NCBI RefSeq assembly: GCF_026191185.1
Contig: NZ_JAPHOV010000001.1
Span: 2,227,001-2,291,000 of the forward strand
DNA length: 64,000 bases
Reading direction: 5' to 3'
Source: Legionella sp. PATHC032
GTDB lineage: Bacteria > Pseudomonadota > Gammaproteobacteria > Legionellales > Legionellaceae
Shown piece after piece: positions 1-64,000 of the stretch. Made by a program: the position numbers and the translations under genes. The first letter of the stretch is position 1. Each line of letters opens with the position of its first letter. The notes under the pieces were generated by a model, which saw nothing but the letters and a program-made list of their open reading frames with translations, was not told the DNA's origin and did not search any database.

Positions 1-2321
1 ACCCCATTAAGAAGAACTTGCACATCTTCTGAAATCTGCCCCACATTAACCCCATAACGGGCCGCTTTCTCTCGGTCAATGGTAATGACCAACTGCGCCA
101 CCTTGATTTGTTGCTCTTTGTTCACATCCACCACCCCTGGAACGGTTTTTAAAATGGCTTCAACCGATTGACCTAATTCGTTAAGGGTGGCCAGATTATC
201 GCCAAATAGCTTCACCGCCACTTGCGCTCTGACTCCTGAGAGCACTTCATCCATACGATGGGCAATAAATTGCCCGACATTAAACACAGCACCCGGAATG
301 TTCGCCAAATCTGCTCGAATACGTCGCAACAATTCATCCGGTGACATGGTTTTGTCTTTGTCAAAATCAAGTCTCACATCAAATTCACTGGCATTGGGTG
401 GCATGGCGTCTTCATCCAACTCACTACGCCCTGCCCGTTGGGCAATGGAAACGACTTGCGGATACTTCAACAAAGTTTTGCTCACTTGTTGTCCTAAGCG
501 CATGGTTTCATCCAGGGAAGTCCCTGGAAGGGTGCTCATCGCGATAATAAAATTGCCTTCATGAAATTCGGGCAAAAACGAAGTTCCAAAAAAAGGAAGT
601 AAGGCTAAAGCGAAAAGAAAGGCGCCTATAGCCATAGTTACAACCGTTTTACAATGCGCCAACGACCAATTTAAACCTGTTAAAAAATGTTTTTTTAACC
701 ACATCACAAAACGAGTTTCCGCTTGAGCATGTTGGGCGATTTCTTCTTCGGTCAAATGATAACGCGCCTCTTGAGGCAAAGCATGCATCACGACTTGAGT
801 ATCTTGTTTTTTTTCCGTTTTTCCCACTAAAAGAAGATAACAAAGAGCAGGCACCGTGGTAATAGAAACCACAAGAGAGCCCATCACTGACGCAATGTAA
901 GCAATCGCCAAAGGACTAAAAATTCGCTCAGAAATTCCTGATAAAAAGAAAATGGGCAAAAATACGAGGCTAATGATAATGGTCGCATAAACGACCGAGC
1001 TTCGAATTTCCAAAACCGCATCAAAAACAATTTCAATGGCGGGCAAGGACTTCTTGGCCAAGCGATTTAATCGTAGGCGATGCACCACGTTTTCAACGGT
1101 GATAATACCATCGTCCACCACTTCACCAATGGCAATCGCCATCCCTCCTAAAGTCATCGAATTAATACCAAAACCAAAATAGTGAAGAACCAAGAGGCCC
1201 ACTATGAAAGAAACCGGCATGGAAAGAAACGTAATAAAGGAAGCCCGCCAATTCATTAAAAACAAAAACAACACCGCAATGACGATGATGGCTCCTTCAA
1301 TCAAGGCTCTAGTCAAGTTGTGAATCGCCGATTCAATAAAATTGGCTTGGCGAAATACTTCAGTTACTAATTCCACCCCTGCTGGCAAAGAGCGTTTGAT
1401 CTCCTCTAATGCTTGTTCGACCTTATAGGTGGTGGTTAAGGTATCCGCTCCATAGATTTTGGAAATCGTGCCAATGACTGCATTTTTTGCATTATAAGAC
1501 GCATCGCCCCGTTTGATTTCACCACCGAAAGCGACAGTTGCTACATTGTTAATGGTAATAGGAACTCCATTACGAACCACAATCAATGTTTTTTTAATGT
1601 CATCCAGTGTTTTGATGCGACCCATGGTACTCACCACAAACTCCGTACCCGCCTGATGCACAAAAGCACCAGGAACGTTTTGATTCGCGGACGTTAAGGC
1701 TTGGCGTACCTCTTCAATGGTGATGCCATAAGCCACCATGCGTTGTGAGTCAAGCAGCACCTGATATTGCTTGACTTCTCCACCAACGGAAACCACCGCA
1801 GCCACCCCACCTAAAGCCAAGATGCGAGGACGAATGGTCCAGTCGGAAATCGTACGCAACGCTTCAGGGCTTGCGGTGCGGCTAATAAGCGCGTATTTAA
1901 CAAGCCATCCCACCGCCGAAGTCACAGGCAGCATCACTGGTGCATTAGCCCCTGGAGGAAGGCGATTGACTGCTTGCTGAAGACGCTCGTTCACCAATTG
2001 ACGATTGCGATAAATGTCCGTTTTGTCATCGAATACCACCGTAATCGTCGATAATCCCACCGAAGTTTTTGAGCGGACACTAGCCACCCCAGGTGTTCCA
2101 TTGATGGCACTTTCCAAGAGATAAGTCACCAGGGTTTCCACATCTTGAGTAGCCATGCCAGGCACTTGCGTTTGCACGACCACTTGAGGCGGGGCAAATT
2201 CGGGAAACACATCCACTGGCATTTGCTGCAAGGTATAGCCGCCTAGCAAGCAGAGGATAATGGTCAAAGCTAAAATTAAGGGACGATTTCGTAAGGACCA
2301 GGCGATGAGATAAGTAAACAT
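1..2321 (-). CDS. Heavy-metal RND efflux pump (CzcA/HelA family), 3' end cut by window
   Basis: Inner-membrane proton/metal antiporter of a tripartite exporter. The frame is open from an ATG at 2321 down to the window edge, giving about 773 codons of a protein normally near 1,020-1,050 residues, so the C-terminal quarter is missing. It begins MFTYLIAWSLRNRPL and contains the RND TM4 motif AIGEVVDDGIITVEN, which differs from the copper-type motif of the second pump at 12335. The porter segment has EGNFIIAMSTLPG and HRMDEVLSGVRAQ. An AGAGGAG ribosome site lies inside the end of the adaptor gene, whose stop directly abuts this ATG. It is the last visible gene of a TolC-adaptor-pump operon. The metal (Co/Zn/Ni/Cu) cannot be read from the sequence. 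Confidence 0.9.
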   Translation of the reverse strand, partial: MFTYLIAWSLRNRPLILALTIILCLLGGYTLQQMPVDVFPEFAPPQVVVQTQVPGMATQDVETLVTYLLESAINGTPGVASVRSKTSVGLSTITVVFDDKTDIYRNRQLVNERLQQAVNRLPPGANAPVMLPVTSAVGWLVKYALISRTASPEALRTISDWTIRPRILALGGVAAVVSVGGEVKQYQVLLDSQRMVAYGITIEEVRQALTSANQNVPGAFVHQAGTEFVVSTMGRIKTLDDIKKTLIVVRNGVPITINNVATVAFGGEIKRGDASYNAKNAVIGTISKIYGADTLTTTYKVEQALEEIKRSLPAGVELVTEVFRQANFIESAIHNLTRALIEGAIIVIAVLFLFLMNWRASFITFLSMPVSFIVGLLVLHYFGFGINSMTLGGMAIAIGEVVDDGIITVENVVHRLRLNRLAKKSLPAIEIVFDAVLEIRSSVVYATIIISLVFLPIFFLSGISERIFSPLAIAYIASVMGSLVVSITTVPALCYLLLVGKTEKKQDTQVVMHALPQEARYHLTEEEIAQHAQAETRFVMWLKKHFLTGLNWSLAHCKTVVTMAIGAFLFALALLPFFGTSFLPEFHEGNFIIAMSTLPGTSLDETMRLGQQVSKTLLKYPQVVSIAQRAGRSELDEDAMPPNASEFDVRLDFDKDKTMSPDELLRRIRADLANIPGAVFNVGQFIAHRMDEVLSGVRAQVAVKLFGDNLATLNELGQSVEAILKTVPGVVDVNKEQQIKVAQLVITIDREKAARYGVNVGQISEDVQVLLNG

Positions 2322-3302
2322 TTAATGAGGCTCCTCTTGGCCTGCTTTTGGTTTACTGCCCCCACTTAACCATAAGGTATAAAGCTCACGGTTGCCTTGA
2401 GTTACGACCAGGTCGCCAGGAACTAAGCCATCGGTAATTTCTGAATGCTCATCATCCACCGCACCCACTTTCACCACGACGCGATCGTAGGTGTCGTCGT
2501 TTTGCACAAAAACAAAGGTCTCATTATCCGCTTGCAACAAAGCCGCACTAGGCACAGCCAGTGCTGCCTCATTATAAGCTAAAATAACGTTAGCACGTAC
2601 AAACATACCCGGTTTGAGAAGCCCCTCCTTATTGTCTAAGGTAATTCTGACATTCACTGTACGAGTTAACGAGTCAAGATTCGGTTCGATTAAAGTCATT
2701 TGGCCTTTAAAGATTTGCCTGGGGTAACTTAGGGCATGAATATTCACTGCTTGCCCGACCTTAATCTTGCCTAAATCTTCTTCATACACTTGAGCAATCA
2801 CGAATAATTTATCACGATTGCTGATGTGAAAAAGAACGGTATTGGGCTCAACCGCTTGACCTAAATTGATATTCCTGGCATCAATGAGGCCTGCAATCGG
2901 CGCTGTGACCGCAACACTCGGTGGTGGATTGCCCACTAATCTTGATTGGACTGTAGCTAAGCGCTGTCCTGCCTTGACTATATCGCCTAAATTCACATCA
3001 ATGGCGGTGACACTGCCACTAATCCGAATACTGACATCTGCTTGCGCATCAGGTAAAAGTTGAATTTGGCCATTCAAACCCAACATTTGCTCCATAGGAC
3101 GATTGGTGGCTTCTGCCACTTTAATCCCCAACATTTTGGTTTGCTGCGGTGTTAAATGCACTGGGCCTTTGGCCCCTCCTTCACTCACTTCAATTTCTTC
3201 GCCATGGGCAAAACACCCTTGCATAGAAAGAAATAAACTTAAAAAAATACTGATGAAGGCAAGCCTTCTATTTCGTTGTCGTAACATGTTGACTATCACC
3301 AT
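2322..3302 (-). CDS. Periplasmic adaptor of heavy-metal RND efflux (CzcB/HlyD family)
   Basis: Membrane fusion protein of 326 residues linking the RND pump at 1-2321 to the outer-membrane factor at 3268-4590. A hydrophobic N-terminus (residues 14-30) ends in SMQGC and could be a signal peptide or a lipoprotein signal. The VHLTPQQTKMLGIKV segment, the lipoyl-type half-motifs (ISGSVTAIDVNLGDIVKAGQ and VTAPIAGLIDARNINLGQAV) and the beta-barrel region VYEEDLGKIKVGQAV are typical of CzcB/CusB adaptors. It overlaps the upstream TolC-like gene by 35 nt and its stop abuts the pump start, so the three are one transcript. The start is uncertain: the ATGs at 3302 and 3287 both lack a well-placed ribosome site. 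Confidence 0.9.
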   Translation of the reverse strand: MVIVNMLRQRNRRLAFISIFLSLFLSMQGCFAHGEEIEVSEGGAKGPVHLTPQQTKMLGIKVAEATNRPMEQMLGLNGQIQLLPDAQADVSIRISGSVTAIDVNLGDIVKAGQRLATVQSRLVGNPPPSVAVTAPIAGLIDARNINLGQAVEPNTVLFHISNRDKLFVIAQVYEEDLGKIKVGQAVNIHALSYPRQIFKGQMTLIEPNLDSLTRTVNVRITLDNKEGLLKPGMFVRANVILAYNEAALAVPSAALLQADNETFVFVQNDDTYDRVVVKVGAVDDEHSEITDGLVPGDLVVTQGNRELYTLWLSGGSKPKAGQEEPH

Positions 3303-4590
3303 TCCTTTGATAAGCTAAGTAAGGACAAAATCCTTGGGTATTCCCAGGGCCAAGGGCTGTACACAAAGCCACATACACTTGTAAATATTTTTCTCTCGTT
3401 GCGAGATAGGTCATTTGCAAATCATTTTGTTGCTTTTGCACTTGCAAGACGTTCAAAAGCGAAATTTGCCCGTTTTCATAAGAATCTTGTGCCAGTTTTA
3501 TGTTTTCAACCCCTAACTTAAGAGAAACCGTTTCGGTTTCTCTAAGACTCATTTTAAGCGCTTTCAGCTGTCCGTAATTACTCGCTATTTCCGTTTCAAT
3601 ACTTAAATTCAAGGCGCTTAACGCCATCATCGCTTGAGTTGCCGTATGACTGGCTTCTAAAATTCGCCCCTGATTACGATTTAAAAGAGGAAGGGGTACC
3701 GAAAGTGTCACACCTAAGGTGCGGTCGGCAGGTTGAGGTGACCCCTCTTCCACCACAATTTTATCTTGTTGGACACCAAGCCCTACCGTCCAATCAGCAA
3801 AACGCTCAGCTTTTGCCAAGCGGTGGTCGGCATTGGCACGACTCATCGATAAGACAATGGCTTGGCGGTCAGGACGATGGTTAAGCGCCCATGTTTTTAG
3901 GAGGGCTAATTTCGGGAGTTGTCGTCCTGTTGCTAAATCGCCCTTAAGTGATAAAGGAGTATCTGCTTGTCGCCCCATTAATTGATTAAGGGTGGCATTT
4001 TGACTGATGCGAAGACTATGCTGTAGATGCTTTTCTTGGGCAATACGCAGGTACTCTATGCGTGCTGCATTCTCATCCAGCTTGGAAATCTCCGCCGCAT
4101 TATAGCGGTTATGGATGACATTAACTAATTCTTTATTGATTTTTAATAAATAATTCAATTGTTGCAGGCGACGTTCCGTAATCACCGCTGCATAAAAGGC
4201 ATTCGCTACTTTGGCACTGAGTTGGCGCTCTGCTTCCCCAATTTCGGCCATGGCTTTCAGTACATCAAGGCGTGCAACGGTTTTTTGTTTTGCAATACGT
4301 CCAGAAATGGGGAAGGCTTGACTAAAACCTGCACTGCGTGAATATTCCCCTTCATCATTAAATAAGCGATCGTCGTTATTGGAGAGATTAAGACTTGGAT
4401 TAGGCCAAAGGCCCGCTTGGATTAAACGGGCCTTTGCAATCGCCACATTATAGCGAGCTGCTTTTAAATCCTTGTTATTCGCCAAAGCAATTTGGGTTAT
4501 TTCTTGAAGAGTCAATGCATTAGCTAAAGAAGAATACAGCCACAAAAGCACCACCCAACAAGAAAAAAGCCAAACCCTATTGTTTTCCAT
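3268..4590 (-). CDS. Outer-membrane efflux protein (TolC/CzcC family)
   Basis: Outer-membrane channel, 440 residues, the usual size for CzcC proteins. The signal peptide at about residues 1-25 ends in SSLANA. It carries the two repeated OEP halves, with LTLQEITQIALANNKDLKAA near the N-terminus and NIKLAQDSYENGQISLLNVL near the C-terminus. It is the first gene of the metal-exporter set (channel, adaptor, pump). Family assignment is firm; the substrate is inferred only from its partners. Confidence 0.9.
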   Translation of the reverse strand: MENNRVWLFSCWVVLLWLYSSLANALTLQEITQIALANNKDLKAARYNVAIAKARLIQAGLWPNPSLNLSNNDDRLFNDEGEYSRSAGFSQAFPISGRIAKQKTVARLDVLKAMAEIGEAERQLSAKVANAFYAAVITERRLQQLNYLLKINKELVNVIHNRYNAAEISKLDENAARIEYLRIAQEKHLQHSLRISQNATLNQLMGRQADTPLSLKGDLATGRQLPKLALLKTWALNHRPDRQAIVLSMSRANADHRLAKAERFADWTVGLGVQQDKIVVEEGSPQPADRTLGVTLSVPLPLLNRNQGRILEASHTATQAMMALSALNLSIETEIASNYGQLKALKMSLRETETVSLKLGVENIKLAQDSYENGQISLLNVLQVQKQQNDLQMTYLATREKYLQVYVALCTALGPGNTQGFCPYLAYQRNGDSQHVTTTK

Positions 4591-4611
4591 AACCGTAAGA
4601 CTTAAAAATGA

Positions 4612-4986
4612 CTATTGCTTTGTCTTGCATTGGTAGGCTCTCCCCACCATCCAATGGTCCGCAACCAAATCATTTTTGGGATTGCCTTCATAAGTTTGCT
4701 GATGTTCGTTAACGAAAAGAGTATTTGCCCCTAAAAGGGCGGCTTTGTTTCTTAGGATATTCAGCTCATCCTGAATCAAATGTTCATGGGATTGATAGGA
4801 TTGGCTCATGCCATTGCGATCGTACGCTCTGACTTCCCCTAAAAAAGTGCATGTTTTTAAGCGTTTTTCTGCCTTAAGAAGGATCACTTTTTCGCCTTCT
4901 GGCGTGAGTTTGGCATTGTAAGAACAACCCATAAGAACAGCAGGAACGATGAATAGCAGTGCGCTCTTCATTAAAGAGTGAGTCAT
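4612..4986 (-). CDS. DUF4156-like lipoprotein
   Basis: A 124-residue predicted lipoprotein. The signal peptide ends in the lipobox AVLMGC, with the acylated Cys at position 21. The body (KLTPEGEKVILLKAEKR, then ELNILRNKAALLGANTLFV) resembles the DUF4156 family of small envelope lipoproteins. It lies 21 nt upstream of the TolC-like gene on the same strand, so it is probably cotranscribed with the efflux operon. Its role is unknown. Confidence 0.7.
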   Translation of the reverse strand: MTHSLMKSALLFIVPAVLMGCSYNAKLTPEGEKVILLKAEKRLKTCTFLGEVRAYDRNGMSQSYQSHEHLIQDELNILRNKAALLGANTLFVNEHQQTYEGNPKNDLVADHWMVGRAYQCKTKQ

Positions 4987-5154
4987 GAATCAATACCTTT
5001 TTTTATTATTCTTTATTTCAGTATCTACTATCCCATAGGATTAAACAAGACGGGTAACAATAAAGACTGAAACGATATCCAGCATAGAACAGTGGCTCAT
5101 TATCGCACAAGCAGGCTACTGTTGTAAGATGATTGCTTGGTGCATATTAATTTT
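4987..5154. other. Intergenic gap
   Basis: 168 nt between the lipoprotein gene and the diguanylate cyclase gene. I see no ORF, RNA gene or convincing terminator hairpin here. It presumably contains the promoter of the leftmost efflux operon. Confidence 0.4.
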
Positions 5155-6036
5155 CTATTCGGTCATTTGCTTGATACAAGAAACCATGTGATTGCTTGTT
5201 GTCGCAAGCATTGGACTGTAGACACAAACAGCACCATTTATTTTTCTTTGCTTGGCTGCATAACAGGCCAAATCCGCTTCTTTAATAGCGGCATTCACTG
5301 AGACCGAGTGACGGCTCATTTGAGTAATGCCAATAGAACAGCCTAAATCCAATGTATCCAATAGTTCTCCATTAAGGGACTGGGTAGCAGCAGTCACCAG
5401 ATTTTCAGCAATCTTCTTAGCCTCACTTAAAGAAGTATTTTCCATCAATACAATAAATTCATCTCCGCCATAACGTGCTACCACATCATCTTTTCGTAAA
5501 CGCTGTCTTAGGAATTGGCCAAAGGTTTGTAAAACAGTATCCCCCGTATCGTGACCAAAGCGATCATTCACTGCCTTAAATCGATCTAAATCGATAAAGA
5601 GAACAACGACTTCACCGCCATGGAGTTGTATTTGTTGGAAACGCGTATTCAACATCTCAAAAAGATATTCCCGGTTATTACACCCAGTCAGCGAATCATA
5701 AGTCGCATGATGGCGTAACGTTTCATAGCGATTTTTAAAGTCATCCATCAATTCCATTTTTTGCATCGTCTTGGTCATGAGATGACACGATGAATCAATA
5801 TAGGTGGCACCCAGTAAAAACACAGTGGCGTAAAAATAATTAAGACAATGAGGATCCACCAAAAGACCATAAACAATGCTGGCCGAATAACTCAAAATAA
5901 AAACGCCGATAAAAGCAAGATAAACTAAATACTGCCGGCGATAATGATTTGTTTGTTGAAGCAGCTTATTAATCAAATAAGCTCCATTAATGAGAAAACC
6001 GATGCCAAGTAGTATCATAAAAACTGGAATAACCAT
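5155..6036 (-). CDS. Membrane-bound diguanylate cyclase (GGDEF)
   Basis: Makes cyclic di-GMP from two GTP. Residues 1-25, 36-60 and roughly 66-82 are hydrophobic, giving about three membrane segments and no recognisable sensor domain. The catalytic domain begins near YDSLTGCNNREYL (about 113) and carries the intact GGDEF active site at 190-194. An RxxD product-inhibition I-site (R181-D184) lies five residues before it. There is no EAL domain. It lies downstream of copA on the same strand, so it may be expressed with the metal genes. Confidence 0.9.
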   Translation of the reverse strand: MVIPVFMILLGIGFLINGAYLINKLLQQTNHYRRQYLVYLAFIGVFILSYSASIVYGLLVDPHCLNYFYATVFLLGATYIDSSCHLMTKTMQKMELMDDFKNRYETLRHHATYDSLTGCNNREYLFEMLNTRFQQIQLHGGEVVVLFIDLDRFKAVNDRFGHDTGDTVLQTFGQFLRQRLRKDDVVARYGGDEFIVLMENTSLSEAKKIAENLVTAATQSLNGELLDTLDLGCSIGITQMSRHSVSVNAAIKEADLACYAAKQRKINGAVCVYSPMLATTSNHMVSCIKQMTE

Positions 6037-6118
6037 GATGTTGCCTTACAAACAACCAACTACTCCCCTTAGTATAGATCTACTTTTTTTTCTTTTCTTT
6101 CATCAATAGTTTTTTTTT

Positions 6119-8335
6119 TCATAATATTAACCGCCGCAACCTAAGCGCATTAACAATAACTGACACGGAAGAAAGCGCCATAGCAAGTGCCGCAATGATA
6201 GGACTTAAAAGTAAGCCTGTCAGTGGATACAAAATACCAGCTGCCAACGGAACACCCAGCATGTTGTAAATAAATGCGAAGAAGAGATTTTGACGTATAT
6301 TACTCATTGTACTTTCTGACAAACGACGTGCCTTGGCAATACCACGCAAATTCCCATGCAGTAAGGTAATGCCAGCACTTTCAATGGCCACATCGGTCCC
6401 AGTACCCATGGCAATACCAATGTCCGCTTTTGCAAGTGCTGGGGCATCATTGACCCCATCCCCTGCCATAGCCACAATGAGACCTTTTTCTTTTAATTCA
6501 CCTACAATACGGCTCTTATCCTCCGGCATAATTTCAGCCACCACTTTTTTTATGCCCAATTGACCCGCTACCGCTTCTGCTGTTTTTTTGCTGTCTCCGG
6601 TGAGCATCACAATGTCGATACCACTTTGCTGCAGCTCGTGAATGGTTTCTGGAGTAGTCGATTTAATAGGGTCTTCTACCACCAAAAGAGCTGCTGTTTT
6701 GCCATCCACTGCTATGAACATGACTGAGGCACCTTGAGCGCGAAGCTCATCTGCTTTTTCAAGAAGGGAAGCGTCGTCACTTCCGTGATCCTGCATTAAT
6801 TTCAGGTTGCCAATGGCAATGCGATGACCATTGACCTTCCCTAGGACTCCCTTGCCGGTAGGTGCTTCAAAGTCTTCAACTGAGCCAAAGGACAACTCCT
6901 TTTCTTTCGCAGCCGTTACGATAGCATGACCCAGAGGATGCTCACTTTGATGCTCAAGAGTAGCCGCAAACCCTAAAATAACCTCTTCATCAAACTCACC
7001 GTCAGTCACAATGCGGGTCAATTTAGGGCGCCCTTCCGTTAGGGTACCTGTTTTATCAACCACTAACGTATTGACCTTTTCCATGCGCTCCAAGCTTTCG
7101 GCATTTTTAATTAAAACCCCATTTTGGGCTCCTTTTCCAACCCCTACCATGATGGACATGGGTGTTGCCAAACCAAGAGCACAAGGACAGGCAATAATAA
7201 GTACTGATACGGCAGCAATTAAACCATAGCTTAATGACGGCTGTGGACCTAGCAAGGCCCATAGAATAAAAGACAATAGGGCAACCAAAATCACTGCGGG
7301 AACAAACCATCCTGAAACAGTATCCGCTAATCGCTGGATAGGAGCACGGCTTCTTTGGGCTTCACTCACCATTTGGACAATACGAGCAAGCATCGTATCA
7401 CTGCCCACATGCAACGCGCTCATTACAAAACTCCCCGTCTGGTTAATCGTCGCCCCAATGACTTTGGCTCCTGTTTCTTTAGTCACCGGAATAGGTTCGC
7501 CTGTCACCATAGACTCATCGACAAAACTTCGTCCTTCCAGTACTTCCCCATCCACTGGTATTTTTTCACCAGGACGAACTCGTAATTTATCTCCAACCTG
7601 AACCTTGTCGAGCGATACTTCTTCTTCACGGCCATCTTCTTTAATAAGATGAGCACGTTCAGGAGCCAATTTCAACAAAGCACGAATGGCGCTACCCGTT
7701 TGCTCGCGCGCTTTGAGTTCTAACACTTGTCCTAATAAGACGAGCGTTGTAATCACTGCTGCCGCTTCAAAATACACAGCGACTACCCCTTCCTGATTTC
7801 GAAACGCTTGGGGAAATACCCCTGGCCAAAGGACAGCTACCACACTGTAAGCCCATGCCACACCAATGCCCATAGCAATCAAAGTAAACATATTTAATTG
7901 GTGTGTTTTTAGAGATTGCCAACCACGCTTGAAAAAAGGCCAGCCGCCCCATAACACCACCGGTGTGGCAAGAAGTAATTGAATCCAACTGGACACATCG
8001 CCAGAAATAAAATGCTGCAAACCATGCCCACCCATCTCCAATATCACGATAGGCACCGTCAAAATCAACGCAATCCAAAATCGACGTCTCATATCAAGAT
8101 ACTCAGGGCTCGCAGCTTCCGAAACCATCACTGTTTCCGGCTCTAGAGCCATACCACAAAGAGGGCAATTACCAGGAGCAGACTGGCGAATTTCTGGATG
8201 CATGGGGCACGTATAAACAATTGAACCTTCCCTTTTGGAGGAAGGCACAGGAGGCTTGGGGGTCTTATGCTCCTGATGACAAGAAGCATGCTCTTTACCC
8301 GAATTAGGATGTCCTTGATGAGGATTTTGTTTCAT
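6119..8335 (-). CDS. copA: Copper-exporting P1B-type ATPase (CopA-like)
   Basis: Inner-membrane ATPase of 738 residues exporting monovalent copper or silver to the periplasm. The N-terminus is His-rich (residues 1-30). It is followed by a heavy-metal-binding module YTCPMHPE...[10 protein letters not shown] (41-66) instead of the usual CxxC ferredoxin-like domain. Visible motifs are VTGEP (about 277), the transmembrane CPC site at 383-385, the phosphorylation site DKTGT with Asp427, SEHPLGHA and the [10 protein letters not shown] hinge. AGGTGACTC precedes the ATG. It follows the His/Gly lipoprotein gene by 20 nt and closes the long metal operon. Confidence 0.93.
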
Positions 8336-8355
8336 GAGTCACCTATTTTAATTAT

Positions 8356-8526
8356 TTAATGCCCAACGCCACCATGACTGCCATGTCCACCCGCACTGTG
8401 CCCTCCATAGCCCCCATCCGTCTCTTGCGAACTCTGTTTCACAGCATGATTACAAGAGCTCAAAAAGAAAATGGCCGAAAAGCCAATGACCATTCCGATA
8501 ACCCTGATTATTTTAAAAAGTGACAT
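8356..8526 (-). CDS. Small His/Gly-tailed lipoprotein
   Basis: A 56-residue protein beginning MSLFKIIRVIGM. I chose this ATG over one nine codons upstream because AAGGAG lies 6 nt before it. The signal ends in the lipobox FFLSSC, and the mature part is short with a GGYGGHSAGGHGSHGG-type tail. It is probably anchored in the envelope and may bind metal through the histidines, which is inference from composition. It sits directly upstream of copA. A very similar small lipoprotein (20768-20914) lies next to the other P-type ATPase. Confidence 0.7.
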   Translation of the reverse strand: MSLFKIIRVIGMVIGFSAIFFLSSCNHAVKQSSQETDGGYGGHSAGGHGSHGGVGH

Positions 8527-8563
8527 TTGGCGCTCCTTCGTCAATAAAACCATTTTTTCATCC

Positions 8564-9469
8564 CTATTTTTTTAACACTTTGGCGAGTTTGTATTTTTCT
8601 AAAGTGGTTGCAATCACTTCACTCACGTCAATCGCATTGGTGATATGACGGATGGTGTTGCACGTGATGATTTGCACACCATCCATCCCCGATAATAAAG
8701 AATAAGCCTCTTCTGCAAAAAGCGCATGCACCCCAATGCAAATCACGGACTGAGCCCCTGCCTTTTGTAAATGTGTCACCGTCTCCACCATGGTTCTGGC
8801 GGTGGAGATGATGTCATCGACTAATACGGGAGTAGACGATTCAAGGTCAGGGATAGTTGGCACAGAAATAGAAACCTCTTTATCTCCACGTCGAATTTTT
8901 TCCAAAATCACATAAGGGAAATGGCCTTTTTCAGCAATGTCGGCAACCCACTGCTGACTTTCCATATCAGGACCAATAATCACAGGCTTATTCACATGAT
9001 TCTTAATCCATGTGGCAATATTGGCTGTAACATGCAAGACAAAAGTAGGTATTGAATAGATTTCATCCAAAGAGTGATAACGATGCAAATGGGGGTCGAT
9101 GGTCATGAGCCAATCAAATGAAGTAGAGAGTAATTCAGCAAAATAACGCGAGGTAATCCCTTCCCCCTGATGAAAACGTTTATCTTGACGTAAATAGGGA
9201 AGATAAGGGGCAATCAAGCCGATTTTTTTAGCTCCTAATTCTTTTGCTGTTTTAGCAAAAAACAGCAAAGGCAGTATTTTTCCATCGGGTTGGTTTAAGC
9301 TATCCACTACAATGAGGCTGCGATTTTTAACTGCTGAATTAATTTTTACGTACCACTCTGTATCTGGAAAACAATGCAACGTGACATCACCCACCTCCAC
9401 TTGAAGCGCTTCTTTTAAGCGTCTACTGATTCCTGAAGCATCAAATAATGAAAATAAAATGGGCTTCAA
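8564..9469 (-). CDS. Ribose-phosphate pyrophosphokinase (PRPP synthetase) family
   Basis: 301 residues, near the usual size of Prs. Family enzymes transfer pyrophosphate from ATP to ribose 5-phosphate. It has the flexible-loop region LRQDKRFHQGEGITSRYFA, the metal site TIDPHLHRY and the PRPP-binding loop VLVDDIISTARTMVE. It overlaps the phosphorylase gene by 4 nt (ATGA) and therefore looks translationally coupled to it. An accessory paralogue embedded in a metal-efflux operon is unusual and suggests a dedicated nucleotide or ribose-phosphate salvage role. Confidence 0.88.
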   Translation of the reverse strand: MKPILFSLFDASGISRRLKEALQVEVGDVTLHCFPDTEWYVKINSAVKNRSLIVVDSLNQPDGKILPLLFFAKTAKELGAKKIGLIAPYLPYLRQDKRFHQGEGITSRYFAELLSTSFDWLMTIDPHLHRYHSLDEIYSIPTFVLHVTANIATWIKNHVNKPVIIGPDMESQQWVADIAEKGHFPYVILEKIRRGDKEVSISVPTIPDLESSTPVLVDDIISTARTMVETVTHLQKAGAQSVICIGVHALFAEEAYSLLSGMDGVQIITCNTIRHITNAIDVSEVIATTLEKYKLAKVLKK

Positions 9470-10980
9470 GGCTTCTCTCCTAGAACAATGGTATTTTGTT
9501 TATCGCGAATAAAATCGCGAGCATAAGTCAGTTCCCCTGAAGACTCTGAGTGGATGGTGAACAAAGGCTGCCCTTTTTCAACTTGGTCACCAACATGAAC
9601 ATGCAAATCAACCCCTGCTGATTTAGACTTAGGGGCCCCTGCAAGTTTAGCAATTTTTGCGAGCATTCGATTGTCAATGAGAGATACTTTACCTGCTTTC
9701 TCAGCAACCATAGGGTGAGTAAAACGTGCCACCGTCAATTCCCTCATCCCTCCTTGTGCCTCACAAATAGCCTGAAATTTTTTAAACGCTTCTCCGCTAT
9801 CTAATAATTGTTTGGCTATCGATTGACCTGAGCCTGGTGGTACTGTTGATGAAAATTCCAGTACTGCTCCTGCAAGAGTTAATGATTTTTCACGCAAATC
9901 CTTTGGGGCATGAGGCAAACCTTGTAATACCGCCAACACATCGCGTGCTTCTAAAGCCGGGCCAATACCATTTCCTATCGGTTGTGCGCCATCAGTAATT
10001 AAGGTATGGACCACAAGACCTAACTGTTTTCCTACTTCTTCAAGGGATTGCTTAAGAAGTAAAGCCCTGGACTTATTCCTGACTTTGGCGGTAGGTCCCA
10101 CTGGAATATCAATAACCGCATGGGTTGCTCCTGTGGCAATTTTTTTAGAAAGGATTGAGGCGACCAATTGTCCTTCACTATCTAACTCAAGAGCACGCTC
10201 CACCCGAATAAGCACATCATCGGCAGGGCTTAAGCTCACAGCCCCTCCCCAAACAATGCATCCGTTTTCCTTATCAACCACTTGACACATAGCCTCTGGG
10301 CTAAGTGACACCGGCGCTAAAGTTTCCATCGTATCTGCAGTTCCCGCAGGAGAAGTGATAGCCCGTGAAGAGGTTTTGGGGATGGTCAACCCGAAAGCCG
10401 CTACAATGGGAACCACAACAAGGGTGGTGCGATTTCCTGGTAAACCACCAACACAATGCTTGTCTACAATCAAAGGGGAAGACCAGGATAAGCGATCGCC
10501 ACTGTCAATCATGGCTTTTGTAAGTTTCACGATTTCAATATTGCTTAAACGTTCCGCGGCGCTGGCCGCTAAAAAAGCTGAAATTTGCAAATCAGAAAGA
10601 CGGCCACTTAAAACGTCATCCACGATGGCCTTGATTTGTTTAAAAGAGAGTTCATTACCATAAATCTTCGTATGCACATAACTTAATGATTCCAGTGGCT
10701 TAGGATGTGACAGTTGAATGTCATCCCCTTCTTTGGCATTGAGAAAATCCCACGCAAAATTGGATAAGCTCGCTTCACCAGGCCTTAAAAGCTCTGAGGT
10801 CACGACATTGAGCGTGGCAATAATCGAGCGCTGGCCCAAGGTCACTTGGATGCGCGTTTGAACCTCAAATCCCTCCGAATGACAAACATGGCAATCTTCT
10901 CGCATGTAGATAATGGCTTCATGATATGTTTTAATTCCTAGGTACTTTAAACGCAACCTATGATGTTCCTTCTGGATCAC
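9466..10980 (-). CDS. AMP phosphorylase-like enzyme (thymidine phosphorylase superfamily)
   Basis: 504 residues from a GTG at 10980, chosen because AGGAGGA lies 6 nt upstream and the GTG overlaps the stop of the nuclease gene as GTGA. An N-terminal domain of about 85 residues precedes the phosphorylase core. The phosphate-binding signature is DKHCVGGLPGNRTT, the AMP-phosphorylase form, rather than the GGVGDK form of DeoA. Archaeal AMP phosphorylase converts NMP plus phosphate to base plus ribose 1,5-bisphosphate. The motif points there, but the substrate is unproven. It sits between a predicted RNA-processing nuclease and a PRPP synthetase, a coherent RNA-to-ribose-phosphate route. Confidence 0.85.
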   Translation of the reverse strand: MIQKEHHRLRLKYLGIKTYHEAIIYMREDCHVCHSEGFEVQTRIQVTLGQRSIIATLNVVTSELLRPGEASLSNFAWDFLNAKEGDDIQLSHPKPLESLSYVHTKIYGNELSFKQIKAIVDDVLSGRLSDLQISAFLAASAAERLSNIEIVKLTKAMIDSGDRLSWSSPLIVDKHCVGGLPGNRTTLVVVPIVAAFGLTIPKTSSRAITSPAGTADTMETLAPVSLSPEAMCQVVDKENGCIVWGGAVSLSPADDVLIRVERALELDSEGQLVASILSKKIATGATHAVIDIPVGPTAKVRNKSRALLLKQSLEEVGKQLGLVVHTLITDGAQPIGNGIGPALEARDVLAVLQGLPHAPKDLREKSLTLAGAVLEFSSTVPPGSGQSIAKQLLDSGEAFKKFQAICEAQGGMRELTVARFTHPMVAEKAGKVSLIDNRMLAKIAKLAGAPKSKSAGVDLHVHVGDQVEKGQPLFTIHSESSGELTYARDFIRDKQNTIVLGEKP

Positions 10981-12338
10981 GACAAATCCTCCTCTTGCAG
11001 ATAAGAAGGAATCGTACAAGGAAAACCTAATTGGCTTTCAATTTTCTCTTTTAATGATTGAGCGCTGTGGAGTTCACCATGCGTGATAAAGACCTTCTTA
11101 GGCGGATGAGTAAAATGCTTTAGCCACTCTAACATCTCGAGATAATCGGCATGAGCAGAGGTACTGCTCATAACCACCACCTGAGCGCGTATGGGAACCA
11201 AACCACCATGAATTTTAACCTCCCGCTCCCCATTAACCATCCTGGCACCACGAGTACCTCCTGCCTGAAAGCCAGTAAAAAGAAGTGTGTTTTTAGGATC
11301 AGGCGCAAAGGCTTTCAAATGATGTAAAATACGACCGCCTTGAGCCATGCCACTGGCGGCTATGATGATTTGTGGCATTTTATGCCTGTCAATCTCTTTG
11401 GACTCCTCAGGCGTATTAATGTAAGTGGCCACATTGCATAATCCACGACATTGTTCCTCATTTAAGTGATGATCCTCTTTATAAGTACAGAGTAGTTTGG
11501 TTGCATTAATCGCCATGGGACTGTCTAAAAATACTGGAATCTCTTTAGGAATTTCCCCTTTGCGTTTTAATTCATAAATAAAATATAAAAGACTTTGAGC
11601 CCGTCCCACCGCAAAGGCCGGAATAATAACAGAGCCTCCTCGTTTGATGGTGCGATTAATCACCTCACCGATTTGTGGCAAGGGATCGGTGGCATCATGC
11701 AGCCGGTCTCCGTAAGTGGATTCCATCACCAAATAATCGGTTTCTTGAATCACGCTTGGGGCTTTCATGACGGGATCATGAGGCCGGCCAAGGTCCCCGG
11801 TAAACACCATGGAACCTTTTTTTGTTTTTATTTTGACCATGGCAGCCCCCACGATGTGGCCGGCACGATGAAATTCAAAACTCAACACATTAAATAATGA
11901 ATGTGGCGTATCAAAATCAATGGTCTCAAAATAATTTAAGGCAACTCGAGCTTCCTGCTCAGTATACAGTGGAAGAGCAGGCCTATGCTTGGAGAATCCA
12001 TATTTGTTAGCCAATCGTGCTTCTTCCTCCTGGAGATGACCACTATCCGGTAATAAAATAGAACACAGCGCTTTGGTGCCCGTTGTTGCATAAATTTTGC
12101 CTTGAAATCCATTTTTAATGAGCAAGGGAAGATAACCCGTATGGTCAATATGAGCATGAGTGATGATGACTGCATCAATGTCGCGTGGATTGACTGGCAA
12201 GGGAGCCCAGTTACGCAAGCGCAATTCTTTATAGCCCTGAAAAAGCCCGCAATCAATAAGAATTTTTTTAGAATCTACCGTCAAAAGATATTTTGATCCG
12301 GTAACGGTCTCTGTTGCCCCTAAAAAGGTTAATTTCAT
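10977..12338 (-). CDS. Metallo-beta-lactamase/beta-CASP nuclease (RNase J/CPSF73-like)
   Basis: 453 residues starting MKLTFLGATETVTGSKYLL at the ATG at 12338, which overlaps the stop of cusA as ATGA. The open frame extends further upstream, but that part is antisense-like filler over cusA. It has the zinc-site motif THAHIDHTG, then GDLGR, the beta-CASP segment (IPVFLDSPMA, SGMAQGGRILHHL), SSTSAHADYLEML and the closing FITHGELHS. Members are RNA or single-strand nucleases related to archaeal and bacterial CPSF. It is the first gene of the three-gene nucleotide module within the efflux operon. Confidence 0.88.
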   Translation of the reverse strand: MKLTFLGATETVTGSKYLLTVDSKKILIDCGLFQGYKELRLRNWAPLPVNPRDIDAVIITHAHIDHTGYLPLLIKNGFQGKIYATTGTKALCSILLPDSGHLQEEEARLANKYGFSKHRPALPLYTEQEARVALNYFETIDFDTPHSLFNVLSFEFHRAGHIVGAAMVKIKTKKGSMVFTGDLGRPHDPVMKAPSVIQETDYLVMESTYGDRLHDATDPLPQIGEVINRTIKRGGSVIIPAFAVGRAQSLLYFIYELKRKGEIPKEIPVFLDSPMAINATKLLCTYKEDHHLNEEQCRGLCNVATYINTPEESKEIDRHKMPQIIIAASGMAQGGRILHHLKAFAPDPKNTLLFTGFQAGGTRGARMVNGEREVKIHGGLVPIRAQVVVMSSTSAHADYLEMLEWLKHFTHPPKKVFITHGELHSAQSLKEKIESQLGFPCTIPSYLQEEDLS

Positions 12339-15300
12339 TTTGCCTCCGTCAGACTTCCTTGTTGTTTCAATTCCACTTGCCAACGCCACATCACATAAAC
12401 CACGGGAATGACAATGAGAGTCAGTAAAAGGGCGGAAAAAACACCACCCACCATAGGTGCTGCAAGCCTTTTCATGACATCCGCTCCAATGCCCGTGGCC
12501 CACATCACCGGCAATAACCCAATGATGTTCGCAAGACCTGCCATCACCATGGGGCGGATACGGGATATGGCACAAAGGTGTACCATTTGAATTAAATCCG
12601 GCAGGGTTTTAAGCAACCCTTTCTCTTTTTGCTCATTGTAATCCGAATCAAGGTATGCCAGCATCACCGCACTGGTTTCGGCGGCCACACCGGCTAAAGC
12701 AATCATTCCCACCCAAACGGCAATACTCATGTTGTATCCCAAAACATAAAGCAGCAAAAAGCCGCCAAATAAAGCAAAAGGAACACCGAGCATCACCATC
12801 AAAGTCTCCGTGATGGTACGAAAGGTAAAATAAAATAAAACAAAAATAATGACTAAGGTGAGTGGTACGAAAATTTTAAGTCGCTCATAAACCCGTTGCA
12901 TGAATTCGTATTGACCTGACCACGCCAGGGTGTAGCCTGGAGGCAATTTGACTTTGGCCTTGACTGCTTGTTTTAGCTCCTCCACGTAGCCACCAATATC
13001 CCGACCACTGATATCAATAAACACATAACCTGCCAACATGGCATTTTCATCGCGGACCATGGCAGGTCCCGAACGAAATGTTAAAGTAACTAATTGTGCA
13101 ATAGGTACTTCAGCTCCACTTGGTGTTTTAACTAAAATACGATTGAGCTTATCTGGGTCGTCACGTAGCTCCCGCAAATAGCGCACATTCACCGGATAAC
13201 GCTCACGCCCTTCAATCGTGGTAGTAATGTTTTCACCACCCACGGCCGACTCAATAATGCGATTCACGTCCATAATGGTTAAACCGTAACGTGCCAGCTG
13301 GTCCCTATTGATTTGAAAATCAAGAAAATAACCTCCAGCGACTCTCTCTGCATAGACATTACTGGTCCCTTTCACTTCTTTAGCCACCATTTCAATTTCT
13401 TTGCCAATGGCTTCAATTTTTTTAATGTCGGGACCAAAAATTTTAATCCCAACGGCCGTTCGAATCCCCGTGGTGAGCATGTCATTGCGTGCTTTAATAG
13501 GCATGGTCCAGGCATTGCTCACCCCGGGAAATTGCAAGGCTTTATCCATTTCAGCCACCAAGCCTTCATAAGTCATTCCTTTACGCCAAAATTCCTTGGG
13601 CTTTAATTCAACAATCACTTCCATCATGCTAAATGGCGAGGGGTCGGTAGAGGTTTCCGCTCGTCCTGTCTTTCCAAACACATGGGCTACTTCTGGAAAG
13701 GCTTTTAATTTCTTATCCATTTCCTGCAGCAAAGCCGTTGCTTGAGTCACTGAAATACCTGGCAAAGTCACTGGCATGTACAAAATCGTGCCTTCATAAA
13801 GAGGTGGCATAAACTCAGCGCCAATGAGTTTGTAGAGAGGGATTGTGGCTAATGCCACCACTATGGCAACGCCCACGACAACCTTTCGATAGCTTAAAGC
13901 GAGCGTTAACACGGGTGCGTACATTGCTTGCATCAAGCGGGTAATGGGATGTTTTTGTTCAGGAATGATTCGACCACGCACCAAAAGAGGCAATAGTACA
14001 GGAATTAGGGTGATGGCCAACAGGGCACTCATGAAAATCGCCAAGTTTTTAGTATAAGCCAAAGGTGAAAACATCCGTCCCTCTTGGGCTTCTAGAGTAA
14101 AAACGGGCATGAACGAGATGGCAATCACAAGAAGTGATGAGAAAATCGCAGGACCTACTTCCTTGGCCGAATCGATTAACACTTGGGTACGATCGCCTGG
14201 ACTTCCTTTTGCCTCCCAATCGGCTAAGCGTTTATGGGCATTATCGACCATGATGATGGCAGCATCCACCATGTCGCCAACCGCCACAATAATCCCACCA
14301 ATGGACATGATATTAAGCCCAATATGCAAGAAATAAATGGGAATAAAAGAAATCAAAATCGCAAGCGGCAAGGTAATAATGGGGATTAATGCGGAACGAA
14401 AATGACCTAAAAATACGATGATGAGTAACCCAACCACCACCAGTTCTTCAATCAAATTCCAATTGGCCGTGGAGATGGCTTCTCGAATGAGATTACTGCG
14501 ATCATACACAGGAACCATTTTTATTCCTTCGGGGATGGCAGTGGCCAATTCTTTTAATTTCTCTTTAATGCGACCAATCACTTGCAACACATCCTCACCA
14601 AAGCGCATGATGACAATGCCGCCCACTGCTTCTCCTTGGCCATTTAAATCGACGACCCCTCGGCGCATGTCCGAGCCAAGCTGCACGGTCGCCACATCAC
14701 GCAGCAAAATCGGTGTCCCATTGGCATTAGTGCCTATGGCAATTTTTTCAATGTCCTCGGTAGACTTAATGTATCCTCGGCCACGAATCATATATTCCAC
14801 GCCTGAAAATTCAACCACCCTTCCACCGGTGTCGTTATTGCTCATGCGAATTTTTTCGATGATGTCAGGAACCGACAGGTTGTAGGCAAGAACTTTGACG
14901 GGATCCAAATTGACTTGATACTGCCTGACAAACCCACCCACACTGGCTACTTCAGACACCCCAGGAACTGCTCTTAACCAATAGCGTAAATACCAATCTT
15001 GAAACGTGCGTAACTCAGCCAGATTATGTTTCCCATTCTCATCCACCAAGGCGTATTGATAAATCCAACCTACAGGGGTTGCATCAGGGCCTAATTGCGG
15101 TGTCACCCCTTCGGGCAACTTTCCTGCCAGTTGACTCATGTACTCCAAAACACGAGAACGCGCCCAATAAATATCAGTACCGTCCTCAAAAATGATGTAA
15201 ACATAAGAAAAGCCAAAATCAGAAAATCCCCGTACCGCAACCACTTTCGGTGCCGACAGCAGTGCTGTCACAATAGGGTAAGTGACTTGGTCTTCCATTA

Positions 15301-15478
15301 AATCAGGAGAGCGTCCCATCCAGGTGGTGTACACAATCACCTGCGTGTCTGAAATATCAGGTAATGCATCCATGCGGGTATTCTTAAGAGCCATATAACC
15401 CATGAAAGAAAGCCCAAGCACAAAGAGCAACACAATAAAGCGATTGCGCGCACAAAATTCAATAATCCGTTCAACCAT
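12335..15478 (-). CDS. cusA: Copper/silver RND efflux pump (CusA-like)
   Basis: Complete 1,047-residue inner-membrane RND pump. The TM4 motif VGDMVDAAIIMVDNAHKRL closely follows the CusA form. The three methionines that bind Cu(I)/Ag(I) in E. coli CusA have counterparts in LYMPVTLPGIS, FSMMEVI and RNDMLTTG, so a copper/silver substrate is well supported. It ends within the start of the beta-CASP nuclease gene (4-nt overlap) and lies 94 nt after cusB on the same strand. It is a different subfamily from the pump at 1-2321. Confidence 0.93.
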   Translation of the reverse strand: MVERIIEFCARNRFIVLLFVLGLSFMGYMALKNTRMDALPDISDTQVIVYTTWMGRSPDLMEDQVTYPIVTALLSAPKVVAVRGFSDFGFSYVYIIFEDGTDIYWARSRVLEYMSQLAGKLPEGVTPQLGPDATPVGWIYQYALVDENGKHNLAELRTFQDWYLRYWLRAVPGVSEVASVGGFVRQYQVNLDPVKVLAYNLSVPDIIEKIRMSNNDTGGRVVEFSGVEYMIRGRGYIKSTEDIEKIAIGTNANGTPILLRDVATVQLGSDMRRGVVDLNGQGEAVGGIVIMRFGEDVLQVIGRIKEKLKELATAIPEGIKMVPVYDRSNLIREAISTANWNLIEELVVVGLLIIVFLGHFRSALIPIITLPLAILISFIPIYFLHIGLNIMSIGGIIVAVGDMVDAAIIMVDNAHKRLADWEAKGSPGDRTQVLIDSAKEVGPAIFSSLLVIAISFMPVFTLEAQEGRMFSPLAYTKNLAIFMSALLAITLIPVLLPLLVRGRIIPEQKHPITRLMQAMYAPVLTLALSYRKVVVGVAIVVALATIPLYKLIGAEFMPPLYEGTILYMPVTLPGISVTQATALLQEMDKKLKAFPEVAHVFGKTGRAETSTDPSPFSMMEVIVELKPKEFWRKGMTYEGLVAEMDKALQFPGVSNAWTMPIKARNDMLTTGIRTAVGIKIFGPDIKKIEAIGKEIEMVAKEVKGTSNVYAERVAGGYFLDFQINRDQLARYGLTIMDVNRIIESAVGGENITTTIEGRERYPVNVRYLRELRDDPDKLNRILVKTPSGAEVPIAQLVTLTFRSGPAMVRDENAMLAGYVFIDISGRDIGGYVEELKQAVKAKVKLPPGYTLAWSGQYEFMQRVYERLKIFVPLTLVIIFVLFYFTFRTITETLMVMLGVPFALFGGFLLLYVLGYNMSIAVWVGMIALAGVAAETSAVMLAYLDSDYNEQKEKGLLKTLPDLIQMVHLCAISRIRPMVMAGLANIIGLLPVMWATGIGADVMKRLAAPMVGGVFSALLLTLIVIPVVYVMWRWQVELKQQGSLTEAK

Positions 15479-15572
15479 AAAATCCCTTTATTTCATAGGA
15501 ATCTCATACATCATCCCTGTTCTTCAAAGGAAGAGCCTTACGAGATAACACTCATAAGCAATTCATCTCTTA

Positions 15573-16706
15573 TTATTTATGCTGCATGCCTCCCATGGCT
15601 GCTTTCAACTGGCTCTCCGAATCAATGAGGAAATTGGCAGAGGTAATAATCTTATCTCCCTCCTTAACCCCTTTTACTATCTCAAGCAAATCACCGGCCC
15701 GCACTCCAAGAGTGACGTCTCGCCACTCAATTTTGCCATTGCCATGATAAATAAAGACCACCGCTCGCTCACCCGTGAGCAAAACCGCATTTTTAGGAAC
15801 CACAAGACGTTCACCCAAAGGGATTTTGAGTTCCAGATTAACGTACATGCCAGGCTTTAATTGTTCTTTTGTATTGTCTACTTCGAAACGCACCTTGGCC
15901 GTTCGCGTTTTCATATCAATGGTCGGATAAATAAAATCAAGCTTGGCTTTAAATAATTCATTGGGCAAATAGGTAAGCGTCAGGTCGGCAGTTTGTCCTA
16001 GTTTAATATAGGGCAACTCGTATTCATAAATATCCCCTAAAACCCACAAGCGTGATAAATCAGCAATCGTATACAATTCATCTCCTGGCTCAATACGCAT
16101 GCCGATAAGCGCCATTTTTTTAAGAACCGTACCTTGGATGGGTGAGTCAATGGTCATCGTTCGAGTAATTTTGCCAGTACGCTTTAATTGCTCTATTTCC
16201 TTTTCAGAAATCCCCCACAACAGCAACCGCTGATGAGCCGCTTGAAAGGCCCCTTGGGCACCACGGGCGGCACTGGAGGTGGTATTTTTGCTTAAGATTT
16301 TTTGAGCGTTTAAGGCAAGTAAGTATTCTTGTTGGGTGGCCACCAACTCCGGGCTATATACTGTAAAAAGGGCTTGTCCTTTTTGTACTTTTTCGCCGGT
16401 GAAATTGATGAATAATTGTTCTATCCAACCATCAAAACGCACATGAATGTGGGCAACGCGCCGCTCATCGGCTTCAACCCTTCCTACCGTGCGAATTGTT
16501 TTTTCAATGTTTTGACGGCGTACCGGCTCTGAGGTAATGCCAATGGCTTGTAAGCGGACTGGATCAATCACAATCTCATTTTTTTGCGTGGATTGTTTCA
16601 TGTCCATCTTGCTATGTGTATCCGTTGCATTTTGTGCCTGGGTTAACTGCAACAAAGCCAGTAAACTCAAAACGAACACACCCCTTCTCATCACCTTCTG
16701 ATTCAT
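15573..16706 (-). CDS. cusB: Periplasmic adaptor of copper/silver efflux (CusB-like)
   Basis: 377-residue membrane fusion protein with a signal peptide ending near LQLTQAQ. It has an N-terminal Met-containing stretch HSKMDMKQS, where CusB binds and passes on copper. VRRQNIEKTIRTVGRVEADE and HVRFDGWIEQLFINFTGEKV are CusB-type beta-barrel and lipoyl segments, and IDSPIQGTVLKKMALIGMRI is the second lipoyl half. It overlaps the TolC-like gene by 4 nt. Confidence 0.92.
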   Translation of the reverse strand: MNQKVMRRGVFVLSLLALLQLTQAQNATDTHSKMDMKQSTQKNEIVIDPVRLQAIGITSEPVRRQNIEKTIRTVGRVEADERRVAHIHVRFDGWIEQLFINFTGEKVQKGQALFTVYSPELVATQQEYLLALNAQKILSKNTTSSAARGAQGAFQAAHQRLLLWGISEKEIEQLKRTGKITRTMTIDSPIQGTVLKKMALIGMRIEPGDELYTIADLSRLWVLGDIYEYELPYIKLGQTADLTLTYLPNELFKAKLDFIYPTIDMKTRTAKVRFEVDNTKEQLKPGMYVNLELKIPLGERLVVPKNAVLLTGERAVVFIYHGNGKIEWRDVTLGVRAGDLLEIVKGVKEGDKIITSANFLIDSESQLKAAMGGMQHK

Positions 16707-17959
16707 AAGTACGTCCCTGTGCTTTCTTCGATTTGTGCAATCGCTTTCTCATGCTCAGCGAGTTCACCGTGCCACTCCAATTCGTTTTCTTGCAGGGTCA
16801 ACAAATTATTTAGCATGGTTAAAAAATCCACTTTGCCAACCCCGTAATTAGCTTGAGAAGAAGTAAACGTTAAAGTGGCTTGCGGAATAATGGTATGTTG
16901 AATCAGATGAATAAGCTTTGCCGAGCGCTCTGCTAATAAATAGGCATTTTTTACTTGAAAAGAAAGTGTGCGATAAGTCGTCTGCAAGTCTTCCATATCG
17001 GCGTTGTAACGAGCAAGTGATTCCCGTACGGCATTATTTTGTTTTTGCATGAAATAAAGGGGAACGGTTGCTTTTAACAACACTTGATAACCTTTGGTAT
17101 GCATTCCCGTATCATGAAGTCGTCCCCCCTCAATTTCAACATCGGGGAAATACTCCATTTTACTTAACTTGATGGCTTGTCGTCCTTTTTGCACGTTACG
17201 CTGCTGCATGATTAATTGAGGCGCTCGCTGTTTCACGAGCGAATAAAAATACTCCAAATTGTGCCCCATTGGTGTGACAGGGAGTGTTGTTGGAGTACTG
17301 ACCACCCTTTCTAAGGAACGATTCAAAAGACGGTTGATATCGGCTTGCAGGGATTGGCGTTGTTGCTTTAAGATGACCAAACGCATCTCTAGACGAGAAA
17401 CTTCCGTTTGGGCGCGATAAATGTCTTGTTGGGGCGTTTTCCCCACACTGTACGTCGCTTCGGCACTTTGCTCCATTTCATGGAGAAGCTCCTGATTTCT
17501 TTGCACAATCTCGATGGATTTATTGACAAAGTAAAGGTCATAATAGAGCCGTTTTAGTTCAGCAATGACAGCAAAACAAGTGGCTTGATACTCCGCTTCT
17601 GCCCGTTTGGCCTCAAGCGTTGCTATTCTTCCTCGCACAACAAGCTTGCCAGGAAAGGGAATTTCCTGTTGGCCACCCAACATTTGTTCACGTCTTGGAT
17701 CGACATCCATAGGAATGTTCTCGGACATATTGATATAACCCGCGTTCAATTTCGGGTCAGGAAGGGCTTTCGCTTGAGGAATCACGTGAATTGCAGCAAG
17801 CAGGCGGTCGCGTACCGCCCGAATTTGGGGATTGTTTTGCTTAGCTTCCTGAATTAACTGCGATAAACCAGGATTGGGCTTTGCATAAATGAATGACTCC
17901 GTAAAGCAGAAACTCAGGAGAACAATCCAAATAATTTTTCTAATACTAAAATGTCTCAC
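16703..17959 (-). CDS. Outer-membrane efflux protein (TolC family) of the Cus-like system
   Basis: 418 residues with an N-terminal signal peptide (about residues 1-26, ending FIYA). Two OEP repeats are visible: LIQEAKQNNPQIRAVRDRLL near the start, and a C-terminal half with LTFTSSQANYGVGKVDFLTM. It overlaps the P2A ATPase gene by 14 nt and cusB by 4 nt, so the ATPase, channel, adaptor and pump are cotranscribed. Channel function is firm; partnership with CusAB is from gene order. Confidence 0.9.
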   Translation of the reverse strand: MRHFSIRKIIWIVLLSFCFTESFIYAKPNPGLSQLIQEAKQNNPQIRAVRDRLLAAIHVIPQAKALPDPKLNAGYINMSENIPMDVDPRREQMLGGQQEIPFPGKLVVRGRIATLEAKRAEAEYQATCFAVIAELKRLYYDLYFVNKSIEIVQRNQELLHEMEQSAEATYSVGKTPQQDIYRAQTEVSRLEMRLVILKQQRQSLQADINRLLNRSLERVVSTPTTLPVTPMGHNLEYFYSLVKQRAPQLIMQQRNVQKGRQAIKLSKMEYFPDVEIEGGRLHDTGMHTKGYQVLLKATVPLYFMQKQNNAVRESLARYNADMEDLQTTYRTLSFQVKNAYLLAERSAKLIHLIQHTIIPQATLTFTSSQANYGVGKVDFLTMLNNLLTLQENELEWHGELAEHEKAIAQIEESTGTYL

Positions 17960-20639
17960 CAGGTGCTTTCCTTAGCCATTTTTGAGCTTCAATTACTAAC
18001 AAAGGCAACGTGCCTATCAAGATCCAGGAAATACATTGGGTAAATGAGATTTGCCCAATGCCAAACAAATCTCGCAGTACGGGAATATGATGAATCAAGA
18101 CCTGTAGTGAAAAACTAATGCTAATAATTATAAATAAATGCAGATTAGAGAAAAAGCCGAGCTGAAAGATAGTCTTAGTATCACTACGAGCTCCAAATGC
18201 TATCAAAAGTCTTGCTGTCACTAATATGGAAAACGCAGCATCTTGCGCTTGAGTTAAATCCTTATAAGCTAAATATTCATAAGCAAAAACAGTTAAAGTT
18301 ACTAAAGCTGTTACACAACCAATAAAACTCACTCGTTTGAGAAACGCTCTATCTATCATGGATTTTTGAATGGTTCTGGGTGGGCAATTCAAAATTCCTG
18401 GCTCTGACCTATCAGTTGCTAAACCAATGGCTGGTAAACCGTCAGTCACTAAGTTAATCCACAGTAATTGAATAGGGAGTAAAGGCAAGGGCCATCCGAT
18501 TAAAAGCGCTACAAAAACAACCAGCAATTCAGCACTGTTACCTGCTAACAAATAAATGAGTGTTTTGATAATATTATCGTAAATCGTTCGACCTTCTTCA
18601 ATCCCTGCTACAATTGATGTGAAGTTATTATCCATGACAATAATGTCAGAAGCTTCCTTGGTAACAGAAGCTCCTGTTTTTCCCATCGCAATACCAATAG
18701 AAGCTTCTTTTAGAGCAGGCGCATCATTCACACCATCACCTGTCATCGCAACTACTCTGTTTTGTTTTTTCCAAGCACGTACGATTTTTAATTTATGCTC
18801 CGCAGTCACACGAGCATAGACCACAATGTCTTTGACGCAATAGTTAAATTCTTCCTCTGACATGTTTTCAAGTTCATTGCCAGTAAGGAGTTGATCACCT
18901 TCGCTTAATATCCCAAGTTCTTGAGCAATGGCTCTCGCTGTAACAGGATGGTCTCCTGTAATCATCACCAGTTTGATACCCGCCTTTTTACAGCGGGAAA
19001 CAGATTCTCTTGCACTGGCATGCGGTGGATCTTGCAGACCAACCAAACCTAAAAAAACGAAATTGCTTTCAATCTCATCAACTTCTTTATCCAGCCATGA
19101 AGTATCCAATGGGCGTTGTGCGAATGCCAAAATCCTTAATGCTTCACTAGCCATGAATTCACAGGATTGTCTCATACGCGCTTTATCATTCAGCGTTAAT
19201 TTTTTAATACCAGTTTTTGTTAAAATATGAGTGCAGCGTTCTAAAACAATTTCTGGAGCCCCTTTTACGTAAACCATGAGCTCATCATTATCATATTGAC
19301 AAACCACTGTCATTCGTTTGCGTTCGGAACTAAAAGGCAGCTCCTTAATGCGAGGATTAGAAATTTGCAGTTCACTTCGCCAAAAACCTCCTTTAGCTGC
19401 TGCAACCAAAAGAGCTACCTCAGTCGGATCCCCTGCTATTGTCATTTGCCCATTTTGTTGTCGAAATTCAGCATTATTGCAGGCTACCATAGCCTGTAAT
19501 GAGGCCTGCAATAACTTGTCTTCTGAAACATTAATCTCCTGGCCTTGAAGTGAAAATTTTCCTGTGAGATTATAGCCCTCTCCATAAATACTATATACAT
19601 CGCTTGCTGTCACAAATTTACGTGCTGTCATCTCACCCACAGTTAAAGTTCCTGTTTTATCAGTGCAAATGACTTGTAAATAGCCAAGTGTTTCTACTGC
19701 CGATAATCGTCTTACCAACACAGCACGCCGCACCATACGTTGTACACCCAGTGCTAAAGCCACTGTGACCACAGCAGGTAAACCCTCAGGAATCGCAGCA
19801 ACAGCAAGACTAACTGAACTCATAAACAGATTGAAGATAGGAATATTACGCAGGAGGCCTAAGCCAAAAATAGCCATAACAATGAAAAAGCAAACCCATA
19901 ATAAACGAGATCCCACTTGATTGAGTTTTTTTTGCAAAGGGGTTTTATCACGAGATGCTTCACCAAGCAGCTGGGCAATACGACCCATTTCAGTTTGCAT
20001 GCCGGTTGCTACAACCAGTGCGCGTCCCGTACCATCGGCAATGGCCGTTCCCATAAACACCATGTTTTTACGGTCGGCTAATGGGGTTTCTTGAGTGCAA
20101 AGGTCCAGGTTTTTACCTACTGGCATGGATTCACCCGTGAGCGGTGCTTCATTGACCTTGAGTGCTGACAACTTAAAAAGACGGGCATCGGCAGCGATTA
20201 AATCACCACTTTCAAAAAGGATAACATCTCCTGGGACGATATCCGAGGCAGCAATCATTTTGGCATGGCCATCGCGCAAAACAGTCGCCTTTGGTGCGGC
20301 CATTTCCTGGAGTGCTGCCATAGCGCGATCGGCTCGATATTCTAGAGCGAAACCAATAATGGCATTTAAAATAACAATGGCAAAAATGGCAATGGCATCG
20401 GCTTTTTCGCCGAGTAAAAAAGAAACGATAACAGCACCTAAAAGCACCCAGATGACTATATTGCTAAATTGCTGAAAGAAGATAATGAGTGCTGATGTTT
20501 TTTTCTTTTGACTCAGCAAATTTGGCCCCACTTCTTTTAATCGTTCTGTGGCATATGCTTCGCTTAAACCTACAGTCAGGTCTATTTTAAACTGGGATGC
20601 GATATCCTGAATCGTTTTTTCATGCCATTGTTCTGCCAT
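17946..20639 (-). CDS. P2A-type cation-transporting ATPase (Ca2+-ATPase-like)
   Basis: 897 residues, close to bacterial SERCA/PMR1-like pumps. It has the TM4 motif PEGLP (284-288), phosphorylation site CTDKTGTLT with Asp327, [22 protein letters not shown] and the TM6 motif NLVTDGLPAIGLATD. The acidic TM4 and TM6 residues resemble a calcium or manganese site rather than the CPC site of copper ATPases. It is the first gene of the operon containing the Cus-like exporter. Why a Ca2+-type pump heads a copper-efflux operon is unclear. Confidence 0.9.
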   Translation of the reverse strand: MAEQWHEKTIQDIASQFKIDLTVGLSEAYATERLKEVGPNLLSQKKKTSALIIFFQQFSNIVIWVLLGAVIVSFLLGEKADAIAIFAIVILNAIIGFALEYRADRAMAALQEMAAPKATVLRDGHAKMIAASDIVPGDVILFESGDLIAADARLFKLSALKVNEAPLTGESMPVGKNLDLCTQETPLADRKNMVFMGTAIADGTGRALVVATGMQTEMGRIAQLLGEASRDKTPLQKKLNQVGSRLLWVCFFIVMAIFGLGLLRNIPIFNLFMSSVSLAVAAIPEGLPAVVTVALALGVQRMVRRAVLVRRLSAVETLGYLQVICTDKTGTLTVGEMTARKFVTASDVYSIYGEGYNLTGKFSLQGQEINVSEDKLLQASLQAMVACNNAEFRQQNGQMTIAGDPTEVALLVAAAKGGFWRSELQISNPRIKELPFSSERKRMTVVCQYDNDELMVYVKGAPEIVLERCTHILTKTGIKKLTLNDKARMRQSCEFMASEALRILAFAQRPLDTSWLDKEVDEIESNFVFLGLVGLQDPPHASARESVSRCKKAGIKLVMITGDHPVTARAIAQELGILSEGDQLLTGNELENMSEEEFNYCVKDIVVYARVTAEHKLKIVRAWKKQNRVVAMTGDGVNDAPALKEASIGIAMGKTGASVTKEASDIIVMDNNFTSIVAGIEEGRTIYDNIIKTLIYLLAGNSAELLVVFVALLIGWPLPLLPIQLLWINLVTDGLPAIGLATDRSEPGILNCPPRTIQKSMIDRAFLKRVSFIGCVTALVTLTVFAYEYLAYKDLTQAQDAAFSILVTARLLIAFGARSDTKTIFQLGFFSNLHLFIIISISFSLQVLIHHIPVLRDLFGIGQISFTQCISWILIGTLPLLVIEAQKWLRKAPGETF

Positions 20640-20767
20640 TGTAATTCATCCTTTGAATCCGCTCAGCCAGTATTTTCAAATGACCTTAATTCTTCCTAAA
20701 GTAACCTCATATTAATTACAGCATCACTGATGGCTTTCCGTTGTATTACAATCCAAAAACTATAGGG

Positions 20768-20914
20768 TTAGCGACCACCACCGCCACCATGCCCAACATG
20801 GCCTTGAGCCACATGACTATCTAAACTCTCTGTATTTTTAGTCGAGGTACCATTATTCATGCACGCAGCAAGTGCTAAACAACAAGCTAAAATTATCCAA
20901 TGACGTTGCTTCAT
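20768..20914 (-). CDS. Tiny His/Gly-tailed lipoprotein
   Basis: 48 residues starting MKQRHWIILACCLALAAC. The lipobox ALAAC puts the acylated Cys at position 18. The mature peptide of about 30 residues ends in VAQGHVGHGGGGGR. It has the same plan as the 56-residue lipoprotein next to copA. A purine-rich GGGGAAAGA lies 5 nt upstream of the ATG. It is too short for most gene callers, but the lipobox and the paralogue support it. Metal binding is a guess from the histidines. Confidence 0.6.
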   Translation of the reverse strand: MKQRHWIILACCLALAACMNNGTSTKNTESLDSHVAQGHVGHGGGGGR

Positions 20915-21119
20915 GAAGGTCTTTCCCCATGATTTTAAAAGGAAATATGACTACAATATAGACGGTTTCACACAATAAATCAAAGCAGATGGGGGCTGTT
21001 GATGGCCTATGAATCAAACCATGATATCATTGTACTTACTGATTTGAATCAATAACAAACAAAATCATTATAAACAATGATACTAATACATCCATGATTG
21101 TTTTGGAGACCCAAGTTTT
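20915..21119. promoter_or_regulatory. Divergent intergenic region
   Basis: 205 nt between the minus-strand metal operon and the plus-strand exported-protein gene. It must hold both promoters. AT-rich stretches are present, but I see no operator palindrome I would name. Confidence 0.35.
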
Positions 21120-21977
21120 ATGAAAAAATTGACCATCACCTTAATGAGCTTATCATCAATCAATTTATATCATCCTATTGCTTTTGCTGAGAATTCCCAC
21201 CATCACACAATGACCCATGTCTCGTTAGAGTCTTCACAATCAGAGGCTCGTCCTACCATGCAATTATCAATTCAAGAAGTCATGGATAAAGAAAATAAAA
21301 AATTAGTATTGATTAAGTTAAGCGATACTAAAAACAATAAACCCATCACCTTAGGCAATCTCATTGAGGCCCATACTCAGAAAATTCATTTGTTGATTAT
21401 TGATGACCACCTCGTTGACTACAGCCATGTTCATCCAATAGAGACAAAAATACCCGGCGTTTATCAATTTGAATGGCAGCCTACCCTGAAAAATGCCTCC
21501 TATCGAGCATGGGCTGATCTAATACCTGCGAATACCAAAAACCAAGAATACGTTGTTGCCGATTTTCCCTCTCCAAAAATCATAAAGAGAATTGAAGATC
21601 GAATGGTTAGACAACCATTCTTTGAAAGTACCGTTGATGGTTACAAATTCAAATTAACTTTTGATAAAACACCATTACACGTAGGTCAACCCATCATGGG
21701 CAAAATTGATATTGTCGATGCTAATGGAAAGCCTGTTCATACCCTAGAGCCGATTATGGGTGCTTATGCACATATCGTTGGTTTTAATGAAGACTTTAAA
21801 ACAGTAACCCATGTCCATCCAATGGGTAAAGAACCAACAAATGGCTCTGAAAGAGGTGGACCTGAATTGCAATTTCATATTGAGCCCGATAAAGCTGGTT
21901 TTATTAAAATGTTTGCCCAAGTACAAATCAATGGAAAAACACTCTTCGTGCCGTTTGGAATTCTAGTAACCCAATAA
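21120..21977 (+). CDS. Exported His-rich protein of metal-resistance loci
   Basis: 285 residues. The signal peptide (about 1-24) ends FAENSHHHTMTH, giving a His-rich mature N-terminus. Two related beta-rich halves follow, each with a His-pair motif: DDHLVDYSHVHPIE and FKTVTHVHPMGKE. Proteins like this occur beside copper-efflux genes and are probably periplasmic. I do not recognise a characterised homologue. It is the only plus-strand gene of the metal region, and GGAG lies about 12 nt before the ATG, slightly far. Confidence 0.65.
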   Translation: MKKLTITLMSLSSINLYHPIAFAENSHHHTMTHVSLESSQSEARPTMQLSIQEVMDKENKKLVLIKLSDTKNNKPITLGNLIEAHTQKIHLLIIDDHLVDYSHVHPIETKIPGVYQFEWQPTLKNASYRAWADLIPANTKNQEYVVADFPSPKIIKRIEDRMVRQPFFESTVDGYKFKLTFDKTPLHVGQPIMGKIDIVDANGKPVHTLEPIMGAYAHIVGFNEDFKTVTHVHPMGKEPTNGSERGGPELQFHIEPDKAGFIKMFAQVQINGKTLFVPFGILVTQ

Positions 21978-22039
21978 TAAATTAAGAGATGAAAGTTGTA
22001 AGTATACATGCTGATTATCCCACCTGGTGATTCCATGAC

Positions 22040-22060
22040 AACCAGTAGGCTGGTTTTCTT
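22040..22060 (+). terminator. Likely intrinsic terminator
   Basis: A hairpin with arms AACCAG and CTGGTT around a 4-nt loop, followed by TTCTT, lies 60 nt after the exported-protein stop. The stem is only 6 bp, so it is weak. Confidence 0.4.
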
Positions 22061-22117
22061 GAGTTTTTTCGGACAGTCTCAAATACTTCCAAGAGTTTTA
22101 TAGTAAAAACAGCAAAT

Positions 22118-22807
22118 TTAATCTCTTAGTTCCCGACATAAGCTTATCCCACTACCAACAATCAGCACTTTAAATGTGCTAGCATCAACGCGTAAATCAG
22201 CCCAATCATTATTAAGTGCAACCAACTCGAACTCTTGCTCCTTCTTGGAAAGGGACAATTGTCTATATTTCCGAACTATCACTTCATTTTCACCTTCAAC
22301 CAATGCAATCACAAAATCTCCTGGCTTAGGGCATGTATCAGGATCAACAATAATCACATCATCAACTCTAAATTCAGGCATCATACTTTCATCCCTAACC
22401 TGTAAAGCAAAAGCATTTTTTCCAATTTTTTCACCAACAGCTTTACTGACCGGTACAAACTCAACTTTGCTATCGATATCATCTTTTATTTTCTGAATAT
22501 AAGTAACAGGATCAGCTGCTTGTTTGTAATCTAAGACAGGAATCAATGCGCCCATGCCAAGGGATTTTGTCATCTTCCCTTCACGATTATCAGTTAAACA
22601 CATCAAATAAGAGGCTGAGACTTCCAGGGCATCGGCCAGCAATTTAATTTCAGTTGGACCAGGCGTACGGTCCCCTCGTTCATAATTATTAATGCGTGAG
22701 GTTTTCAATTCGCCTGTCAATTCAGCCAATGCTTTTCTCGTTAATCCCTTAGCCTTTCGTTCATTCATAATTCTTTGGCCAATTTTCTCTTTGATGTTCA
22801 TATCCAT
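22118..22807 (-). CDS. lvrR: LvrR-like repressor (XRE HTH plus S24 peptidase-like domain)
   Basis: 229 residues resembling lambda CI/LexA. An N-terminal HTH (IGQRIMNERKAKGLTRKALA...RINNYERGDRTPG) is followed by a C-terminal S24 domain with nucleophile Ser141 (RDESMMP) and general base Lys180 (VIVRKYR). It is divergent from lvrA across a 195-nt region full of small palindromes. This is the arrangement of lvrR in Legionella conjugative islands, where it presumably holds transfer genes off until its self-cleavage or release. Confidence 0.85.
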   Translation of the reverse strand: MDMNIKEKIGQRIMNERKAKGLTRKALAELTGELKTSRINNYERGDRTPGPTEIKLLADALEVSASYLMCLTDNREGKMTKSLGMGALIPVLDYKQAADPVTYIQKIKDDIDSKVEFVPVSKAVGEKIGKNAFALQVRDESMMPEFRVDDVIIVDPDTCPKPGDFVIALVEGENEVIVRKYRQLSLSKKEQEFELVALNNDWADLRVDASTFKVLIVGSGISLCRELRD

Positions 22808-22886
22808 TCCACGGTGTTTGGTTAATAAATTAATTCATTTATCTATTGACTATAGCTCAATATGTGTTATTTTGAGATTTATTAAC

Positions 22887-22910
22887 TACTCATTTCGAGT
22901 AAATATACTC
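22887..22910. promoter_or_regulatory. Interlocking operator-like palindromes between lvrR and lvrA
   Basis: TACTC (22887-22891), GAGTA (22897-22901) and TACTC (22906-22910) form two overlapping perfect inverted repeats with 5-nt and 4-nt spacers. Just upstream, CTCAA and TTGAG give another pair. Position and symmetry fit binding sites for the LvrR repressor; no binding is shown. Confidence 0.5.
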
Positions 22911-23002
22911 AATAAGAGCTGTTTTTTATCTTAATTTCTCAAAATGTTATCACAAGTTTCATTGGGCGCTAAGATCTTTAGTTAAGGAATAACGGATTAT
23001 TT

Positions 23003-23887
23003 ATGTACTTTACAGTGAATGACAAGGAATTGGATGCGCTCTGTGGGCTTTCATATATCCAACAAATTACCTACTTAAGAGGGATTCGACCTTACATGGA
23101 TCGCAATACTTTCATAGTAGGGATTAAGCGACGGATTAGTTACCAATCGCTGGCTGAGGTACTTTATATTGAACCTCATCAAGGCATTAAAGAGTCAGGA
23201 AGTCCTAGCCGTCAGCAAATTCGTCGAGCCATTAAAGGGCTTGAAAGATCAGGGCTAATTGCTATTCAGTCTTTCGATAAACATCTTATTTTAAAATGTC
23301 TTTTAGCGGATATCAGTTATTGTGTCCAAAATAAACCCGACACAAACCCGACACAGCAAGCCGACACAAAACCGCATGCTGTATTCCCTGTAAATACAAG
23401 GGTTTCTGAGGATACAGAGAGAAAAGCCGACACAGATAAAATCCTAAAAGCCGACACACCTCAAATAAAAGAAAATAATTATATTTATTTATTACGCTAC
23501 TTCGACCATTTCTGGCATATGTACCCCGAGAAAAAGTCACGTGAACGTGCCTTTGAAATTTTCAAACAAATCAATCCAGATGAGCCTTTGCTGCAATGCA
23601 TGTTGCAAGCCCTTGCTCAACAAATCAAAGCCCGTACAGCAAAAGAAGCACTTGGGGAATGGGTTCCAGCATGGAAATTTCCAGCCAACTGGTTGTCTCA
23701 AAAATGCTGGGAAGATGAAGTCAAAATCGAATTAACTCAGGAGAAAAGGAATGAGAAGTGCGGCACAAATACTAAAAGCAGAGCCATTGATCCATTCTGG
23801 AACCCAGAAACAGGAGATGCAAAAATCACCGGTGAAGACGAATACCAGCAATCAAACGTCGTCAACCTGCAATGCTACCGACAGTAG
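23003..23887 (+). CDS. lvrA: LvrA
   Basis: 294 residues. The N-terminal part (YIQQITYLRGIRPYMDR, then SYQSLAEVLY and SRQQIRRAIKGLERSGLIAI) looks like a winged-helix DNA-binding domain of the replication-protein type. A polar linker with repeated Ala-Asp-Thr runs follows, then a C-terminal domain around YFDHFWHMYPEKKSRERAFE seen in phage/plasmid replication proteins. Position in the lvrRABC block identifies it. Function is not established. First gene of the rightward transfer operon. Confidence 0.75.
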   Translation: MYFTVNDKELDALCGLSYIQQITYLRGIRPYMDRNTFIVGIKRRISYQSLAEVLYIEPHQGIKESGSPSRQQIRRAIKGLERSGLIAIQSFDKHLILKCLLADISYCVQNKPDTNPTQQADTKPHAVFPVNTRVSEDTERKADTDKILKADTPQIKENNYIYLLRYFDHFWHMYPEKKSRERAFEIFKQINPDEPLLQCMLQALAQQIKARTAKEALGEWVPAWKFPANWLSQKCWEDEVKIELTQEKRNEKCGTNTKSRAIDPFWNPETGDAKITGEDEYQQSNVVNLQCYRQ

Positions 23888-24218
23888 AAAAAAAAGTATT
23901 GAGAATCTGTTTACTCGTTTTGCGGTCTTCTACGGACATCTATGGCGCAGTCAGTTTAAAAGTGATGGATTTTTGGAGTTTGCCAAGAAGGAGTGGTTGG
24001 AGGGCTTAAATCAATTTAGTGATGAGATTTTGAATCAGGTCATTATTGATTGCCGCGATCATTGCGAAATGCCTCCAACACTGCCGCAAATGATTGGCTT
24101 TTGCCGTGATATCAAAAGACGAAATGCTTTTTATGTCGCATCAGAAAAATATCAACCAGCCCGCAAAGAAGTGGTTGAAGAGAATATCAGGCAATGCAGG
24201 GCCTATTTATTTAAATAA
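23751..24218 (+). CDS. lvrB: LvrB
   Basis: 155 residues. AGGAG lies 7 nt before the ATG, supporting a start inside lvrA and a 137-nt overlap in another frame. The first 45 residues are polar and low-complexity. The folded part (NLFTRFAVFYGHLWRSQF to MPPTLPQMIGFCRDI) resembles the replication protein P/helicase-loader-like family. Identified by position between lvrA and lvrC. A later start is possible. Confidence 0.7.
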   Translation: MRSAAQILKAEPLIHSGTQKQEMQKSPVKTNTSNQTSSTCNATDSRKKSIENLFTRFAVFYGHLWRSQFKSDGFLEFAKKEWLEGLNQFSDEILNQVIIDCRDHCEMPPTLPQMIGFCRDIKRRNAFYVASEKYQPARKEVVEENIRQCRAYLFK

Positions 24219-24234
24219 CAGAAGGAGACGCATT

Positions 24235-24495
24235 ATGTTGGTTTTAACAAGAAAAGTTGGGGAATCAGTTGTTATCAGTGAGGAAGTTTACTGCACTGTA
24301 GTGGGTTATCGTGACGGTGAAGTTCGCCTTGCTTTCGATGCCCCTCAATCAATCCCTGTTCACCGTGATGAAATTCAAAGACGTATTTATCGAGAACGCC
24401 AAAAAGATCAATGGTTCAGCGACTCTCCTTCCAATAAGGAAAGCATTATTGACCGTTTAATTAGCAAATTCAAACATGGCTTGAAGTCAGCTTAA
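24235..24495 (+). CDS. lvrC: LvrC, CsrA-family RNA-binding regulator
   Basis: 86 residues from ATG 24235, with AGAAGGAG 6 nt upstream. It begins MLVLTRKVGESVVI, the CsrA signature, and keeps the C-terminal RNA-contact region IPVHRDEIQRRIYRE. It is longer than chromosomal CsrA (about 61-65) by a basic tail ending IDRLISKFKHGLKSA. CsrA proteins bind GGA in mRNA leaders to block or stabilise translation. An element-borne copy at the head of the trb operon probably tunes conjugation and host life-cycle switching. Confidence 0.9.
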   Translation: MLVLTRKVGESVVISEEVYCTVVGYRDGEVRLAFDAPQSIPVHRDEIQRRIYRERQKDQWFSDSPSNKESIIDRLISKFKHGLKSA

Positions 24496-24522
24496 AAACA
24501 TAAGTAATCGAGGATTATTAGT

Positions 24523-25488
24523 ATGAAAGCACAAGAAGAACAAGGGATAACGGTTAAAGACCGCGCCCGTGAAAAGCTAAGGCGTGACTTGGGTGGCATG
24601 ATTGAGCAGGCGCTAAGTGATCCTAAAACCGTTGAAATCATGCTCAATGCAGATGGCAAACTTTGGCAGGAACGCCTAGGCGAAACCATGCGTTGCATAG
24701 GTAGTATCACTGACGCACGCGCTGAATCCATCATTAAAACTGTTGCGGGCTTTCATGGTAAGGAAGTAACCCGTTTTAATCCGATACTGGAAGGTGAGCT
24801 GCCACTGGATGGTTCACGTTTTGCAGGACAGCTGCCGCCAGTGGTCTCAAAACCAACCTTTGCGATTCGTAAAAAAGCCATTTCAGTTTTTACACTGGAT
24901 GACTATGTAAAATCGGGAATTATGAAAGAAGCACAATGTGCTGTGATTAAAAAAGCCGTTATTGCACATCGAAACATTCTAGTCATTGGCGGTACAGGCT
25001 CTGGTAAAACTACTTTAGTGAACGCCATTATCAATGAAATGGTTCGTAGTTCGCCAGCTGAGCGTGTCTTCATTATTGAGGATACGGGTGAAATTCAATG
25101 CGCCGCTGAGAATTGCGTTCAATATCACACCACTCTTGATGTCAATATGACCCAGCTTTTAAAAACCACTCTAAGGATGCGGCCAGATCGAATCCTTGTT
25201 GGAGAAGTTCGGGGCAGTGAAGCATTGGATTTACTCGATGCCTGGAATACTGGTCATGAGGGTGGTGCTGCAACGTTACATGCTAATAACTGTATTGCAG
25301 GACTTCATCGTTTGAAATCACTGATTACCCGTAATCCCTCCGCCCCTGCTGAAATTGAACCTTTAATTGGTGAAACAGTTCATTGTGTGGTGCATATCGC
25401 AAGAACTCCGCAAGGGCGCCGAGTTGAAGAAATCATATCGGTCAAAGGCTATGAAAACGGTCATTACAACATCGAAAAACTGATTTAA
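24523..25488 (+). CDS. trbB: TrbB, VirB11-type secretion ATPase
   Basis: 321 residues, the usual TrbB size. Cytoplasmic hexameric ATPase powering pilus assembly and substrate transfer. Walker A GGTGSGKT at 156-163, an Asp box near FIIEDTGEIQ, Walker B region RMRPDRILVGEVRGSEALDL and the His box HEGGAATLHANN are all present. It opens the trbB-to-trbL run directly after lvrC. Confidence 0.95.
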   Translation: MKAQEEQGITVKDRAREKLRRDLGGMIEQALSDPKTVEIMLNADGKLWQERLGETMRCIGSITDARAESIIKTVAGFHGKEVTRFNPILEGELPLDGSRFAGQLPPVVSKPTFAIRKKAISVFTLDDYVKSGIMKEAQCAVIKKAVIAHRNILVIGGTGSGKTTLVNAIINEMVRSSPAERVFIIEDTGEIQCAAENCVQYHTTLDVNMTQLLKTTLRMRPDRILVGEVRGSEALDLLDAWNTGHEGGAATLHANNCIAGLHRLKSLITRNPSAPAEIEPLIGETVHCVVHIARTPQGRRVEEIISVKGYENGHYNIEKLI

Positions 25489-25499
25489 GGAGAATAGGT

Positions 25500-25877
25500 A
25501 TGAACCAAGCAGTCAATATAAATTATCGAAGTATATGGATGATGGGAGCGATTGTTTTATTACTTTTGTTTATAACAGATCCTGCATGTGCATCAAGTGC
25601 TGGTGGAGGATTACCTTTTGACTCCTATCTAACCAAAATACAAAAATCCATCACAGGCCCATTTGCCTTTACTGCTGCGATTATTGGTTTAGTTGGTGCA
25701 GGAGCCACGCTGATTTTTGGTGGTGAAATGAATGGTTTTTTGCGGACCCTTCTCTTTATTGTGTTGGTGCTTTCATTCTTGGTTGCAGCACAAAATACCA
25801 TGACAGCGATTACAGGCAAGGGAGCTGAAATTGCTAAACCCTCAGTTTTAACGAGTGCTATGGAGTCGCAGCTATGA
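25500..25877 (+). CDS. trbC: TrbC, VirB2-like prepilin
   Basis: 125 residues. A long signal segment ending near DPACASSAGGG is followed by a short mature protein with two hydrophobic helices (about 53-75 and 80-100). RP4 TrbC is circularised after processing by TraF, and a TraF homologue is encoded at 36192. AAGGAGAATAGGT precedes the ATG, and its end overlaps trbD by 4 nt. Confidence 0.88.
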   Translation: MNQAVNINYRSIWMMGAIVLLLLFITDPACASSAGGGLPFDSYLTKIQKSITGPFAFTAAIIGLVGAGATLIFGGEMNGFLRTLLFIVLVLSFLVAAQNTMTAITGKGAEIAKPSVLTSAMESQL

Positions 25878-26173
25878 GCCTCCGTACCATTCCTATACGC
25901 AGATGTGGTAACCGCCCAAGCCTTTTCATGGGTGGTGACCGCGAACTGGTTATGTTTTCAGGCTTACTCTCAGCAATCTTAGTATTCGCAGCCCAGGATT
26001 GGCTTGCCGCTATTTTTGGTTTTGCCCTTTGGTTTTTATCTTTAAAAGGTCTAAGGCTTATGGCAAAAGCTGATCCTTATATGAGGGCAGTTTATCTGAG
26101 ACAAAGAGGCTATCAGGCTTATTATCCAGCACGTTCTACCCCTTTTCGTAATAATAAAGGGGGTTATCTATGA
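25874..26173 (+). CDS. trbD: TrbD, VirB3-like inner-membrane protein
   Basis: 99 residues. The N-terminal IPIRRCGNRPSLFMGGDREL is typical of TrbD/VirB3, followed by two membrane segments within 28-58. It overlaps trbC and trbE by 4 nt each. It forms part of the inner-membrane complex. Confidence 0.9.
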   Translation: MSLRTIPIRRCGNRPSLFMGGDRELVMFSGLLSAILVFAAQDWLAAIFGFALWFLSLKGLRLMAKADPYMRAVYLRQRGYQAYYPARSTPFRNNKGGYL

Positions 26174-28704
26174 TTGGATTCATTACCTTTTTAATCAGTA
26201 TTACTGGGCTTTTGTTGTTAGGTACATTGTTTAGCGCAGCTCAAATGAAAAGCCGTAAGCACCATGTCAGGAGACATCGAAGTCATACAGCGGGACTGGT
26301 TGATTTACTGAATTACGCAGCAGTAGTCGATGATGGTGTGATTGTAGGTAAAAATGGCTCTTTTATGGCAGCCTGGGTGTATCAAGGTGAAGACATAGCC
26401 AACACTACAGATGAAGCCCGTGAAATGATGGCTTTTCGAATCAATCAGGCAATGTCCTCATTGGGTAATGGCTGGATGATTCATGTCGATGCCATAAGAC
26501 GTGCTGCTCCAGGTTACAGTGAGCAGAGTGCTTCATACTTTCCGGATCCGATATCAAAAGCTGTTGATGAAGAAAGAAGACAGTACTTTGAAGGTATAGG
26601 GGCATTGTATGAAGGTTATTTTATTATCACATTAACCTGGTATCCACCTGTATTGGCGCAAAAACGTTTTGTTGAATTGATGTTTGATGATTCAGGGGAA
26701 AAATTAAACCATAAAGCGAAAACCCATCAACTGATTGAAACCTTCAAGCAATCGTGCAGAAACTTTGAGTCACGTATGAGTGCTGCACTTCACCTTGAAA
26801 GGTTAGGCTCAGAACTAGTCATCAATGAAAATAACAAAGTCACTCAGGATAACTTTTTAAGACACATTCAATATTGTGTCACTGGGATTAATCACCCTGT
26901 GAATCTGCCCAAAAATCCAATTTATATGGATGCTTTAATAGGCGGTCAAGAATTAACTCCAGGGATTACACCTAAAATTGGCCGAAAGTTCATTCAATGT
27001 GTTGCTATTGAAGGATTCCCCATGGAGTCTTACCCAGGTATTTTAACACTGTTGACTCAACTGCCTGTGGAATATCGCTGGAACTCTCGCTTCATATTCA
27101 TGGATCCCCATGAGGCTGTAGCTCATTTCACTAAATTCCGTAAAAAATGGAAACAAAAGGTCAGAGGCTTTTTTGACCAAATGTTTAATACCAACTCGGG
27201 TGTCGTTGATGAAGACGCGCTCGGCATGGTTAATGATGCGCAAGCAGCTATTGCCGAAACCAATTCCGGAATGGTAGGCCAAGGTTACTATACATCGGTT
27301 GTGGTGTTAATGGACGAAGATAGAGCGAACGTTGAAAAAGCAGCCCTATTCATCGAAAAGAATATCAATGCGTTAGGGTTTAGCGCACGTACAGAAACCA
27401 TTAATACCATGGATGCCTATATGGGCAGCTTGCCAGGCCATGGTGTTGAAAACATCAGACGACCGCTGATAAATACCATGAACCTAGCGGACTTGTTACC
27501 AACATCCAGCATTTGGACTGGTGAGAATAAAGCACCATGCCCACTGTTCTCACTCCATTCACCTCCGTTGATGCATTGCGTCACAAGTGGTAACGCACCA
27601 TTTCGGTTGAATCTTCATGTGAGAGATTTAGGCCATGGCATTATGTTTGGCCCCACTCGTTCTGGTAAATCAACTCACCTGGGTTTACTGGCATTGTCCT
27701 GGCGTCGATACAAAGATGCACGTATTTATTCTTTTGATAAAGGCATGTCCATGTATCCAACATGTAAGGCCACAGGTGGGGAACATTTCACCATTGCTGA
27801 TAAAGACTCTCGTCTTGCCTTTGCACCCTTACAGTTCTTAGAAACTAAAGCTGATAGAGCTTGGGCTATGGAGTGGATTGATACGATTTTAGCTTTGAAT
27901 GGTTTGAATACCACACCAGTTCAGCGCAATGAAATCGGCCATGCCATTTTAAGCATGCACCAAAGTGGTTCTAAAACCGTATCTGAATTTGTCATGACTA
28001 TTCAGGATGAGCCGATTAGAGAGACATTAAAGCAATACACCATTGATGGATTGATGGGCCATTTAGTAGATGCTGAAAGTGATGGTTTAGGCTTGTCCTC
28101 TTTTATGACATTCGAAATTGAGCATTTAATGTGTTTAGGTGAGAAATTTGCTTTACCTGTATTGCTCTATCTCTTTAGGCGTATTGAAACCTCGTTAGAT
28201 GGTCGCCCTACCCTAATCTTGCTTGATGAAGCATGGCTAATGCTGGCTCACCCTGTGTTTAAAAACAAGATTGCTGAATGGCTTGATTCCATGGCTAAGA
28301 AAAACTGTGTGGTGTTTATGGCAACCCAACATTTATCACATGCAGCCAACTCTGGAATCCTAGATATTATTGTTGAATCAACCGCTACCAAAATCTTTTT
28401 ACCAAATCTGTATGCAAGAGATCCTGAAACACAAACCATTTATGAGCGTATGGGCTTAAATCCGCGTCAGATTGACATCATCGCAGCAGCCCAACCCAAG
28501 CGTGATTACTACTATGTCAGTGAAAAAGGCCAGCGTCTTTATCAATTAGCGCTTGGACCTTATGCCTTGGCGTTTGTTGGAGCTACTGATCCTGACTCCA
28601 TAGCGAGAATGAAACAACTGGAGTTTAAGCATGGGGATGCGTGGGTCTCTCAATGGCTTTTAGAAAAAGGTATTCGCATGAATCAATACGGAGAAGCAGC
28701 ATGA
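26170..28704 (+). CDS. trbE: TrbE, VirB4-type ATPase
   Basis: 844 residues. The N-terminal membrane helix (about 4-24) is followed by the CagE/TrbE/VirB domain and a RecA-like ATPase domain. Walker A GPTRSGKS lies at 494-501 and Walker B is LILLDEAWLML. It is the largest energiser of the secretion channel. The 3' end overlaps trbF as ATGA. Confidence 0.95.
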   Translation: MIGFITFLISITGLLLLGTLFSAAQMKSRKHHVRRHRSHTAGLVDLLNYAAVVDDGVIVGKNGSFMAAWVYQGEDIANTTDEAREMMAFRINQAMSSLGNGWMIHVDAIRRAAPGYSEQSASYFPDPISKAVDEERRQYFEGIGALYEGYFIITLTWYPPVLAQKRFVELMFDDSGEKLNHKAKTHQLIETFKQSCRNFESRMSAALHLERLGSELVINENNKVTQDNFLRHIQYCVTGINHPVNLPKNPIYMDALIGGQELTPGITPKIGRKFIQCVAIEGFPMESYPGILTLLTQLPVEYRWNSRFIFMDPHEAVAHFTKFRKKWKQKVRGFFDQMFNTNSGVVDEDALGMVNDAQAAIAETNSGMVGQGYYTSVVVLMDEDRANVEKAALFIEKNINALGFSARTETINTMDAYMGSLPGHGVENIRRPLINTMNLADLLPTSSIWTGENKAPCPLFSLHSPPLMHCVTSGNAPFRLNLHVRDLGHGIMFGPTRSGKSTHLGLLALSWRRYKDARIYSFDKGMSMYPTCKATGGEHFTIADKDSRLAFAPLQFLETKADRAWAMEWIDTILALNGLNTTPVQRNEIGHAILSMHQSGSKTVSEFVMTIQDEPIRETLKQYTIDGLMGHLVDAESDGLGLSSFMTFEIEHLMCLGEKFALPVLLYLFRRIETSLDGRPTLILLDEAWLMLAHPVFKNKIAEWLDSMAKKNCVVFMATQHLSHAANSGILDIIVESTATKIFLPNLYARDPETQTIYERMGLNPRQIDIIAAAQPKRDYYYVSEKGQRLYQLALGPYALAFVGATDPDSIARMKQLEFKHGDAWVSQWLLEKGIRMNQYGEAA

Positions 28705-29399
28705 AAAAAAGTATAACGAATAATCCTTATCTCAATGCGAGACGAGCATGGAATGTTCATACCGCAGGACTGATGAAATCACTCCAAGTTTGGCAGTTGG
28801 TTGGTTTAAGTAGCCTCTTAATCGCATTGGCGGCAGTTGGTGGACTTATTGTAATAGGTAGTCAGTCTAAATTTATCCCTTTGGTGTTTCAACAAGATGC
28901 CAATGGCAATACCTTATCGGTTACTCGTGCTGATAGCGTTGGTGAGGCAAGCATCGATGATTATCGCGCTGCAGCTGCTCATTTTATTGAAAACATACGC
29001 ATGGTAAGCCTTGATGTAGAACTACAAAAGAAGGCAGTGTTTCAAGTGTATTCCTATTTAAATACCAATGATGCAGCCCTTGCCAAGGTTCAAGAATTCT
29101 ACAGCGACAAACAACAATCTAATCCCTTTGAAAGAGCAGCTTTTGAGATTGTGAGCATAGACATTCGTTCAGTACTTCAAGAGTCAAATGAGACCTGGCA
29201 AGTCGACTGGATTGAAACAGTGAGAAATCGTGATGGCTCACTTAAAGAAAAGCCTCGCATGATGAAAGCGATGATTACTCTGTATCAAGAGAATGAAATC
29301 AACGATGCCACCAGTGAGTCCATTTTAAAAAATCCCCACCTGATTTATGTGCGTGATTTTAACTGGTCATACGAATTAAAGCATGGAGAACAGCAATGA
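28701..29399 (+). CDS. trbF: TrbF, VirB8-like protein
   Basis: 232 residues from the ATG at 28701, chosen for the ATGA overlap with trbE and the GGAG 7 nt upstream; an in-frame upstream ATG would lie within trbE. A single membrane anchor around 33-53 is followed by a periplasmic domain (DYRAAAAHFIENIRMVSLDV, SWQ-type WQVDWIETVRNRDG). It scaffolds the channel between inner and outer membrane parts. Confidence 0.92.
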   Translation: MKKSITNNPYLNARRAWNVHTAGLMKSLQVWQLVGLSSLLIALAAVGGLIVIGSQSKFIPLVFQQDANGNTLSVTRADSVGEASIDDYRAAAAHFIENIRMVSLDVELQKKAVFQVYSYLNTNDAALAKVQEFYSDKQQSNPFERAAFEIVSIDIRSVLQESNETWQVDWIETVRNRDGSLKEKPRMMKAMITLYQENEINDATSESILKNPHLIYVRDFNWSYELKHGEQQ

Positions 29400-30271
29400 A
29401 AAGAATAATGCAGCTATTTTGTTTATTAACACCGCTCACAAGTTTTGCATTGGATAACACGATTCTGGCTGAGCATTATTTTTCAGATACTGTCCCCAAG
29501 CTATCGAGTCAAGAAAAACAAGGTTTAGATATTGCAGAGCGCACACAACAAGGAGAAAAAACAAGTATACCCTTTGCATCAAGCGATGGTTCAGTCAGTT
29601 TTATTTATGGATCAGGGCAAATCAGGGTAGTTTGTGCCCCTTTACAAGTGTGTGATATTGCCCTTCAACCAGGTGAGCAGTTTAACGACATGAACGTTGG
29701 TGATCCACGCTTTGTTGTTGAACCATCTCTCACAGGATCTGGAGCTATGCAACAAATCCATCTGCTAATAAAACCTAAAGATGTAGGGCTTGATTCTTCT
29801 TTGGTAGTCACCACAGACAGAAGAACATATCACTTTAGATTAAAGTCAGATAGAACCGAATTTATGCCTTACATTTCGTTTACTTATCCTGATGAAGCCA
29901 AAGCAAAATGGCAGTTACTACAACGCATTCAGGCTGAAAGAAGAAAAGTAGATACCTTACCAGAAACCAATGAATATCTAGGCGATCTTAACTTCAATTA
30001 TCGAATTCAAGGCAATGCCCGATTTAAGCCAGTTAGAGTTTATAACAATGGTGTCAAAACGATTATTGAGATGCCAAGAACCATGGCTCAAAGTGAAGCG
30101 CCTGCGCTGCTGGTTTTAAGAAGTCTAGGGCTATTTAAAAAATCGGAGTCCGTCATGGTCAATTATCGTCTTCAGGGTTGTCGTTACATCGTAGATGGGG
30201 TTTTTGATAAAGCCATCTTAGTTATCGGCAGCGGTTCCTCTCAAGAAAAAATTACGATTACAAGGTGCTGA
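29396..30271 (+). CDS. trbG: TrbG, VirB9-like protein
   Basis: 291 residues with a cleavable signal (ends PLTSFA). The N-terminal VirB9 domain includes FIYGSGQIRVVCAPLQVCDI, and the C-terminal part (NEYLGDLNFNYRI, FDKAILVIGSG) forms the outer-membrane ring with TrbI and TrbH. It overlaps trbF by 4 nt. Confidence 0.92.
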   Translation: MKRIMQLFCLLTPLTSFALDNTILAEHYFSDTVPKLSSQEKQGLDIAERTQQGEKTSIPFASSDGSVSFIYGSGQIRVVCAPLQVCDIALQPGEQFNDMNVGDPRFVVEPSLTGSGAMQQIHLLIKPKDVGLDSSLVVTTDRRTYHFRLKSDRTEFMPYISFTYPDEAKAKWQLLQRIQAERRKVDTLPETNEYLGDLNFNYRIQGNARFKPVRVYNNGVKTIIEMPRTMAQSEAPALLVLRSLGLFKKSESVMVNYRLQGCRYIVDGVFDKAILVIGSGSSQEKITITRC

Positions 30272-30273
30272 AG

Positions 30274-30681
30274 ATGAAAAAATTAAGTGTTTTATTGGCT
30301 GCTGTCTTGTTATCAAGCTGTGCCAGCATGCGTTATGGCAATTTCACTCAAATGTCTCAAGGCAAAGATGCTTATCTGGCAGCAGATGCAGCTACTCAAT
30401 TAACGCGAGTATATCCACCTGCTCAAAATACATTTTGTATTGGTCAAAGAGTAACAGATGGCTTTGGCTTAAGTCTTATTCAAAACTTGAGAAAAAAGGG
30501 TTATGGCATCAATGAAAATCAATGCCCTGGGAATAAAGCTAATTTTTTCTACGTGCTTGATGAACTTAAACCTCAAAGCTATCGAGTAAGCCTTTTTGTG
30601 GGAATACAAACATTGAGCCGTGTGTATGCAAAAAGGCATGAAAATATCATCCCTGCAAGCACATGGACTCATAAGGAGTAA
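30274..30681 (+). CDS. trbH: TrbH, VirB7-like lipoprotein
   Basis: 135 residues from ATG 30274. The lipobox LLSSC places the acylated Cys at 17. It matches the TrbH slot between trbG and trbI, where the lipoprotein stabilises the outer-membrane core. A GTG 9 nt earlier, overlapping the trbG stop, is a possible alternative start. Confidence 0.82.
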   Translation: MKKLSVLLAAVLLSSCASMRYGNFTQMSQGKDAYLAADAATQLTRVYPPAQNTFCIGQRVTDGFGLSLIQNLRKKGYGINENQCPGNKANFFYVLDELKPQSYRVSLFVGIQTLSRVYAKRHENIIPASTWTHKE

Positions 30682-30686
30682 GAGCT

Positions 30687-31934
30687 ATGAATCAAAATAA
30701 TGATTATTTGTCACCAGACAATTCACCCCAAAAGCTTCAAACAACAGGTGTAAAACGAGTGAATAATGTGCCACTCATAATTACAATTGGTATTTTAACT
30801 CTTTTTGTGGTGCTCATCGCATTGGTTGCCAATAAACGAGCTAATGCGCAAAACCAGCCACCAGAAATAGTAAAGGTTAAAAACCCTAAGAAAAATACCA
30901 TGAGCCTTGCCAATGACGTGGTAGGAAACCATAAATCAGCAGTAATTTCGCCCCAGAGTCTCACGATAGCTAACAGTGAAACAACCCCTTTGCCCATTCC
31001 TGAGCAACTTCCACATAAAGAAGACACGCTGACACAAGATGTATCTGAAGCTGAAATCGAGCGTATTCGTCAGGAAAAAACTCAAGAATTTGAAGAGGCT
31101 GTCAAAGCTAAGACATCCGTAATGGTCGATAACCCACGATTGAATAATCGCGACACCACCAAAACGTCCATGAATAGCAATGAGATGGCATTAAACATCG
31201 ACCCTTCATTAGCATTTAAAGAGCAGCTCGCATTATTACAAGGAAGACAGGCCAAACCAATGCCACAAACATTAGGTGGTGAGGAAAATGAAATGCGCTG
31301 GCATTTAAATTCAACGCTGCAAAATCCAAACAGTCGATACGAACTAAGAGCTGGCAGTGTGATTCCAGGGGTAATGATTAGTGGTATTTCTTCAGAATTA
31401 CCAGGTCAAATCATCGCTCAAGTATCACAAAACGTATATGACACCGCTACCGGAAAATATCTTTTGATACCTCAAGGAACCAAGATATTGGGACTTTATT
31501 CCAGTGATGTCCCTTTTGGTCAGAACTCTGTATTAGTGGCATGGCAACGCTTGGTTTTTCCAGATAGTAAGGCTCTGGATATTGGCTCTATGCCTGGCGC
31601 TGATAGTGCTGGATATGCCGGATTTCGTGATCAGGTAGATCATCATTATGCACGAATTTATGGTTCAGCACTTTTAATGTCAGGCATTATTGCTGGCATT
31701 ACCTATAGCCAAAATACGAATCAATCTAACCAATTCGGTTACGCCCAGCCCACAGCTGGCAGCGTCATGAGTCAGGCTTTGGGGCAACAGTTGGGTGAGG
31801 TCACTTCGCAACTGGTTTCAAAAAACCTGAATGTGTCCCCCACTATCAATGTTCGCCCAGGTTATCGTTTCAATATCATCGTGGTGAAGGACTTAACGTT
31901 TAAACAGCCCTATAAGCAATTTGCTTATCAATGA
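30687..31934 (+). CDS. trbI: TrbI, VirB10-like protein
   Basis: 415 residues. A cytoplasmic tail of about 30 residues leads into one membrane helix (31-48), then a Pro/Gln-rich periplasmic linker. The C-terminal VirB10 beta-barrel domain has ELRAGSVIPGVMISGISSEL, YLLIPQGTKILGLYSS and GYRFNIIVVKDLTF. It spans both membranes and senses ATPase activity. Confidence 0.94.
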   Translation: MNQNNDYLSPDNSPQKLQTTGVKRVNNVPLIITIGILTLFVVLIALVANKRANAQNQPPEIVKVKNPKKNTMSLANDVVGNHKSAVISPQSLTIANSETTPLPIPEQLPHKEDTLTQDVSEAEIERIRQEKTQEFEEAVKAKTSVMVDNPRLNNRDTTKTSMNSNEMALNIDPSLAFKEQLALLQGRQAKPMPQTLGGEENEMRWHLNSTLQNPNSRYELRAGSVIPGVMISGISSELPGQIIAQVSQNVYDTATGKYLLIPQGTKILGLYSSDVPFGQNSVLVAWQRLVFPDSKALDIGSMPGADSAGYAGFRDQVDHHYARIYGSALLMSGIIAGITYSQNTNQSNQFGYAQPTAGSVMSQALGQQLGEVTSQLVSKNLNVSPTINVRPGYRFNIIVVKDLTFKQPYKQFAYQ

Positions 31935-31945
31935 AGGAGAACATA

Positions 31946-32686
31946 ATGAAATTTAAATCCATGATTATTTATTGCTTTGTTTTGCCAGTATTCGCAAGTG
32001 GGGCACCTGTGTTTGACGTTGCAAACTGGATTCAAAATGGAAAAATGATTGCAACTCAGATAAGTGAGTATAAAACCCAAGTCGATCAATATAAGAATCA
32101 GATGGACCAATATCAAAACATGCTAGAAAACACCAAATCACTGACTTCCTTTGAATGGGATAATGCCAACTCGGTTATCAATAATTTGCTTGAATCGACT
32201 GATACCATTGATTATTACAAGCAGGAGGCTGGCAGCCTCCAAGGCTACCTTGACCGATTCCAAAGCCAGGAATACTACCAAAAGACTCCTTGTTTTAATG
32301 GCAACGGCCAATGTTCTGCTGAAGAACTTAAAAAAATCAAACAAAGCAGATTAGCAGCTTCCGTTGCTGAAAAGCGCTCCAATGATGCCATGCTCAAAGG
32401 GATTGATAAACAACAACAGAGTCTAAAAAATGATTCTGCAAAGCTGCGTACTTTGCAATCTCAAGCACAAAATGCTGCAGGCCAAAAACAGGCTCTTCAA
32501 GCCGCTTCCCAATTAGCCAGCAATCAATCTCATCAATTGCTTCAAATCCGAGGTGTGTTATTAGCGCAGCAGAACGCTCAGGCGGTCAAAGATGCAGCGA
32601 GTGCCAACAAAGAGGCGATACAGACTGCTGGGGATGAGCATTTCAGATCAGGCGCATACCATAAAAGTTCAGGAAAAAAGTGGTAA
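31946..32686 (+). CDS. trbJ: TrbJ, VirB5-like protein
   Basis: 246 residues from ATG 31946, with AAGGAG 7 nt upstream; an ATG at 31931 overlapping the trbI stop is less well placed. A signal peptide ends near VFASGA. The mature protein is alpha-helical with long Gln-rich coiled coil (YKTQVDQYKNQMDQYQNML, and SLKNDSAKLRTLQSQAQ). It is a pilus-tip or mating-pair component. Its last residues, FRSGAYHKSSGKKW, nearly repeat the C-terminus of the next gene product. Confidence 0.9.
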   Translation: MKFKSMIIYCFVLPVFASGAPVFDVANWIQNGKMIATQISEYKTQVDQYKNQMDQYQNMLENTKSLTSFEWDNANSVINNLLESTDTIDYYKQEAGSLQGYLDRFQSQEYYQKTPCFNGNGQCSAEELKKIKQSRLAASVAEKRSNDAMLKGIDKQQQSLKNDSAKLRTLQSQAQNAAGQKQALQAASQLASNQSHQLLQIRGVLLAQQNAQAVKDAASANKEAIQTAGDEHFRSGAYHKSSGKKW

Positions 32687-32709
32687 TCCATCATAAAAAG
32701 GAGAGGTAA

Positions 32710-32922
32710 ATGAAGATCTTATGTTTATCAATTATGGTTGTTGCTTGTGTTTTATCAGGTTGCGACAGTGCTGAATCCAAAGCTCAGAAAAAAGCTGAGC
32801 ACTTGGCCTCCCTTACCTGTAGCAGCCCAAGAGAAGGTCGAACTCAAGAAGAACTGCAGGCTATTGGTGATGCGTGTTTCCGAGGGGGTAGTTACTCCAA
32901 AAGCTCTGGTAAGAAGTGGTAA
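32710..32922 (+). CDS. trbK: TrbK-like entry-exclusion lipoprotein
   Basis: 70 residues with lipobox VLSGC (Cys18). It is in the RP4 trbK position, where the lipoprotein blocks entry of the same plasmid into a cell that already has it. Two further Cys in the mature part (LTCSSPREG and GDACFRGG) could form a disulphide. It ends FRGGSYSKSSGKKW, like TrbJ. Exclusion function is inferred from position and architecture. Confidence 0.8.
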   Translation: MKILCLSIMVVACVLSGCDSAESKAQKKAEHLASLTCSSPREGRTQEELQAIGDACFRGGSYSKSSGKKW

Positions 32923-32926
32923 TGCT

Positions 32927-34309
32927 ATGAATAAAAAAATATTCCCCTATGTCATTGCGTTTGGTTTATTTGGGTTTTCTGCGTGCTGCCATGCCAAAGG
33001 GCATGGCATGGATAGTCGTGATTTACTGGATAATATTTTACAGCGTTTTGCCAGCACATCCGCACTATGGAGCAAAACCATGTTGAGTTATGCCAGGTAT
33101 CTTTTCTGGTCCTTGGCCTCAATTAGTATGGTGTGGACATACGGCTTAATGGCATTGCGTAAAGCAGACATTCAAGAATTCTTAGCTGAAACAGTACGGT
33201 TTTTTGTAGTTGTCGGTTTTTTCTATTGGATTTTAGACAATGGACCTGCCATTGCAAAAGCAATCATAGACTCCATGCGGCAACTTGCAGCCAAGGCTTC
33301 TGGAATTAATGAACATGTCTCCCCTTCTGATATTGTGGATGTTGGGTTTGATATTGTCTCAAAAGCCATAGACAGCTCATCTATCTGGTCCCCCGCAGCA
33401 ACTACAGTAGGATTGCTCGTTGCAGGGGTAATTCTGATTATTCTGGCTTTAGTCAGTATTAACATGCTCATTATCTTAATCACTGCTTGGATCTTAACTT
33501 ATGGCGGAATTGTTTTATTAGGGTTTGGCGGTGGCCGTTGGACACAGGATATTGCGATTAACTACTACAAAACCGTATTGGGTATTGCATTACAAGCTTT
33601 TGCCATGATTTTGATTATTGGTATCGGTAAATCCTTTGTAGATCAATATTATGCAGCGATGTCTGAAAACATCATGCTCAAAGAAATGTTTGTCATGCTA
33701 GTTGTTGCCGTGCTGTTGCTGGTTCTTATAGATAAAATTCCACCTGCTTTAGCTGGTATTGTGTCAGGAGGCGGTTCTGGTGGTGGCGGTGGACTAGGTC
33801 TTGGTGGTGCAATGGGAGCCGCAGGAATTGCAGGTGTAGCCATGGCGGGTGCCGCAGGTAGCGTACTTGCTCAAAGCGGTGGTGGATTATCTGCACTTAA
33901 TGCTGCGTTTAAAGCAGCCAGTCAATCAACCAACTCAGGTGACACCAATGCACTGTCTGGGATGGATAAAAGCTCTAAAACCGGTGGCTTAGCTGAAGCG
34001 ATGGGAAGTGCTGCGAAATTTGCAGGCTCTTTTGGTTCACATTTAGCCTCAGGCACTATGGATGTAGCTCGTGAGAAAGCGAACTCGATTAAAGAAGCAG
34101 TTGCTGAAAAAATCGCTGACACAACGGGTGGAAAAATTGCCGAAGCAATTCAGAACAAGGTAGATACATCCGTTTGCGAATCGCAAGAATCTAACGCAAA
34201 AAATATTTTATCCATGGGCACACCCTCAGGTAGTCTTAGTTCAGGATTTGAGGCATCCGATGAGATTAGTCAATTTGTGAACCAAAAGGCATCTGGAGAG
34301 AGCCAATGA
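32927..34309 (+). CDS. trbL: TrbL, VirB6-like polytopic protein
   Basis: 460 residues from ATG 32927, 4 nt after the trbK stop; the frame extends back through trbK, but that part is not coding. Signal-like N-terminus, then about six membrane segments between 45 and 270. A Gly/Ala-rich region (SGGGSGGGGGLGLGGAMG) and a hydrophilic C-terminal tail follow. It forms the inner-membrane part of the channel. Confidence 0.92.
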   Translation: MNKKIFPYVIAFGLFGFSACCHAKGHGMDSRDLLDNILQRFASTSALWSKTMLSYARYLFWSLASISMVWTYGLMALRKADIQEFLAETVRFFVVVGFFYWILDNGPAIAKAIIDSMRQLAAKASGINEHVSPSDIVDVGFDIVSKAIDSSSIWSPAATTVGLLVAGVILIILALVSINMLIILITAWILTYGGIVLLGFGGGRWTQDIAINYYKTVLGIALQAFAMILIIGIGKSFVDQYYAAMSENIMLKEMFVMLVVAVLLLVLIDKIPPALAGIVSGGGSGGGGGLGLGGAMGAAGIAGVAMAGAAGSVLAQSGGGLSALNAAFKAASQSTNSGDTNALSGMDKSSKTGGLAEAMGSAAKFAGSFGSHLASGTMDVAREKANSIKEAVAEKIADTTGGKIAEAIQNKVDTSVCESQESNAKNILSMGTPSGSLSSGFEASDEISQFVNQKASGESQ

Positions 34310-36195
34310 GCCAAAACAAACCTAATAAAGCCATAGGTCCTCAAGTCAGAGAAAAAAATCACGGCAAGATAAATAGAACGTTAATCTTGTTAGTGATTTG
34401 TTCTTTCTTAATCAGCATGCACATTGGAACTCAGTTTTTCGCGCATCAATTTCATTATTCTGATGCCCTTGGAGGGACATTCGCACCTATTTATATGCCT
34501 TGGCAGATTTTTATCTGGGCTATTAAGTATCAACCCTATTACCCAGATTCTTTTAATGCTGCCTTTGGTCTCATCGTTATGATGGGTTGTCTCTTTTTAA
34601 TGATCATCGTGTTGGCTTCCAAGTATTTTAAAAAGAACAATGTGAGTGATTACCTCCATGGTTCAGCCAGGTGGGCTAATTGGGAAGACTTAAACAGTGC
34701 AAGCCTTATTGGACATGAGGAAGGAGTTTATGTTGGTGCGTTTGAAAATGACAAAGGAGCAATTCATTATCTGCGCCATAATGGGCCTGAGCATGTTTTA
34801 ACGTATGCACCAACGCGCTCAGGGAAAGGTGTTGGCCTTGTGATTCCAACCCTTCTATCGTGGAAACACTCCTGTGTGATTACCGATTTAAAAGGCGAGC
34901 TTTGGGCAATGACCGCTGGATGGCGACAAAAACATGCTACCAACAAGGTTATTCGATTTGAACCTGCAACGTTAAAAGGAAGCGCACGCTGGAACCCTCT
35001 GGATGAAATCAGAGTGGGTACAGAATCAGAGGTAGGTGACGTACAAAATTTGGCAACGCTTGTAGTTGATCCCGATGGTAAGGGATTGGAAACCCACTGG
35101 CAAAAGACCTCTCAAGCCCTTCTAGTTGGTTTTATCCTGCATGCGATTTATAAATTGAAAACCCAAGGAGAACCAGCCACATTTCCCAACATTGACCGCA
35201 TGCTGGTTGATCCCAATATTAATATTGCTGACCTGCTCATTGAAATGACCCAATACCCGCATGTTGAGGGTAAAACCCATCCTGTTATATCAGCGTCTGC
35301 TCGTGACATGATTGATAGGCCCGAAGAAGAAGCTGGTTCTGTATTATCTACTTTAAAATCTTATCTTGCACTATATCGTGATCCAGTGGTTGCGCATAAC
35401 GTCTCTGCCTCAGATTTTTGCATCCGCGATTTAATGAACCATGAATGTCCTGTGAGCCTCTATATCGTTACTCAACCCAATGACAAGGCAAGGCTTCAGC
35501 CTCTGGTTAGAGTCATGATTAATATGATAGTGAGACTATTGGCCGACAGAATGGAATTTGAGCGTGTATCCGATGACCGAGGATTATCTTATGTAAGTGC
35601 TAAAAAAACGTATAAGCATCGATTGCTTTGCATGATTGATGAATTTCCAAGTCTTGGAAAACTCGACATACTGCAAGAGTCATTGGCTTTTGTTGCCGGC
35701 TATGGTTTAAAGTTTTACTTAATTTGTCAGGACATTAATCAGCTTAAAAGCCGTGAGCGAGGTTATGGCCCCGATGAAACCATCACTTCAAATTGTCATA
35801 TCCAAAATGCTTATCCACCCAACAGAGTTGAAACCGCAGAACATCTTTCCAAGCTGACAGGTCAAACAACTATTGTTAAAGAACACATCACCACCAGTGG
35901 AAAACGCTTTTCTACGTTCTTAAATCAAATATCAAAAACCGTTCAGGAAATATCTAGACCACTCTTAACCGTTGATGAGTGTCTGCGTATGCCAGGACCT
36001 AAAAAAGATGCTAATGGTTTGATAGTTGAAGCTGGGGATATGGTCGTATATGCAGCAGGCTTCCCTGCTATTTATGGTAAACAACCCCTTTACTTTAAAG
36101 ATCCGATCTTCATGGCAAGAGCATCAGTTGAGGCTCCTGTTCACTCAGATATTTTACGTACTCGTTTAAGTGACGATGAGGTCATCAGGTTATGA
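34306..36195 (+). CDS. traG: TraG, VirD4-type coupling protein
   Basis: 629 residues. Two N-terminal membrane helices (about 24-42 and 84-105), Walker A APTRSGKG at 168-175 and Walker B-like LLCMIDEFPSLGKL. It brings the TraI-DNA complex to the secretion channel. It overlaps trbL and traF by 4 nt each. Size matches RP4 TraG. Confidence 0.95.
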   Translation: MSQNKPNKAIGPQVREKNHGKINRTLILLVICSFLISMHIGTQFFAHQFHYSDALGGTFAPIYMPWQIFIWAIKYQPYYPDSFNAAFGLIVMMGCLFLMIIVLASKYFKKNNVSDYLHGSARWANWEDLNSASLIGHEEGVYVGAFENDKGAIHYLRHNGPEHVLTYAPTRSGKGVGLVIPTLLSWKHSCVITDLKGELWAMTAGWRQKHATNKVIRFEPATLKGSARWNPLDEIRVGTESEVGDVQNLATLVVDPDGKGLETHWQKTSQALLVGFILHAIYKLKTQGEPATFPNIDRMLVDPNINIADLLIEMTQYPHVEGKTHPVISASARDMIDRPEEEAGSVLSTLKSYLALYRDPVVAHNVSASDFCIRDLMNHECPVSLYIVTQPNDKARLQPLVRVMINMIVRLLADRMEFERVSDDRGLSYVSAKKTYKHRLLCMIDEFPSLGKLDILQESLAFVAGYGLKFYLICQDINQLKSRERGYGPDETITSNCHIQNAYPPNRVETAEHLSKLTGQTTIVKEHITTSGKRFSTFLNQISKTVQEISRPLLTVDECLRMPGPKKDANGLIVEAGDMVVYAAGFPAIYGKQPLYFKDPIFMARASVEAPVHSDILRTRLSDDEVIRL

Positions 36196-36737
36196 AAAAA
36201 CTGTCAGGCATCATCTCTATGTTCTTGATAAGCCTTATTGTTGTAGGCGCACTATTTCATGGCATGGGTTTTAGGATAAATCTAACTGAATCCATTCCTA
36301 TAGGCTTATATCGCATCGACAGCAAAGCCCCAATCAAAAATTCTTATGTGATTTTTTGTCCTGATGACAGGGAATCGTTTAGGTTAGCGAGGGATAGAGG
36401 TTATATAGACCATGGTCTTTACTGTGATGGATATGGTTACTTAATGAAAAAAGTGGTGGCTGTTTCTGGCGATATCCTCTCTGTGACCAATAAAGGGGTA
36501 TTTGTTAATCACATACTAACCCCCTATTCAAAACCAAAAATACAGGATGGGATGAAGCGCGCCTTACCTCAATGGCAAGTAATGAATTACCAACTCCAAA
36601 AAGATGAAGTGATGACTATGACCAGTCAAAGCGAATGGTCATTTGATGGTCGATATTATGGTCTTGTTCACGCAGGACAAATCAAAGGAATGATCACACC
36701 CATATGGGTAATTAATAAACGGGAGAGAACCACATGA
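36192..36737 (+). CDS. traF: TraF, conjugative signal-peptidase-like protease
   Basis: 181 residues, S26 family, one N-terminal membrane helix. The nucleophile Ser34 is in LTESIPIGLYRI and the general base Lys86 in YGYLMKKVV. Their 52-residue separation equals that of the RP4 TraF Ser/Lys pair. RP4 TraF cleaves and cyclises the TrbC prepilin. It overlaps traG by 4 nt. Confidence 0.93.
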   Translation: MKKLSGIISMFLISLIVVGALFHGMGFRINLTESIPIGLYRIDSKAPIKNSYVIFCPDDRESFRLARDRGYIDHGLYCDGYGYLMKKVVAVSGDILSVTNKGVFVNHILTPYSKPKIQDGMKRALPQWQVMNYQLQKDEVMTMTSQSEWSFDGRYYGLVHAGQIKGMITPIWVINKRERTT

Positions 36738-36898
36738 ATCATGAAACCGAATTAATGGATGTGATTGCAGAAAAATTTGAGGATTTAGTAATCCCTGGAT
36801 TTCTTCTTGAAGTCAGTCCGATAGAAGCGGACAGCATGGGAGCATTTGTAGAAGATGCACTCAATGAAAAAGATGCGATGGAGGCTATTTATGACTAA
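36734..36898 (+). CDS. Small acidic protein between traF and the ArdC-like gene
   Basis: 54 residues starting MNHETELMDVIAEKFEDLV, very acidic, no membrane segment. The start overlaps the traF stop as ATGA and the end overlaps the next gene by 8 nt, so it sits in a tightly coupled operon. Too short for the usual length cut-offs. No family recognised; acidity would fit a DNA-mimic or partner protein, but that is speculation. Confidence 0.6.
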   Translation: MNHETELMDVIAEKFEDLVIPGFLLEVSPIEADSMGAFVEDALNEKDAMEAIYD

Positions 36899-39077
36899 AA
36901 TGCCTTACCATGAAGTCGTTGCTAATCAAATTATTGAAAGCCTAAAAGCAGGAACCGCTCCCTGGTTAAAACCATGGGAGCCAGGTGTTGGCAATGGTCA
37001 AATTCCATATAATCCAGTCACCGGGAAGCGTTATCGAGGAATTAATGCATTGTATTTGATGGTGAATCAAAGTAATGACAATCGTTGGTTAACCTACAAA
37101 CAAGCACAAAGTATGGATGCACAAGTTCGCAAGGGAGAAAAAGGCACCACAATCCAATATTGGAAATTTCATGAGGAACAAACCAAACATGATGATACTG
37201 GTAAACCTGTTCTTGATGAACAGGGTAATCCATTAAAAGTGCAGGTGAATCTTGAACGACCCAAAGTGTTTTATGCAACGGTATTTCATGCCTCGCAAAT
37301 TGATAATATGCCAGAACTCATTGCAAAAGAGCCAGATTGGTCCTTAATTGAAAGAGCTGAAAAACTGCTACATAACTCTGGCGCTAACATTTTTCACTCA
37401 GAAGCAGACAGAGCTTTTTACAGATTATCGACTGATAGCATTCATCTTCCCCCTAAAGAGCAATTTAAATCTGCGGCCAACTACTATGCTACTGCCCTAC
37501 ATGAACTAGGTCATTGGAGCGGTCATCCCTCAAGGTTGGATAGAGATTTAGGCCATCCCTTTGGTTCAGATGCCTATGCCAAAGAAGAATTAAGAGCAGA
37601 AATCGCAAGTATGCTGTTAGGTGCCGAACTGGGTATAGGCCATGACCCTTCTCAACACACAGCATATATCAAATCATGGATACGGGTTTTGGAAGATGAG
37701 CCCTTAGAAATATTCAGAGCATCCGCAGATGCAGAGAAAATAGTGAATCATCTGTGTGCTTTAGAGCAAACCCAAAACCTTCAACTGTCAGAACTTATTG
37801 AGATCAAGGATGATAAACTAAAAGAGGAAGTCTATATGGCAACTGACAACATAACTTCTGAAAAAGTCTGGTTAAGCATCCCCTTCAAACAAAAAGAGAT
37901 TGCCAAATCCACAATTGGAAAACTCCCTGATGGAACGCCAGGTATCGTTTGGGATAAAGTGCAAAAGTGTTGGTATGCAAACCCTGGTGTTCCTGTTGAG
38001 AAAATCAAAGCCTGGCTTCCTGAACATCAGGTATTAACTCAGGAAAAAGCGCTTATACCCGAGGATGAATTTAAAGCGGCATTGATAAGCCTTGGTGCTA
38101 TTGTTGCAGGTGGGCATCCAATTATGGATGGTAAACCTCATCGCATTCCAACGGAGGGCGACAAAAACGGTGAAAAAGCAGGATTTTATGTAGCTCATTT
38201 AGATGGTATTCCAGCAGGATATATTAAAAACAACCGAACTGGTGCGGAGCTTAACTGGAAATGTAAGGGCTACATTTTAACTGGTGAACAAAAGGCAGCG
38301 CTTAAAGCAGGAGCTCTTGAACATCAACAAACTCGCCAACGTGAGCTTGAAGTCAAACAAAAAAGTACTGCGTTAAGACTCCAACAAAAATTATCTATGA
38401 TGACAGAGGTTGTTGAACCCACACCTTATATGAAATCGAAAGGTATTCAGGTTCATTCTGGAGTTTATACCGATGAAGAAAAAAAACTAACCTGTATTCC
38501 AGCAACAGATTGCGAAGGCACTATTTGGACTGTCCAATATATTTCTGAGGATGGTACTAAAAGATTTGCAAAAGACTCAAAAAAGGAAGGCTGTTTTCAT
38601 GTGTTGGGTAGTTTGGAAAAGCTTGCTAATGCACCTGTAATTATAATTGCCGAAGGTTATGCTACTGCTGCAACAATAAAAGAAGCATGTGAGCTACCGG
38701 CTGTCGTTTCTGCCTTTGATTCAGGGAACCTTAAAGCAGTAGCTAAAGAATTGAATAAAAAATATCCACATAAACCAATCATCCTGGCAGCGGATGATGA
38801 CAAGTATTTGGAATTATCGAAGGGTATCAACCCCGGTAAAGAAAAAGCCAGCGAAGCTGCCGAGGCTGTTAATGGTTTTATTGTTCTACCAACCTTCGCA
38901 TCAAGTGAGCAGTCATCAAACCCTAAACAATTCAGTGATTTTAATGACTTGGCAAATCATAGCAAATTGGGTTTCGAAGGAGTGATACGTCAGATAAAGC
39001 CAACAGTTGAACAAATTGCTAAACGCTATAATCGTATGCGATGGTCAAAGAATAGTAACGTGATTCATATTTCCTAG
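36891..39077 (+). CDS. ArdC-like/zincin/Toprim protein (TraC-type)
   Basis: 728 residues from ATG 36891 (GGAGG 6 nt upstream); the frame extends 12 codons further upstream. Residues about 1-120 are the ArdC N-terminal ssDNA-binding domain (YNPVTGKRYRGINALYL). Next comes a zincin-like domain with HELGHWSGH at about 205 and a downstream Glu in KEELRAEIASML. The C-terminus has a Toprim-type domain (VIIIAEGYATAATIKEA ... IILAADDD). Such proteins protect incoming ssDNA or prime its second strand. It may travel with the DNA into the recipient, as RP4 TraC does. Confidence 0.85.
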   Translation: MTKMPYHEVVANQIIESLKAGTAPWLKPWEPGVGNGQIPYNPVTGKRYRGINALYLMVNQSNDNRWLTYKQAQSMDAQVRKGEKGTTIQYWKFHEEQTKHDDTGKPVLDEQGNPLKVQVNLERPKVFYATVFHASQIDNMPELIAKEPDWSLIERAEKLLHNSGANIFHSEADRAFYRLSTDSIHLPPKEQFKSAANYYATALHELGHWSGHPSRLDRDLGHPFGSDAYAKEELRAEIASMLLGAELGIGHDPSQHTAYIKSWIRVLEDEPLEIFRASADAEKIVNHLCALEQTQNLQLSELIEIKDDKLKEEVYMATDNITSEKVWLSIPFKQKEIAKSTIGKLPDGTPGIVWDKVQKCWYANPGVPVEKIKAWLPEHQVLTQEKALIPEDEFKAALISLGAIVAGGHPIMDGKPHRIPTEGDKNGEKAGFYVAHLDGIPAGYIKNNRTGAELNWKCKGYILTGEQKAALKAGALEHQQTRQRELEVKQKSTALRLQQKLSMMTEVVEPTPYMKSKGIQVHSGVYTDEEKKLTCIPATDCEGTIWTVQYISEDGTKRFAKDSKKEGCFHVLGSLEKLANAPVIIIAEGYATAATIKEACELPAVVSAFDSGNLKAVAKELNKKYPHKPIILAADDDKYLELSKGINPGKEKASEAAEAVNGFIVLPTFASSEQSSNPKQFSDFNDLANHSKLGFEGVIRQIKPTVEQIAKRYNRMRWSKNSNVIHIS

Positions 39078-39120
39078 TTTCAACATGATAGGTAAAGGTC
39101 AGGCTGTCAGGTTTGAACCT

Positions 39121-39891
39121 TTATCTATTACAAATGAAACCATTACCAACTGATATTTCTCCGTCTTCACAAAATGAATAAGTGCTCAGGAATTCTTCCA
39201 GATGTTCAATATTTAATACCAGTATTGAAATTGAGTCAAATTTTCTTTCATTTTTGGGAGCAATACATAAATTATTTTTAGTTGGTATTTTATGTAAAGC
39301 CCATTTATATTGGCTAACTTCTGGGGCCGCAGAATTATTGTAATCAATAACCCATAACTTTGCATTTGTAATAATAACGGGGATTATGATGGGGAAGTCT
39401 CTTGATTTATTTTTATCTACATCTGTTATTGATATGGCCTTTATAGCTGACAAAATTTGATTTTGAGCCTTAAAAAAATTATTTTCAAAGTCATTCTTAG
39501 ATGCTTTTTTTAGTTGATTACCTGTTTTATTAAAAAAATCACCGGTAAACGTGAAAAAACACTGATTTTCGTCTGGTTTGAATTGGGCAACCCGATAGTT
39601 AGAATCTTTAATAACATGTCGCCTTGTATTATACAATTTGGGATCATTGCTATTATCTTCTTTAATCAAGATTAGATATGATGAATTGGCAGCCCCTTTA
39701 CATTCGATTAGCCATTCCCTACCTTGATATTGCGCTGCTTTAATATCGATCTCTACAAATTCATCCCCATTCTTTATTAACTGATTCATTAAAACAGAAA
39801 AACTCTTTTCTTCCAGTATCTTTTTTGCTCGGAATTCCAAATTAAAACCATAGCTATTAGCCGCATCCAAAATTAATTTATTATCATCCAT
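39121..39891 (-). CDS. Putative PD-(D/E)XK nuclease-like protein
   Basis: 256 residues. The N-terminal part has FVEIDIKAAQ followed after a few residues by WLIECKGAA, an E-x-D...ExK arrangement seen in restriction-type nucleases. An N-terminal helix (SYGFNLEFRAKKILEEKSF) precedes it as in many such enzymes. AAGGA lies upstream of the ATG. It is the only gene here convergent to the trb operon, between the ArdC-like gene and the relaxase. The match is by motif only. Confidence 0.6.
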   Translation of the reverse strand: MDDNKLILDAANSYGFNLEFRAKKILEEKSFSVLMNQLIKNGDEFVEIDIKAAQYQGREWLIECKGAANSSYLILIKEDNSNDPKLYNTRRHVIKDSNYRVAQFKPDENQCFFTFTGDFFNKTGNQLKKASKNDFENNFFKAQNQILSAIKAISITDVDKNKSRDFPIIIPVIITNAKLWVIDYNNSAAPEVSQYKWALHKIPTKNNLCIAPKNERKFDSISILVLNIEHLEEFLSTYSFCEDGEISVGNGFICNR

Positions 39892-39997
39892 AGCTTTCCT
39901 TAAATTACTTAGAATACTGGTTATTCCTAATGTCAGTGTGGTTTTTCTTAATTACCCCATCTAATAACTATAGGATAGATGATAAATTAACCCCAAT

Positions 39998-41869
39998 TTA
40001 TTTATTTTTACGATTTTTCCTTTTCTCATTTATTCCAAAAATTTTCCGTCGCACATGGTTATTAAGTTTGAATCTTTTCCGCTCCAGGTAATCATGTGCA
40101 TTATCCGGCAATAGCACTTGACCTCCTCCGGTGAACTGAACCAGATCGCATTGGGACAAGTTTCGCAAGCCGTTGTGATCTTTGGCTGGCGAGCCTTGTC
40201 TAATGCTGAAAGTGTTGGGCTTTGTGCCTCGCTTCTTTCTATTTTCATTGGCTGCTCCAATAGTCTCATAGCTTCCTGGAGTTCTTCCTCGATGGTTTTG
40301 TCCACTTGATCTTGATTGCTCATGAGATTTCTCCTGCTCAAAGTTTAGTTTTTGACGTTGATTTTCCAAATCCAAATCAGCAAAAGTGATCGGCATTTGG
40401 TATTGAATGACAATTTGCAAAATAATCTTTTTAAATAGTGGAGACCCGTTCACACAAATGCAGTCACCATAACGCTGCCGCGCCATCTCCAACGCTCTTT
40501 TAAGAGCCGAAATAGAACCACCTTTAGAAATGAAAATTTCCTTTCCATTATCCCTAATAACACTCATATCTTTCTTATAAATCTCAGTGCCTTCTTTGGT
40601 AACAGAGTCGATTTGTCTAAAATTGAAAATAGTAGAAACTAAGTCTTTACCTGAAATGGTGTAATCATAATTATTTTTACGATTACGATAACGCATTGCC
40701 ACTAAGGCCTCCTGATCGCCCTCTTGTGCTTTTTGTTTCAACCAATCAGCCCAGGTTTTGTTCTGGTGGGAATCTAATAACCTGCTTCGTTCTTTGGCGT
40801 AATTTTTTCTTATGCTATCAATCTCATTAAGTAATGTTTTGTTGATGTGACTATATAGAAATTTTTTCTGTACTTTAGAAAGGTTCATTAATTTTAAAGT
40901 CGCTCTTTTAATTCGACCTCGCTTTTTAGCCTTTTCAATTAGTTTGGCTCTAGCCTCCCGCAAATTTTTAAGTTTGTCTGAAATAATGTGTTTATTGTGT
41001 GATTTTTCATGCTTATATGTGGCATAGAGCGCAGAGCCAAGTATCTTTTTATTTAATGGTTCATAACGGTAAATATTAGACTCAGGTGCATCGCCCTCTG
41101 AGTAGGATGGTACGAAAGGACCTAGCTTGGATTCGAGATTTTTTTTAGAAAAGGTTCTGGAAATAGAGCTAGCTTTAACAGTCATCCCTTGCGGATTGCA
41201 GAAAACAAAACCGTTGGCTTTAACACGTATCATCAACCCATGTTCTGCCAAAATACTATGAATCTCCTTCCAGCTTCTAGCTGCCTCTATTTTTTCTTTA
41301 CAATGACGCTTCATCCAGTTAATTAAGCTTTCAATACCTGAATGGTGCTCCATATCATCTGCAAGATTTTCCGAACGGTTTTTCCGAGTTTGATGATTAG
41401 TTATTTGAAGACCTAATTCAATTTCGAGCTGGGATGCAGCTTGCGCAAAGATCTTATATGCCCTGTAAGGTTCAATCATATTAAAGGCTTGAGGATGAAT
41501 TTTATTAATCGCAACATGAATATGAAGATTGTCTGTGTCATGATGAACAACTGAGATTCTTTGGTGTTCTTTAAATCCAATCGACAATGCGACTCTATCT
41601 TCAATTTCCCGTAAAACTTGAGGGGAAGGATTTTCTCCTGGAGCGAAAGAAATAAGCATATGGTAGGTTTTATCCCCGGTGGCTCTTTGGTTTTTAGCTT
41701 GTGTCGCTAATACCTCCTGAACAGCCCATATAGGATCGAGGCTATTACAGTTTGATAATCTGACTTTACCCACTCGCTCCTGTTTGTTTTGTTGATTACA
41801 CAGGTATTGAACAAGACCCGAAAAACTACTAAGTCTAGTTTTCTTCATAGGGATATGGCGGATAATCAT
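39998..41869 (-). CDS. traI: TraI relaxase (MOBP, RP4 type)
   Basis: 623 residues. It nicks oriT, stays covalently bound to the 5' end and pilots it. The catalytic Tyr is Tyr22 (SGLVQYLCNQQ), at the same position as in RP4 TraI. Motif III HHDTDNLHIHVAINKIHP begins at 109 and supplies the metal-binding histidines. The first 250 residues closely follow RP4 TraI. The C-terminal tail is basic. The 3' portion is overlapped in another frame by a second gene (40030-40323). It overlaps traJ by 4 nt. Confidence 0.95.
   Translation of the reverse strand: MIIRHIPMKKTRLSSFSGLVQYLCNQQNKQERVGKVRLSNCNSLDPIWAVQEVLATQAKNQRATGDKTYHMLISFAPGENPSPQVLREIEDRVALSIGFKEHQRISVVHHDTDNLHIHVAINKIHPQAFNMIEPYRAYKIFAQAASQLEIELGLQITNHQTRKNRSENLADDMEHHSGIESLINWMKRHCKEKIEAARSWKEIHSILAEHGLMIRVKANGFVFCNPQGMTVKASSISRTFSKKNLESKLGPFVPSYSEGDAPESNIYRYEPLNKKILGSALYATYKHEKSHNKHIISDKLKNLREARAKLIEKAKKRGRIKRATLKLMNLSKVQKKFLYSHINKTLLNEIDSIRKNYAKERSRLLDSHQNKTWADWLKQKAQEGDQEALVAMRYRNRKNNYDYTISGKDLVSTIFNFRQIDSVTKEGTEIYKKDMSVIRDNGKEIFISKGGSISALKRALEMARQRYGDCICVNGSPLFKKIILQIVIQYQMPITFADLDLENQRQKLNFEQEKSHEQSRSSGQNHRGRTPGSYETIGAANENRKKRGTKPNTFSIRQGSPAKDHNGLRNLSQCDLVQFTGGGQVLLPDNAHDYLERKRFKLNNHVRRKIFGINEKRKNRKNK
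40030..40323 (-). CDS. TraH-like protein embedded in traI
   Basis: 97 residues, MSNQDQVDKTIEEELQEAM..., lying entirely inside traI in a different frame. AGGAG lies 7 nt before the ATG at 40323, a stronger site than many real genes here. The sequence has an acidic helical N-terminus and a Cys-rich C-terminus (CETCPNAIW, then CYCRIMHMITW) that does not look like random frame-shift translation. RP4 likewise has traH within traI. A six-residue longer upstream start is less well placed. Confidence 0.65.
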   Translation of the reverse strand: MSNQDQVDKTIEEELQEAMRLLEQPMKIERSEAQSPTLSALDKARQPKITTACETCPNAIWFSSPEEVKCYCRIMHMITWSGKDSNLITMCDGKFLE

Positions 41870-42219
41870 AGTTTTTTCACCACTTCCAACATGGCATCCT
41901 GGGTGGCTTGAATACGATTTAATAATGTTTTGACTGTGTGGAGGTCAAAATGCGCAACACGTTTATCTTGAGTCAACCATAGTTTTAGAAGTCCAGCAAG
42001 TCGTCCTAAGTCTCCATTAATTTTGGCTAGCTCCAGTACATAATCCTTATCAACACTACTTTGAATTTGATAACCGAGACTAATTCTTCTTAAATACTCG
42101 GCAATTGAAAGCCCAGCTGTTGCTGCGTTTGATTTAATCTGAATTTCTTCTGAAGGCAAAACAGGAACGCGAAGATGACGCCCATTTTTTCTGGTGGGTG
42201 TTTTAAGCTTATCGTCCAT
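41866..42219 (-). CDS. traJ: TraJ-like relaxosome accessory protein (MobC type)
   Basis: 117 residues with a ribbon-helix-helix start (RHLRVPVLPSEEIQIKSNAATAGLSIAEYLRR). RP4 TraJ binds the inverted repeat beside nic and recruits TraI. It is the first gene left of oriT and overlaps traI by 4 nt, exactly the RP4 order. Confidence 0.85.
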   Translation of the reverse strand: MDDKLKTPTRKNGRHLRVPVLPSEEIQIKSNAATAGLSIAEYLRRISLGYQIQSSVDKDYVLELAKINGDLGRLAGLLKLWLTQDKRVAHFDLHTVKTLLNRIQATQDAMLEVVKKL

Positions 42220-42612
42220 AAGGATGCCGACCTCTTAATTAAGTGGTTATGCAATCCTTTGGGTATTAAGTTGATCTCAAAACACTGGTTTTTCGTTGAG
42301 CACCGAAGGTGCGAATAAGACTTGTGAGGTTTGGTAGCCAGCTTGCTGGTTAGCTAACTTCACCTATCTTGCCCTGCGTTTTAAGTTCATCTAATAGCAT
42401 ACTATCAGGTAATTTTATGTAATTTCAAGGCTATTTGTTTTAAAACCAAATTAATTTCTAATAATTACCAATTATTACGATAAATTACATATTTGTGTGT
42501 TTAAGATGATGATTAATTACGCTAAAAGGAAAGAAAATAACTTAACTAATTGCACAGCAACAAAATAGTTTGTACTATCAGAAAGAGAACAATAATAAGT
42601 TGATGGTATGAG
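42220..42612. other. traJ-traK intergenic region
   Basis: 393 nt without a gene. The left part holds oriT. From about 42390 to 42612 it is AT-rich with no ORF. This part probably contains the traK promoter and TraK binding sites, since RP4 TraK wraps the DNA on its own side of nic. I could not define repeats there. Confidence 0.5.
42298..42380 (+). other. oriT with RP4-like nic site
   Basis: GAGCACCGAAGGTGCGAATA at 42298 is shared with the RP4 oriT. It is followed by an inverted repeat GTGAGGTT (42324-42331) / AACTTCAC (42356-42363) enclosing a hairpin CCAGC-TT-GCTGG (42338-42349). Then comes CTTCACCTATCTTGCCC at 42358-42374. RP4 is nicked in CTATCCTG|C; the equivalent bond here is between 42371 and 42372 on the plus strand. 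It lies between traJ and traK as in RP4. Confidence 0.9.
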
Positions 42613-42957
42613 ATGGAAAACTCCCTTAGCGAACGAATCGCAGCAAAGCAAATGGTAAGAAAAGCCTCTGCTAAATCTGTAAATAAAGCCGCATTTCTTG
42701 CTTTAAAAAATGATATCGCTTCAGCACTAGCTGACGGCTGGTCTATAAAGCTTGTCTGGGAAACCTTAGTTGAGGAAGGCAAAATCTCATTTTCATATAA
42801 AACTTTTTGTGGCTATGTAGCACGTTTGATTGCTGCAGAAAAAAAGCCATCTATGCAGGAAAACACCAAGGAAGATGAACAGGCTAAAAGTAAGACAAAA
42901 ACCGAAATTCGGGGCTTTACTTTTAATCCCAAACCCAACTTGGAGGAACTCTTGTAA
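42613..42957 (+). CDS. traK: TraK-like oriT-binding protein
   Basis: 114 residues. The helical domain (FLALKNDIASALADGWSIKLVWETLVEEGKISFSYKTFCGYV) is a typical small DNA-binding fold, followed by a charged tail. In RP4, TraK bends oriT DNA and promotes relaxosome formation. It is the first gene right of oriT and its stop overlaps traL by 1 nt (TAATG). Confidence 0.82.
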   Translation: MENSLSERIAAKQMVRKASAKSVNKAAFLALKNDIASALADGWSIKLVWETLVEEGKISFSYKTFCGYVARLIAAEKKPSMQENTKEDEQAKSKTKTEIRGFTFNPKPNLEELL

Positions 42958-43682
42958 TGGCAAAAATACATATCACACTGCAGGGAAAAGGCGGTGTCGG
43001 CAAATCATTTATTTCAGCAACAACTGCACAATACAAACAGCACAAAGGCCAGCCCCCGCTGTGCATTGACACCGACCCTATCAATTCAACCTTCCATGGC
43101 TTTAAAGCCCTCAACGTCGATCATATTCAAGTCATGAGCGGTGATGAAATTAACCCCCGTCTTTTTGATGCTCTCATCGAAAAAATTGCCTCAACAACTA
43201 ATGATGTAGTCATTGACAACGGAGCCAGTTCTTTTGTCCCGCTATCTCATTACCTCATTAGCAACCAAGTTCCCGCATTGTTACAGGAATTAGGTCATGA
43301 AATGGTGATTCATACGGTCATCACTGGTGGCCAGGCCTTATTCGATACTATTAATGGTTTTGCACAGCTGATTGACCAGTTTGCAAATGAAGCACAGTTT
43401 GTTGTCTGGCTCAATCCCTATTGGGGAGCCATTGAACATGAAGGCAAAGCATTTGAACAACTAAAAGCCTATCGAGATAACAAAGACAGAATATCAGCCT
43501 TAATTCATATCCCCGATCTGAAAAAAGAAACCTATGGCCGGGATCTAACCGAGATGCTTCAACAGAAATTGACTTTCGATGAAGTTTTGGGTACGCCAGA
43601 AAAAAGCATTATGACCCGCCAACGCTTAAAAATCGTTCGCGATCAACTGTTCGGACAGCTGGATGGCGCCAGGGTGATCTAA
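42957..43682 (+). CDS. traL: TraL-like ParA-family ATPase
   Basis: 241 residues with a deviant Walker A QGKGGVGKSFIS near the start and DTDP as a ParA-type motif. GGAGG upstream overlaps the end of traK. It matches the RP4 traL position. Role in transfer is not well defined. Confidence 0.85.
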   Translation: MAKIHITLQGKGGVGKSFISATTAQYKQHKGQPPLCIDTDPINSTFHGFKALNVDHIQVMSGDEINPRLFDALIEKIASTTNDVVIDNGASSFVPLSHYLISNQVPALLQELGHEMVIHTVITGGQALFDTINGFAQLIDQFANEAQFVVWLNPYWGAIEHEGKAFEQLKAYRDNKDRISALIHIPDLKKETYGRDLTEMLQQKLTFDEVLGTPEKSIMTRQRLKIVRDQLFGQLDGARVI

Positions 43683-44119
43683 TGTCAGAAAAACTGGATA
43701 AAATCATTCAAGACATCACTGTCAAACATGGTGTGCTTTTGGGTAAAGACGATCCAATCCTCATGCTTCAGACTATGAATGCACAACTGATTGAGGATAA
43801 TCGGAAAGCCCAACAGGATTTGCTGGTACAGTTCCGAGAGGAAATGGAAGGCATTTCCTCACAATGGAAAGATGATGCCAAAGAAAAAGCTGAAAAGGTT
43901 CTCAATGCGGCATTAGCTAGTAGTAAAGAAGCTATAACCAGATTGCTGCACGAATCTACTAAAGAATCGGTTCAAGCTATGAAGAAACTGATCTCGGATT
44001 CATTGATTGAGGCCCACTCCTTTACACAAAAGACACAGAAATTCAGTCGATTTGCATTGGTATCTTCAGCCACATTGTTTGCTGCCTCTTGTATAGTTCT
44101 CTTGCTATTTTGTAAATAG
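43682..44119 (+). CDS. traM: TraM-like membrane-anchored protein
   Basis: 145 residues. A coiled-coil-forming body (NAQLIEDNRKAQQDLLVQFREEM) precedes a single C-terminal membrane helix (about 123-143). It overlaps traL by 1 nt and sits where RP4 has traM. Confidence 0.75.
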   Translation: MSEKLDKIIQDITVKHGVLLGKDDPILMLQTMNAQLIEDNRKAQQDLLVQFREEMEGISSQWKDDAKEKAEKVLNAALASSKEAITRLLHESTKESVQAMKKLISDSLIEAHSFTQKTQKFSRFALVSSATLFAASCIVLLLFCK

Positions 44120-44154
44120 GTTTCATCGCAAAAGAATTCATAAATCTATCTATT

Positions 44155-44180
44155 GCCCCAGATTGGGGCTTCTTATTTTT
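44155..44180 (+). terminator. Strong intrinsic terminator after traM
   Basis: Stem GCCCCA / TGGGGC with a 3-nt loop, then TTCTTATTTTT. It closes the traKLM operon 36 nt after its last stop. Confidence 0.85.
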
Positions 44181-44233
44181 ATCAACTAAACTTAATGACA
44201 TGAATATTTAAACCAATACTAGTAGAGACAGGG

Positions 44234-46174
44234 ATGGCAACGCTACTTACTAAATCAAAGTTCAAAATGGCTTTAGAATGTCCAACTAAGCTCTGGTATT
44301 ATGATCGACCTGATGAATATACAAATATACTGGATGAAGACTCTTTTCTGAAAGCATTGGCTGAAGGCGGCGCTCAAGTAGAAGCATTGGCTAGATGTTA
44401 TTTTCCAGATGGCATATCAATTAAGAGCTCAAGTACAACGGAGGCACTCAACAAAACTCAAGAGTTAATTCAAAGGGATTCAATAACTGTATTTGAGGCC
44501 TCCTTTCAATATCAAAACTATTTTCTGCGTGCTGATATCCTGCAAAAAAGACCAGGGCATATCAAAATAATTGAAGTTAAAGCAAAATCAATTAGTAAAA
44601 AAGATGAATCTAAGATGGCAACTAAAAAATGGCAGCCATATATTGCTGATATCGCTTTTCAAAAATGGGTTCTGGAGCAACTCTACCCCTCCTTCACCAT
44701 AAGTAGTTATTTAATGCTTGTCGATAAAGATGCTATCTGTCCAACTGATGGCTTAAATCAAAAGTTTCTGGTTCAAAAAGATAGCAAAGGTAAGGCTATT
44801 GTCACATTAACATCACCAATAACAGAAGAAGATTTATCGATAAAAATCCTAAGAGAAATAAATGTTGACCATCATATCGAATTATTTTGGCAAGAAAAAA
44901 ATGACGAAGAACAAACGGTAAAAGACCAGTTTCACAATTTCAGCAAAATATATTTTAGTGGGCAGAGGTTTCCCCCTAAAGCAAAAAGCGAATGTGGTGA
45001 TTGCCAATTTAATACAAATGAATCAGACAAATTCCTATCTGGTTTTAAAGAATGTTGGCGTGAATCACTAGGGTACAAAGAAGCAGATTTTAATGACCCT
45101 ACAATTCTCGATTTATGGGATTGCCGAGATAAACCGAAATATTTTCAGCAAGGGCTAATTAAGCTAAAAGATATTAACGAAACGGCTTTCAAAATAAACG
45201 AATCGGATAAGTCAGGTATTTCTAGAACAGAAAGGCAATGGCTGCAGATAGAAAAAATTAAAACTCAAGACAATAGTGTCTGGATTGATAAAGAAAACCT
45301 AAAGACTGAAATTGATTCTTGGCGATATCCCCTTCACTTTATAGACTTTGAAACAGCTATGCTGCCAATTCCTTTTAATAAGGGTTCTCATCCTTATCAA
45401 GGTATCGCCTTTCAATTCTCACATCATACACTCAATGAAAACGGTCAAGTTGCCCATGTTGGCCAGTATCTTAATTCTGAGCCTGGAGTTGATCCAAGCA
45501 TCGAATTTGTGCGTTATCTAAAAAAGGAATTAGAAAATGATGATGGAACAATATTTAGATATAGTAACCATGAAAACACCTATCTTAATTCTATTCTTGA
45601 ACGACTAGAACAAATGATTGAACCTCCTAATGATAAAGAAGATTTATGCTCCTTTATACGCTCCATCACAAAGTCACCATCTGATAGCAAGGTAAAATGG
45701 GAAGGACCGCGTTGTATGGTTGATATTTTGGAATTAGTTAAACGTTTTTATTATGATCCTCTAACTAATGGTTCTAATTCAATTAAACAAGTATTCCCTG
45801 CGATTTTAAATCGCTCAGAGTTCCTTCAAGAAAAATATAACCAACCAATTTATGGTACTGTAAGTGGAATTCAAAGCCATAACTTTATAAATCAATGCTG
45901 GATAGTCAAAGAAAATAATCGAATAAAAGATCCCTACCACTTGCTACCACCAATTAATAAAGATATCTCTGATGAAGATGCTCCACTTTTATTCGATAGC
46001 GAAGACTTAAAAGAAGGTGGTGCCGCAACAATAGCTTATGCAAAATTACAGTTTACAAATATGAGTGATTCTGAGCGAGAAGAACTTAGAAATGCCTTAT
46101 TGAGATATTGCGAATTAGATACATTGGCCATGGTTATGATCATTGAAGCATGGCAACATATGCTTCAAATTTAA
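44234..46174 (+). CDS. DUF2779-type protein: Cas4-like nuclease plus DEDD exonuclease-like domain
   Basis: 646 residues. The N-terminal region begins LTKSKFKMALECPTKLWYY, the CPxxLW opening typical of Cas4/AddB-type PD-(D/E)XK nucleases. IIEVKAKS is the E-x-K active-site strand, and CGDCQF plus ECW (about 258-276) complete a possible Fe-S Cys set. The C-terminal half carries DEDD exonuclease motifs: FIDFETA (ExoI), RYSNHENTYLNSIL (ExoII) and YCELDTLAMVMI (ExoIII, YxxxD). Stand-alone, with its own promoter after the tra terminator. A nucleic-acid-degrading or defence role is inferred. Confidence 0.75.
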   Translation: MATLLTKSKFKMALECPTKLWYYDRPDEYTNILDEDSFLKALAEGGAQVEALARCYFPDGISIKSSSTTEALNKTQELIQRDSITVFEASFQYQNYFLRADILQKRPGHIKIIEVKAKSISKKDESKMATKKWQPYIADIAFQKWVLEQLYPSFTISSYLMLVDKDAICPTDGLNQKFLVQKDSKGKAIVTLTSPITEEDLSIKILREINVDHHIELFWQEKNDEEQTVKDQFHNFSKIYFSGQRFPPKAKSECGDCQFNTNESDKFLSGFKECWRESLGYKEADFNDPTILDLWDCRDKPKYFQQGLIKLKDINETAFKINESDKSGISRTERQWLQIEKIKTQDNSVWIDKENLKTEIDSWRYPLHFIDFETAMLPIPFNKGSHPYQGIAFQFSHHTLNENGQVAHVGQYLNSEPGVDPSIEFVRYLKKELENDDGTIFRYSNHENTYLNSILERLEQMIEPPNDKEDLCSFIRSITKSPSDSKVKWEGPRCMVDILELVKRFYYDPLTNGSNSIKQVFPAILNRSEFLQEKYNQPIYGTVSGIQSHNFINQCWIVKENNRIKDPYHLLPPINKDISDEDAPLLFDSEDLKEGGAATIAYAKLQFTNMSDSEREELRNALLRYCELDTLAMVMIIEAWQHMLQI

Positions 46175-46306
46175 ATACTCATTATGAAGTCTCATCGAAA
46201 GTCCCGCACCCTACACATAATAACTTTAAAAAAGTAATTAGTTTACATTTATTAATATACTTACACCTATAGTTTAATTGTACATAAAAATATAAACCAA
46301 ATAATA

Positions 46307-47239
46307 CTAATTAAGCCAATGTCCCATCGTTCTTTGTAGCAAGCTAACTGAATCCATGAGTTTTTGTTTGGGCATTTTGCGAATATTTAAAAGCTTCCAT
46401 TGTACTGCTGGGAGATATTGAATCTGATCGCTACATGCAAGAGACCACTCAGGCTCGCCCCTTTTAAAAGAGACTAAAAAATCATAATCCTGCTGAGTAA
46501 AATTATCTTTAAGACCCTGAATCATTTTTCCTGGTATTGCTGTTAGCTCTTCCAGGGTAACTGGTTCAGCAGTCATTCCTTTAAATTCACGTTCAAAAAC
46601 TTGAGTTATATCTTTCCATCGTGGATTCATTATTTCTGAAATAGGCCTTTTGTGACTTAAAAGATAAGTAAGAAACCCATTAAAAAGCTCTCGGTCAATC
46701 TTTTGATTTTCTAACAAAACCTTAACATCAAAAAGATCTCTAGGATGCTGGCGATCTAAAGCAGCGCATAATTTACCACCATAGAGATCAGGCAAAGAAA
46801 CGACTTTCATTGACGCAAAACCAAACTCATTTTCCACCGAAGCAACAACATCAAGCTCAACTGGCGGCAAAAGAGTTCCACGCGCAACAGGTGAAACTTC
46901 TATCTTGATTTGGGTCCCCCTATTTAGAGAAGAATGATCTTCAACAATAATTCGCATTTCATCTGGTTTGTTATCTTGCAAAACTGCATTCAAATCTGGA
47001 ATTTTATTAATATTTGCCGCAATACCCGCTAATGCATTACGCACATTGGCTAAAGCAATCTCACGTGGCTCGAGGGGTAAATACGCTAGATCTATATCCA
47101 CAGATAACCTCGGGAAATCTCGCACAAATAAATTAATGGCAGTACCTCCCTTTAAAGCAAAACAAGTTTCCTTTTCGACGAGTGGAATTAAACGAATGAG
47201 CAACAAAACCTGTTTATAATATGGTGACTGTTTATTCAT
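46307..47239 (-). CDS. AbiEii-type nucleotidyltransferase toxin
   Basis: 310 residues. The polymerase-beta-like motif FALKGGTAINLFVRDFPRLSVDIDLAYLP begins near residue 22 (paraphrased: KGGT, then R-S-D-I-D-L). This is the defining pattern of AbiEii toxins, which modify tRNA acceptor ends with nucleotides. It starts 3 nt after the antitoxin stop, so translation is probably coupled. Type IV toxin-antitoxin systems stabilise islands and can abort phage infection. Confidence 0.88.
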   Translation of the reverse strand: MNKQSPYYKQVLLLIRLIPLVEKETCFALKGGTAINLFVRDFPRLSVDIDLAYLPLEPREIALANVRNALAGIAANINKIPDLNAVLQDNKPDEMRIIVEDHSSLNRGTQIKIEVSPVARGTLLPPVELDVVASVENEFGFASMKVVSLPDLYGGKLCAALDRQHPRDLFDVKVLLENQKIDRELFNGFLTYLLSHKRPISEIMNPRWKDITQVFEREFKGMTAEPVTLEELTAIPGKMIQGLKDNFTQQDYDFLVSFKRGEPEWSLACSDQIQYLPAVQWKLLNIRKMPKQKLMDSVSLLQRTMGHWLN

Positions 47240-47242
47240 ATT

Positions 47243-48028
47243 TTAATCGCTACTTATAAATTGTTCTGGAACGGTGATTTGATATTGTTTTTCTAATTTT
47301 CCATCAGGGACTATTTGACGCTTACCTGCACCAAGATTAATTAAGGACTCATTCACCCGTTCAGCCCATGGATGTTTATAGAAATGACCCAAAAATAAAA
47401 AAAGTCGGTTCGTTTGAATAGATCCGCTTCTTTTTAAAATATGTTCTACTTTTCGTGGACTTAAGTTTACCAATCCTTGAAAAAGCTCTGCTGCATGCTC
47501 AAATGACAAAGTGGAAGGTACAGCCTCCAGCACCTCGAATGCGGCTAACTCTTGATTACTTGCTTTTAACTTAATCCCATCTACTTCTATAGTAGTTAAG
47601 TCATTCTCATCCTGAGCATTTAACTTGGATGTTTTAATGATTTCCCAATTTGGTATTAGTTCATCAGAAATAACTAATTCTGGAAAATTTTTAAACCACT
47701 TTGGTAAAATCGTTTTTGCTTGAACGTTTATCCAAATAGAGTCTGGTGCAAACTGTAGGTAATGCGATTTGCCCTGCTGAGCCAAACTGGTTAAACCAGC
47801 AAGATGAATCATGTACCGACTCTGATTCTGAAGACAATAAACTGCATTTTGCCATCTAGGTTTACGCCCTGCACGATAATAAACCCCTACCCCCAATTTT
47901 ACCAACCATTGGCTTTGACAATATTTTCTTGCTAATTGTGGAGTAATTCCATGGCTTGATAACCAAGACTGGAGCAAGATTTCACCTGAGGCAATATTAT
48001 TCAGAAGCCAGTTTATTTTTGATGACAT
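47243..48028 (-). CDS. AbiEi-type antitoxin/repressor
   Basis: 261 residues. The N-terminal winged-helix (LLQSWLSSHGITPQLARKYC, then GVYYRAGRKPRW) is followed by the AbiEi C-terminal domain. AbiEi proteins repress their own promoter by binding inverted repeats and neutralise AbiEii without stable contact. Such a repeat lies just upstream. First gene of the pair. Confidence 0.85.
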   Translation of the reverse strand: MSSKINWLLNNIASGEILLQSWLSSHGITPQLARKYCQSQWLVKLGVGVYYRAGRKPRWQNAVYCLQNQSRYMIHLAGLTSLAQQGKSHYLQFAPDSIWINVQAKTILPKWFKNFPELVISDELIPNWEIIKTSKLNAQDENDLTTIEVDGIKLKASNQELAAFEVLEAVPSTLSFEHAAELFQGLVNLSPRKVEHILKRSGSIQTNRLFLFLGHFYKHPWAERVNESLINLGAGKRQIVPDGKLEKQYQITVPEQFISSD

Positions 48029-48039
48029 AAATATACTTA

Positions 48040-48069
48040 TAGTTTAACTATATTATTAATATTAAACTA
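48040..48069 (-). promoter_or_regulatory. Inverted repeat upstream of AbiE pair
   Basis: TAGTTTAA (48040-48047) and TTAAACTA (48062-48069) are perfect 8-bp arms 14 nt apart, starting 12 nt before the antitoxin ATG. AbiEi autoregulation at such repeats is known. A single copy of the same half-site (TATAGTTTAA) also lies just beyond the toxin gene near 46266. Confidence 0.55.
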
Positions 48070-48280
48070 CCCAAGCTGTTTTTTGTCAATATTGACCTTT
48101 GACCATAGTCCTCAAGGAGCTTATCAATTCTTGCTCCATAGAAATGGGGTTGTACTATAATTTCCAATTTGGAAACCAGAAATTGTGTTGTTCAAGTTTT
48201 GCATTAAGAAAATCCTTTTACCCTAATAAAAAAATAACACATTGAAGTTAATTTATGACAAAATGACTAATTTTTTTCTG

Positions 48281-48295
48281 TGACCAAAACGTGTC
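48281..48295 (+). repeat. Arm-type repeat copy 1
   Basis: TGACCAAAACGTGTC, one of three copies of an AAAACGTGYC motif around the tRNA fragment. Likely an integrase arm-binding site. Confidence 0.45.
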
Positions 48296-48401
48296 TCAAC
48301 TGTGGCGGCACTACGCTGTAATAGGCAGTTTTAGGCAGTTCCTGGTGAATTTGACGCTTCACAAGGTATTGATTTATAACGAATTTAAAACTAGAGCATC
48401 A

Positions 48402-48449
48402 GGCTTCGAACCAAGGTGTCGGGGGTTCGAGTCCCTCCGAGCGCACCAT
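48402..48449 (+). other. Attachment site: 3' part of tRNA-Arg(TCG)
   Basis: The segment begins in the anticodon arm GGCTTCGAACCAAG (anticodon TCG), runs through the T-arm GGGGGTTCGAGTCCCTC and the acceptor strand CGAGCGC, and ends in ACCA. The 5' side (GAGCATCA) does not pair with the 3' anticodon stem, and there is no D-arm or 5' acceptor, so it is not a gene. A tRNA 3' half next to a tyrosine integrase is a classic att core. Confidence 0.8.
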
Positions 48450-48487
48450 TTAAACCCTTTAAAATCAGGTAGTTAACGGTTGCCTGG

Positions 48488-48500
48488 ATCGAAACGTGCC
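48488..48500 (+). repeat. Arm-type repeat copy 2
   Basis: ATCGAAACGTGCC, between the att core and the integrase stop codon. Confidence 0.45.
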
Positions 48501-48512
48501 GTAAAAACCAAG

Positions 48513-49517
48513 TTACAGTGACGAAAACGTGCCAGAATTTTTTGTAATTCTTTCCGCTGCCACCTTTAAATGGTCACTTGAAAGATGCGCGTAACGTAAC
48601 ACCATTTCATATTCTGACCATCCACCTAATTGCTGTAATTCTTGCAATGAGGTACCATTTTGCACATGCCAACTTGCCCAAGTGTGACGCAAGTCATGCC
48701 AGCGAAAATCTTTGATTCCTGCCCGAATCAACGCTTTTTGCCAAGCATGATTATTACATCGCGTAACAGGCTTACCAAAATAGGTAAATACAAATGTGGG
48801 ATGTAAGCCCACTTGTTTTTCTATAATGACAATTGCCTGAGAGTTTAAAGGAACAGGGATAGCCTTCTTTGTTTTAGATTGATCAGGGTGAATGAGTGCA
48901 TGTTTTCTAATTAAATCCACTTCACTCCACTGCAATTGAGTAACATTAGATTGGCGTAAACCAGTTGCCAAAGTAAAAGCTGCCATATCTTTCAAATGAT
49001 TTGGTAGCTCCTGAATCAATTTATTAGCCTGTCCCCTACTCAACCAACGTATACGTTTATTTTCAACTTTTCTCATTCTGAATAATGGCATGGTGTTTAT
49101 CCACTGCCATTCCTTATGAGCTTTGTTTAAAATAGCACGTATAATTTCCAACATTCGGTTGACCGTCGTTGGAGTAACATTAGTCCGCTCTTTTTCTTGC
49201 GCAATAAATTCAATTAATTCGGCGTTAATTTCATCTAACGTTTTCTGGCCAAGATAAGGGTCCAGAAAGGCCAAATGAAATTTATCCGTAACTAAACTTC
49301 GTTTATGCGCTGATTCCTCTAACCATCGCACAACAGCATCTACCCACGATTTCTGTTGGGGTAATTTGGTATGCTTGTTACTCCATAGATCTTGTAGAAA
49401 ATTATCATGGAATTGTTGCGCTTGTTGTTTTACTTTAGTCCTAGTGCTTCTGCGTATACGCTTGTCACCGAAGGTGACGTCGATCCACCAAAACCCATTT
49501 TTTTTCGTGAGTGCCAT
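48513..49517 (-). CDS. Tyrosine recombinase integrase
   Basis: 334 residues. The C-terminal catalytic residues are all visible: Arg188 (ATGLRQSN), a Lys near 215 (SKTKKAIPVP), His274 and Arg277 (WHDLRHTW), Trp300 and Tyr309 (LRYAHL). AGGAG precedes the ATG, which lies 88 nt inside the excisionase-like gene. Its 3' end points at the tRNA-Arg fragment, so it probably integrates this element there. It may serve the right-hand island rather than the trb element. Confidence 0.93.
   Translation of the reverse strand: MALTKKNGFWWIDVTFGDKRIRRSTRTKVKQQAQQFHDNFLQDLWSNKHTKLPQQKSWVDAVVRWLEESAHKRSLVTDKFHLAFLDPYLGQKTLDEINAELIEFIAQEKERTNVTPTTVNRMLEIIRAILNKAHKEWQWINTMPLFRMRKVENKRIRWLSRGQANKLIQELPNHLKDMAAFTLATGLRQSNVTQLQWSEVDLIRKHALIHPDQSKTKKAIPVPLNSQAIVIIEKQVGLHPTFVFTYFGKPVTRCNNHAWQKALIRAGIKDFRWHDLRHTWASWHVQNGTSLQELQQLGGWSEYEMVLRYAHLSSDHLKVAAERITKNSGTFSSL
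48519..48533 (+). repeat. Arm-type repeat copy 3
   Basis: TGACGAAAACGTGCC, overlapping the last codons of the integrase gene. Confidence 0.45.
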
Positions 49518-49720
49518 TTATTATCTCCTATATCGACACCCCACGATGCATCGCAAGTAGAGTACTTGTTTCGCATATACATCGCAAGATCTTGTTCTAT
49601 AAAACGCCAACCTCGCCCTATCTTTACTCCAGGTAGTTCACCTGATGCAGCCATTCGTCGGATAGTTTCCCTGTGGGCGCCTAGAAACTTTGAAGCCTCT
49701 TCAATATTAAAAGTATTCAT
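49430..49720 (-). CDS. Excisionase-like HTH protein
   Basis: 96 residues from the ATG at 49720, chosen because it overlaps the upstream stop as ATGA. FNIEEASKFLGAHRETIRRM...LPGVKIGRGWRFIEQDL is the MerR-like fold of excisionase-family DNA-binding proteins. It overlaps int by 88 nt, a typical xis-int arrangement. Residues after about 62 are of unknown role. Confidence 0.78.
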   Translation of the reverse strand: MNTFNIEEASKFLGAHRETIRRMAASGELPGVKIGRGWRFIEQDLAMYMRNKYSTCDASWGVDIGDNKWHSRKKMGFGGSTSPSVTSVYAEALGLK

Positions 49721-49968
49721 AAGCAACCCCATTTATAACCCTGGTGCACATATTTATTAGTATTGAGTTCAAGAATTAAATGATAAAGCCTCACAAGATC
49801 CCGTTCGCAATATAGATTAGTTGGCATTAACTCATCGAAATAAATAGAACGTAATTGTCTTATTGAGCAATTTAGTAAAGCAGCAATGTCTTTTAGAGTA
49901 TAGTTAGTTGACTCTAATAGATAATTAATGATGTTCTTACAGATTTGTAGCCTAAAGTTATTTTCCAC
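49717..49968 (-). CDS. Small HTH-type protein upstream of xis-int
   Basis: 83 residues. TLKDIAALLNCSIRQLRSIYF reads as a helix-turn-helix. First gene of the leftward xis-int operon, divergent from the repressor at 50166. No named family recognised. Confidence 0.6.
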   Translation of the reverse strand: MENNFRLQICKNIINYLLESTNYTLKDIAALLNCSIRQLRSIYFDELMPTNLYCERDLVRLYHLILELNTNKYVHQGYKWGCL

Positions 49969-50111
49969 AACGAATACTCCTTTTCAACTTATTCTGTAGA
50001 TAGCTACAGAAAACGCCTAAACATATTTTTTTATCTAAATCGGTTTGTTTATTTGTTACTGTTCATTCAACTTATGTGTATAATAAACGCTAGGTAAACA
50101 ATACACACAAA

Positions 50112-50149
50112 TATAAACGATAACGTTTATAATAAACAATTATGTTTAT
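50112..50149. promoter_or_regulatory. Tandem perfect palindromes (repressor operators)
   Basis: TATAAACG-ATAA-CGTTTATA (50112-50131) and ATAAACA-ATTA-TGTTTAT (50132-50149) lie back to back, ending 16 nt before the repressor ATG. A TATAAT hexamer (50128-50133) straddles their junction. They fit autoregulation by the S24 repressor and possibly control of the divergent xis-int operon. Confidence 0.65.
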
Positions 50150-50165
50150 TTTGCAAGGTATTTAT

Positions 50166-50765
50166 ATGGATATAAAATTAAAAATAGGGTTAAGAATTAA
50201 AGAGTCGCGAAAAAACAAAAAATTCACTGCAGTGCAGTTGGCTGAAGTCACTGGTTTTTCAGCGCAACGAATTAGTAATTGGGAACGAGGAACAAGAACG
50301 CCCAGGTTTAAAGATGCAGAAATACTCGGTAGTGCATTGGGTGTTTCTCCAACATGGTTATTATTTTTAGATATTGACCACAAACCTATGAAGGATCATC
50401 CCTTCCAAACGATCCCTATAATCAATGCCTCATCTAAAATTGAAGGTTACCTCCCAATACCTTCATCAATTCAAGACAACATAACGCATGATGATTTTGC
50501 TTTTATTGTGCACGATAAAAGTATGTCTCCTATTTATAATGCAGGTGACCTAGTTACTTTCTGTAAAGAAAAACAGAACCACTGCGATTTAGTACTGATT
50601 CATATTAACGCTACAGAAGAGAACTTATTTAGAAAAATAAGCTCAGAAGACAATACGTTTATATGCTCACCTATCAATCCGGACTGGCCACAAATTCGAT
50701 TTGAATCAGCATCAATGTTTCAAATAATAGGTTGGGTAAAGAATGGGGCTAAAGTATTTTATTAA
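50166..50765 (+). CDS. XRE/S24 phage-type repressor
   Basis: 199 residues from the second ATG (AAGG upstream). HTH: LRIKESRKNKKFTAVQLAEV...RISNWERGTRTP. The C-terminal S24 domain has Ser119 (HDKSMSP) and Lys157 (ENLFRKISS). It resembles LvrR in plan but is clearly a different protein, so the right island has its own switch. Confidence 0.85.
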   Translation: MDIKLKIGLRIKESRKNKKFTAVQLAEVTGFSAQRISNWERGTRTPRFKDAEILGSALGVSPTWLLFLDIDHKPMKDHPFQTIPIINASSKIEGYLPIPSSIQDNITHDDFAFIVHDKSMSPIYNAGDLVTFCKEKQNHCDLVLIHINATEENLFRKISSEDNTFICSPINPDWPQIRFESASMFQIIGWVKNGAKVFY

Positions 50766-50968
50766 TTAATGAATAAAGAATTTCCTATCTTTACAATCAT
50801 TAAGATCTCATCATTTGAAAACCCCTTTTTCAGAACAAGCTTATTTAAAGATATCCCAAATATATCGGATAATGTAACAAGATTGTGTTCTGTACTGCTT
50901 AAGATTGTATCAATAACCTGAGTCGCAATACGCTCTCCATTAATAACCTGTTCACTTACAATCTTCAT
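50762..50968 (-). CDS. Small protein of unknown function
   Basis: 68 residues, MKIVSEQVINGERIATQVI..., convergent with the repressor and overlapping its stop by 4 nt. AAGGA lies 8 nt before the ATG. The middle (LVTLSDIFGISLNKLVLKKGF) could be a small HTH. Divergent from the 435-residue gene. Confidence 0.5.
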   Translation of the reverse strand: MKIVSEQVINGERIATQVIDTILSSTEHNLVTLSDIFGISLNKLVLKKGFSNDEILMIVKIGNSLFIN

Positions 50969-51128
50969 GATTAAAATCCTTATTACGACAACAACAACGT
51001 ACTTTACTTATTTGACAAGCTTGATTTGATTAGAGCATAATATGTTTGTCATTTATATCACTAAAATCTTTGGCAAATACGCATTTTAATTCAAAATAAA
51101 AAGCAAATTAATTAACAAAAAGACTAAT

Positions 51129-52436
51129 ATGGAATTTTGTAGGAATTTTACTAGAGTTTGTTGGGATGAAATTAGAGAGGAAGTAAAACGCTCTAATCCT
51201 GAGTTTTTTTTCTTAGTTGATGAAATTGCGCCAGGAAAAGATTTCCCACTATATGTTTTTAACTTTGGATATGGTGATTTAATTGGTGATTCTGAAACCT
51301 TTTATATTCCGCACCAAGGAAAGCTTCAAACTCTTAATAATTTTTCATCTCAAGAACCAATTACTAAAGACCTCTTTTATGGATTTCACAGTTGTCCATT
51401 AGGTCTTGTATTAGATAAGTGCTTTGAATGGTACTTAAGAGGTGATTCAGAAAATGAAACGCATCCTGTTTACATAGATAAGAAAGGGGATTTTTTTAAC
51501 ATTGGACATGTAACCCAGATAAAACCACTTAAACGATACTTGCCTAATGGCATACTGTCTGTAAAAGCTGGGGCACAAACCACTCTTGTAATACAAAATA
51601 TTGGATGCAAAAGAAGCCATAATCGTCTTATTCGATCTGGAATTGATTGCACCATCCCCAATTCATACCATGATCACAGTGAATTTTTTAAACGAATTTA
51701 CCAATCTTGCCCTGCTGAAAGTAAATGGAGGGCCTCTATTGTTTACTTCTCTGAAAAATGGATAGATAACATTGTTAATAATCCTGAGTGGATCAATATT
51801 AATAAATATTTCTTTAAGTATTATCTACATTATTATGCTTACACCTACTATGGGGACTATTATCAACATATTTTTAGGGTTGCTTTTGATAAGTCAAATT
51901 TAGAACGAGATTTTTTTATTCAAGATACCGCTAAATATATCTTTGAAATTCTCATAGGTGAAAAATATGGGTTTTCGTTTACCAATACCGATGAGTTCTT
52001 GCCTGCATCATGGATAGGCTACGTTTTAAAAGACATTTATAAGCTAAAAACAGAACCGTCTATATTAATACCTAAAAAACATGTTGAAAAAAATCCAGTA
52101 TATTTTTCGCTTCAACATCCTATTTTTCGACCATATCAAGGGTTGTCCAGAAAAAGAGCGACTCTAATTTCTGAGCTTGAAAATATGAAAATCGTTACAA
52201 ATAAATATAAAGAACTATTTTCCTCTAATCATGAAGAATGGGCTGGTACAATTCTTGAAGAAAAAGCCAAAAAAGCTCAATTTGTTTATTACCATGGGTT
52301 TGAGAATAAAAAAAATTGGCTTTCGGACATTCATCATTTATTAAAAAATGATTCTGGAGTGCATCATTTAAGCAATGACACTTTTTGTCAAGATGCGCCT
52401 TTTTTTAAAGGATGCATCTCAATAAACAGCTTCTAA
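51129..52436 (+). CDS. Unrecognised 435-residue protein beside the borosin operon
   Basis: No family recognised. Soluble, rich in aromatic residues (YLHYYAYTYYGDYYQHIF), with HDHSEFFKRIYQSC and LFYGFHSCPLGLVLDKCFEWYL, and no signal peptide or clear metal motif. Weak ribosome site. It converges with the MFS exporter and overlaps its 3' end by 18 nt. It could be a tailoring enzyme, an immunity or target protein of the peptide, or an unrelated effector. I cannot decide. Confidence 0.6.
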   Translation: MEFCRNFTRVCWDEIREEVKRSNPEFFFLVDEIAPGKDFPLYVFNFGYGDLIGDSETFYIPHQGKLQTLNNFSSQEPITKDLFYGFHSCPLGLVLDKCFEWYLRGDSENETHPVYIDKKGDFFNIGHVTQIKPLKRYLPNGILSVKAGAQTTLVIQNIGCKRSHNRLIRSGIDCTIPNSYHDHSEFFKRIYQSCPAESKWRASIVYFSEKWIDNIVNNPEWININKYFFKYYLHYYAYTYYGDYYQHIFRVAFDKSNLERDFFIQDTAKYIFEILIGEKYGFSFTNTDEFLPASWIGYVLKDIYKLKTEPSILIPKKHVEKNPVYFSLQHPIFRPYQGLSRKRATLISELENMKIVTNKYKELFSSNHEEWAGTILEEKAKKAQFVYYHGFENKKNWLSDIHHLLKNDSGVHHLSNDTFCQDAPFFKGCISINSF

Positions 52437-53624
52437 TCGCTGTGCTCTTTTAGAATTAAATACTAAGAAGGCACTCATGAAACAAAGCAAAGAAGATATT
52501 GTCCAAGCACTTTGGGCATTGAAATAATACATTGCTACTCCTGATATGAGAGGGCCAATCATCATGCCTAATGCATATGCGCTGCGCCACGCCCCTATAC
52601 CTAGGCCACTGTGGTTAGAGCTTCCATATTGATGACATAATGCAACGGAGTACGCCATAAACAACATTTCACCAAGAGTAAATACTAAAAGCGAACAAAA
52701 CATTCCTTGTATTGTAGAAGACAGGCCCATAGCAAACGTTGACACCCCTAATAAAATACAGCCGATACAAGCAACTATATGTTTATTGAATCGCTCAATC
52801 CTTTTTGATAATTTTACTTGAAATAATGCGATTAAAATGGGATCAGTTGCGAAAAAAAATCCAATGATTAAAGAATTTCCTATTGTTTCGTTTAAGTGAA
52901 TGCCTAGTACTGTTTTTTGTATCCCATAAGTTAAACCGATGCAAAATACTGAAAATAACATTGGAATAAGCGAGCTATAGACTGACTCAATTTCTTCTTT
53001 ATTACTGGGTTTTGCGGCCACATCCTGATTACTGATTTCTAATTTTAGAAAAATAACTATTGAAAACAATATCAAAGTAACGCCGACCAAAGTCATTGCT
53101 AATTTAAAATGATTTTGCGCTAAAAGCATTATCAAAACCATTGCCACAATACCACCAGTATTTTCCAGTGCATTTTTATAGGATTGGGCAATCGTTAAAC
53201 TGTGATTGGTATTTTTTGAAATCTGCAAGAAAGATGAGTTACTGCAAGTGATGAACAAGTTGATCCCAAATCCCATTAACAATACAAAGACAACAGATAA
53301 ATGAAAAGAACTCACTTTTGCTAGAATAACAAATGCGACGCCCATGAGTAAGAAACTTGCCCCAATTATACCCTTTGCTTGTGCTTTTCCCGTAACGTAT
53401 CCACCACATATACTGCCCAAAATAGCTCCAATCCCCATTGAAAAGCCTAAGAAGCCTATATTTAATTTATTAAAATTGGTGCTTACACTAAAAAAATACG
53501 CAATATGGTAAGATAGGCCGCCTCCAATAGCCTCTATAAAAGAAAGAGCCAATAATAATTTACAAGTGACTGGTAAATCACTAAAAGAGAACCCTACTTT
53601 AGAAGAGCTGACTGTTGAGCTCAT
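52419..53624 (-). CDS. MFS exporter of the borosin operon
   Basis: 401 residues with about twelve hydrophobic segments, and the MFS-type loop GGYVTGKAQAKGI between TM2 and TM3. GAGGGA precedes the ATG. It follows the methyltransferase gene by 43 nt on the same strand and likely exports the methylated peptide or its product; that substrate is inferred from position. Confidence 0.8.
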   Translation of the reverse strand: MSSTVSSSKVGFSFSDLPVTCKLLLALSFIEAIGGGLSYHIAYFFSVSTNFNKLNIGFLGFSMGIGAILGSICGGYVTGKAQAKGIIGASFLLMGVAFVILAKVSSFHLSVVFVLLMGFGINLFITCSNSSFLQISKNTNHSLTIAQSYKNALENTGGIVAMVLIMLLAQNHFKLAMTLVGVTLILFSIVIFLKLEISNQDVAAKPSNKEEIESVYSSLIPMLFSVFCIGLTYGIQKTVLGIHLNETIGNSLIIGFFFATDPILIALFQVKLSKRIERFNKHIVACIGCILLGVSTFAMGLSSTIQGMFCSLLVFTLGEMLFMAYSVALCHQYGSSNHSGLGIGAWRSAYALGMMIGPLISGVAMYYFNAQSAWTISSLLCFMSAFLVFNSKRAQRLEAVY

Positions 53625-53667
53625 TGTAATCCCTCACATTAAATAAAAATTAGATACATCCACTAAA

Positions 53668-54438
53668 CTATGCCACTTGATTTAATAACCTTAATGCATC
53701 AGAACTCGGCATTCGTTGTATTTTATCGGGAGGAATATACAAAGTAGACAGTGTTGTTAACTCTTGCCTATCAAGTTGCTCTAAATCAAATTCAGATATC
53801 TTTGGATGAGTACCAGGATAAAGAGCGGCTTCGTAAATAACCGCTTTTTTTTCTTTTTTATAGAGTTCGATTAATTTTTTTTTAATAAAATTAAGAGCCT
53901 CAAAATTGATTTTATTTGTTGGTAAACCCAGATTTCCAACCATACCAATCTGGTAAATTACTACATGAGAAGAAGGATCTACTACTTTATCATATAGAAG
54001 ATATTCCGTAGCATCAAAGGATTGGATACCTCCAGATGCGGGATCAAACCTAAGATCGGCATATAAACAATCTTGAGTTGAAATACCAGGGCACACCACT
54101 GTTTTAATGCTATCATCAAGCATAGACAAAGCGAGCAAGCCAGGAGTAGCAAACACACATGGATGACCATATATAACAACACATAATGATCGTACATCTT
54201 CTATCGCGCTATAAATATATTGTGCAATATTATTATAAGCACTTTCTCTTGATTTAGAGTTAAAGTATATTTCATCCAGTGACTCTGATGATTTCGCTAA
54301 TTTACGAATATAGCGCTCTAGCAAGGGTTCATTAACTAAGTAGATTACCTTATCACAAGTAGAAATATATCCTTTTGCTTCTTCTGTAATATGAGCTATT
54401 GTTTTAATTCCAGTACCAACTAACGCTACAACTTTCAC
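53668..54438 (-). CDS. Borosin peptide backbone alpha-N-methyltransferase
   Basis: 256 residues, tetrapyrrole-methylase fold. It starts at a GTG whose TAAGGA site overlaps the precursor stop codon. SAM-loop VGTGI near residue 7, YGHPCVF at 90-96, PGIS and DCLYADLRFDP at 117-133, YQIGMVG at 162-168 and TLYIPP at 232-237 track the fungal omphalotin enzyme OphMA, not cobalamin or siroheme methylases. OphMA catalytic Tyr66, Arg72 and Tyr76 correspond to Tyr58, Arg64 and Tyr68 here with identical spacing. Unlike OphMA it ends without a clasp or core, so it must act in trans, as in Shewanella SonM. Confidence 0.92.
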   Translation of the reverse strand: MKVVALVGTGIKTIAHITEEAKGYISTCDKVIYLVNEPLLERYIRKLAKSSESLDEIYFNSKSRESAYNNIAQYIYSAIEDVRSLCVVIYGHPCVFATPGLLALSMLDDSIKTVVCPGISTQDCLYADLRFDPASGGIQSFDATEYLLYDKVVDPSSHVVIYQIGMVGNLGLPTNKINFEALNFIKKKLIELYKKEKKAVIYEAALYPGTHPKISEFDLEQLDRQELTTLSTLYIPPDKIQRMPSSDALRLLNQVA

Positions 54439-54446
54439 TTAAATCC

Positions 54447-54665
54447 TTATTTGGTCACTGGAAAAACATGGCTCATATCCGGATACGGGATCACATGGCT
54501 CATATCCGAAAAATTCTTTTTATCAGTGATTAACTCCCTGATCTTATGTGTATCTGAGTTTTTATATGATTCAACCAAGCTTTTACTTAAAACCCAATCC
54601 TCTAAAGCCACTGTATCAAGGAGTGGATTTTTCACCAATGCCTCAACTGCATCTAATAATTCCAT
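54447..54665 (-). CDS. Split-borosin precursor peptide
   Basis: 72 residues from ATG 54665, which has GGAGG 4-5 nt upstream; a TTG 21 nt earlier has none. Residues 1-50 (MELLDAVEALVKNPLLDTVA...IRELITDKK) form a small helical leader comparable to the borosin-binding domain of SonA. Residues 54-72 carry DMSHVIPYP and DMSHVFPVTK, two core units with a 9-residue period, rich in residues that borosin enzymes methylate. Its stop is 8 nt from the methyltransferase start. Role is inferred from pairing and architecture. Confidence 0.88.
   Translation of the reverse strand: MELLDAVEALVKNPLLDTVALEDWVLSKSLVESYKNSDTHKIRELITDKKNFSDMSHVIPYPDMSHVFPVTK
54466..54508 (-). repeat. Tandem core-peptide repeat in DNA
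   Basis: The 16-nt word ACATGGCTCATATCCG occurs at 54466-54481 and 54493-54508, exactly 27 nt (nine codons) apart, encoding DMSHV twice. The identity at synonymous positions points to a recent duplication within the core. Confidence 0.85.
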
Positions 54666-54948
54666 AGTCCCTCCAAAATTTGGCAATCAAAATTTTGCAC
54701 TATTTATTTTATAAAAATTTAAATCATTATCCTATCAAAAATCAATCATTATCAAGAAATCTTTTATTTCAAATAACATGTCCGTGCATAGAATATCATT
54801 ACGGATTGACTCATATTATTCCACAAATGTATGTTTTTTTGAACACAAATTATTTTGCGCTTGCCTCAATGTCTACGGTTTTTTTACTTCCTAAATTATT
54901 TAATGTTATCCTCCTCAATCATATGATAATAATCAATAAGGACTCTAT
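54666..54948. promoter_or_regulatory. Divergent region between borosin and ABC operons
   Basis: 283 AT-rich nt. A direct repeat ATCATTATC at 54723-54731 and 54745-54753, 22 nt apart (about two helical turns), lies upstream of the precursor and could bind a regulator. Nothing else stands out. Confidence 0.4.
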
Positions 54949-56715
54949 TTGACGAGTTTACAGATAATATCCCATTTTTTTCCATTTTTTTGGCCGAAAA
55001 ATAATTTTAAAAAAAAGTTTCGGGTCATATTTTCATTATTTTTGGTTTTCACAACACTCGCCTTAAATTTAATTGTACCCATTTTTTTTAAAGATATAGT
55101 AACTGCATTATCCGGTACGATAAGGACATCGAGCATGATGATTATCTCGCTGATCTGCTGTTATGGATTACTCTGGATGCTGGCAAGATGCAGTGAAAAA
55201 ATTCGCGAGATGCTTTCTTTTGTAAACATAAGTACAACAATTGCGGATTATAGTACTCATGTCTTTGCACACCTTCATGCTTTAAATTACAAATTTCATC
55301 TGGATAAGGAAACCGGAAAAATAACCAGCGCTATCAGTCGCGCACAGCTTGCAATCGCGATGCTTATCTCGAACATATTGTTTCGGATTGTGCCTGTTTT
55401 TTTAGAAATTCTCTTCGCTTTTTTAATCATTTGGCACTTCTATGGCTTAAGCTATGGCCTCTATCTAATTATTATTTTGGGAATCTATCTTGTTTTTAAT
55501 GGACTCACTCAAAAAAAATCCACAGTCCTGCAAAAAAATTGTAGCATTGCTGAATTAAATGTAAGTTCCGCAATTACCGACAGCCTACTCAACACAGAAA
55601 CTGTAAAATACTACAACAGTCAAACCGTAGAACATAAAAAAATAGACCAATTTTTACAAGAAAGCGTTCATGCAAATACAGCATTATTTAGTGGAAACGG
55701 TACATTTTTGGTGATACAAACACTCATTATTGCGGGGGGTCTTGCCTTTTTGTCCTATAAAGTAGGGTACCAAATTTTAATTGGACAGTTAAAAATTGGT
55801 GACTTTGTCCTGATTAATGGCTATTTATTACAGTTATTTGAACCTTTAAGCGAAGCTAGTGTGCGTTGGCGAGATACCAAAAATGATTTATCCAAAATAG
55901 AATATTCAGCCTATTTATTAGATCAAACCGATGAAGTTGAACAAGACCATCCTGATGCAAAACCTTTATTCATTACCGGCCCGCATGTTCACTTTAAAAA
56001 CGTCACTTTCGGTTACCAACCAGAACACCCCATTTTAAAAAATGTAAGCTTCGAAGTTCCACCCGCAAAGATGACAGCTATTGTGGGACCCAGCGGATCG
56101 GGTAAATCAACGATTGCACGATTATTGCTGGGATTATTTGAAGTCACTCAGGGACAAATACTCATAGATGACCAGGATATTACTGCTGTGAGCAAGCATT
56201 CATTACGCCAACAAATCGGAATTGTTCCACAAGAAGTTCTACTCTTCAACAATACGTTGAGGTTTAATCTCTGCTACGGTGCTCTAAATATCTCCGAGCG
56301 TGAAATCAATAACGTAATCCAACTGGCGCACTTGGAAGAGATGGTAAAAAACCTCCCCAAAGGAATTGAAACCAACATCGGTGAAGGGGGTTTTAAATTA
56401 TCAGGAGGAGAACGCCAGAGGATTGGAATAGCAAGATGTTTATTACGCAACCCGAGTATTTTGTTATTTGATGAAGCAACCGCATCGCTCGACACGCAGA
56501 CTGAAAAAAATATCCAGGAAAATATTGAGGAAGTTACAAAACATACCACCAGTATAGTCATTGCACATCGTTTGAGTACGATTATTCATGCTGACAACAT
56601 TCTTGTTTTACAAGACGGAGAAATCGTAGAAGCTGGAACGCATCAAGAATTAATCGAGAAAAAGGGATTATATTACTCCATGTGGAATAGCCAGCAGCAA
56701 AAGAGTGCATCATGA
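54949..56715 (+). CDS. ABC exporter half-transporter, ATM1/HMT1-like (first of pair)
   Basis: 588 residues from a TTG start (AAGGA 6 nt upstream). The first in-frame ATG would lose the first membrane helix. Six membrane segments, then Walker A VGPSGSGKST, signature LSGGERQRIGIARCLL and Walker B ILLFDEATASLD. The N-terminal region resembles the ATM1/HMT1 family that exports glutathione or metal-thiol conjugates. It overlaps the second ABC gene by 4 nt. Confidence 0.85.
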   Translation: MTSLQIISHFFPFFWPKNNFKKKFRVIFSLFLVFTTLALNLIVPIFFKDIVTALSGTIRTSSMMIISLICCYGLLWMLARCSEKIREMLSFVNISTTIADYSTHVFAHLHALNYKFHLDKETGKITSAISRAQLAIAMLISNILFRIVPVFLEILFAFLIIWHFYGLSYGLYLIIILGIYLVFNGLTQKKSTVLQKNCSIAELNVSSAITDSLLNTETVKYYNSQTVEHKKIDQFLQESVHANTALFSGNGTFLVIQTLIIAGGLAFLSYKVGYQILIGQLKIGDFVLINGYLLQLFEPLSEASVRWRDTKNDLSKIEYSAYLLDQTDEVEQDHPDAKPLFITGPHVHFKNVTFGYQPEHPILKNVSFEVPPAKMTAIVGPSGSGKSTIARLLLGLFEVTQGQILIDDQDITAVSKHSLRQQIGIVPQEVLLFNNTLRFNLCYGALNISEREINNVIQLAHLEEMVKNLPKGIETNIGEGGFKLSGGERQRIGIARCLLRNPSILLFDEATASLDTQTEKNIQENIEEVTKHTTSIVIAHRLSTIIHADNILVLQDGEIVEAGTHQELIEKKGLYYSMWNSQQQKSAS

Positions 56716-58520
56716 TGAATGAAAGTTTACCCAGCATTAAAGAAACTATCTACTATCTTTGGCCTTGCGTTTGGACAAAGAACAGCCTAAGAGGAAAAAT
56801 TCACGTTGTCTTGGCTCTCTTATTTATATTGATTTCCATTGCACTAAATTTGTGTGTCCCCATTTTTTTAAAAGAAGCCATTAATGCACTCTCTGGACAT
56901 GCCCTATTTTTAAACAGCACCCCTTTAGTCATCATTCTGACTTATGCATCGGTTTGGGGTGCATCCAAAGCTTGTATCACCCTCAGTCAAGTAATAGCTT
57001 TTCCTGTAGAATTAGAAGGGGCGAGAAAATTTTGTTTAGAACTTTTTGATCACGTACAAGCGCTTTCCACAAAATTTCATAGAGAACGTAAATCAGGCGA
57101 AATTCTTACAATCATAGAACGTTCACACTCGTCTGCTGTTGATCTTATTGGTCGACCTATTGTGATGATATTGCCGGTTCTTATAGAAATAATTTTTGCT
57201 ATGATTTTTTTGAGCTATTTTTATGATCTTTTTTTTGGATTGGTTCTATTGTTGATGCTGGTTTCTTATATCTTGCTAAGCTATTACACCGCTCAATGGA
57301 TTGTAAAATGCAGAATGAAGCAAAACAATGAAGATGCATCTGCAAACGCCTATCTGGTGGAAAGCCTGTTGCATGCGGATACCGTGAAATATTTTAATAC
57401 CCAACAGGATGAAATCAATACAGCTGCTCAAAAATTACAAGAAAAGGCCTGTGCAGATACTCGAGCATTAAATGCCGATGCAAAAATTCATCTTATGCAA
57501 AATGTCATTGTCGGTATGTGTGTTATTATTATGCTCTTACTTGCTGGCAGCCGAGTCATTGCAGGGAGCATGAATGTCGGAGATTTTGTACTGGTCCATG
57601 GCTATTTATTCATGTTCATGCTGCCATTATCCATGCTAGGCTATCGAATTCGTGTTACCCGAGATGATTTAGCTCGTTTTCAAACCGCGATTCAGTTGCT
57701 GAAAATTCCTATCGATATTCAAGACCAACCCAATGCCAGAACACTTAAGTACAAAGAAGGAAAAATCCAATTTGATCACGTCCATTTTACTTATAATGAA
57801 CATCGAAAAATTCTTGATGACGTTAGCTTTATAGTTGAACCCGGTACCACTACTGCAATCGTTGGATCCTCAGGATCCGGCAAATCCACTCTCGCAAGAT
57901 TAATCTTTCGGCTTTACGATTTGAATTCGGGGAGTATTCAGATTGATGGGCAAAATATTAGCAATATCCAACATGCATCACTCAGAGCAATACTCGGTAT
58001 TGTTCCTCAGGAAACTGCTTTATTCAATGATACCTTAAGAAATAACCTGATATATGGAAATCCGCATGTCACTCATGATGAATTGGCGGATGCAATACAA
58101 GCAGTACATCTTGACAGGTTCGTGGCAAAACTGCCTGATGGGTTAGAAACCAGAGTTGGTGAGCGCGGATTAAAATTGTCTGGTGGCGAAAAACAGCGAG
58201 TGGCCATCGCTAGAATGCTGCTTAAAAAACCTAAAATTTTTATTTTTGATGAAGCAACATCTTCACTGGATATGAAAACAGAGAAAGACATTCAGACCTG
58301 TCTCAAACAGATATCGATCAACACAACAACACTTATTATTGCACATAGACTTTCTACAGTAACGCATGCAGATAATATTCTGGTACTCGCTAAAGGTGTG
58401 ATTATTGAGCAAGGTACCCACAATGAACTACTAAATCAAAATGGTGCCTATGCTCAATTGTGGAAAGCTCAAAGTCAAAATAAAATTGACACAGGGTCTA
58501 TTAATGGCTTTGTTCCTTAG
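56712..58520 (+). CDS. ABC exporter half-transporter, ATM1/HMT1-like (second of pair)
   Basis: 602 residues. Same plan as the preceding gene: membrane domain, Walker A VGSSGSGKST, signature LSGGEKQRVAIARMLL, Walker B IFIFDEATSSLD. Both proteins keep the catalytic Glu and His (IAHRLSTV). They may form a heterodimer. Likely a paralogous duplicate pair. Substrate unknown; export of the neighbouring peptide is possible but unproven. Confidence 0.85.
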   Translation: MMNESLPSIKETIYYLWPCVWTKNSLRGKIHVVLALLFILISIALNLCVPIFLKEAINALSGHALFLNSTPLVIILTYASVWGASKACITLSQVIAFPVELEGARKFCLELFDHVQALSTKFHRERKSGEILTIIERSHSSAVDLIGRPIVMILPVLIEIIFAMIFLSYFYDLFFGLVLLLMLVSYILLSYYTAQWIVKCRMKQNNEDASANAYLVESLLHADTVKYFNTQQDEINTAAQKLQEKACADTRALNADAKIHLMQNVIVGMCVIIMLLLAGSRVIAGSMNVGDFVLVHGYLFMFMLPLSMLGYRIRVTRDDLARFQTAIQLLKIPIDIQDQPNARTLKYKEGKIQFDHVHFTYNEHRKILDDVSFIVEPGTTTAIVGSSGSGKSTLARLIFRLYDLNSGSIQIDGQNISNIQHASLRAILGIVPQETALFNDTLRNNLIYGNPHVTHDELADAIQAVHLDRFVAKLPDGLETRVGERGLKLSGGEKQRVAIARMLLKKPKIFIFDEATSSLDMKTEKDIQTCLKQISINTTTLIIAHRLSTVTHADNILVLAKGVIIEQGTHNELLNQNGAYAQLWKAQSQNKIDTGSINGFVP

Positions 58521-58523
58521 CTC

Positions 58524-58565
58524 ATTATCCTCCGAAAAATACCTCTATATTTTGAGGAGGATAAT
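58524..58565 (+). terminator. Long hairpin after the ABC pair
   Basis: ATTATCCTCC (58524-58533) and GGAGGATAAT (58556-58565) are perfect 10-bp arms. An inner 6-bp AAAATA/TATTTT stem stacks on them through facing GA steps. No T-run follows, so it may be a processing or protection element rather than a classical terminator. Confidence 0.55.
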
Positions 58566-58601
58566 GCTTGGTTATGCTGTGACACCAATGGAGGCGGCAT
58601 T

Positions 58602-59444
58602 ATGAATATAAAACAAAACGACACATCAACCACTCCCCCTATTTTATATGGTACAGCATGGAAAGAAGATGACACAAAACGTTTGGTGCTCCAGGCACTC
58701 AACTCAGGATTTCGAGGGATTGATACTGCCAATCAACGTAGGCATTATTTTGAAGAAGCCGTGGGTGATGCAATTGATCAATTTTTAACAACTAGTCAAA
58801 AAACACGCAGTGATTTATTTCTACAAACAAAATTTACCTCTGTACATGGCCAAGATCATAGAAAACCTTATGATGAATTTGATTCATTGACCAACCAGGT
58901 CAAGCAATCCTTTGCAAGCTCACTAGAACATTTACAGACAGACTACATTGACGCCTATATACTTCATGGCCCTTCACTATCTCATGGAATAATCGATGCA
59001 GATTTAGAAATTTGGCAGGCCATGGAAGAGCTGGTGTGTAGTAGAAAGGTAAAGTTTCTCGGCATTTCTAACGTTAATATGGTACAAGTTGAAGAACTAT
59101 ATAGAAAAGTCTCTATAAAGCCGTCGTTTATACAAAATAGATGTTTCGCCATAACACAATGGGATCAAGACGTTAGGACATTTAGTCAAAAAAACAAGAT
59201 TATCTATCAAGGATTTTCTTTGCTCACTGCGAATCAGCGGTATTTATTAAACCCTCACATGCAATCACTTGCTGTAAAATATGATAAAACCATCCCGCAA
59301 ATTATATTTCGCTTTGCAAACCAAGTGGGGATATTGCCTTTAACCGGCACTACAAATCAACAACACATGGATAATGATTTAAACATATATGACTTTGAGC
59401 TTACACAAGAAGAAATTCAATATATAGAAAATATAGGATTATAA
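58602..59444 (+). CDS. Aldo/keto reductase
   Basis: 280 residues, near the usual size. Catalytic Asp in FRGIDTAN, Tyr about eight residues on (RRHYFEE), Lys in LQTKFT and His in YILHGP. NADPH-dependent carbonyl reduction of an unknown substrate. It follows the hairpin and is 10 nt before the GNAT gene. Confidence 0.85.
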   Translation: MNIKQNDTSTTPPILYGTAWKEDDTKRLVLQALNSGFRGIDTANQRRHYFEEAVGDAIDQFLTTSQKTRSDLFLQTKFTSVHGQDHRKPYDEFDSLTNQVKQSFASSLEHLQTDYIDAYILHGPSLSHGIIDADLEIWQAMEELVCSRKVKFLGISNVNMVQVEELYRKVSIKPSFIQNRCFAITQWDQDVRTFSQKNKIIYQGFSLLTANQRYLLNPHMQSLAVKYDKTIPQIIFRFANQVGILPLTGTTNQQHMDNDLNIYDFELTQEEIQYIENIGL

Positions 59445-59454
59445 GTGAACCAAT

Positions 59455-59955
59455 ATGACCATTAAAATTGAAACACCAAGGATGCTTTTGCGTTTAATTA
59501 AGGATGAGGACTTAGATCAAGTTGCTCAGCTTCATGCAGACCGAGAAGTTAGAAAATTCTTTCCTGATGGAACACAAGATCGCGAGCAGACTAAGCGAAG
59601 AATAAAACAGATTATGAACCTTTATGGAGATAAAGGATTGCCTGGTTTTGTTATATTCAATAAGGTGACTCATGAATTCATTGGACGATGTGGATTTGGG
59701 CCAATTGAAACAGGGGAAATTGAAGTTGGATACCTTATTGTAAGAAAATTTTGGGGTATGGGTTATGCATCTGAAGCACTAGAGGCACTTCTTGAATGGA
59801 GTAAAATAAATATCAATTCTGATTATATTATTGCTTTTGCGCCACTCAAACATAGTGCATCACATCGAGTAATGGAGAAGTGTGGTATGGAATATTATAA
59901 AGATGAACTTGGTCATGGTGTTGAGTGTAAATTTTATCGTTCCAAAAATAAATAA
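59455..59955 (+). CDS. GNAT-family acetyltransferase (RimJ/RimL-like)
   Basis: 166 residues. IETPRMLLRLIKDEDLDQVAQL opening, then IGRCGFGPIETGEIEVGYLI and the acetyl-CoA loop RKFWGMGYASEALEAL, ending HRVMEKCGMEYYKDE. Acceptor unknown. Confidence 0.88.
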   Translation: MTIKIETPRMLLRLIKDEDLDQVAQLHADREVRKFFPDGTQDREQTKRRIKQIMNLYGDKGLPGFVIFNKVTHEFIGRCGFGPIETGEIEVGYLIVRKFWGMGYASEALEALLEWSKININSDYIIAFAPLKHSASHRVMEKCGMEYYKDELGHGVECKFYRSKNK

Positions 59956-59977
59956 TTTATAAAACAGGTCAATTAGC

Positions 59978-60760
59978 ATGACAAAAATTACAACAGATGA
60001 AGCCGCGTTAAAATTAGCTGTACTTATTGATGCTGATAATGCTCGAGCAGTTATTATTGATGGTCTTTTAACTGAGATTGCTGGTTATGGAGATGCTATC
60101 GTAAGGAGAATTTATGGCGATTTCACCTTACCATCTAGCGCACAATGGAAAAAGGTATTGCATAAATACGCTATAAAACCAGTACAGCAGTTTGCTTTTA
60201 CTTCTGGAAAAAATGCAACAGATAGTGCACTTATTATTGATGCTATGGATCTACTTTATACGCATCGTTTTGGTGGTTTTTGTATCGTGTCAAGTGATAG
60301 TGATTTTACAAGTCTTGCTAACCGTATTCGTGAAGAAGGGTTGCAAGTTTTTGGATTTGGAGAAAAAAAAACACCAGAGGCATTTCGTAATGCCTGCAAT
60401 AAATTTATTTTCACTGAAGTACTACGCCCTGTAGCACCACCTGATCAATTAATTAGCCAGTCAAAAAAGAGAAAGCAGCCTGTTAAACAAGCAAAAGCTA
60501 ATGAACCCTCAGCACAAGAATTTCCAAAAGAATTTATTCTAGAAGCATTAAATAACTCATACGATGATACTGGTTGGGCATACATAGGAACATTTGGTGG
60601 CTATTTAACTAAGTTAAAACCAGACTTTGATTCCAGGCTTTATGGTTTCAAAAAGCTGAGTGATTTGGTTAAGGGAAAACCGGAGATTTTTGAAACGGAA
60701 GAACGAGTCAATCCTGGATCGAACACAAAAGTTTTATATTTACGTGGTAGACAAGAATAA
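59978..60760 (+). CDS. NYN-domain/OST-HTH (LOTUS) protein
   Basis: 260 residues. The N-terminal NYN (PIN-like) nuclease domain has acidic motifs LIDADNA, DSALIIDAMDLL and SSDSDFTSLA. A basic linker (QSKKRKQPVKQAKA) leads to a C-terminal LOTUS/OST-HTH domain (FILEALNNSYDDTGWAYIGTF ... LYGFKKLSDLV), which binds RNA. Predicted RNase of the LabA/DUF88 type. Confidence 0.88.
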   Translation: MTKITTDEAALKLAVLIDADNARAVIIDGLLTEIAGYGDAIVRRIYGDFTLPSSAQWKKVLHKYAIKPVQQFAFTSGKNATDSALIIDAMDLLYTHRFGGFCIVSSDSDFTSLANRIREEGLQVFGFGEKKTPEAFRNACNKFIFTEVLRPVAPPDQLISQSKKRKQPVKQAKANEPSAQEFPKEFILEALNNSYDDTGWAYIGTFGGYLTKLKPDFDSRLYGFKKLSDLVKGKPEIFETEERVNPGSNTKVLYLRGRQE

Positions 60761-60774
60761 CGTGGAAATAATTA

Positions 60775-61152
60775 ATGAATCTATTAGAAAAAATTGCAGC
60801 ATTAGAAAATGAAGCTACTGAATTTGGTTTTCAGTGGGAAACGACCGATCAGATTATGACTCAAATCCAAAGTGAGTGTATTGAAGTCGATGAGCATTTA
60901 AAAGCAGGAATTAATGATAACTCATCTGCTTTGCAGGAAGAAATAGGTGACCTATTGCATGCCGTGTTTTCACTGTGTGTATTTTGTAAATTAGATCTCA
61001 AAGATACACTGCAACAAACCGTGGAAAAATTTGAGCGGCGGCTCCGCGCTGTCAAAATGATTGCTCATGAAATGAAACTCATTAATTTGGAAGGACAAAC
61101 TTTTGATGAGTTGATGTCTATCTGGAAACAAGCAAAGAGCAGAGTAGGTTAA
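60775..61152 (+). CDS. MazG-like nucleotide pyrophosphohydrolase
   Basis: 125 residues with the all-alpha NTP pyrophosphohydrolase pattern: ECIEVDEHL, then LQEEIGDLLHAVFSL. It lies 14 nt after the NYN gene. MazG-like enzymes hydrolyse NTPs or alarmones. Shorter than chromosomal MazG (about 260). Confidence 0.78.
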   Translation: MNLLEKIAALENEATEFGFQWETTDQIMTQIQSECIEVDEHLKAGINDNSSALQEEIGDLLHAVFSLCVFCKLDLKDTLQQTVEKFERRLRAVKMIAHEMKLINLEGQTFDELMSIWKQAKSRVG

Positions 61153-61457
61153 CGCTGGGTGAGCATGACTTGTAAATTGGGTAGCCGAAATGTAGATTCA
61201 GCATAAAATCACAAACGCGCAATTGTCCTGCGCTTGATAAAATATTTTCATGCTCGCATAAATTTCCGTACAAAATTAATGAATAAAATCAACCTATAAA
61301 AAGAAGACAGGTCGGGTAACAGGATCGAGTTGCCCCGATCCCGTCCCCTAAGAACCTTACTATTACCCATAAGTCTATAAATTATAAGAAAAACTTTTTC
61401 TTTAATTTAACTCTCTGTTATAAATAAGGGCAGTATTTTGACTGATAATGAGAGCAA
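61153..61457. other. mazG-to-IS gap
   Basis: 305 nt. 61153-61310 is non-coding with nothing recognised. 61311-61348 is intron domain VI and 61356 is the IS left end; a weak transposase promoter may lie in the AT-rich 61380-61450. Confidence 0.5.
61311..61348 (-). ncRNA. Group II intron domain VI
   Basis: Minus-strand GGATCG / CGATCC stem with an 8-nt loop, followed by TGTTACCCGAC, which contains a candidate branch-point A and resembles the usual 3' intron end. Confidence 0.65.
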
Positions 61458-62926
61458 ATGATAAAAGGGAATCAAAATAACTCATCTTCTGGATGGGCAG
61501 AGAGTGAGTTCGGAATAGTTAATTTTGGTGATAAACGATTAAGTAAAAGACTTCTAAAAATAGCAGATAGCTTTGCCAACTCCCCTGAATGTTCAATAAA
61601 TCGAGCATGTGACGATTGGCATCAAAGTAAAGCAGCTTATAGATTTTTTCAAAATGATGCTGTATCGGAAAGAAAAATCCTTGATAGTCATATCACTAAA
61701 ACTATTGAAAGAGCCAAGAACTATCCAACTATTTTAGCCATCCAGGATACGAGTTATATTTCTTATAAAAATCATAAAAAGACTGAAGGATTAGGAATTA
61801 TAGCAGCTAGAGTTCGCTCTAAAACAACTAATTTTCAAACTCATGGATTGGTAATGCATACCACATTTGCAGTAACTACAGAAGGCCTGCCTATAGGATT
61901 ACTGGATCAAAAAATTAGTTCTAGACCGCTTTTAGATGAGACAGTAAAGGAGTTGAAAAAAAGAAGTCATAATATCGCTCTTCCTATAGAGGAAAAAGAA
62001 AGTATGCGTTGGATCGAGTCTCTCGAACACTCTAATAATTATCCGGATTTAAAAAATGCTAAGGTGGTTACTGTTTGTGATAGAGAGGCAGATATTTATG
62101 ATTTATTTGAAGTAGCATCGACAAATCAATGTCCTTTTGTAGTGAGGGCACGTCAAGATAGAACAGTAAATAAGACATCAATTTACTCTAAAAAAAGTGG
62201 TGAAAAATTATGGGATTTGGTGAGTGGTTCGCCTTGTCGGGGGGAAATTCAAGTCACTATTCCTGCTCGAGATAATAAGCCTAAAAGAACAGCAACATTA
62301 GAAGTAAGGTTTGATCATTTTGTGATGAACCCTCCTAAAAATAACGTGAAACGTAAAACCAGAACACTCCCTGATTTAAAACTAAATGCAGTGTATGTCA
62401 TAGAACAATCTCCTCCTCTGGGCGAAGAGCCTATGAATTGGATGTTGTTGACCAACATAGACATTAATAATTTTGAAGAGGCAGTAGAAAAAATACAATG
62501 GTATTGCTTAAGATGGAGGATAGAAATTTTTCACAAAATCTTAAAATCTGGTTTTAAAGTTGAAGAATGCAGGCTCGGTGCAGCCGATAGATTAGTTCGC
62601 TTTCTTACAATAATGAGTGTCATTGCATGGCGAATTTTTTTTATCACACTAGTTGCTAGAGAAAGCCCCGATCTTCCTTGTTCGTTCTTATTGGCTAATG
62701 AGGAATGGAACGTCTTGTATACCAAAATACATCATACAAAACACTATCCTGAAACACCACCCACAATAAAAGAAGCCGTGAAATGGATAGCTCAGCTAGG
62801 CGGCTTTTTAGCCCGTAAAAACGATGGGGAACCTGGTCCTATAACATTGTGGAGAGGATGGAAAAGATTAGTCGACCTTGCGGAAGGTTGGAATCTTGCT
62901 CTTTCTTAGTTATGGGTAATAGTAAG
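61356..62926 (+). mobile_element. IS4-family (IS50 group) insertion sequence, 1,571 bp
   Basis: Terminal inverted repeats CTTACTATTACCCATAA (61356-61372) and TTATGGGTAATAGTAAG (62910-62926) are perfect over 17 bp. The 9-bp sequence CCTAAGAAC flanks both ends (61347-61355 and 62927-62935), a target duplication of the size made by IS50/Tn5. One transposase gene fills it. Confidence 0.95.
61458..62909 (+). CDS. IS4-family Tn5-type transposase
   Basis: 483 residues, about the size of Tn5 transposase. DDE triad Asp97 (AIQDTSY; Tn5 also uses Asp97), Asp208 (TVCDREADIYD) and Glu356. Y349-R352-E356-K363 forms the YREK signature with exact spacing. Stop codon abuts the right terminal repeat. Appears intact. 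Confidence 0.95.
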   Translation: MIKGNQNNSSSGWAESEFGIVNFGDKRLSKRLLKIADSFANSPECSINRACDDWHQSKAAYRFFQNDAVSERKILDSHITKTIERAKNYPTILAIQDTSYISYKNHKKTEGLGIIAARVRSKTTNFQTHGLVMHTTFAVTTEGLPIGLLDQKISSRPLLDETVKELKKRSHNIALPIEEKESMRWIESLEHSNNYPDLKNAKVVTVCDREADIYDLFEVASTNQCPFVVRARQDRTVNKTSIYSKKSGEKLWDLVSGSPCRGEIQVTIPARDNKPKRTATLEVRFDHFVMNPPKNNVKRKTRTLPDLKLNAVYVIEQSPPLGEEPMNWMLLTNIDINNFEEAVEKIQWYCLRWRIEIFHKILKSGFKVEECRLGAADRLVRFLTIMSVIAWRIFFITLVARESPDLPCSFLLANEEWNVLYTKIHHTKHYPETPPTIKEAVKWIAQLGGFLARKNDGEPGPITLWRGWKRLVDLAEGWNLALS

Positions 62927-62931
62927 CCTAA

Positions 62932-62965
62932 GAACGCAGCATGCGACTTTCACCGCACTACGCTC
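62932..62965 (-). ncRNA. Group II intron domain V
   Basis: 34 nt, the canonical length, from GAGCGTAG to GCGTTC on the minus strand with a GTGAAAGT apical loop and the AGC triad near the start. It lies 14 nt downstream of the maturase stop. It remains intact because the IS target duplication restores its last 4 nt. Confidence 0.8.
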
Positions 62966-62979
62966 AAGCCTTTCTGAAG

Positions 62980-64000
62980 CTATTCACCCAGCAGGTATTC
63001 GCTACCAATAACATTCAATTGTTTGTCCTTTATTCGTTGAACAAAGGAGCAGTCTTTAGCCCATTTTTTTCTATCTTCAAAGTATTTAACATACTCGGGT
63101 AGATAGGGGTTGGCGCTCGACCTAATTTTGACGTGTCGTTGTATTTTTATATCCATCATTTTGTTAATACAAACATACTTCTTCGTACCGTCCTTGGCCT
63201 TAACCACGTCACTAAAAATCCAGCGCCTTGTAAGGCTACGATTTCGAAAATAACGATCCATTGCTTTATAGCGATTATGACCACTAAACTTCCTCATCGT
63301 CCAACGGAATGTTTCTTGATATATGTAATTATCCAGTTCGGAAAATGTTGCTTTTGAGACGACTTTTCGATGATAGTTAGCCCATCCTTTTATGATAGGA
63401 TTCAGCGCTGAGATAAGCTCCGAGCCTTTCCAACCATATCCTTTCTTGACGGTCTCTTTGATTTTCATTTGTACGGATTTAATGCTGTCTTTTGAGGGCG
63501 TAGTTAAGAACTTACCCTTATATTTCCTGACATTAAATCCGAGAAAATCAAAGCCTTCCTCGATATGCACAATTTTGGTTTTTTCCTGTGACAATGAAAG
63601 ACCTCGTTGTGCAAGAAAGTTTGAAATTATCGGCATCACTTTTTCTTTGAGGATATCAGGACTGTTTGCAGTTACGATGAAATCATCGGCAAAACGAATA
63701 TAATTTATTTTATTGCCTTGCCCACAGCCGGAGTGAATTTCCCTCTCAAGTCCGTCTAGAACCATATTTGCGAGCAGTGGTGAGGCTGGACCACCTTGCG
63801 GAGTACCTCGTGCTGTTTCAAATAATTGATTCTTTTCCATGTAGCCTGCCTGCAACCACTGTGTTAGCACTCGTTGATCTATTATGATATTACTTTTGAG
63901 CCATCCATGATCAATTTCATCAAAACAGGCCTTAATGTCGCCTTCTAAAATCCATTGAGCGCAATTTTTCCGTGCCAAGGTTGCATAGCACTGGTATATC
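62980..64000 (-). CDS. Group II intron reverse transcriptase/maturase, 5' end cut by window
   Basis: The frame continues to the window edge (YQCYATLARKN...), so the TTG at 63978 is internal. RT motifs: ILEGDIKACFDEID, GTPQGGPASPLLANM, YIRFADDFIV. The maturase domain includes NPIIKGWANYHRKVVSKATF. No HNH endonuclease Cys motif follows, so it ends soon after the DNA-binding region. Confidence 0.93.
   Translation of the reverse strand, partial: IYQCYATLARKNCAQWILEGDIKACFDEIDHGWLKSNIIIDQRVLTQWLQAGYMEKNQLFETARGTPQGGPASPLLANMVLDGLEREIHSGCGQGNKINYIRFADDFIVTANSPDILKEKVMPIISNFLAQRGLSLSQEKTKIVHIEEGFDFLGFNVRKYKGKFLTTPSKDSIKSVQMKIKETVKKGYGWKGSELISALNPIIKGWANYHRKVVSKATFSELDNYIYQETFRWTMRKFSGHNRYKAMDRYFRNRSLTRRWIFSDVVKAKDGTKKYVCINKMMDIKIQRHVKIRSSANPYLPEYVKYFEDRKKWAKDCSFVQRIKDKQLNVIGSEYLLGE

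What the first reader, a model, noticed from the sequence alone, without database searches (positions are those of the whole stretch)
52419..54665. Split borosin RiPP operon on a Legionella island
A precursor gene, an alpha-N-methyltransferase gene and an MFS exporter gene run in one operon. The methyltransferase matches OphMA motif by motif (YGHPCVF, DCLYADLRFDP, SSHVVIYQIGMVG) and keeps the catalytic Tyr/Arg/Tyr at a constant offset of 8. It lacks the fused core of the fungal enzymes. The small neighbour has a leader and a repeated core, as in the bacterial SonM/SonA pair. Backbone N-methylation would give a protease-resistant, membrane-active peptide. In a Legionella island this could act in competition or inside protozoan hosts. 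I know of no characterised borosin with this core.
Basis: partly seen in the sequence, partly recalled or inferred. Interest (0 to 1): 0.96.

Follow-up and report, generated by a model that had tools for sequence, protein, structure and literature searches.

The report
Borosin peptide cassette with unknown partner
A mobile stretch of Legionella DNA carries genes that would make a backbone-methylated peptide and likely export it, next to an unnamed partner protein that also sits beside other predicted small-peptide gene sets, which points to a likely widespread and unstudied family of small bacterial molecules.

Summary
The 256-aa enzyme is a borosin-family alpha-N-methyltransferase (dbOphM E 1e-36, SonM 3e-34; best cobalamin methylase 0.05), with Tyr58/Arg64/Tyr68/Tyr90 invariant in 22 sequences. 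The 72-aa precursor has a repeated core (DMSHVIP...DMSHVFP) under purifying selection; an MFS gene follows. N-methylation itself is untested. New here: (1) the genes lie on a ~12.9-kb element at tRNA-Arg(TCG), 98.8-100% identical in four other genomes; a second borosin lies behind the same tRNA. (2) Relatives occur in 40 of 189 related genomes (own included); all 70 enzyme genes examined have a short ORF just upstream. (4) These borosins form one clade (support 0.93) with the precursor upstream and a short core motif D-x-[ST/N]-x-[VI]-[VIF]; in two relatives outside it the SonA-like precursor lies downstream. New variant of a known kind; the partner's role (likely peptide recognition) is inferred.

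The parts
48402..61310 (.). integrative element (about 12.9 kb) carrying the cassette
   Evidence: left end shared by L029, L031, L032, L033, L035, right end (L030 15640) by L032-L036; 98.8-98.9% with L032/L033 and 94.5% with L035 over the whole block; the L. anisa match (L031, 99.99%) runs on past the right end to the end of the stretch; left end is the tRNA-Arg 3' half; no second repeat found at the right end
48402..48448 (+). attachment repeat: 3' 47 bp of tRNA-Arg(TCG)
   Evidence: 4 copies in the genome, intact tRNA-Arg at the first
48513..49517 (-). tyrosine integrase
   Evidence: PF00589 4e-29
50142..50765 (+). XRE/S24-type repressor beside the partner gene
   Evidence: PF01381, PF00717; its family in 14 of 69 loci
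51129..52436 (+). unnamed conserved partner protein ('fam1'), 435 aa, convergent to the operon
   Evidence: 62 of 69 borosin loci; no match above cut-off in Pfam, NCBIfam, PHROGs or PDB sequences; confident model, CRP-like N-terminal barrel
52419..53624 (-). MFS transporter, likely exporter
   Evidence: PF07690 6.5e-25; its family in 38 of 69 loci, another (POT-type) family in type E
53668..54438 (-). borosin alpha-N-methyltransferase, 256 aa
54447..54665 (-). split borosin precursor, 72 aa
   Evidence: position, ribosome site, conservation and selection
54507..54665 (-). leader (residues 1-53), predicted helical
   Evidence: AF2 helices 2-12, 18-35, 39-53, mean pLDDT 63
54486..54506 (-). core repeat 1, DMSHVIP (residues 54-60)
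54459..54479 (-). core repeat 2, DMSHVFP (residues 63-69)

Best explanation
This is a split-borosin cassette on a mobile tRNA-Arg island, in which an OphMA/SonM-family methyltransferase is predicted to N-methylate the backbone of a repeated core in a separate 72-residue precursor, an MFS transporter likely exports the product, and an unnamed 435-residue partner protein likely recognises the finished peptide inside the cell. Shown by sequence: the four genes, the enzyme family and its intact active site, the conserved core, the island and its spread, and the co-occurrence of the partner. Inferred: methylation, probably at or near the hydrophobic pairs V58-I59 and V67-F68 by analogy with SonA L63/I65; trimming to one or two short peptides per precursor by an unknown peptidase; export. 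The confidence below is for the borosin cassette; the partner's role (sensor or self-protection) is my choice among three, at about 0.45.
For: Family: (borosin structures to 1e-36 by one sequence and 1e-69 by profile; best tetrapyrrole methylase 0.012-0.05). Active site invariant in 22 sequences. Precursor: 64 of 70 against 86 of 544 controls, 70 of 70 with a 125-nt limit, selection. Core: pattern in 50 of 63 distinct precursors, shuffled mean 4.3, maximum 12 in 2000 rounds (pattern chosen after seeing them); then 6 of 11 partner-linked loci not used to set it, nine of them Legionellaceae and two from other families, both fitting (DVSHVF; DANRVF/DANKVF). Transporter: the MFS_1 family in 38 of 38 loci of core types A, B, C, D, F and the POT-type family in 27 of 30 of type E. 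Partner: 62 of 69 loci; distance correlation with the enzyme r 0.92 over 29 loci, 0 of 5000 permutations; 24 of 369 class genomes have it, 19 of them without a borosin-type match; also beside YcaO/TfuA/ThiF/ThiS/ATP-grasp genes and divergent from the POT-type gene in 28 of 28 type-E loci scored. Mobility.
Against: No methylation, product or activity data. The leader does not match SonA by sequence and its model is weak. No dedicated peptidase is recognised (the S24 domain of the neighbouring repressor is LexA-like). 13 of 63 precursors and 5 of 11 new loci miss the core pattern, though four of those five are near-variants. Distance correlation can partly reflect shared descent. 7 of 69 loci lack a partner ORF of 360 aa or more in the stretch fetched (two at contig ends). 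The divergent-transporter layout is not found in the window's own type A, where in 8 of 10 loci scored the gene behind the partner is the repressor on the same strand. The CRP-like match of the partner covers its N-terminal part, and no DNA-binding domain is recognised.
Confidence: 0.75

Rival explanations
1. The partner protein is a maturation enzyme (leader removal or another shared tailoring step), not a recogniser of the product.
For: G49, E100, G148, W200, P292, H389 and D408 are identical in 49 of 49 diverse members, which suits catalysis; no other dedicated peptidase was recognised among the element's scanned proteins.
Against: It also accompanies genes for peptides without a visible ribosomal precursor (PanD/ligase, ATP-grasp) and occurs without a borosin enzyme in 19 of 24 class genomes that have it.
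Confidence: 0.33
2. The partner is an immunity protein and the peptide is a toxin against related bacteria.
For: Frequent linkage, copies without a borosin enzyme, mobile islands.
Against: Core is conserved, not diversifying, in the six type-A loci tested; immunity genes often vary with the toxin (general knowledge); no killing data.
Confidence: 0.2
3. The small ORF is a regulatory subunit and the methyltransferase acts on another protein or small molecule.
For: Precursors are diverse outside the core and the product is unknown.
Against: The core motif is kept while whole precursors fall to 8-30% identity to the window's; two-copy cores; the enzyme's close solved kin are all named peptide N-methyltransferases or borosin enzymes.
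Confidence: 0.08
4. The enzyme is a cobalamin, siroheme or YabN-type tetrapyrrole methylase.
For: Pfam TP_methylase and a weak NCBIfam YabN match (64.8 bits, cut-off 525).
Against: Profile ranks every borosin structure far above.
Confidence: 0.01

Closest known systems
Type IV split borosin SonM/SonA of Shewanella oneidensis (PMC8429565, passages read)
   Same: separate ~260-aa methyltransferase (SonM E 3e-34) and ~75-aa precursor; catalytic Tyr/Arg/Tyr kept (SonM Y58/R67/Y71; here Y58/R64/Y68)
   Different: precursor upstream, while the SonA-like ORFs of L113 and L165 lie downstream of their enzymes; no SonA match of these leaders; some type-E relatives have whole precursors of 45-50 aa, too short for a 53-aa binding domain plus core; MFS or POT-type transporter and partner protein; shared core motif
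Fused fungal borosins OphMA/dbOphMA
   Same: best structural sequence match (E 1e-36), same active-site spacing
   Different: no fused clasp or core; bacterial operon
Bacterial split borosin types V-X and 'class 4' without a binding domain (PMC11395268 abstract, sections 3 and 5, passages and legend; PMC11285071 passages)
   Same: separate enzyme and core; some lack an identified binding domain
   Different: the defining papers (Cho et al., Imani et al.) were not read, so type could not be assigned; they may already list Legionella enzymes

Membership tests
borosin alpha-N-methyltransferases | closer to OphMA/SonM than to tetrapyrrole methylases | tested here: met
borosin alpha-N-methyltransferases | catalytic Tyr/Arg/Tyr | tested here: met
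   Y58, R64, Y68 (and Y90) invariant in 22 sequences; OphMA numbering recalled, SonM residues from PMC8429565
split borosins | separately encoded methyltransferase and precursor side by side | tested here: met
type IV split borosins | five-helix borosin binding domain as leader | tested here: inconclusive
   three predicted helices at pLDDT 63; no SonA match
borosins | alpha-N-methylation of the core backbone | not testable with these tools
   needs mass spectrometry
borosin types IV-X | type-defining architecture and core | not tested
   defining papers not found in the library searches
CRP/FNR or cyclic-nucleotide-binding proteins (partner protein) | CNB fold | tested here: inconclusive

The most novel reading that the evidence does not exclude
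The partner protein defines a new kind of small-peptide system in Legionellales and other Gammaproteobacteria: one conserved protein and an MFS/POT transporter serve a short peptide built around D-x-[ST/N]-x-[VI]-[VIF], while the chemistry is swapped (backbone N-methylation, YcaO/TfuA thioamidation, ligase-made peptides). It would be a modular peptide signal or weapon with a common intracellular receptor, carried on tRNA-Arg islands and plasmids.
Probability: 0.35. Interest if true: 0.88.

Novelty: new variant of a known kind. Interest (0 to 1): 0.62.

Why it matters
Bacterial borosins are known mostly as enzymes without products; PMC11395268 says few mature compounds are known for want of a specific peptidase (passage). 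Here is a borosin clade with a nearly fixed gene set, a conserved short core that predicts the product, and an unnamed partner in 62 of 69 loci, so that product and role become testable. Because the same partner appears beside other peptide chemistries, it is a handle for finding a class of unseen small molecules in bacteria many of which live in protozoa.

Tried and rejected
Tetrapyrrole methylase reading: rejected. Partner protein in Pfam, NCBIfam, PHROGs, PADLOC and PDB by sequence: nothing above cut-off; best Pfam DUF7276 E 0.03. Cysteine-protease reading of the partner (H389-D408-C429): C429 is 46 of 49 only and lies in a predicted strand, so not pursued. Foldseek against viral models: nothing at E 0.001, best 0.23. 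Two ABC transporters (54949-58520) as part of the cassette: their family is in 9 of 69 loci, 7 of the 11 type-A loci, so left out of the core set. Precursor leader against SonA by profile: no match. Motif-bearing short ORFs beside partner genes: 11 hits among 810 ORF records (ORFs near two partner genes counted twice); four records are the borosin precursors L132 (twice) and L133 and a 54-aa ORF with PYSMNKVT next to YcaO-type genes in L136, which is a lead only; the rest look like chance. Plasmid copies of window 48402-58402: only a 52-base match. Enzyme relatives in phage records: none. Literature: 'borosin' with 'Legionella' gives 0 papers; other searches; many subscription papers are not held, so absence from print is not claimed. 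Host species of the window: not identified; genus from contigs of the same genus label that match named Legionella records in length.
Full report
What is there. On the minus strand lie a 72-aa precursor (54447-54665), a 256-aa methyltransferase (53668-54438) and an MFS transporter (52419-53624), with gaps of 8 and 43 nt and a likely ribosome site before each start.

Enzyme. One-sequence search of the PDB gives dbOphM E 9.5e-37, OphMA 1e-35, SonM 3e-34, MroMA 2e-31; the best cobalamin enzyme is 0.052. A profile of 22 sequences sharpens this to 1e-57 to 1e-69 for borosins against 0.012 or worse for cobalamin and siroheme enzymes. Y58, R64, Y68 and Y90 are invariant in the 22; SonM uses Y58, R67 and Y71 (PMC8429565, passages read), and the spacing here is that of OphMA (OphMA residue numbers recalled).

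Precursor. Relatives of the methyltransferase occur in 40 of 189 related genomes, the own genome included. I fetched 69 stretches with 70 of the 76 matches; 69 of these enzymes comprise 65 distinct sequences, so the counts are not of independent loci. A same-strand ORF of 40-110 aa with its stop within 60 nt of the start was found for 64 of 70, against 86 of 544 other genes of 200 aa or more in the same stretches; with a limit of 125 nt it is 70 of 70. The six misses are all type-B loci whose enzyme start my ORF caller put late, at 220-223 aa. Six type-A precursors show pooled pN/pS 0.29 (leader), 0.19 (core) and 0.24 (enzyme).

Core. Across 63 distinct precursors the rest differs widely but the C-terminal part keeps a short motif: SDMSHVI, ADMSRVV, SDTTKVV, ADRTTIF, PDSNKIV, ACETHVV. 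The pattern [DNE].[STN].[VI][VIFAL] in the last 32 residues fits 50 of 63; shuffled tails give 4.3 on average and at most 12 in 2000 rounds. I chose it after seeing the sequences, and a few of the 50 fits fall outside the motif itself. Applied unchanged to 11 partner-linked loci not used before, nine of them from Legionellaceae, it fits 6 of 11, among them both from other families (DVSHVF in L132; DANRVF and DANKVF in L133); four of the five misses are near-variants, and L163 has none. Of 13 methyltransferases without the partner nearby, one has a neighbouring ORF that fits (L169, 44 aa), which I doubt is a gene. In L165 and L113 a short ORF downstream of the enzyme matches SonA (E 3e-14 and 6e-4); the other eleven I did not resolve. 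Core types A, C, D, E and F are each one clade on the enzyme tree, B is not.

The partner reaches beyond borosins. It occurs in 50 of 189 relatives (own included) and 24 of 369 genomes of the class; of these 24, five also have a borosin-type enzyme at E 1e-15 (G000, G065, G242, G265, G431). On plasmids of this and other Legionella species a paralogue stands with ATP-grasp, ThiS-like, ThiF, YcaO and TfuA genes, in L119, L120, L126 and L130 with a POT-type transporter near; ycaO and tfu genes beside conjugation genes are in the legend of a figure of PMC3218107 as proteins of unknown function (one passage). In three type-D loci its divergent neighbour is an aspartate decarboxylase followed by a D-Ala-D-Ala-ligase-like gene, in three others a protein with a TauD match below the curated cut-off. 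In six loci of other families it stands by a class I methyltransferase, in four of these six with a POT-type transporter (two of the six methyltransferases and one POT member scanned). In type-E borosin loci it is divergent from the POT-type gene in 28 of 28 scored; in the window's own type A it is not. I therefore read it as a shared component that meets the finished small peptide; recogniser (0.45), enzyme (0.33) or immunity (0.2) cannot be told apart here.

One clade. On a tree of 93 enzymes, the 80 from partner-type loci (all 69 Legionellaceae stretches, also the seven without an intact partner, plus 11 new ones) form one clade with support 0.93, and the 13 others fall outside (midpoint rooting).

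Island. Window position 48402 is where similarity begins in L. anisa (99.99%), Legionella sp. PATHC038 (98.8%), G038 (98.9%), L. maioricensis (94.5%) and G098 of another genus (99.9-100%, in pieces). The left end is the 3' 47 bp of tRNA-Arg(TCG); four such repeats stand in this genome within 145 kb, the first being the intact tRNA, and a second borosin of core type E lies 1.8 kb behind it. So two borosin cassettes sit behind one tRNA site in what looks like a tandem array. An integrase lies at 48513-49517.

Comparison and limits. Membership in the borosin enzyme family and in split borosins is met by sequence; the binding-domain leader is inconclusive and N-methylation untested. Types V-X could not be compared because I did not have their papers. 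'Borosin' with 'Legionella' finds no paper in the library, which does not show that none exists. I score it as a new variant of a known kind.

Noticed in passing
G000:C1:2201830-2202564 (L091), outside the window: Second borosin cassette of core type E (core ...HSNKIVSIQ...PDSNKIVNIK) directly behind the intact tRNA-Arg.
   Followed up: yes
L118 (G000:C2), L119, L120, L126, L130; L. longbeachae and other plasmids: Partner-protein paralogue with ATP-grasp, ThiS-like, ThiF, YcaO and TfuA genes: a likely thioamide-type peptide cassette, also on conjugative plasmids.
   Followed up: partly
L056, L059, L070, L127: Aspartate decarboxylase plus D-Ala-D-Ala-ligase-like genes divergent from the partner gene (L127 read by eye); L127 adds a racemase, an MFS gene and an ATP-grasp ligase: a likely beta-alanine peptide cassette.
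   Followed up: partly
NZ_CP041669.1 (L. israelensis plasmid) 18209-20280: A borosin-type enzyme (32% identity) and a convergent partner gene (27%) side by side on a plasmid.
   Followed up: no
L145:4259-4357 (+): 32-aa ORF ending RTSTSTVFE near a partner gene with class I methyltransferase and POT-type gene; may be a precursor or chance.
   Followed up: no
window 46307-48028 (-): AbiE-type toxin-antitoxin pair (PADLOC AbiEi 8e-75, AbiEii 3e-118) just outside the element's left end.
   Followed up: no
window 42273-42374 (-): traJ-II RNA (Rfam RF01760) in the neighbouring stretch.
   Followed up: no
window 61458-62909 (+): Tn5-like transposase just right of the element's end.
   Followed up: no
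L034 (L. worsleiensis): The MFS gene of the cassette is in two ORFs of 199 and 200 aa.
   Followed up: no
   Followed up: partly
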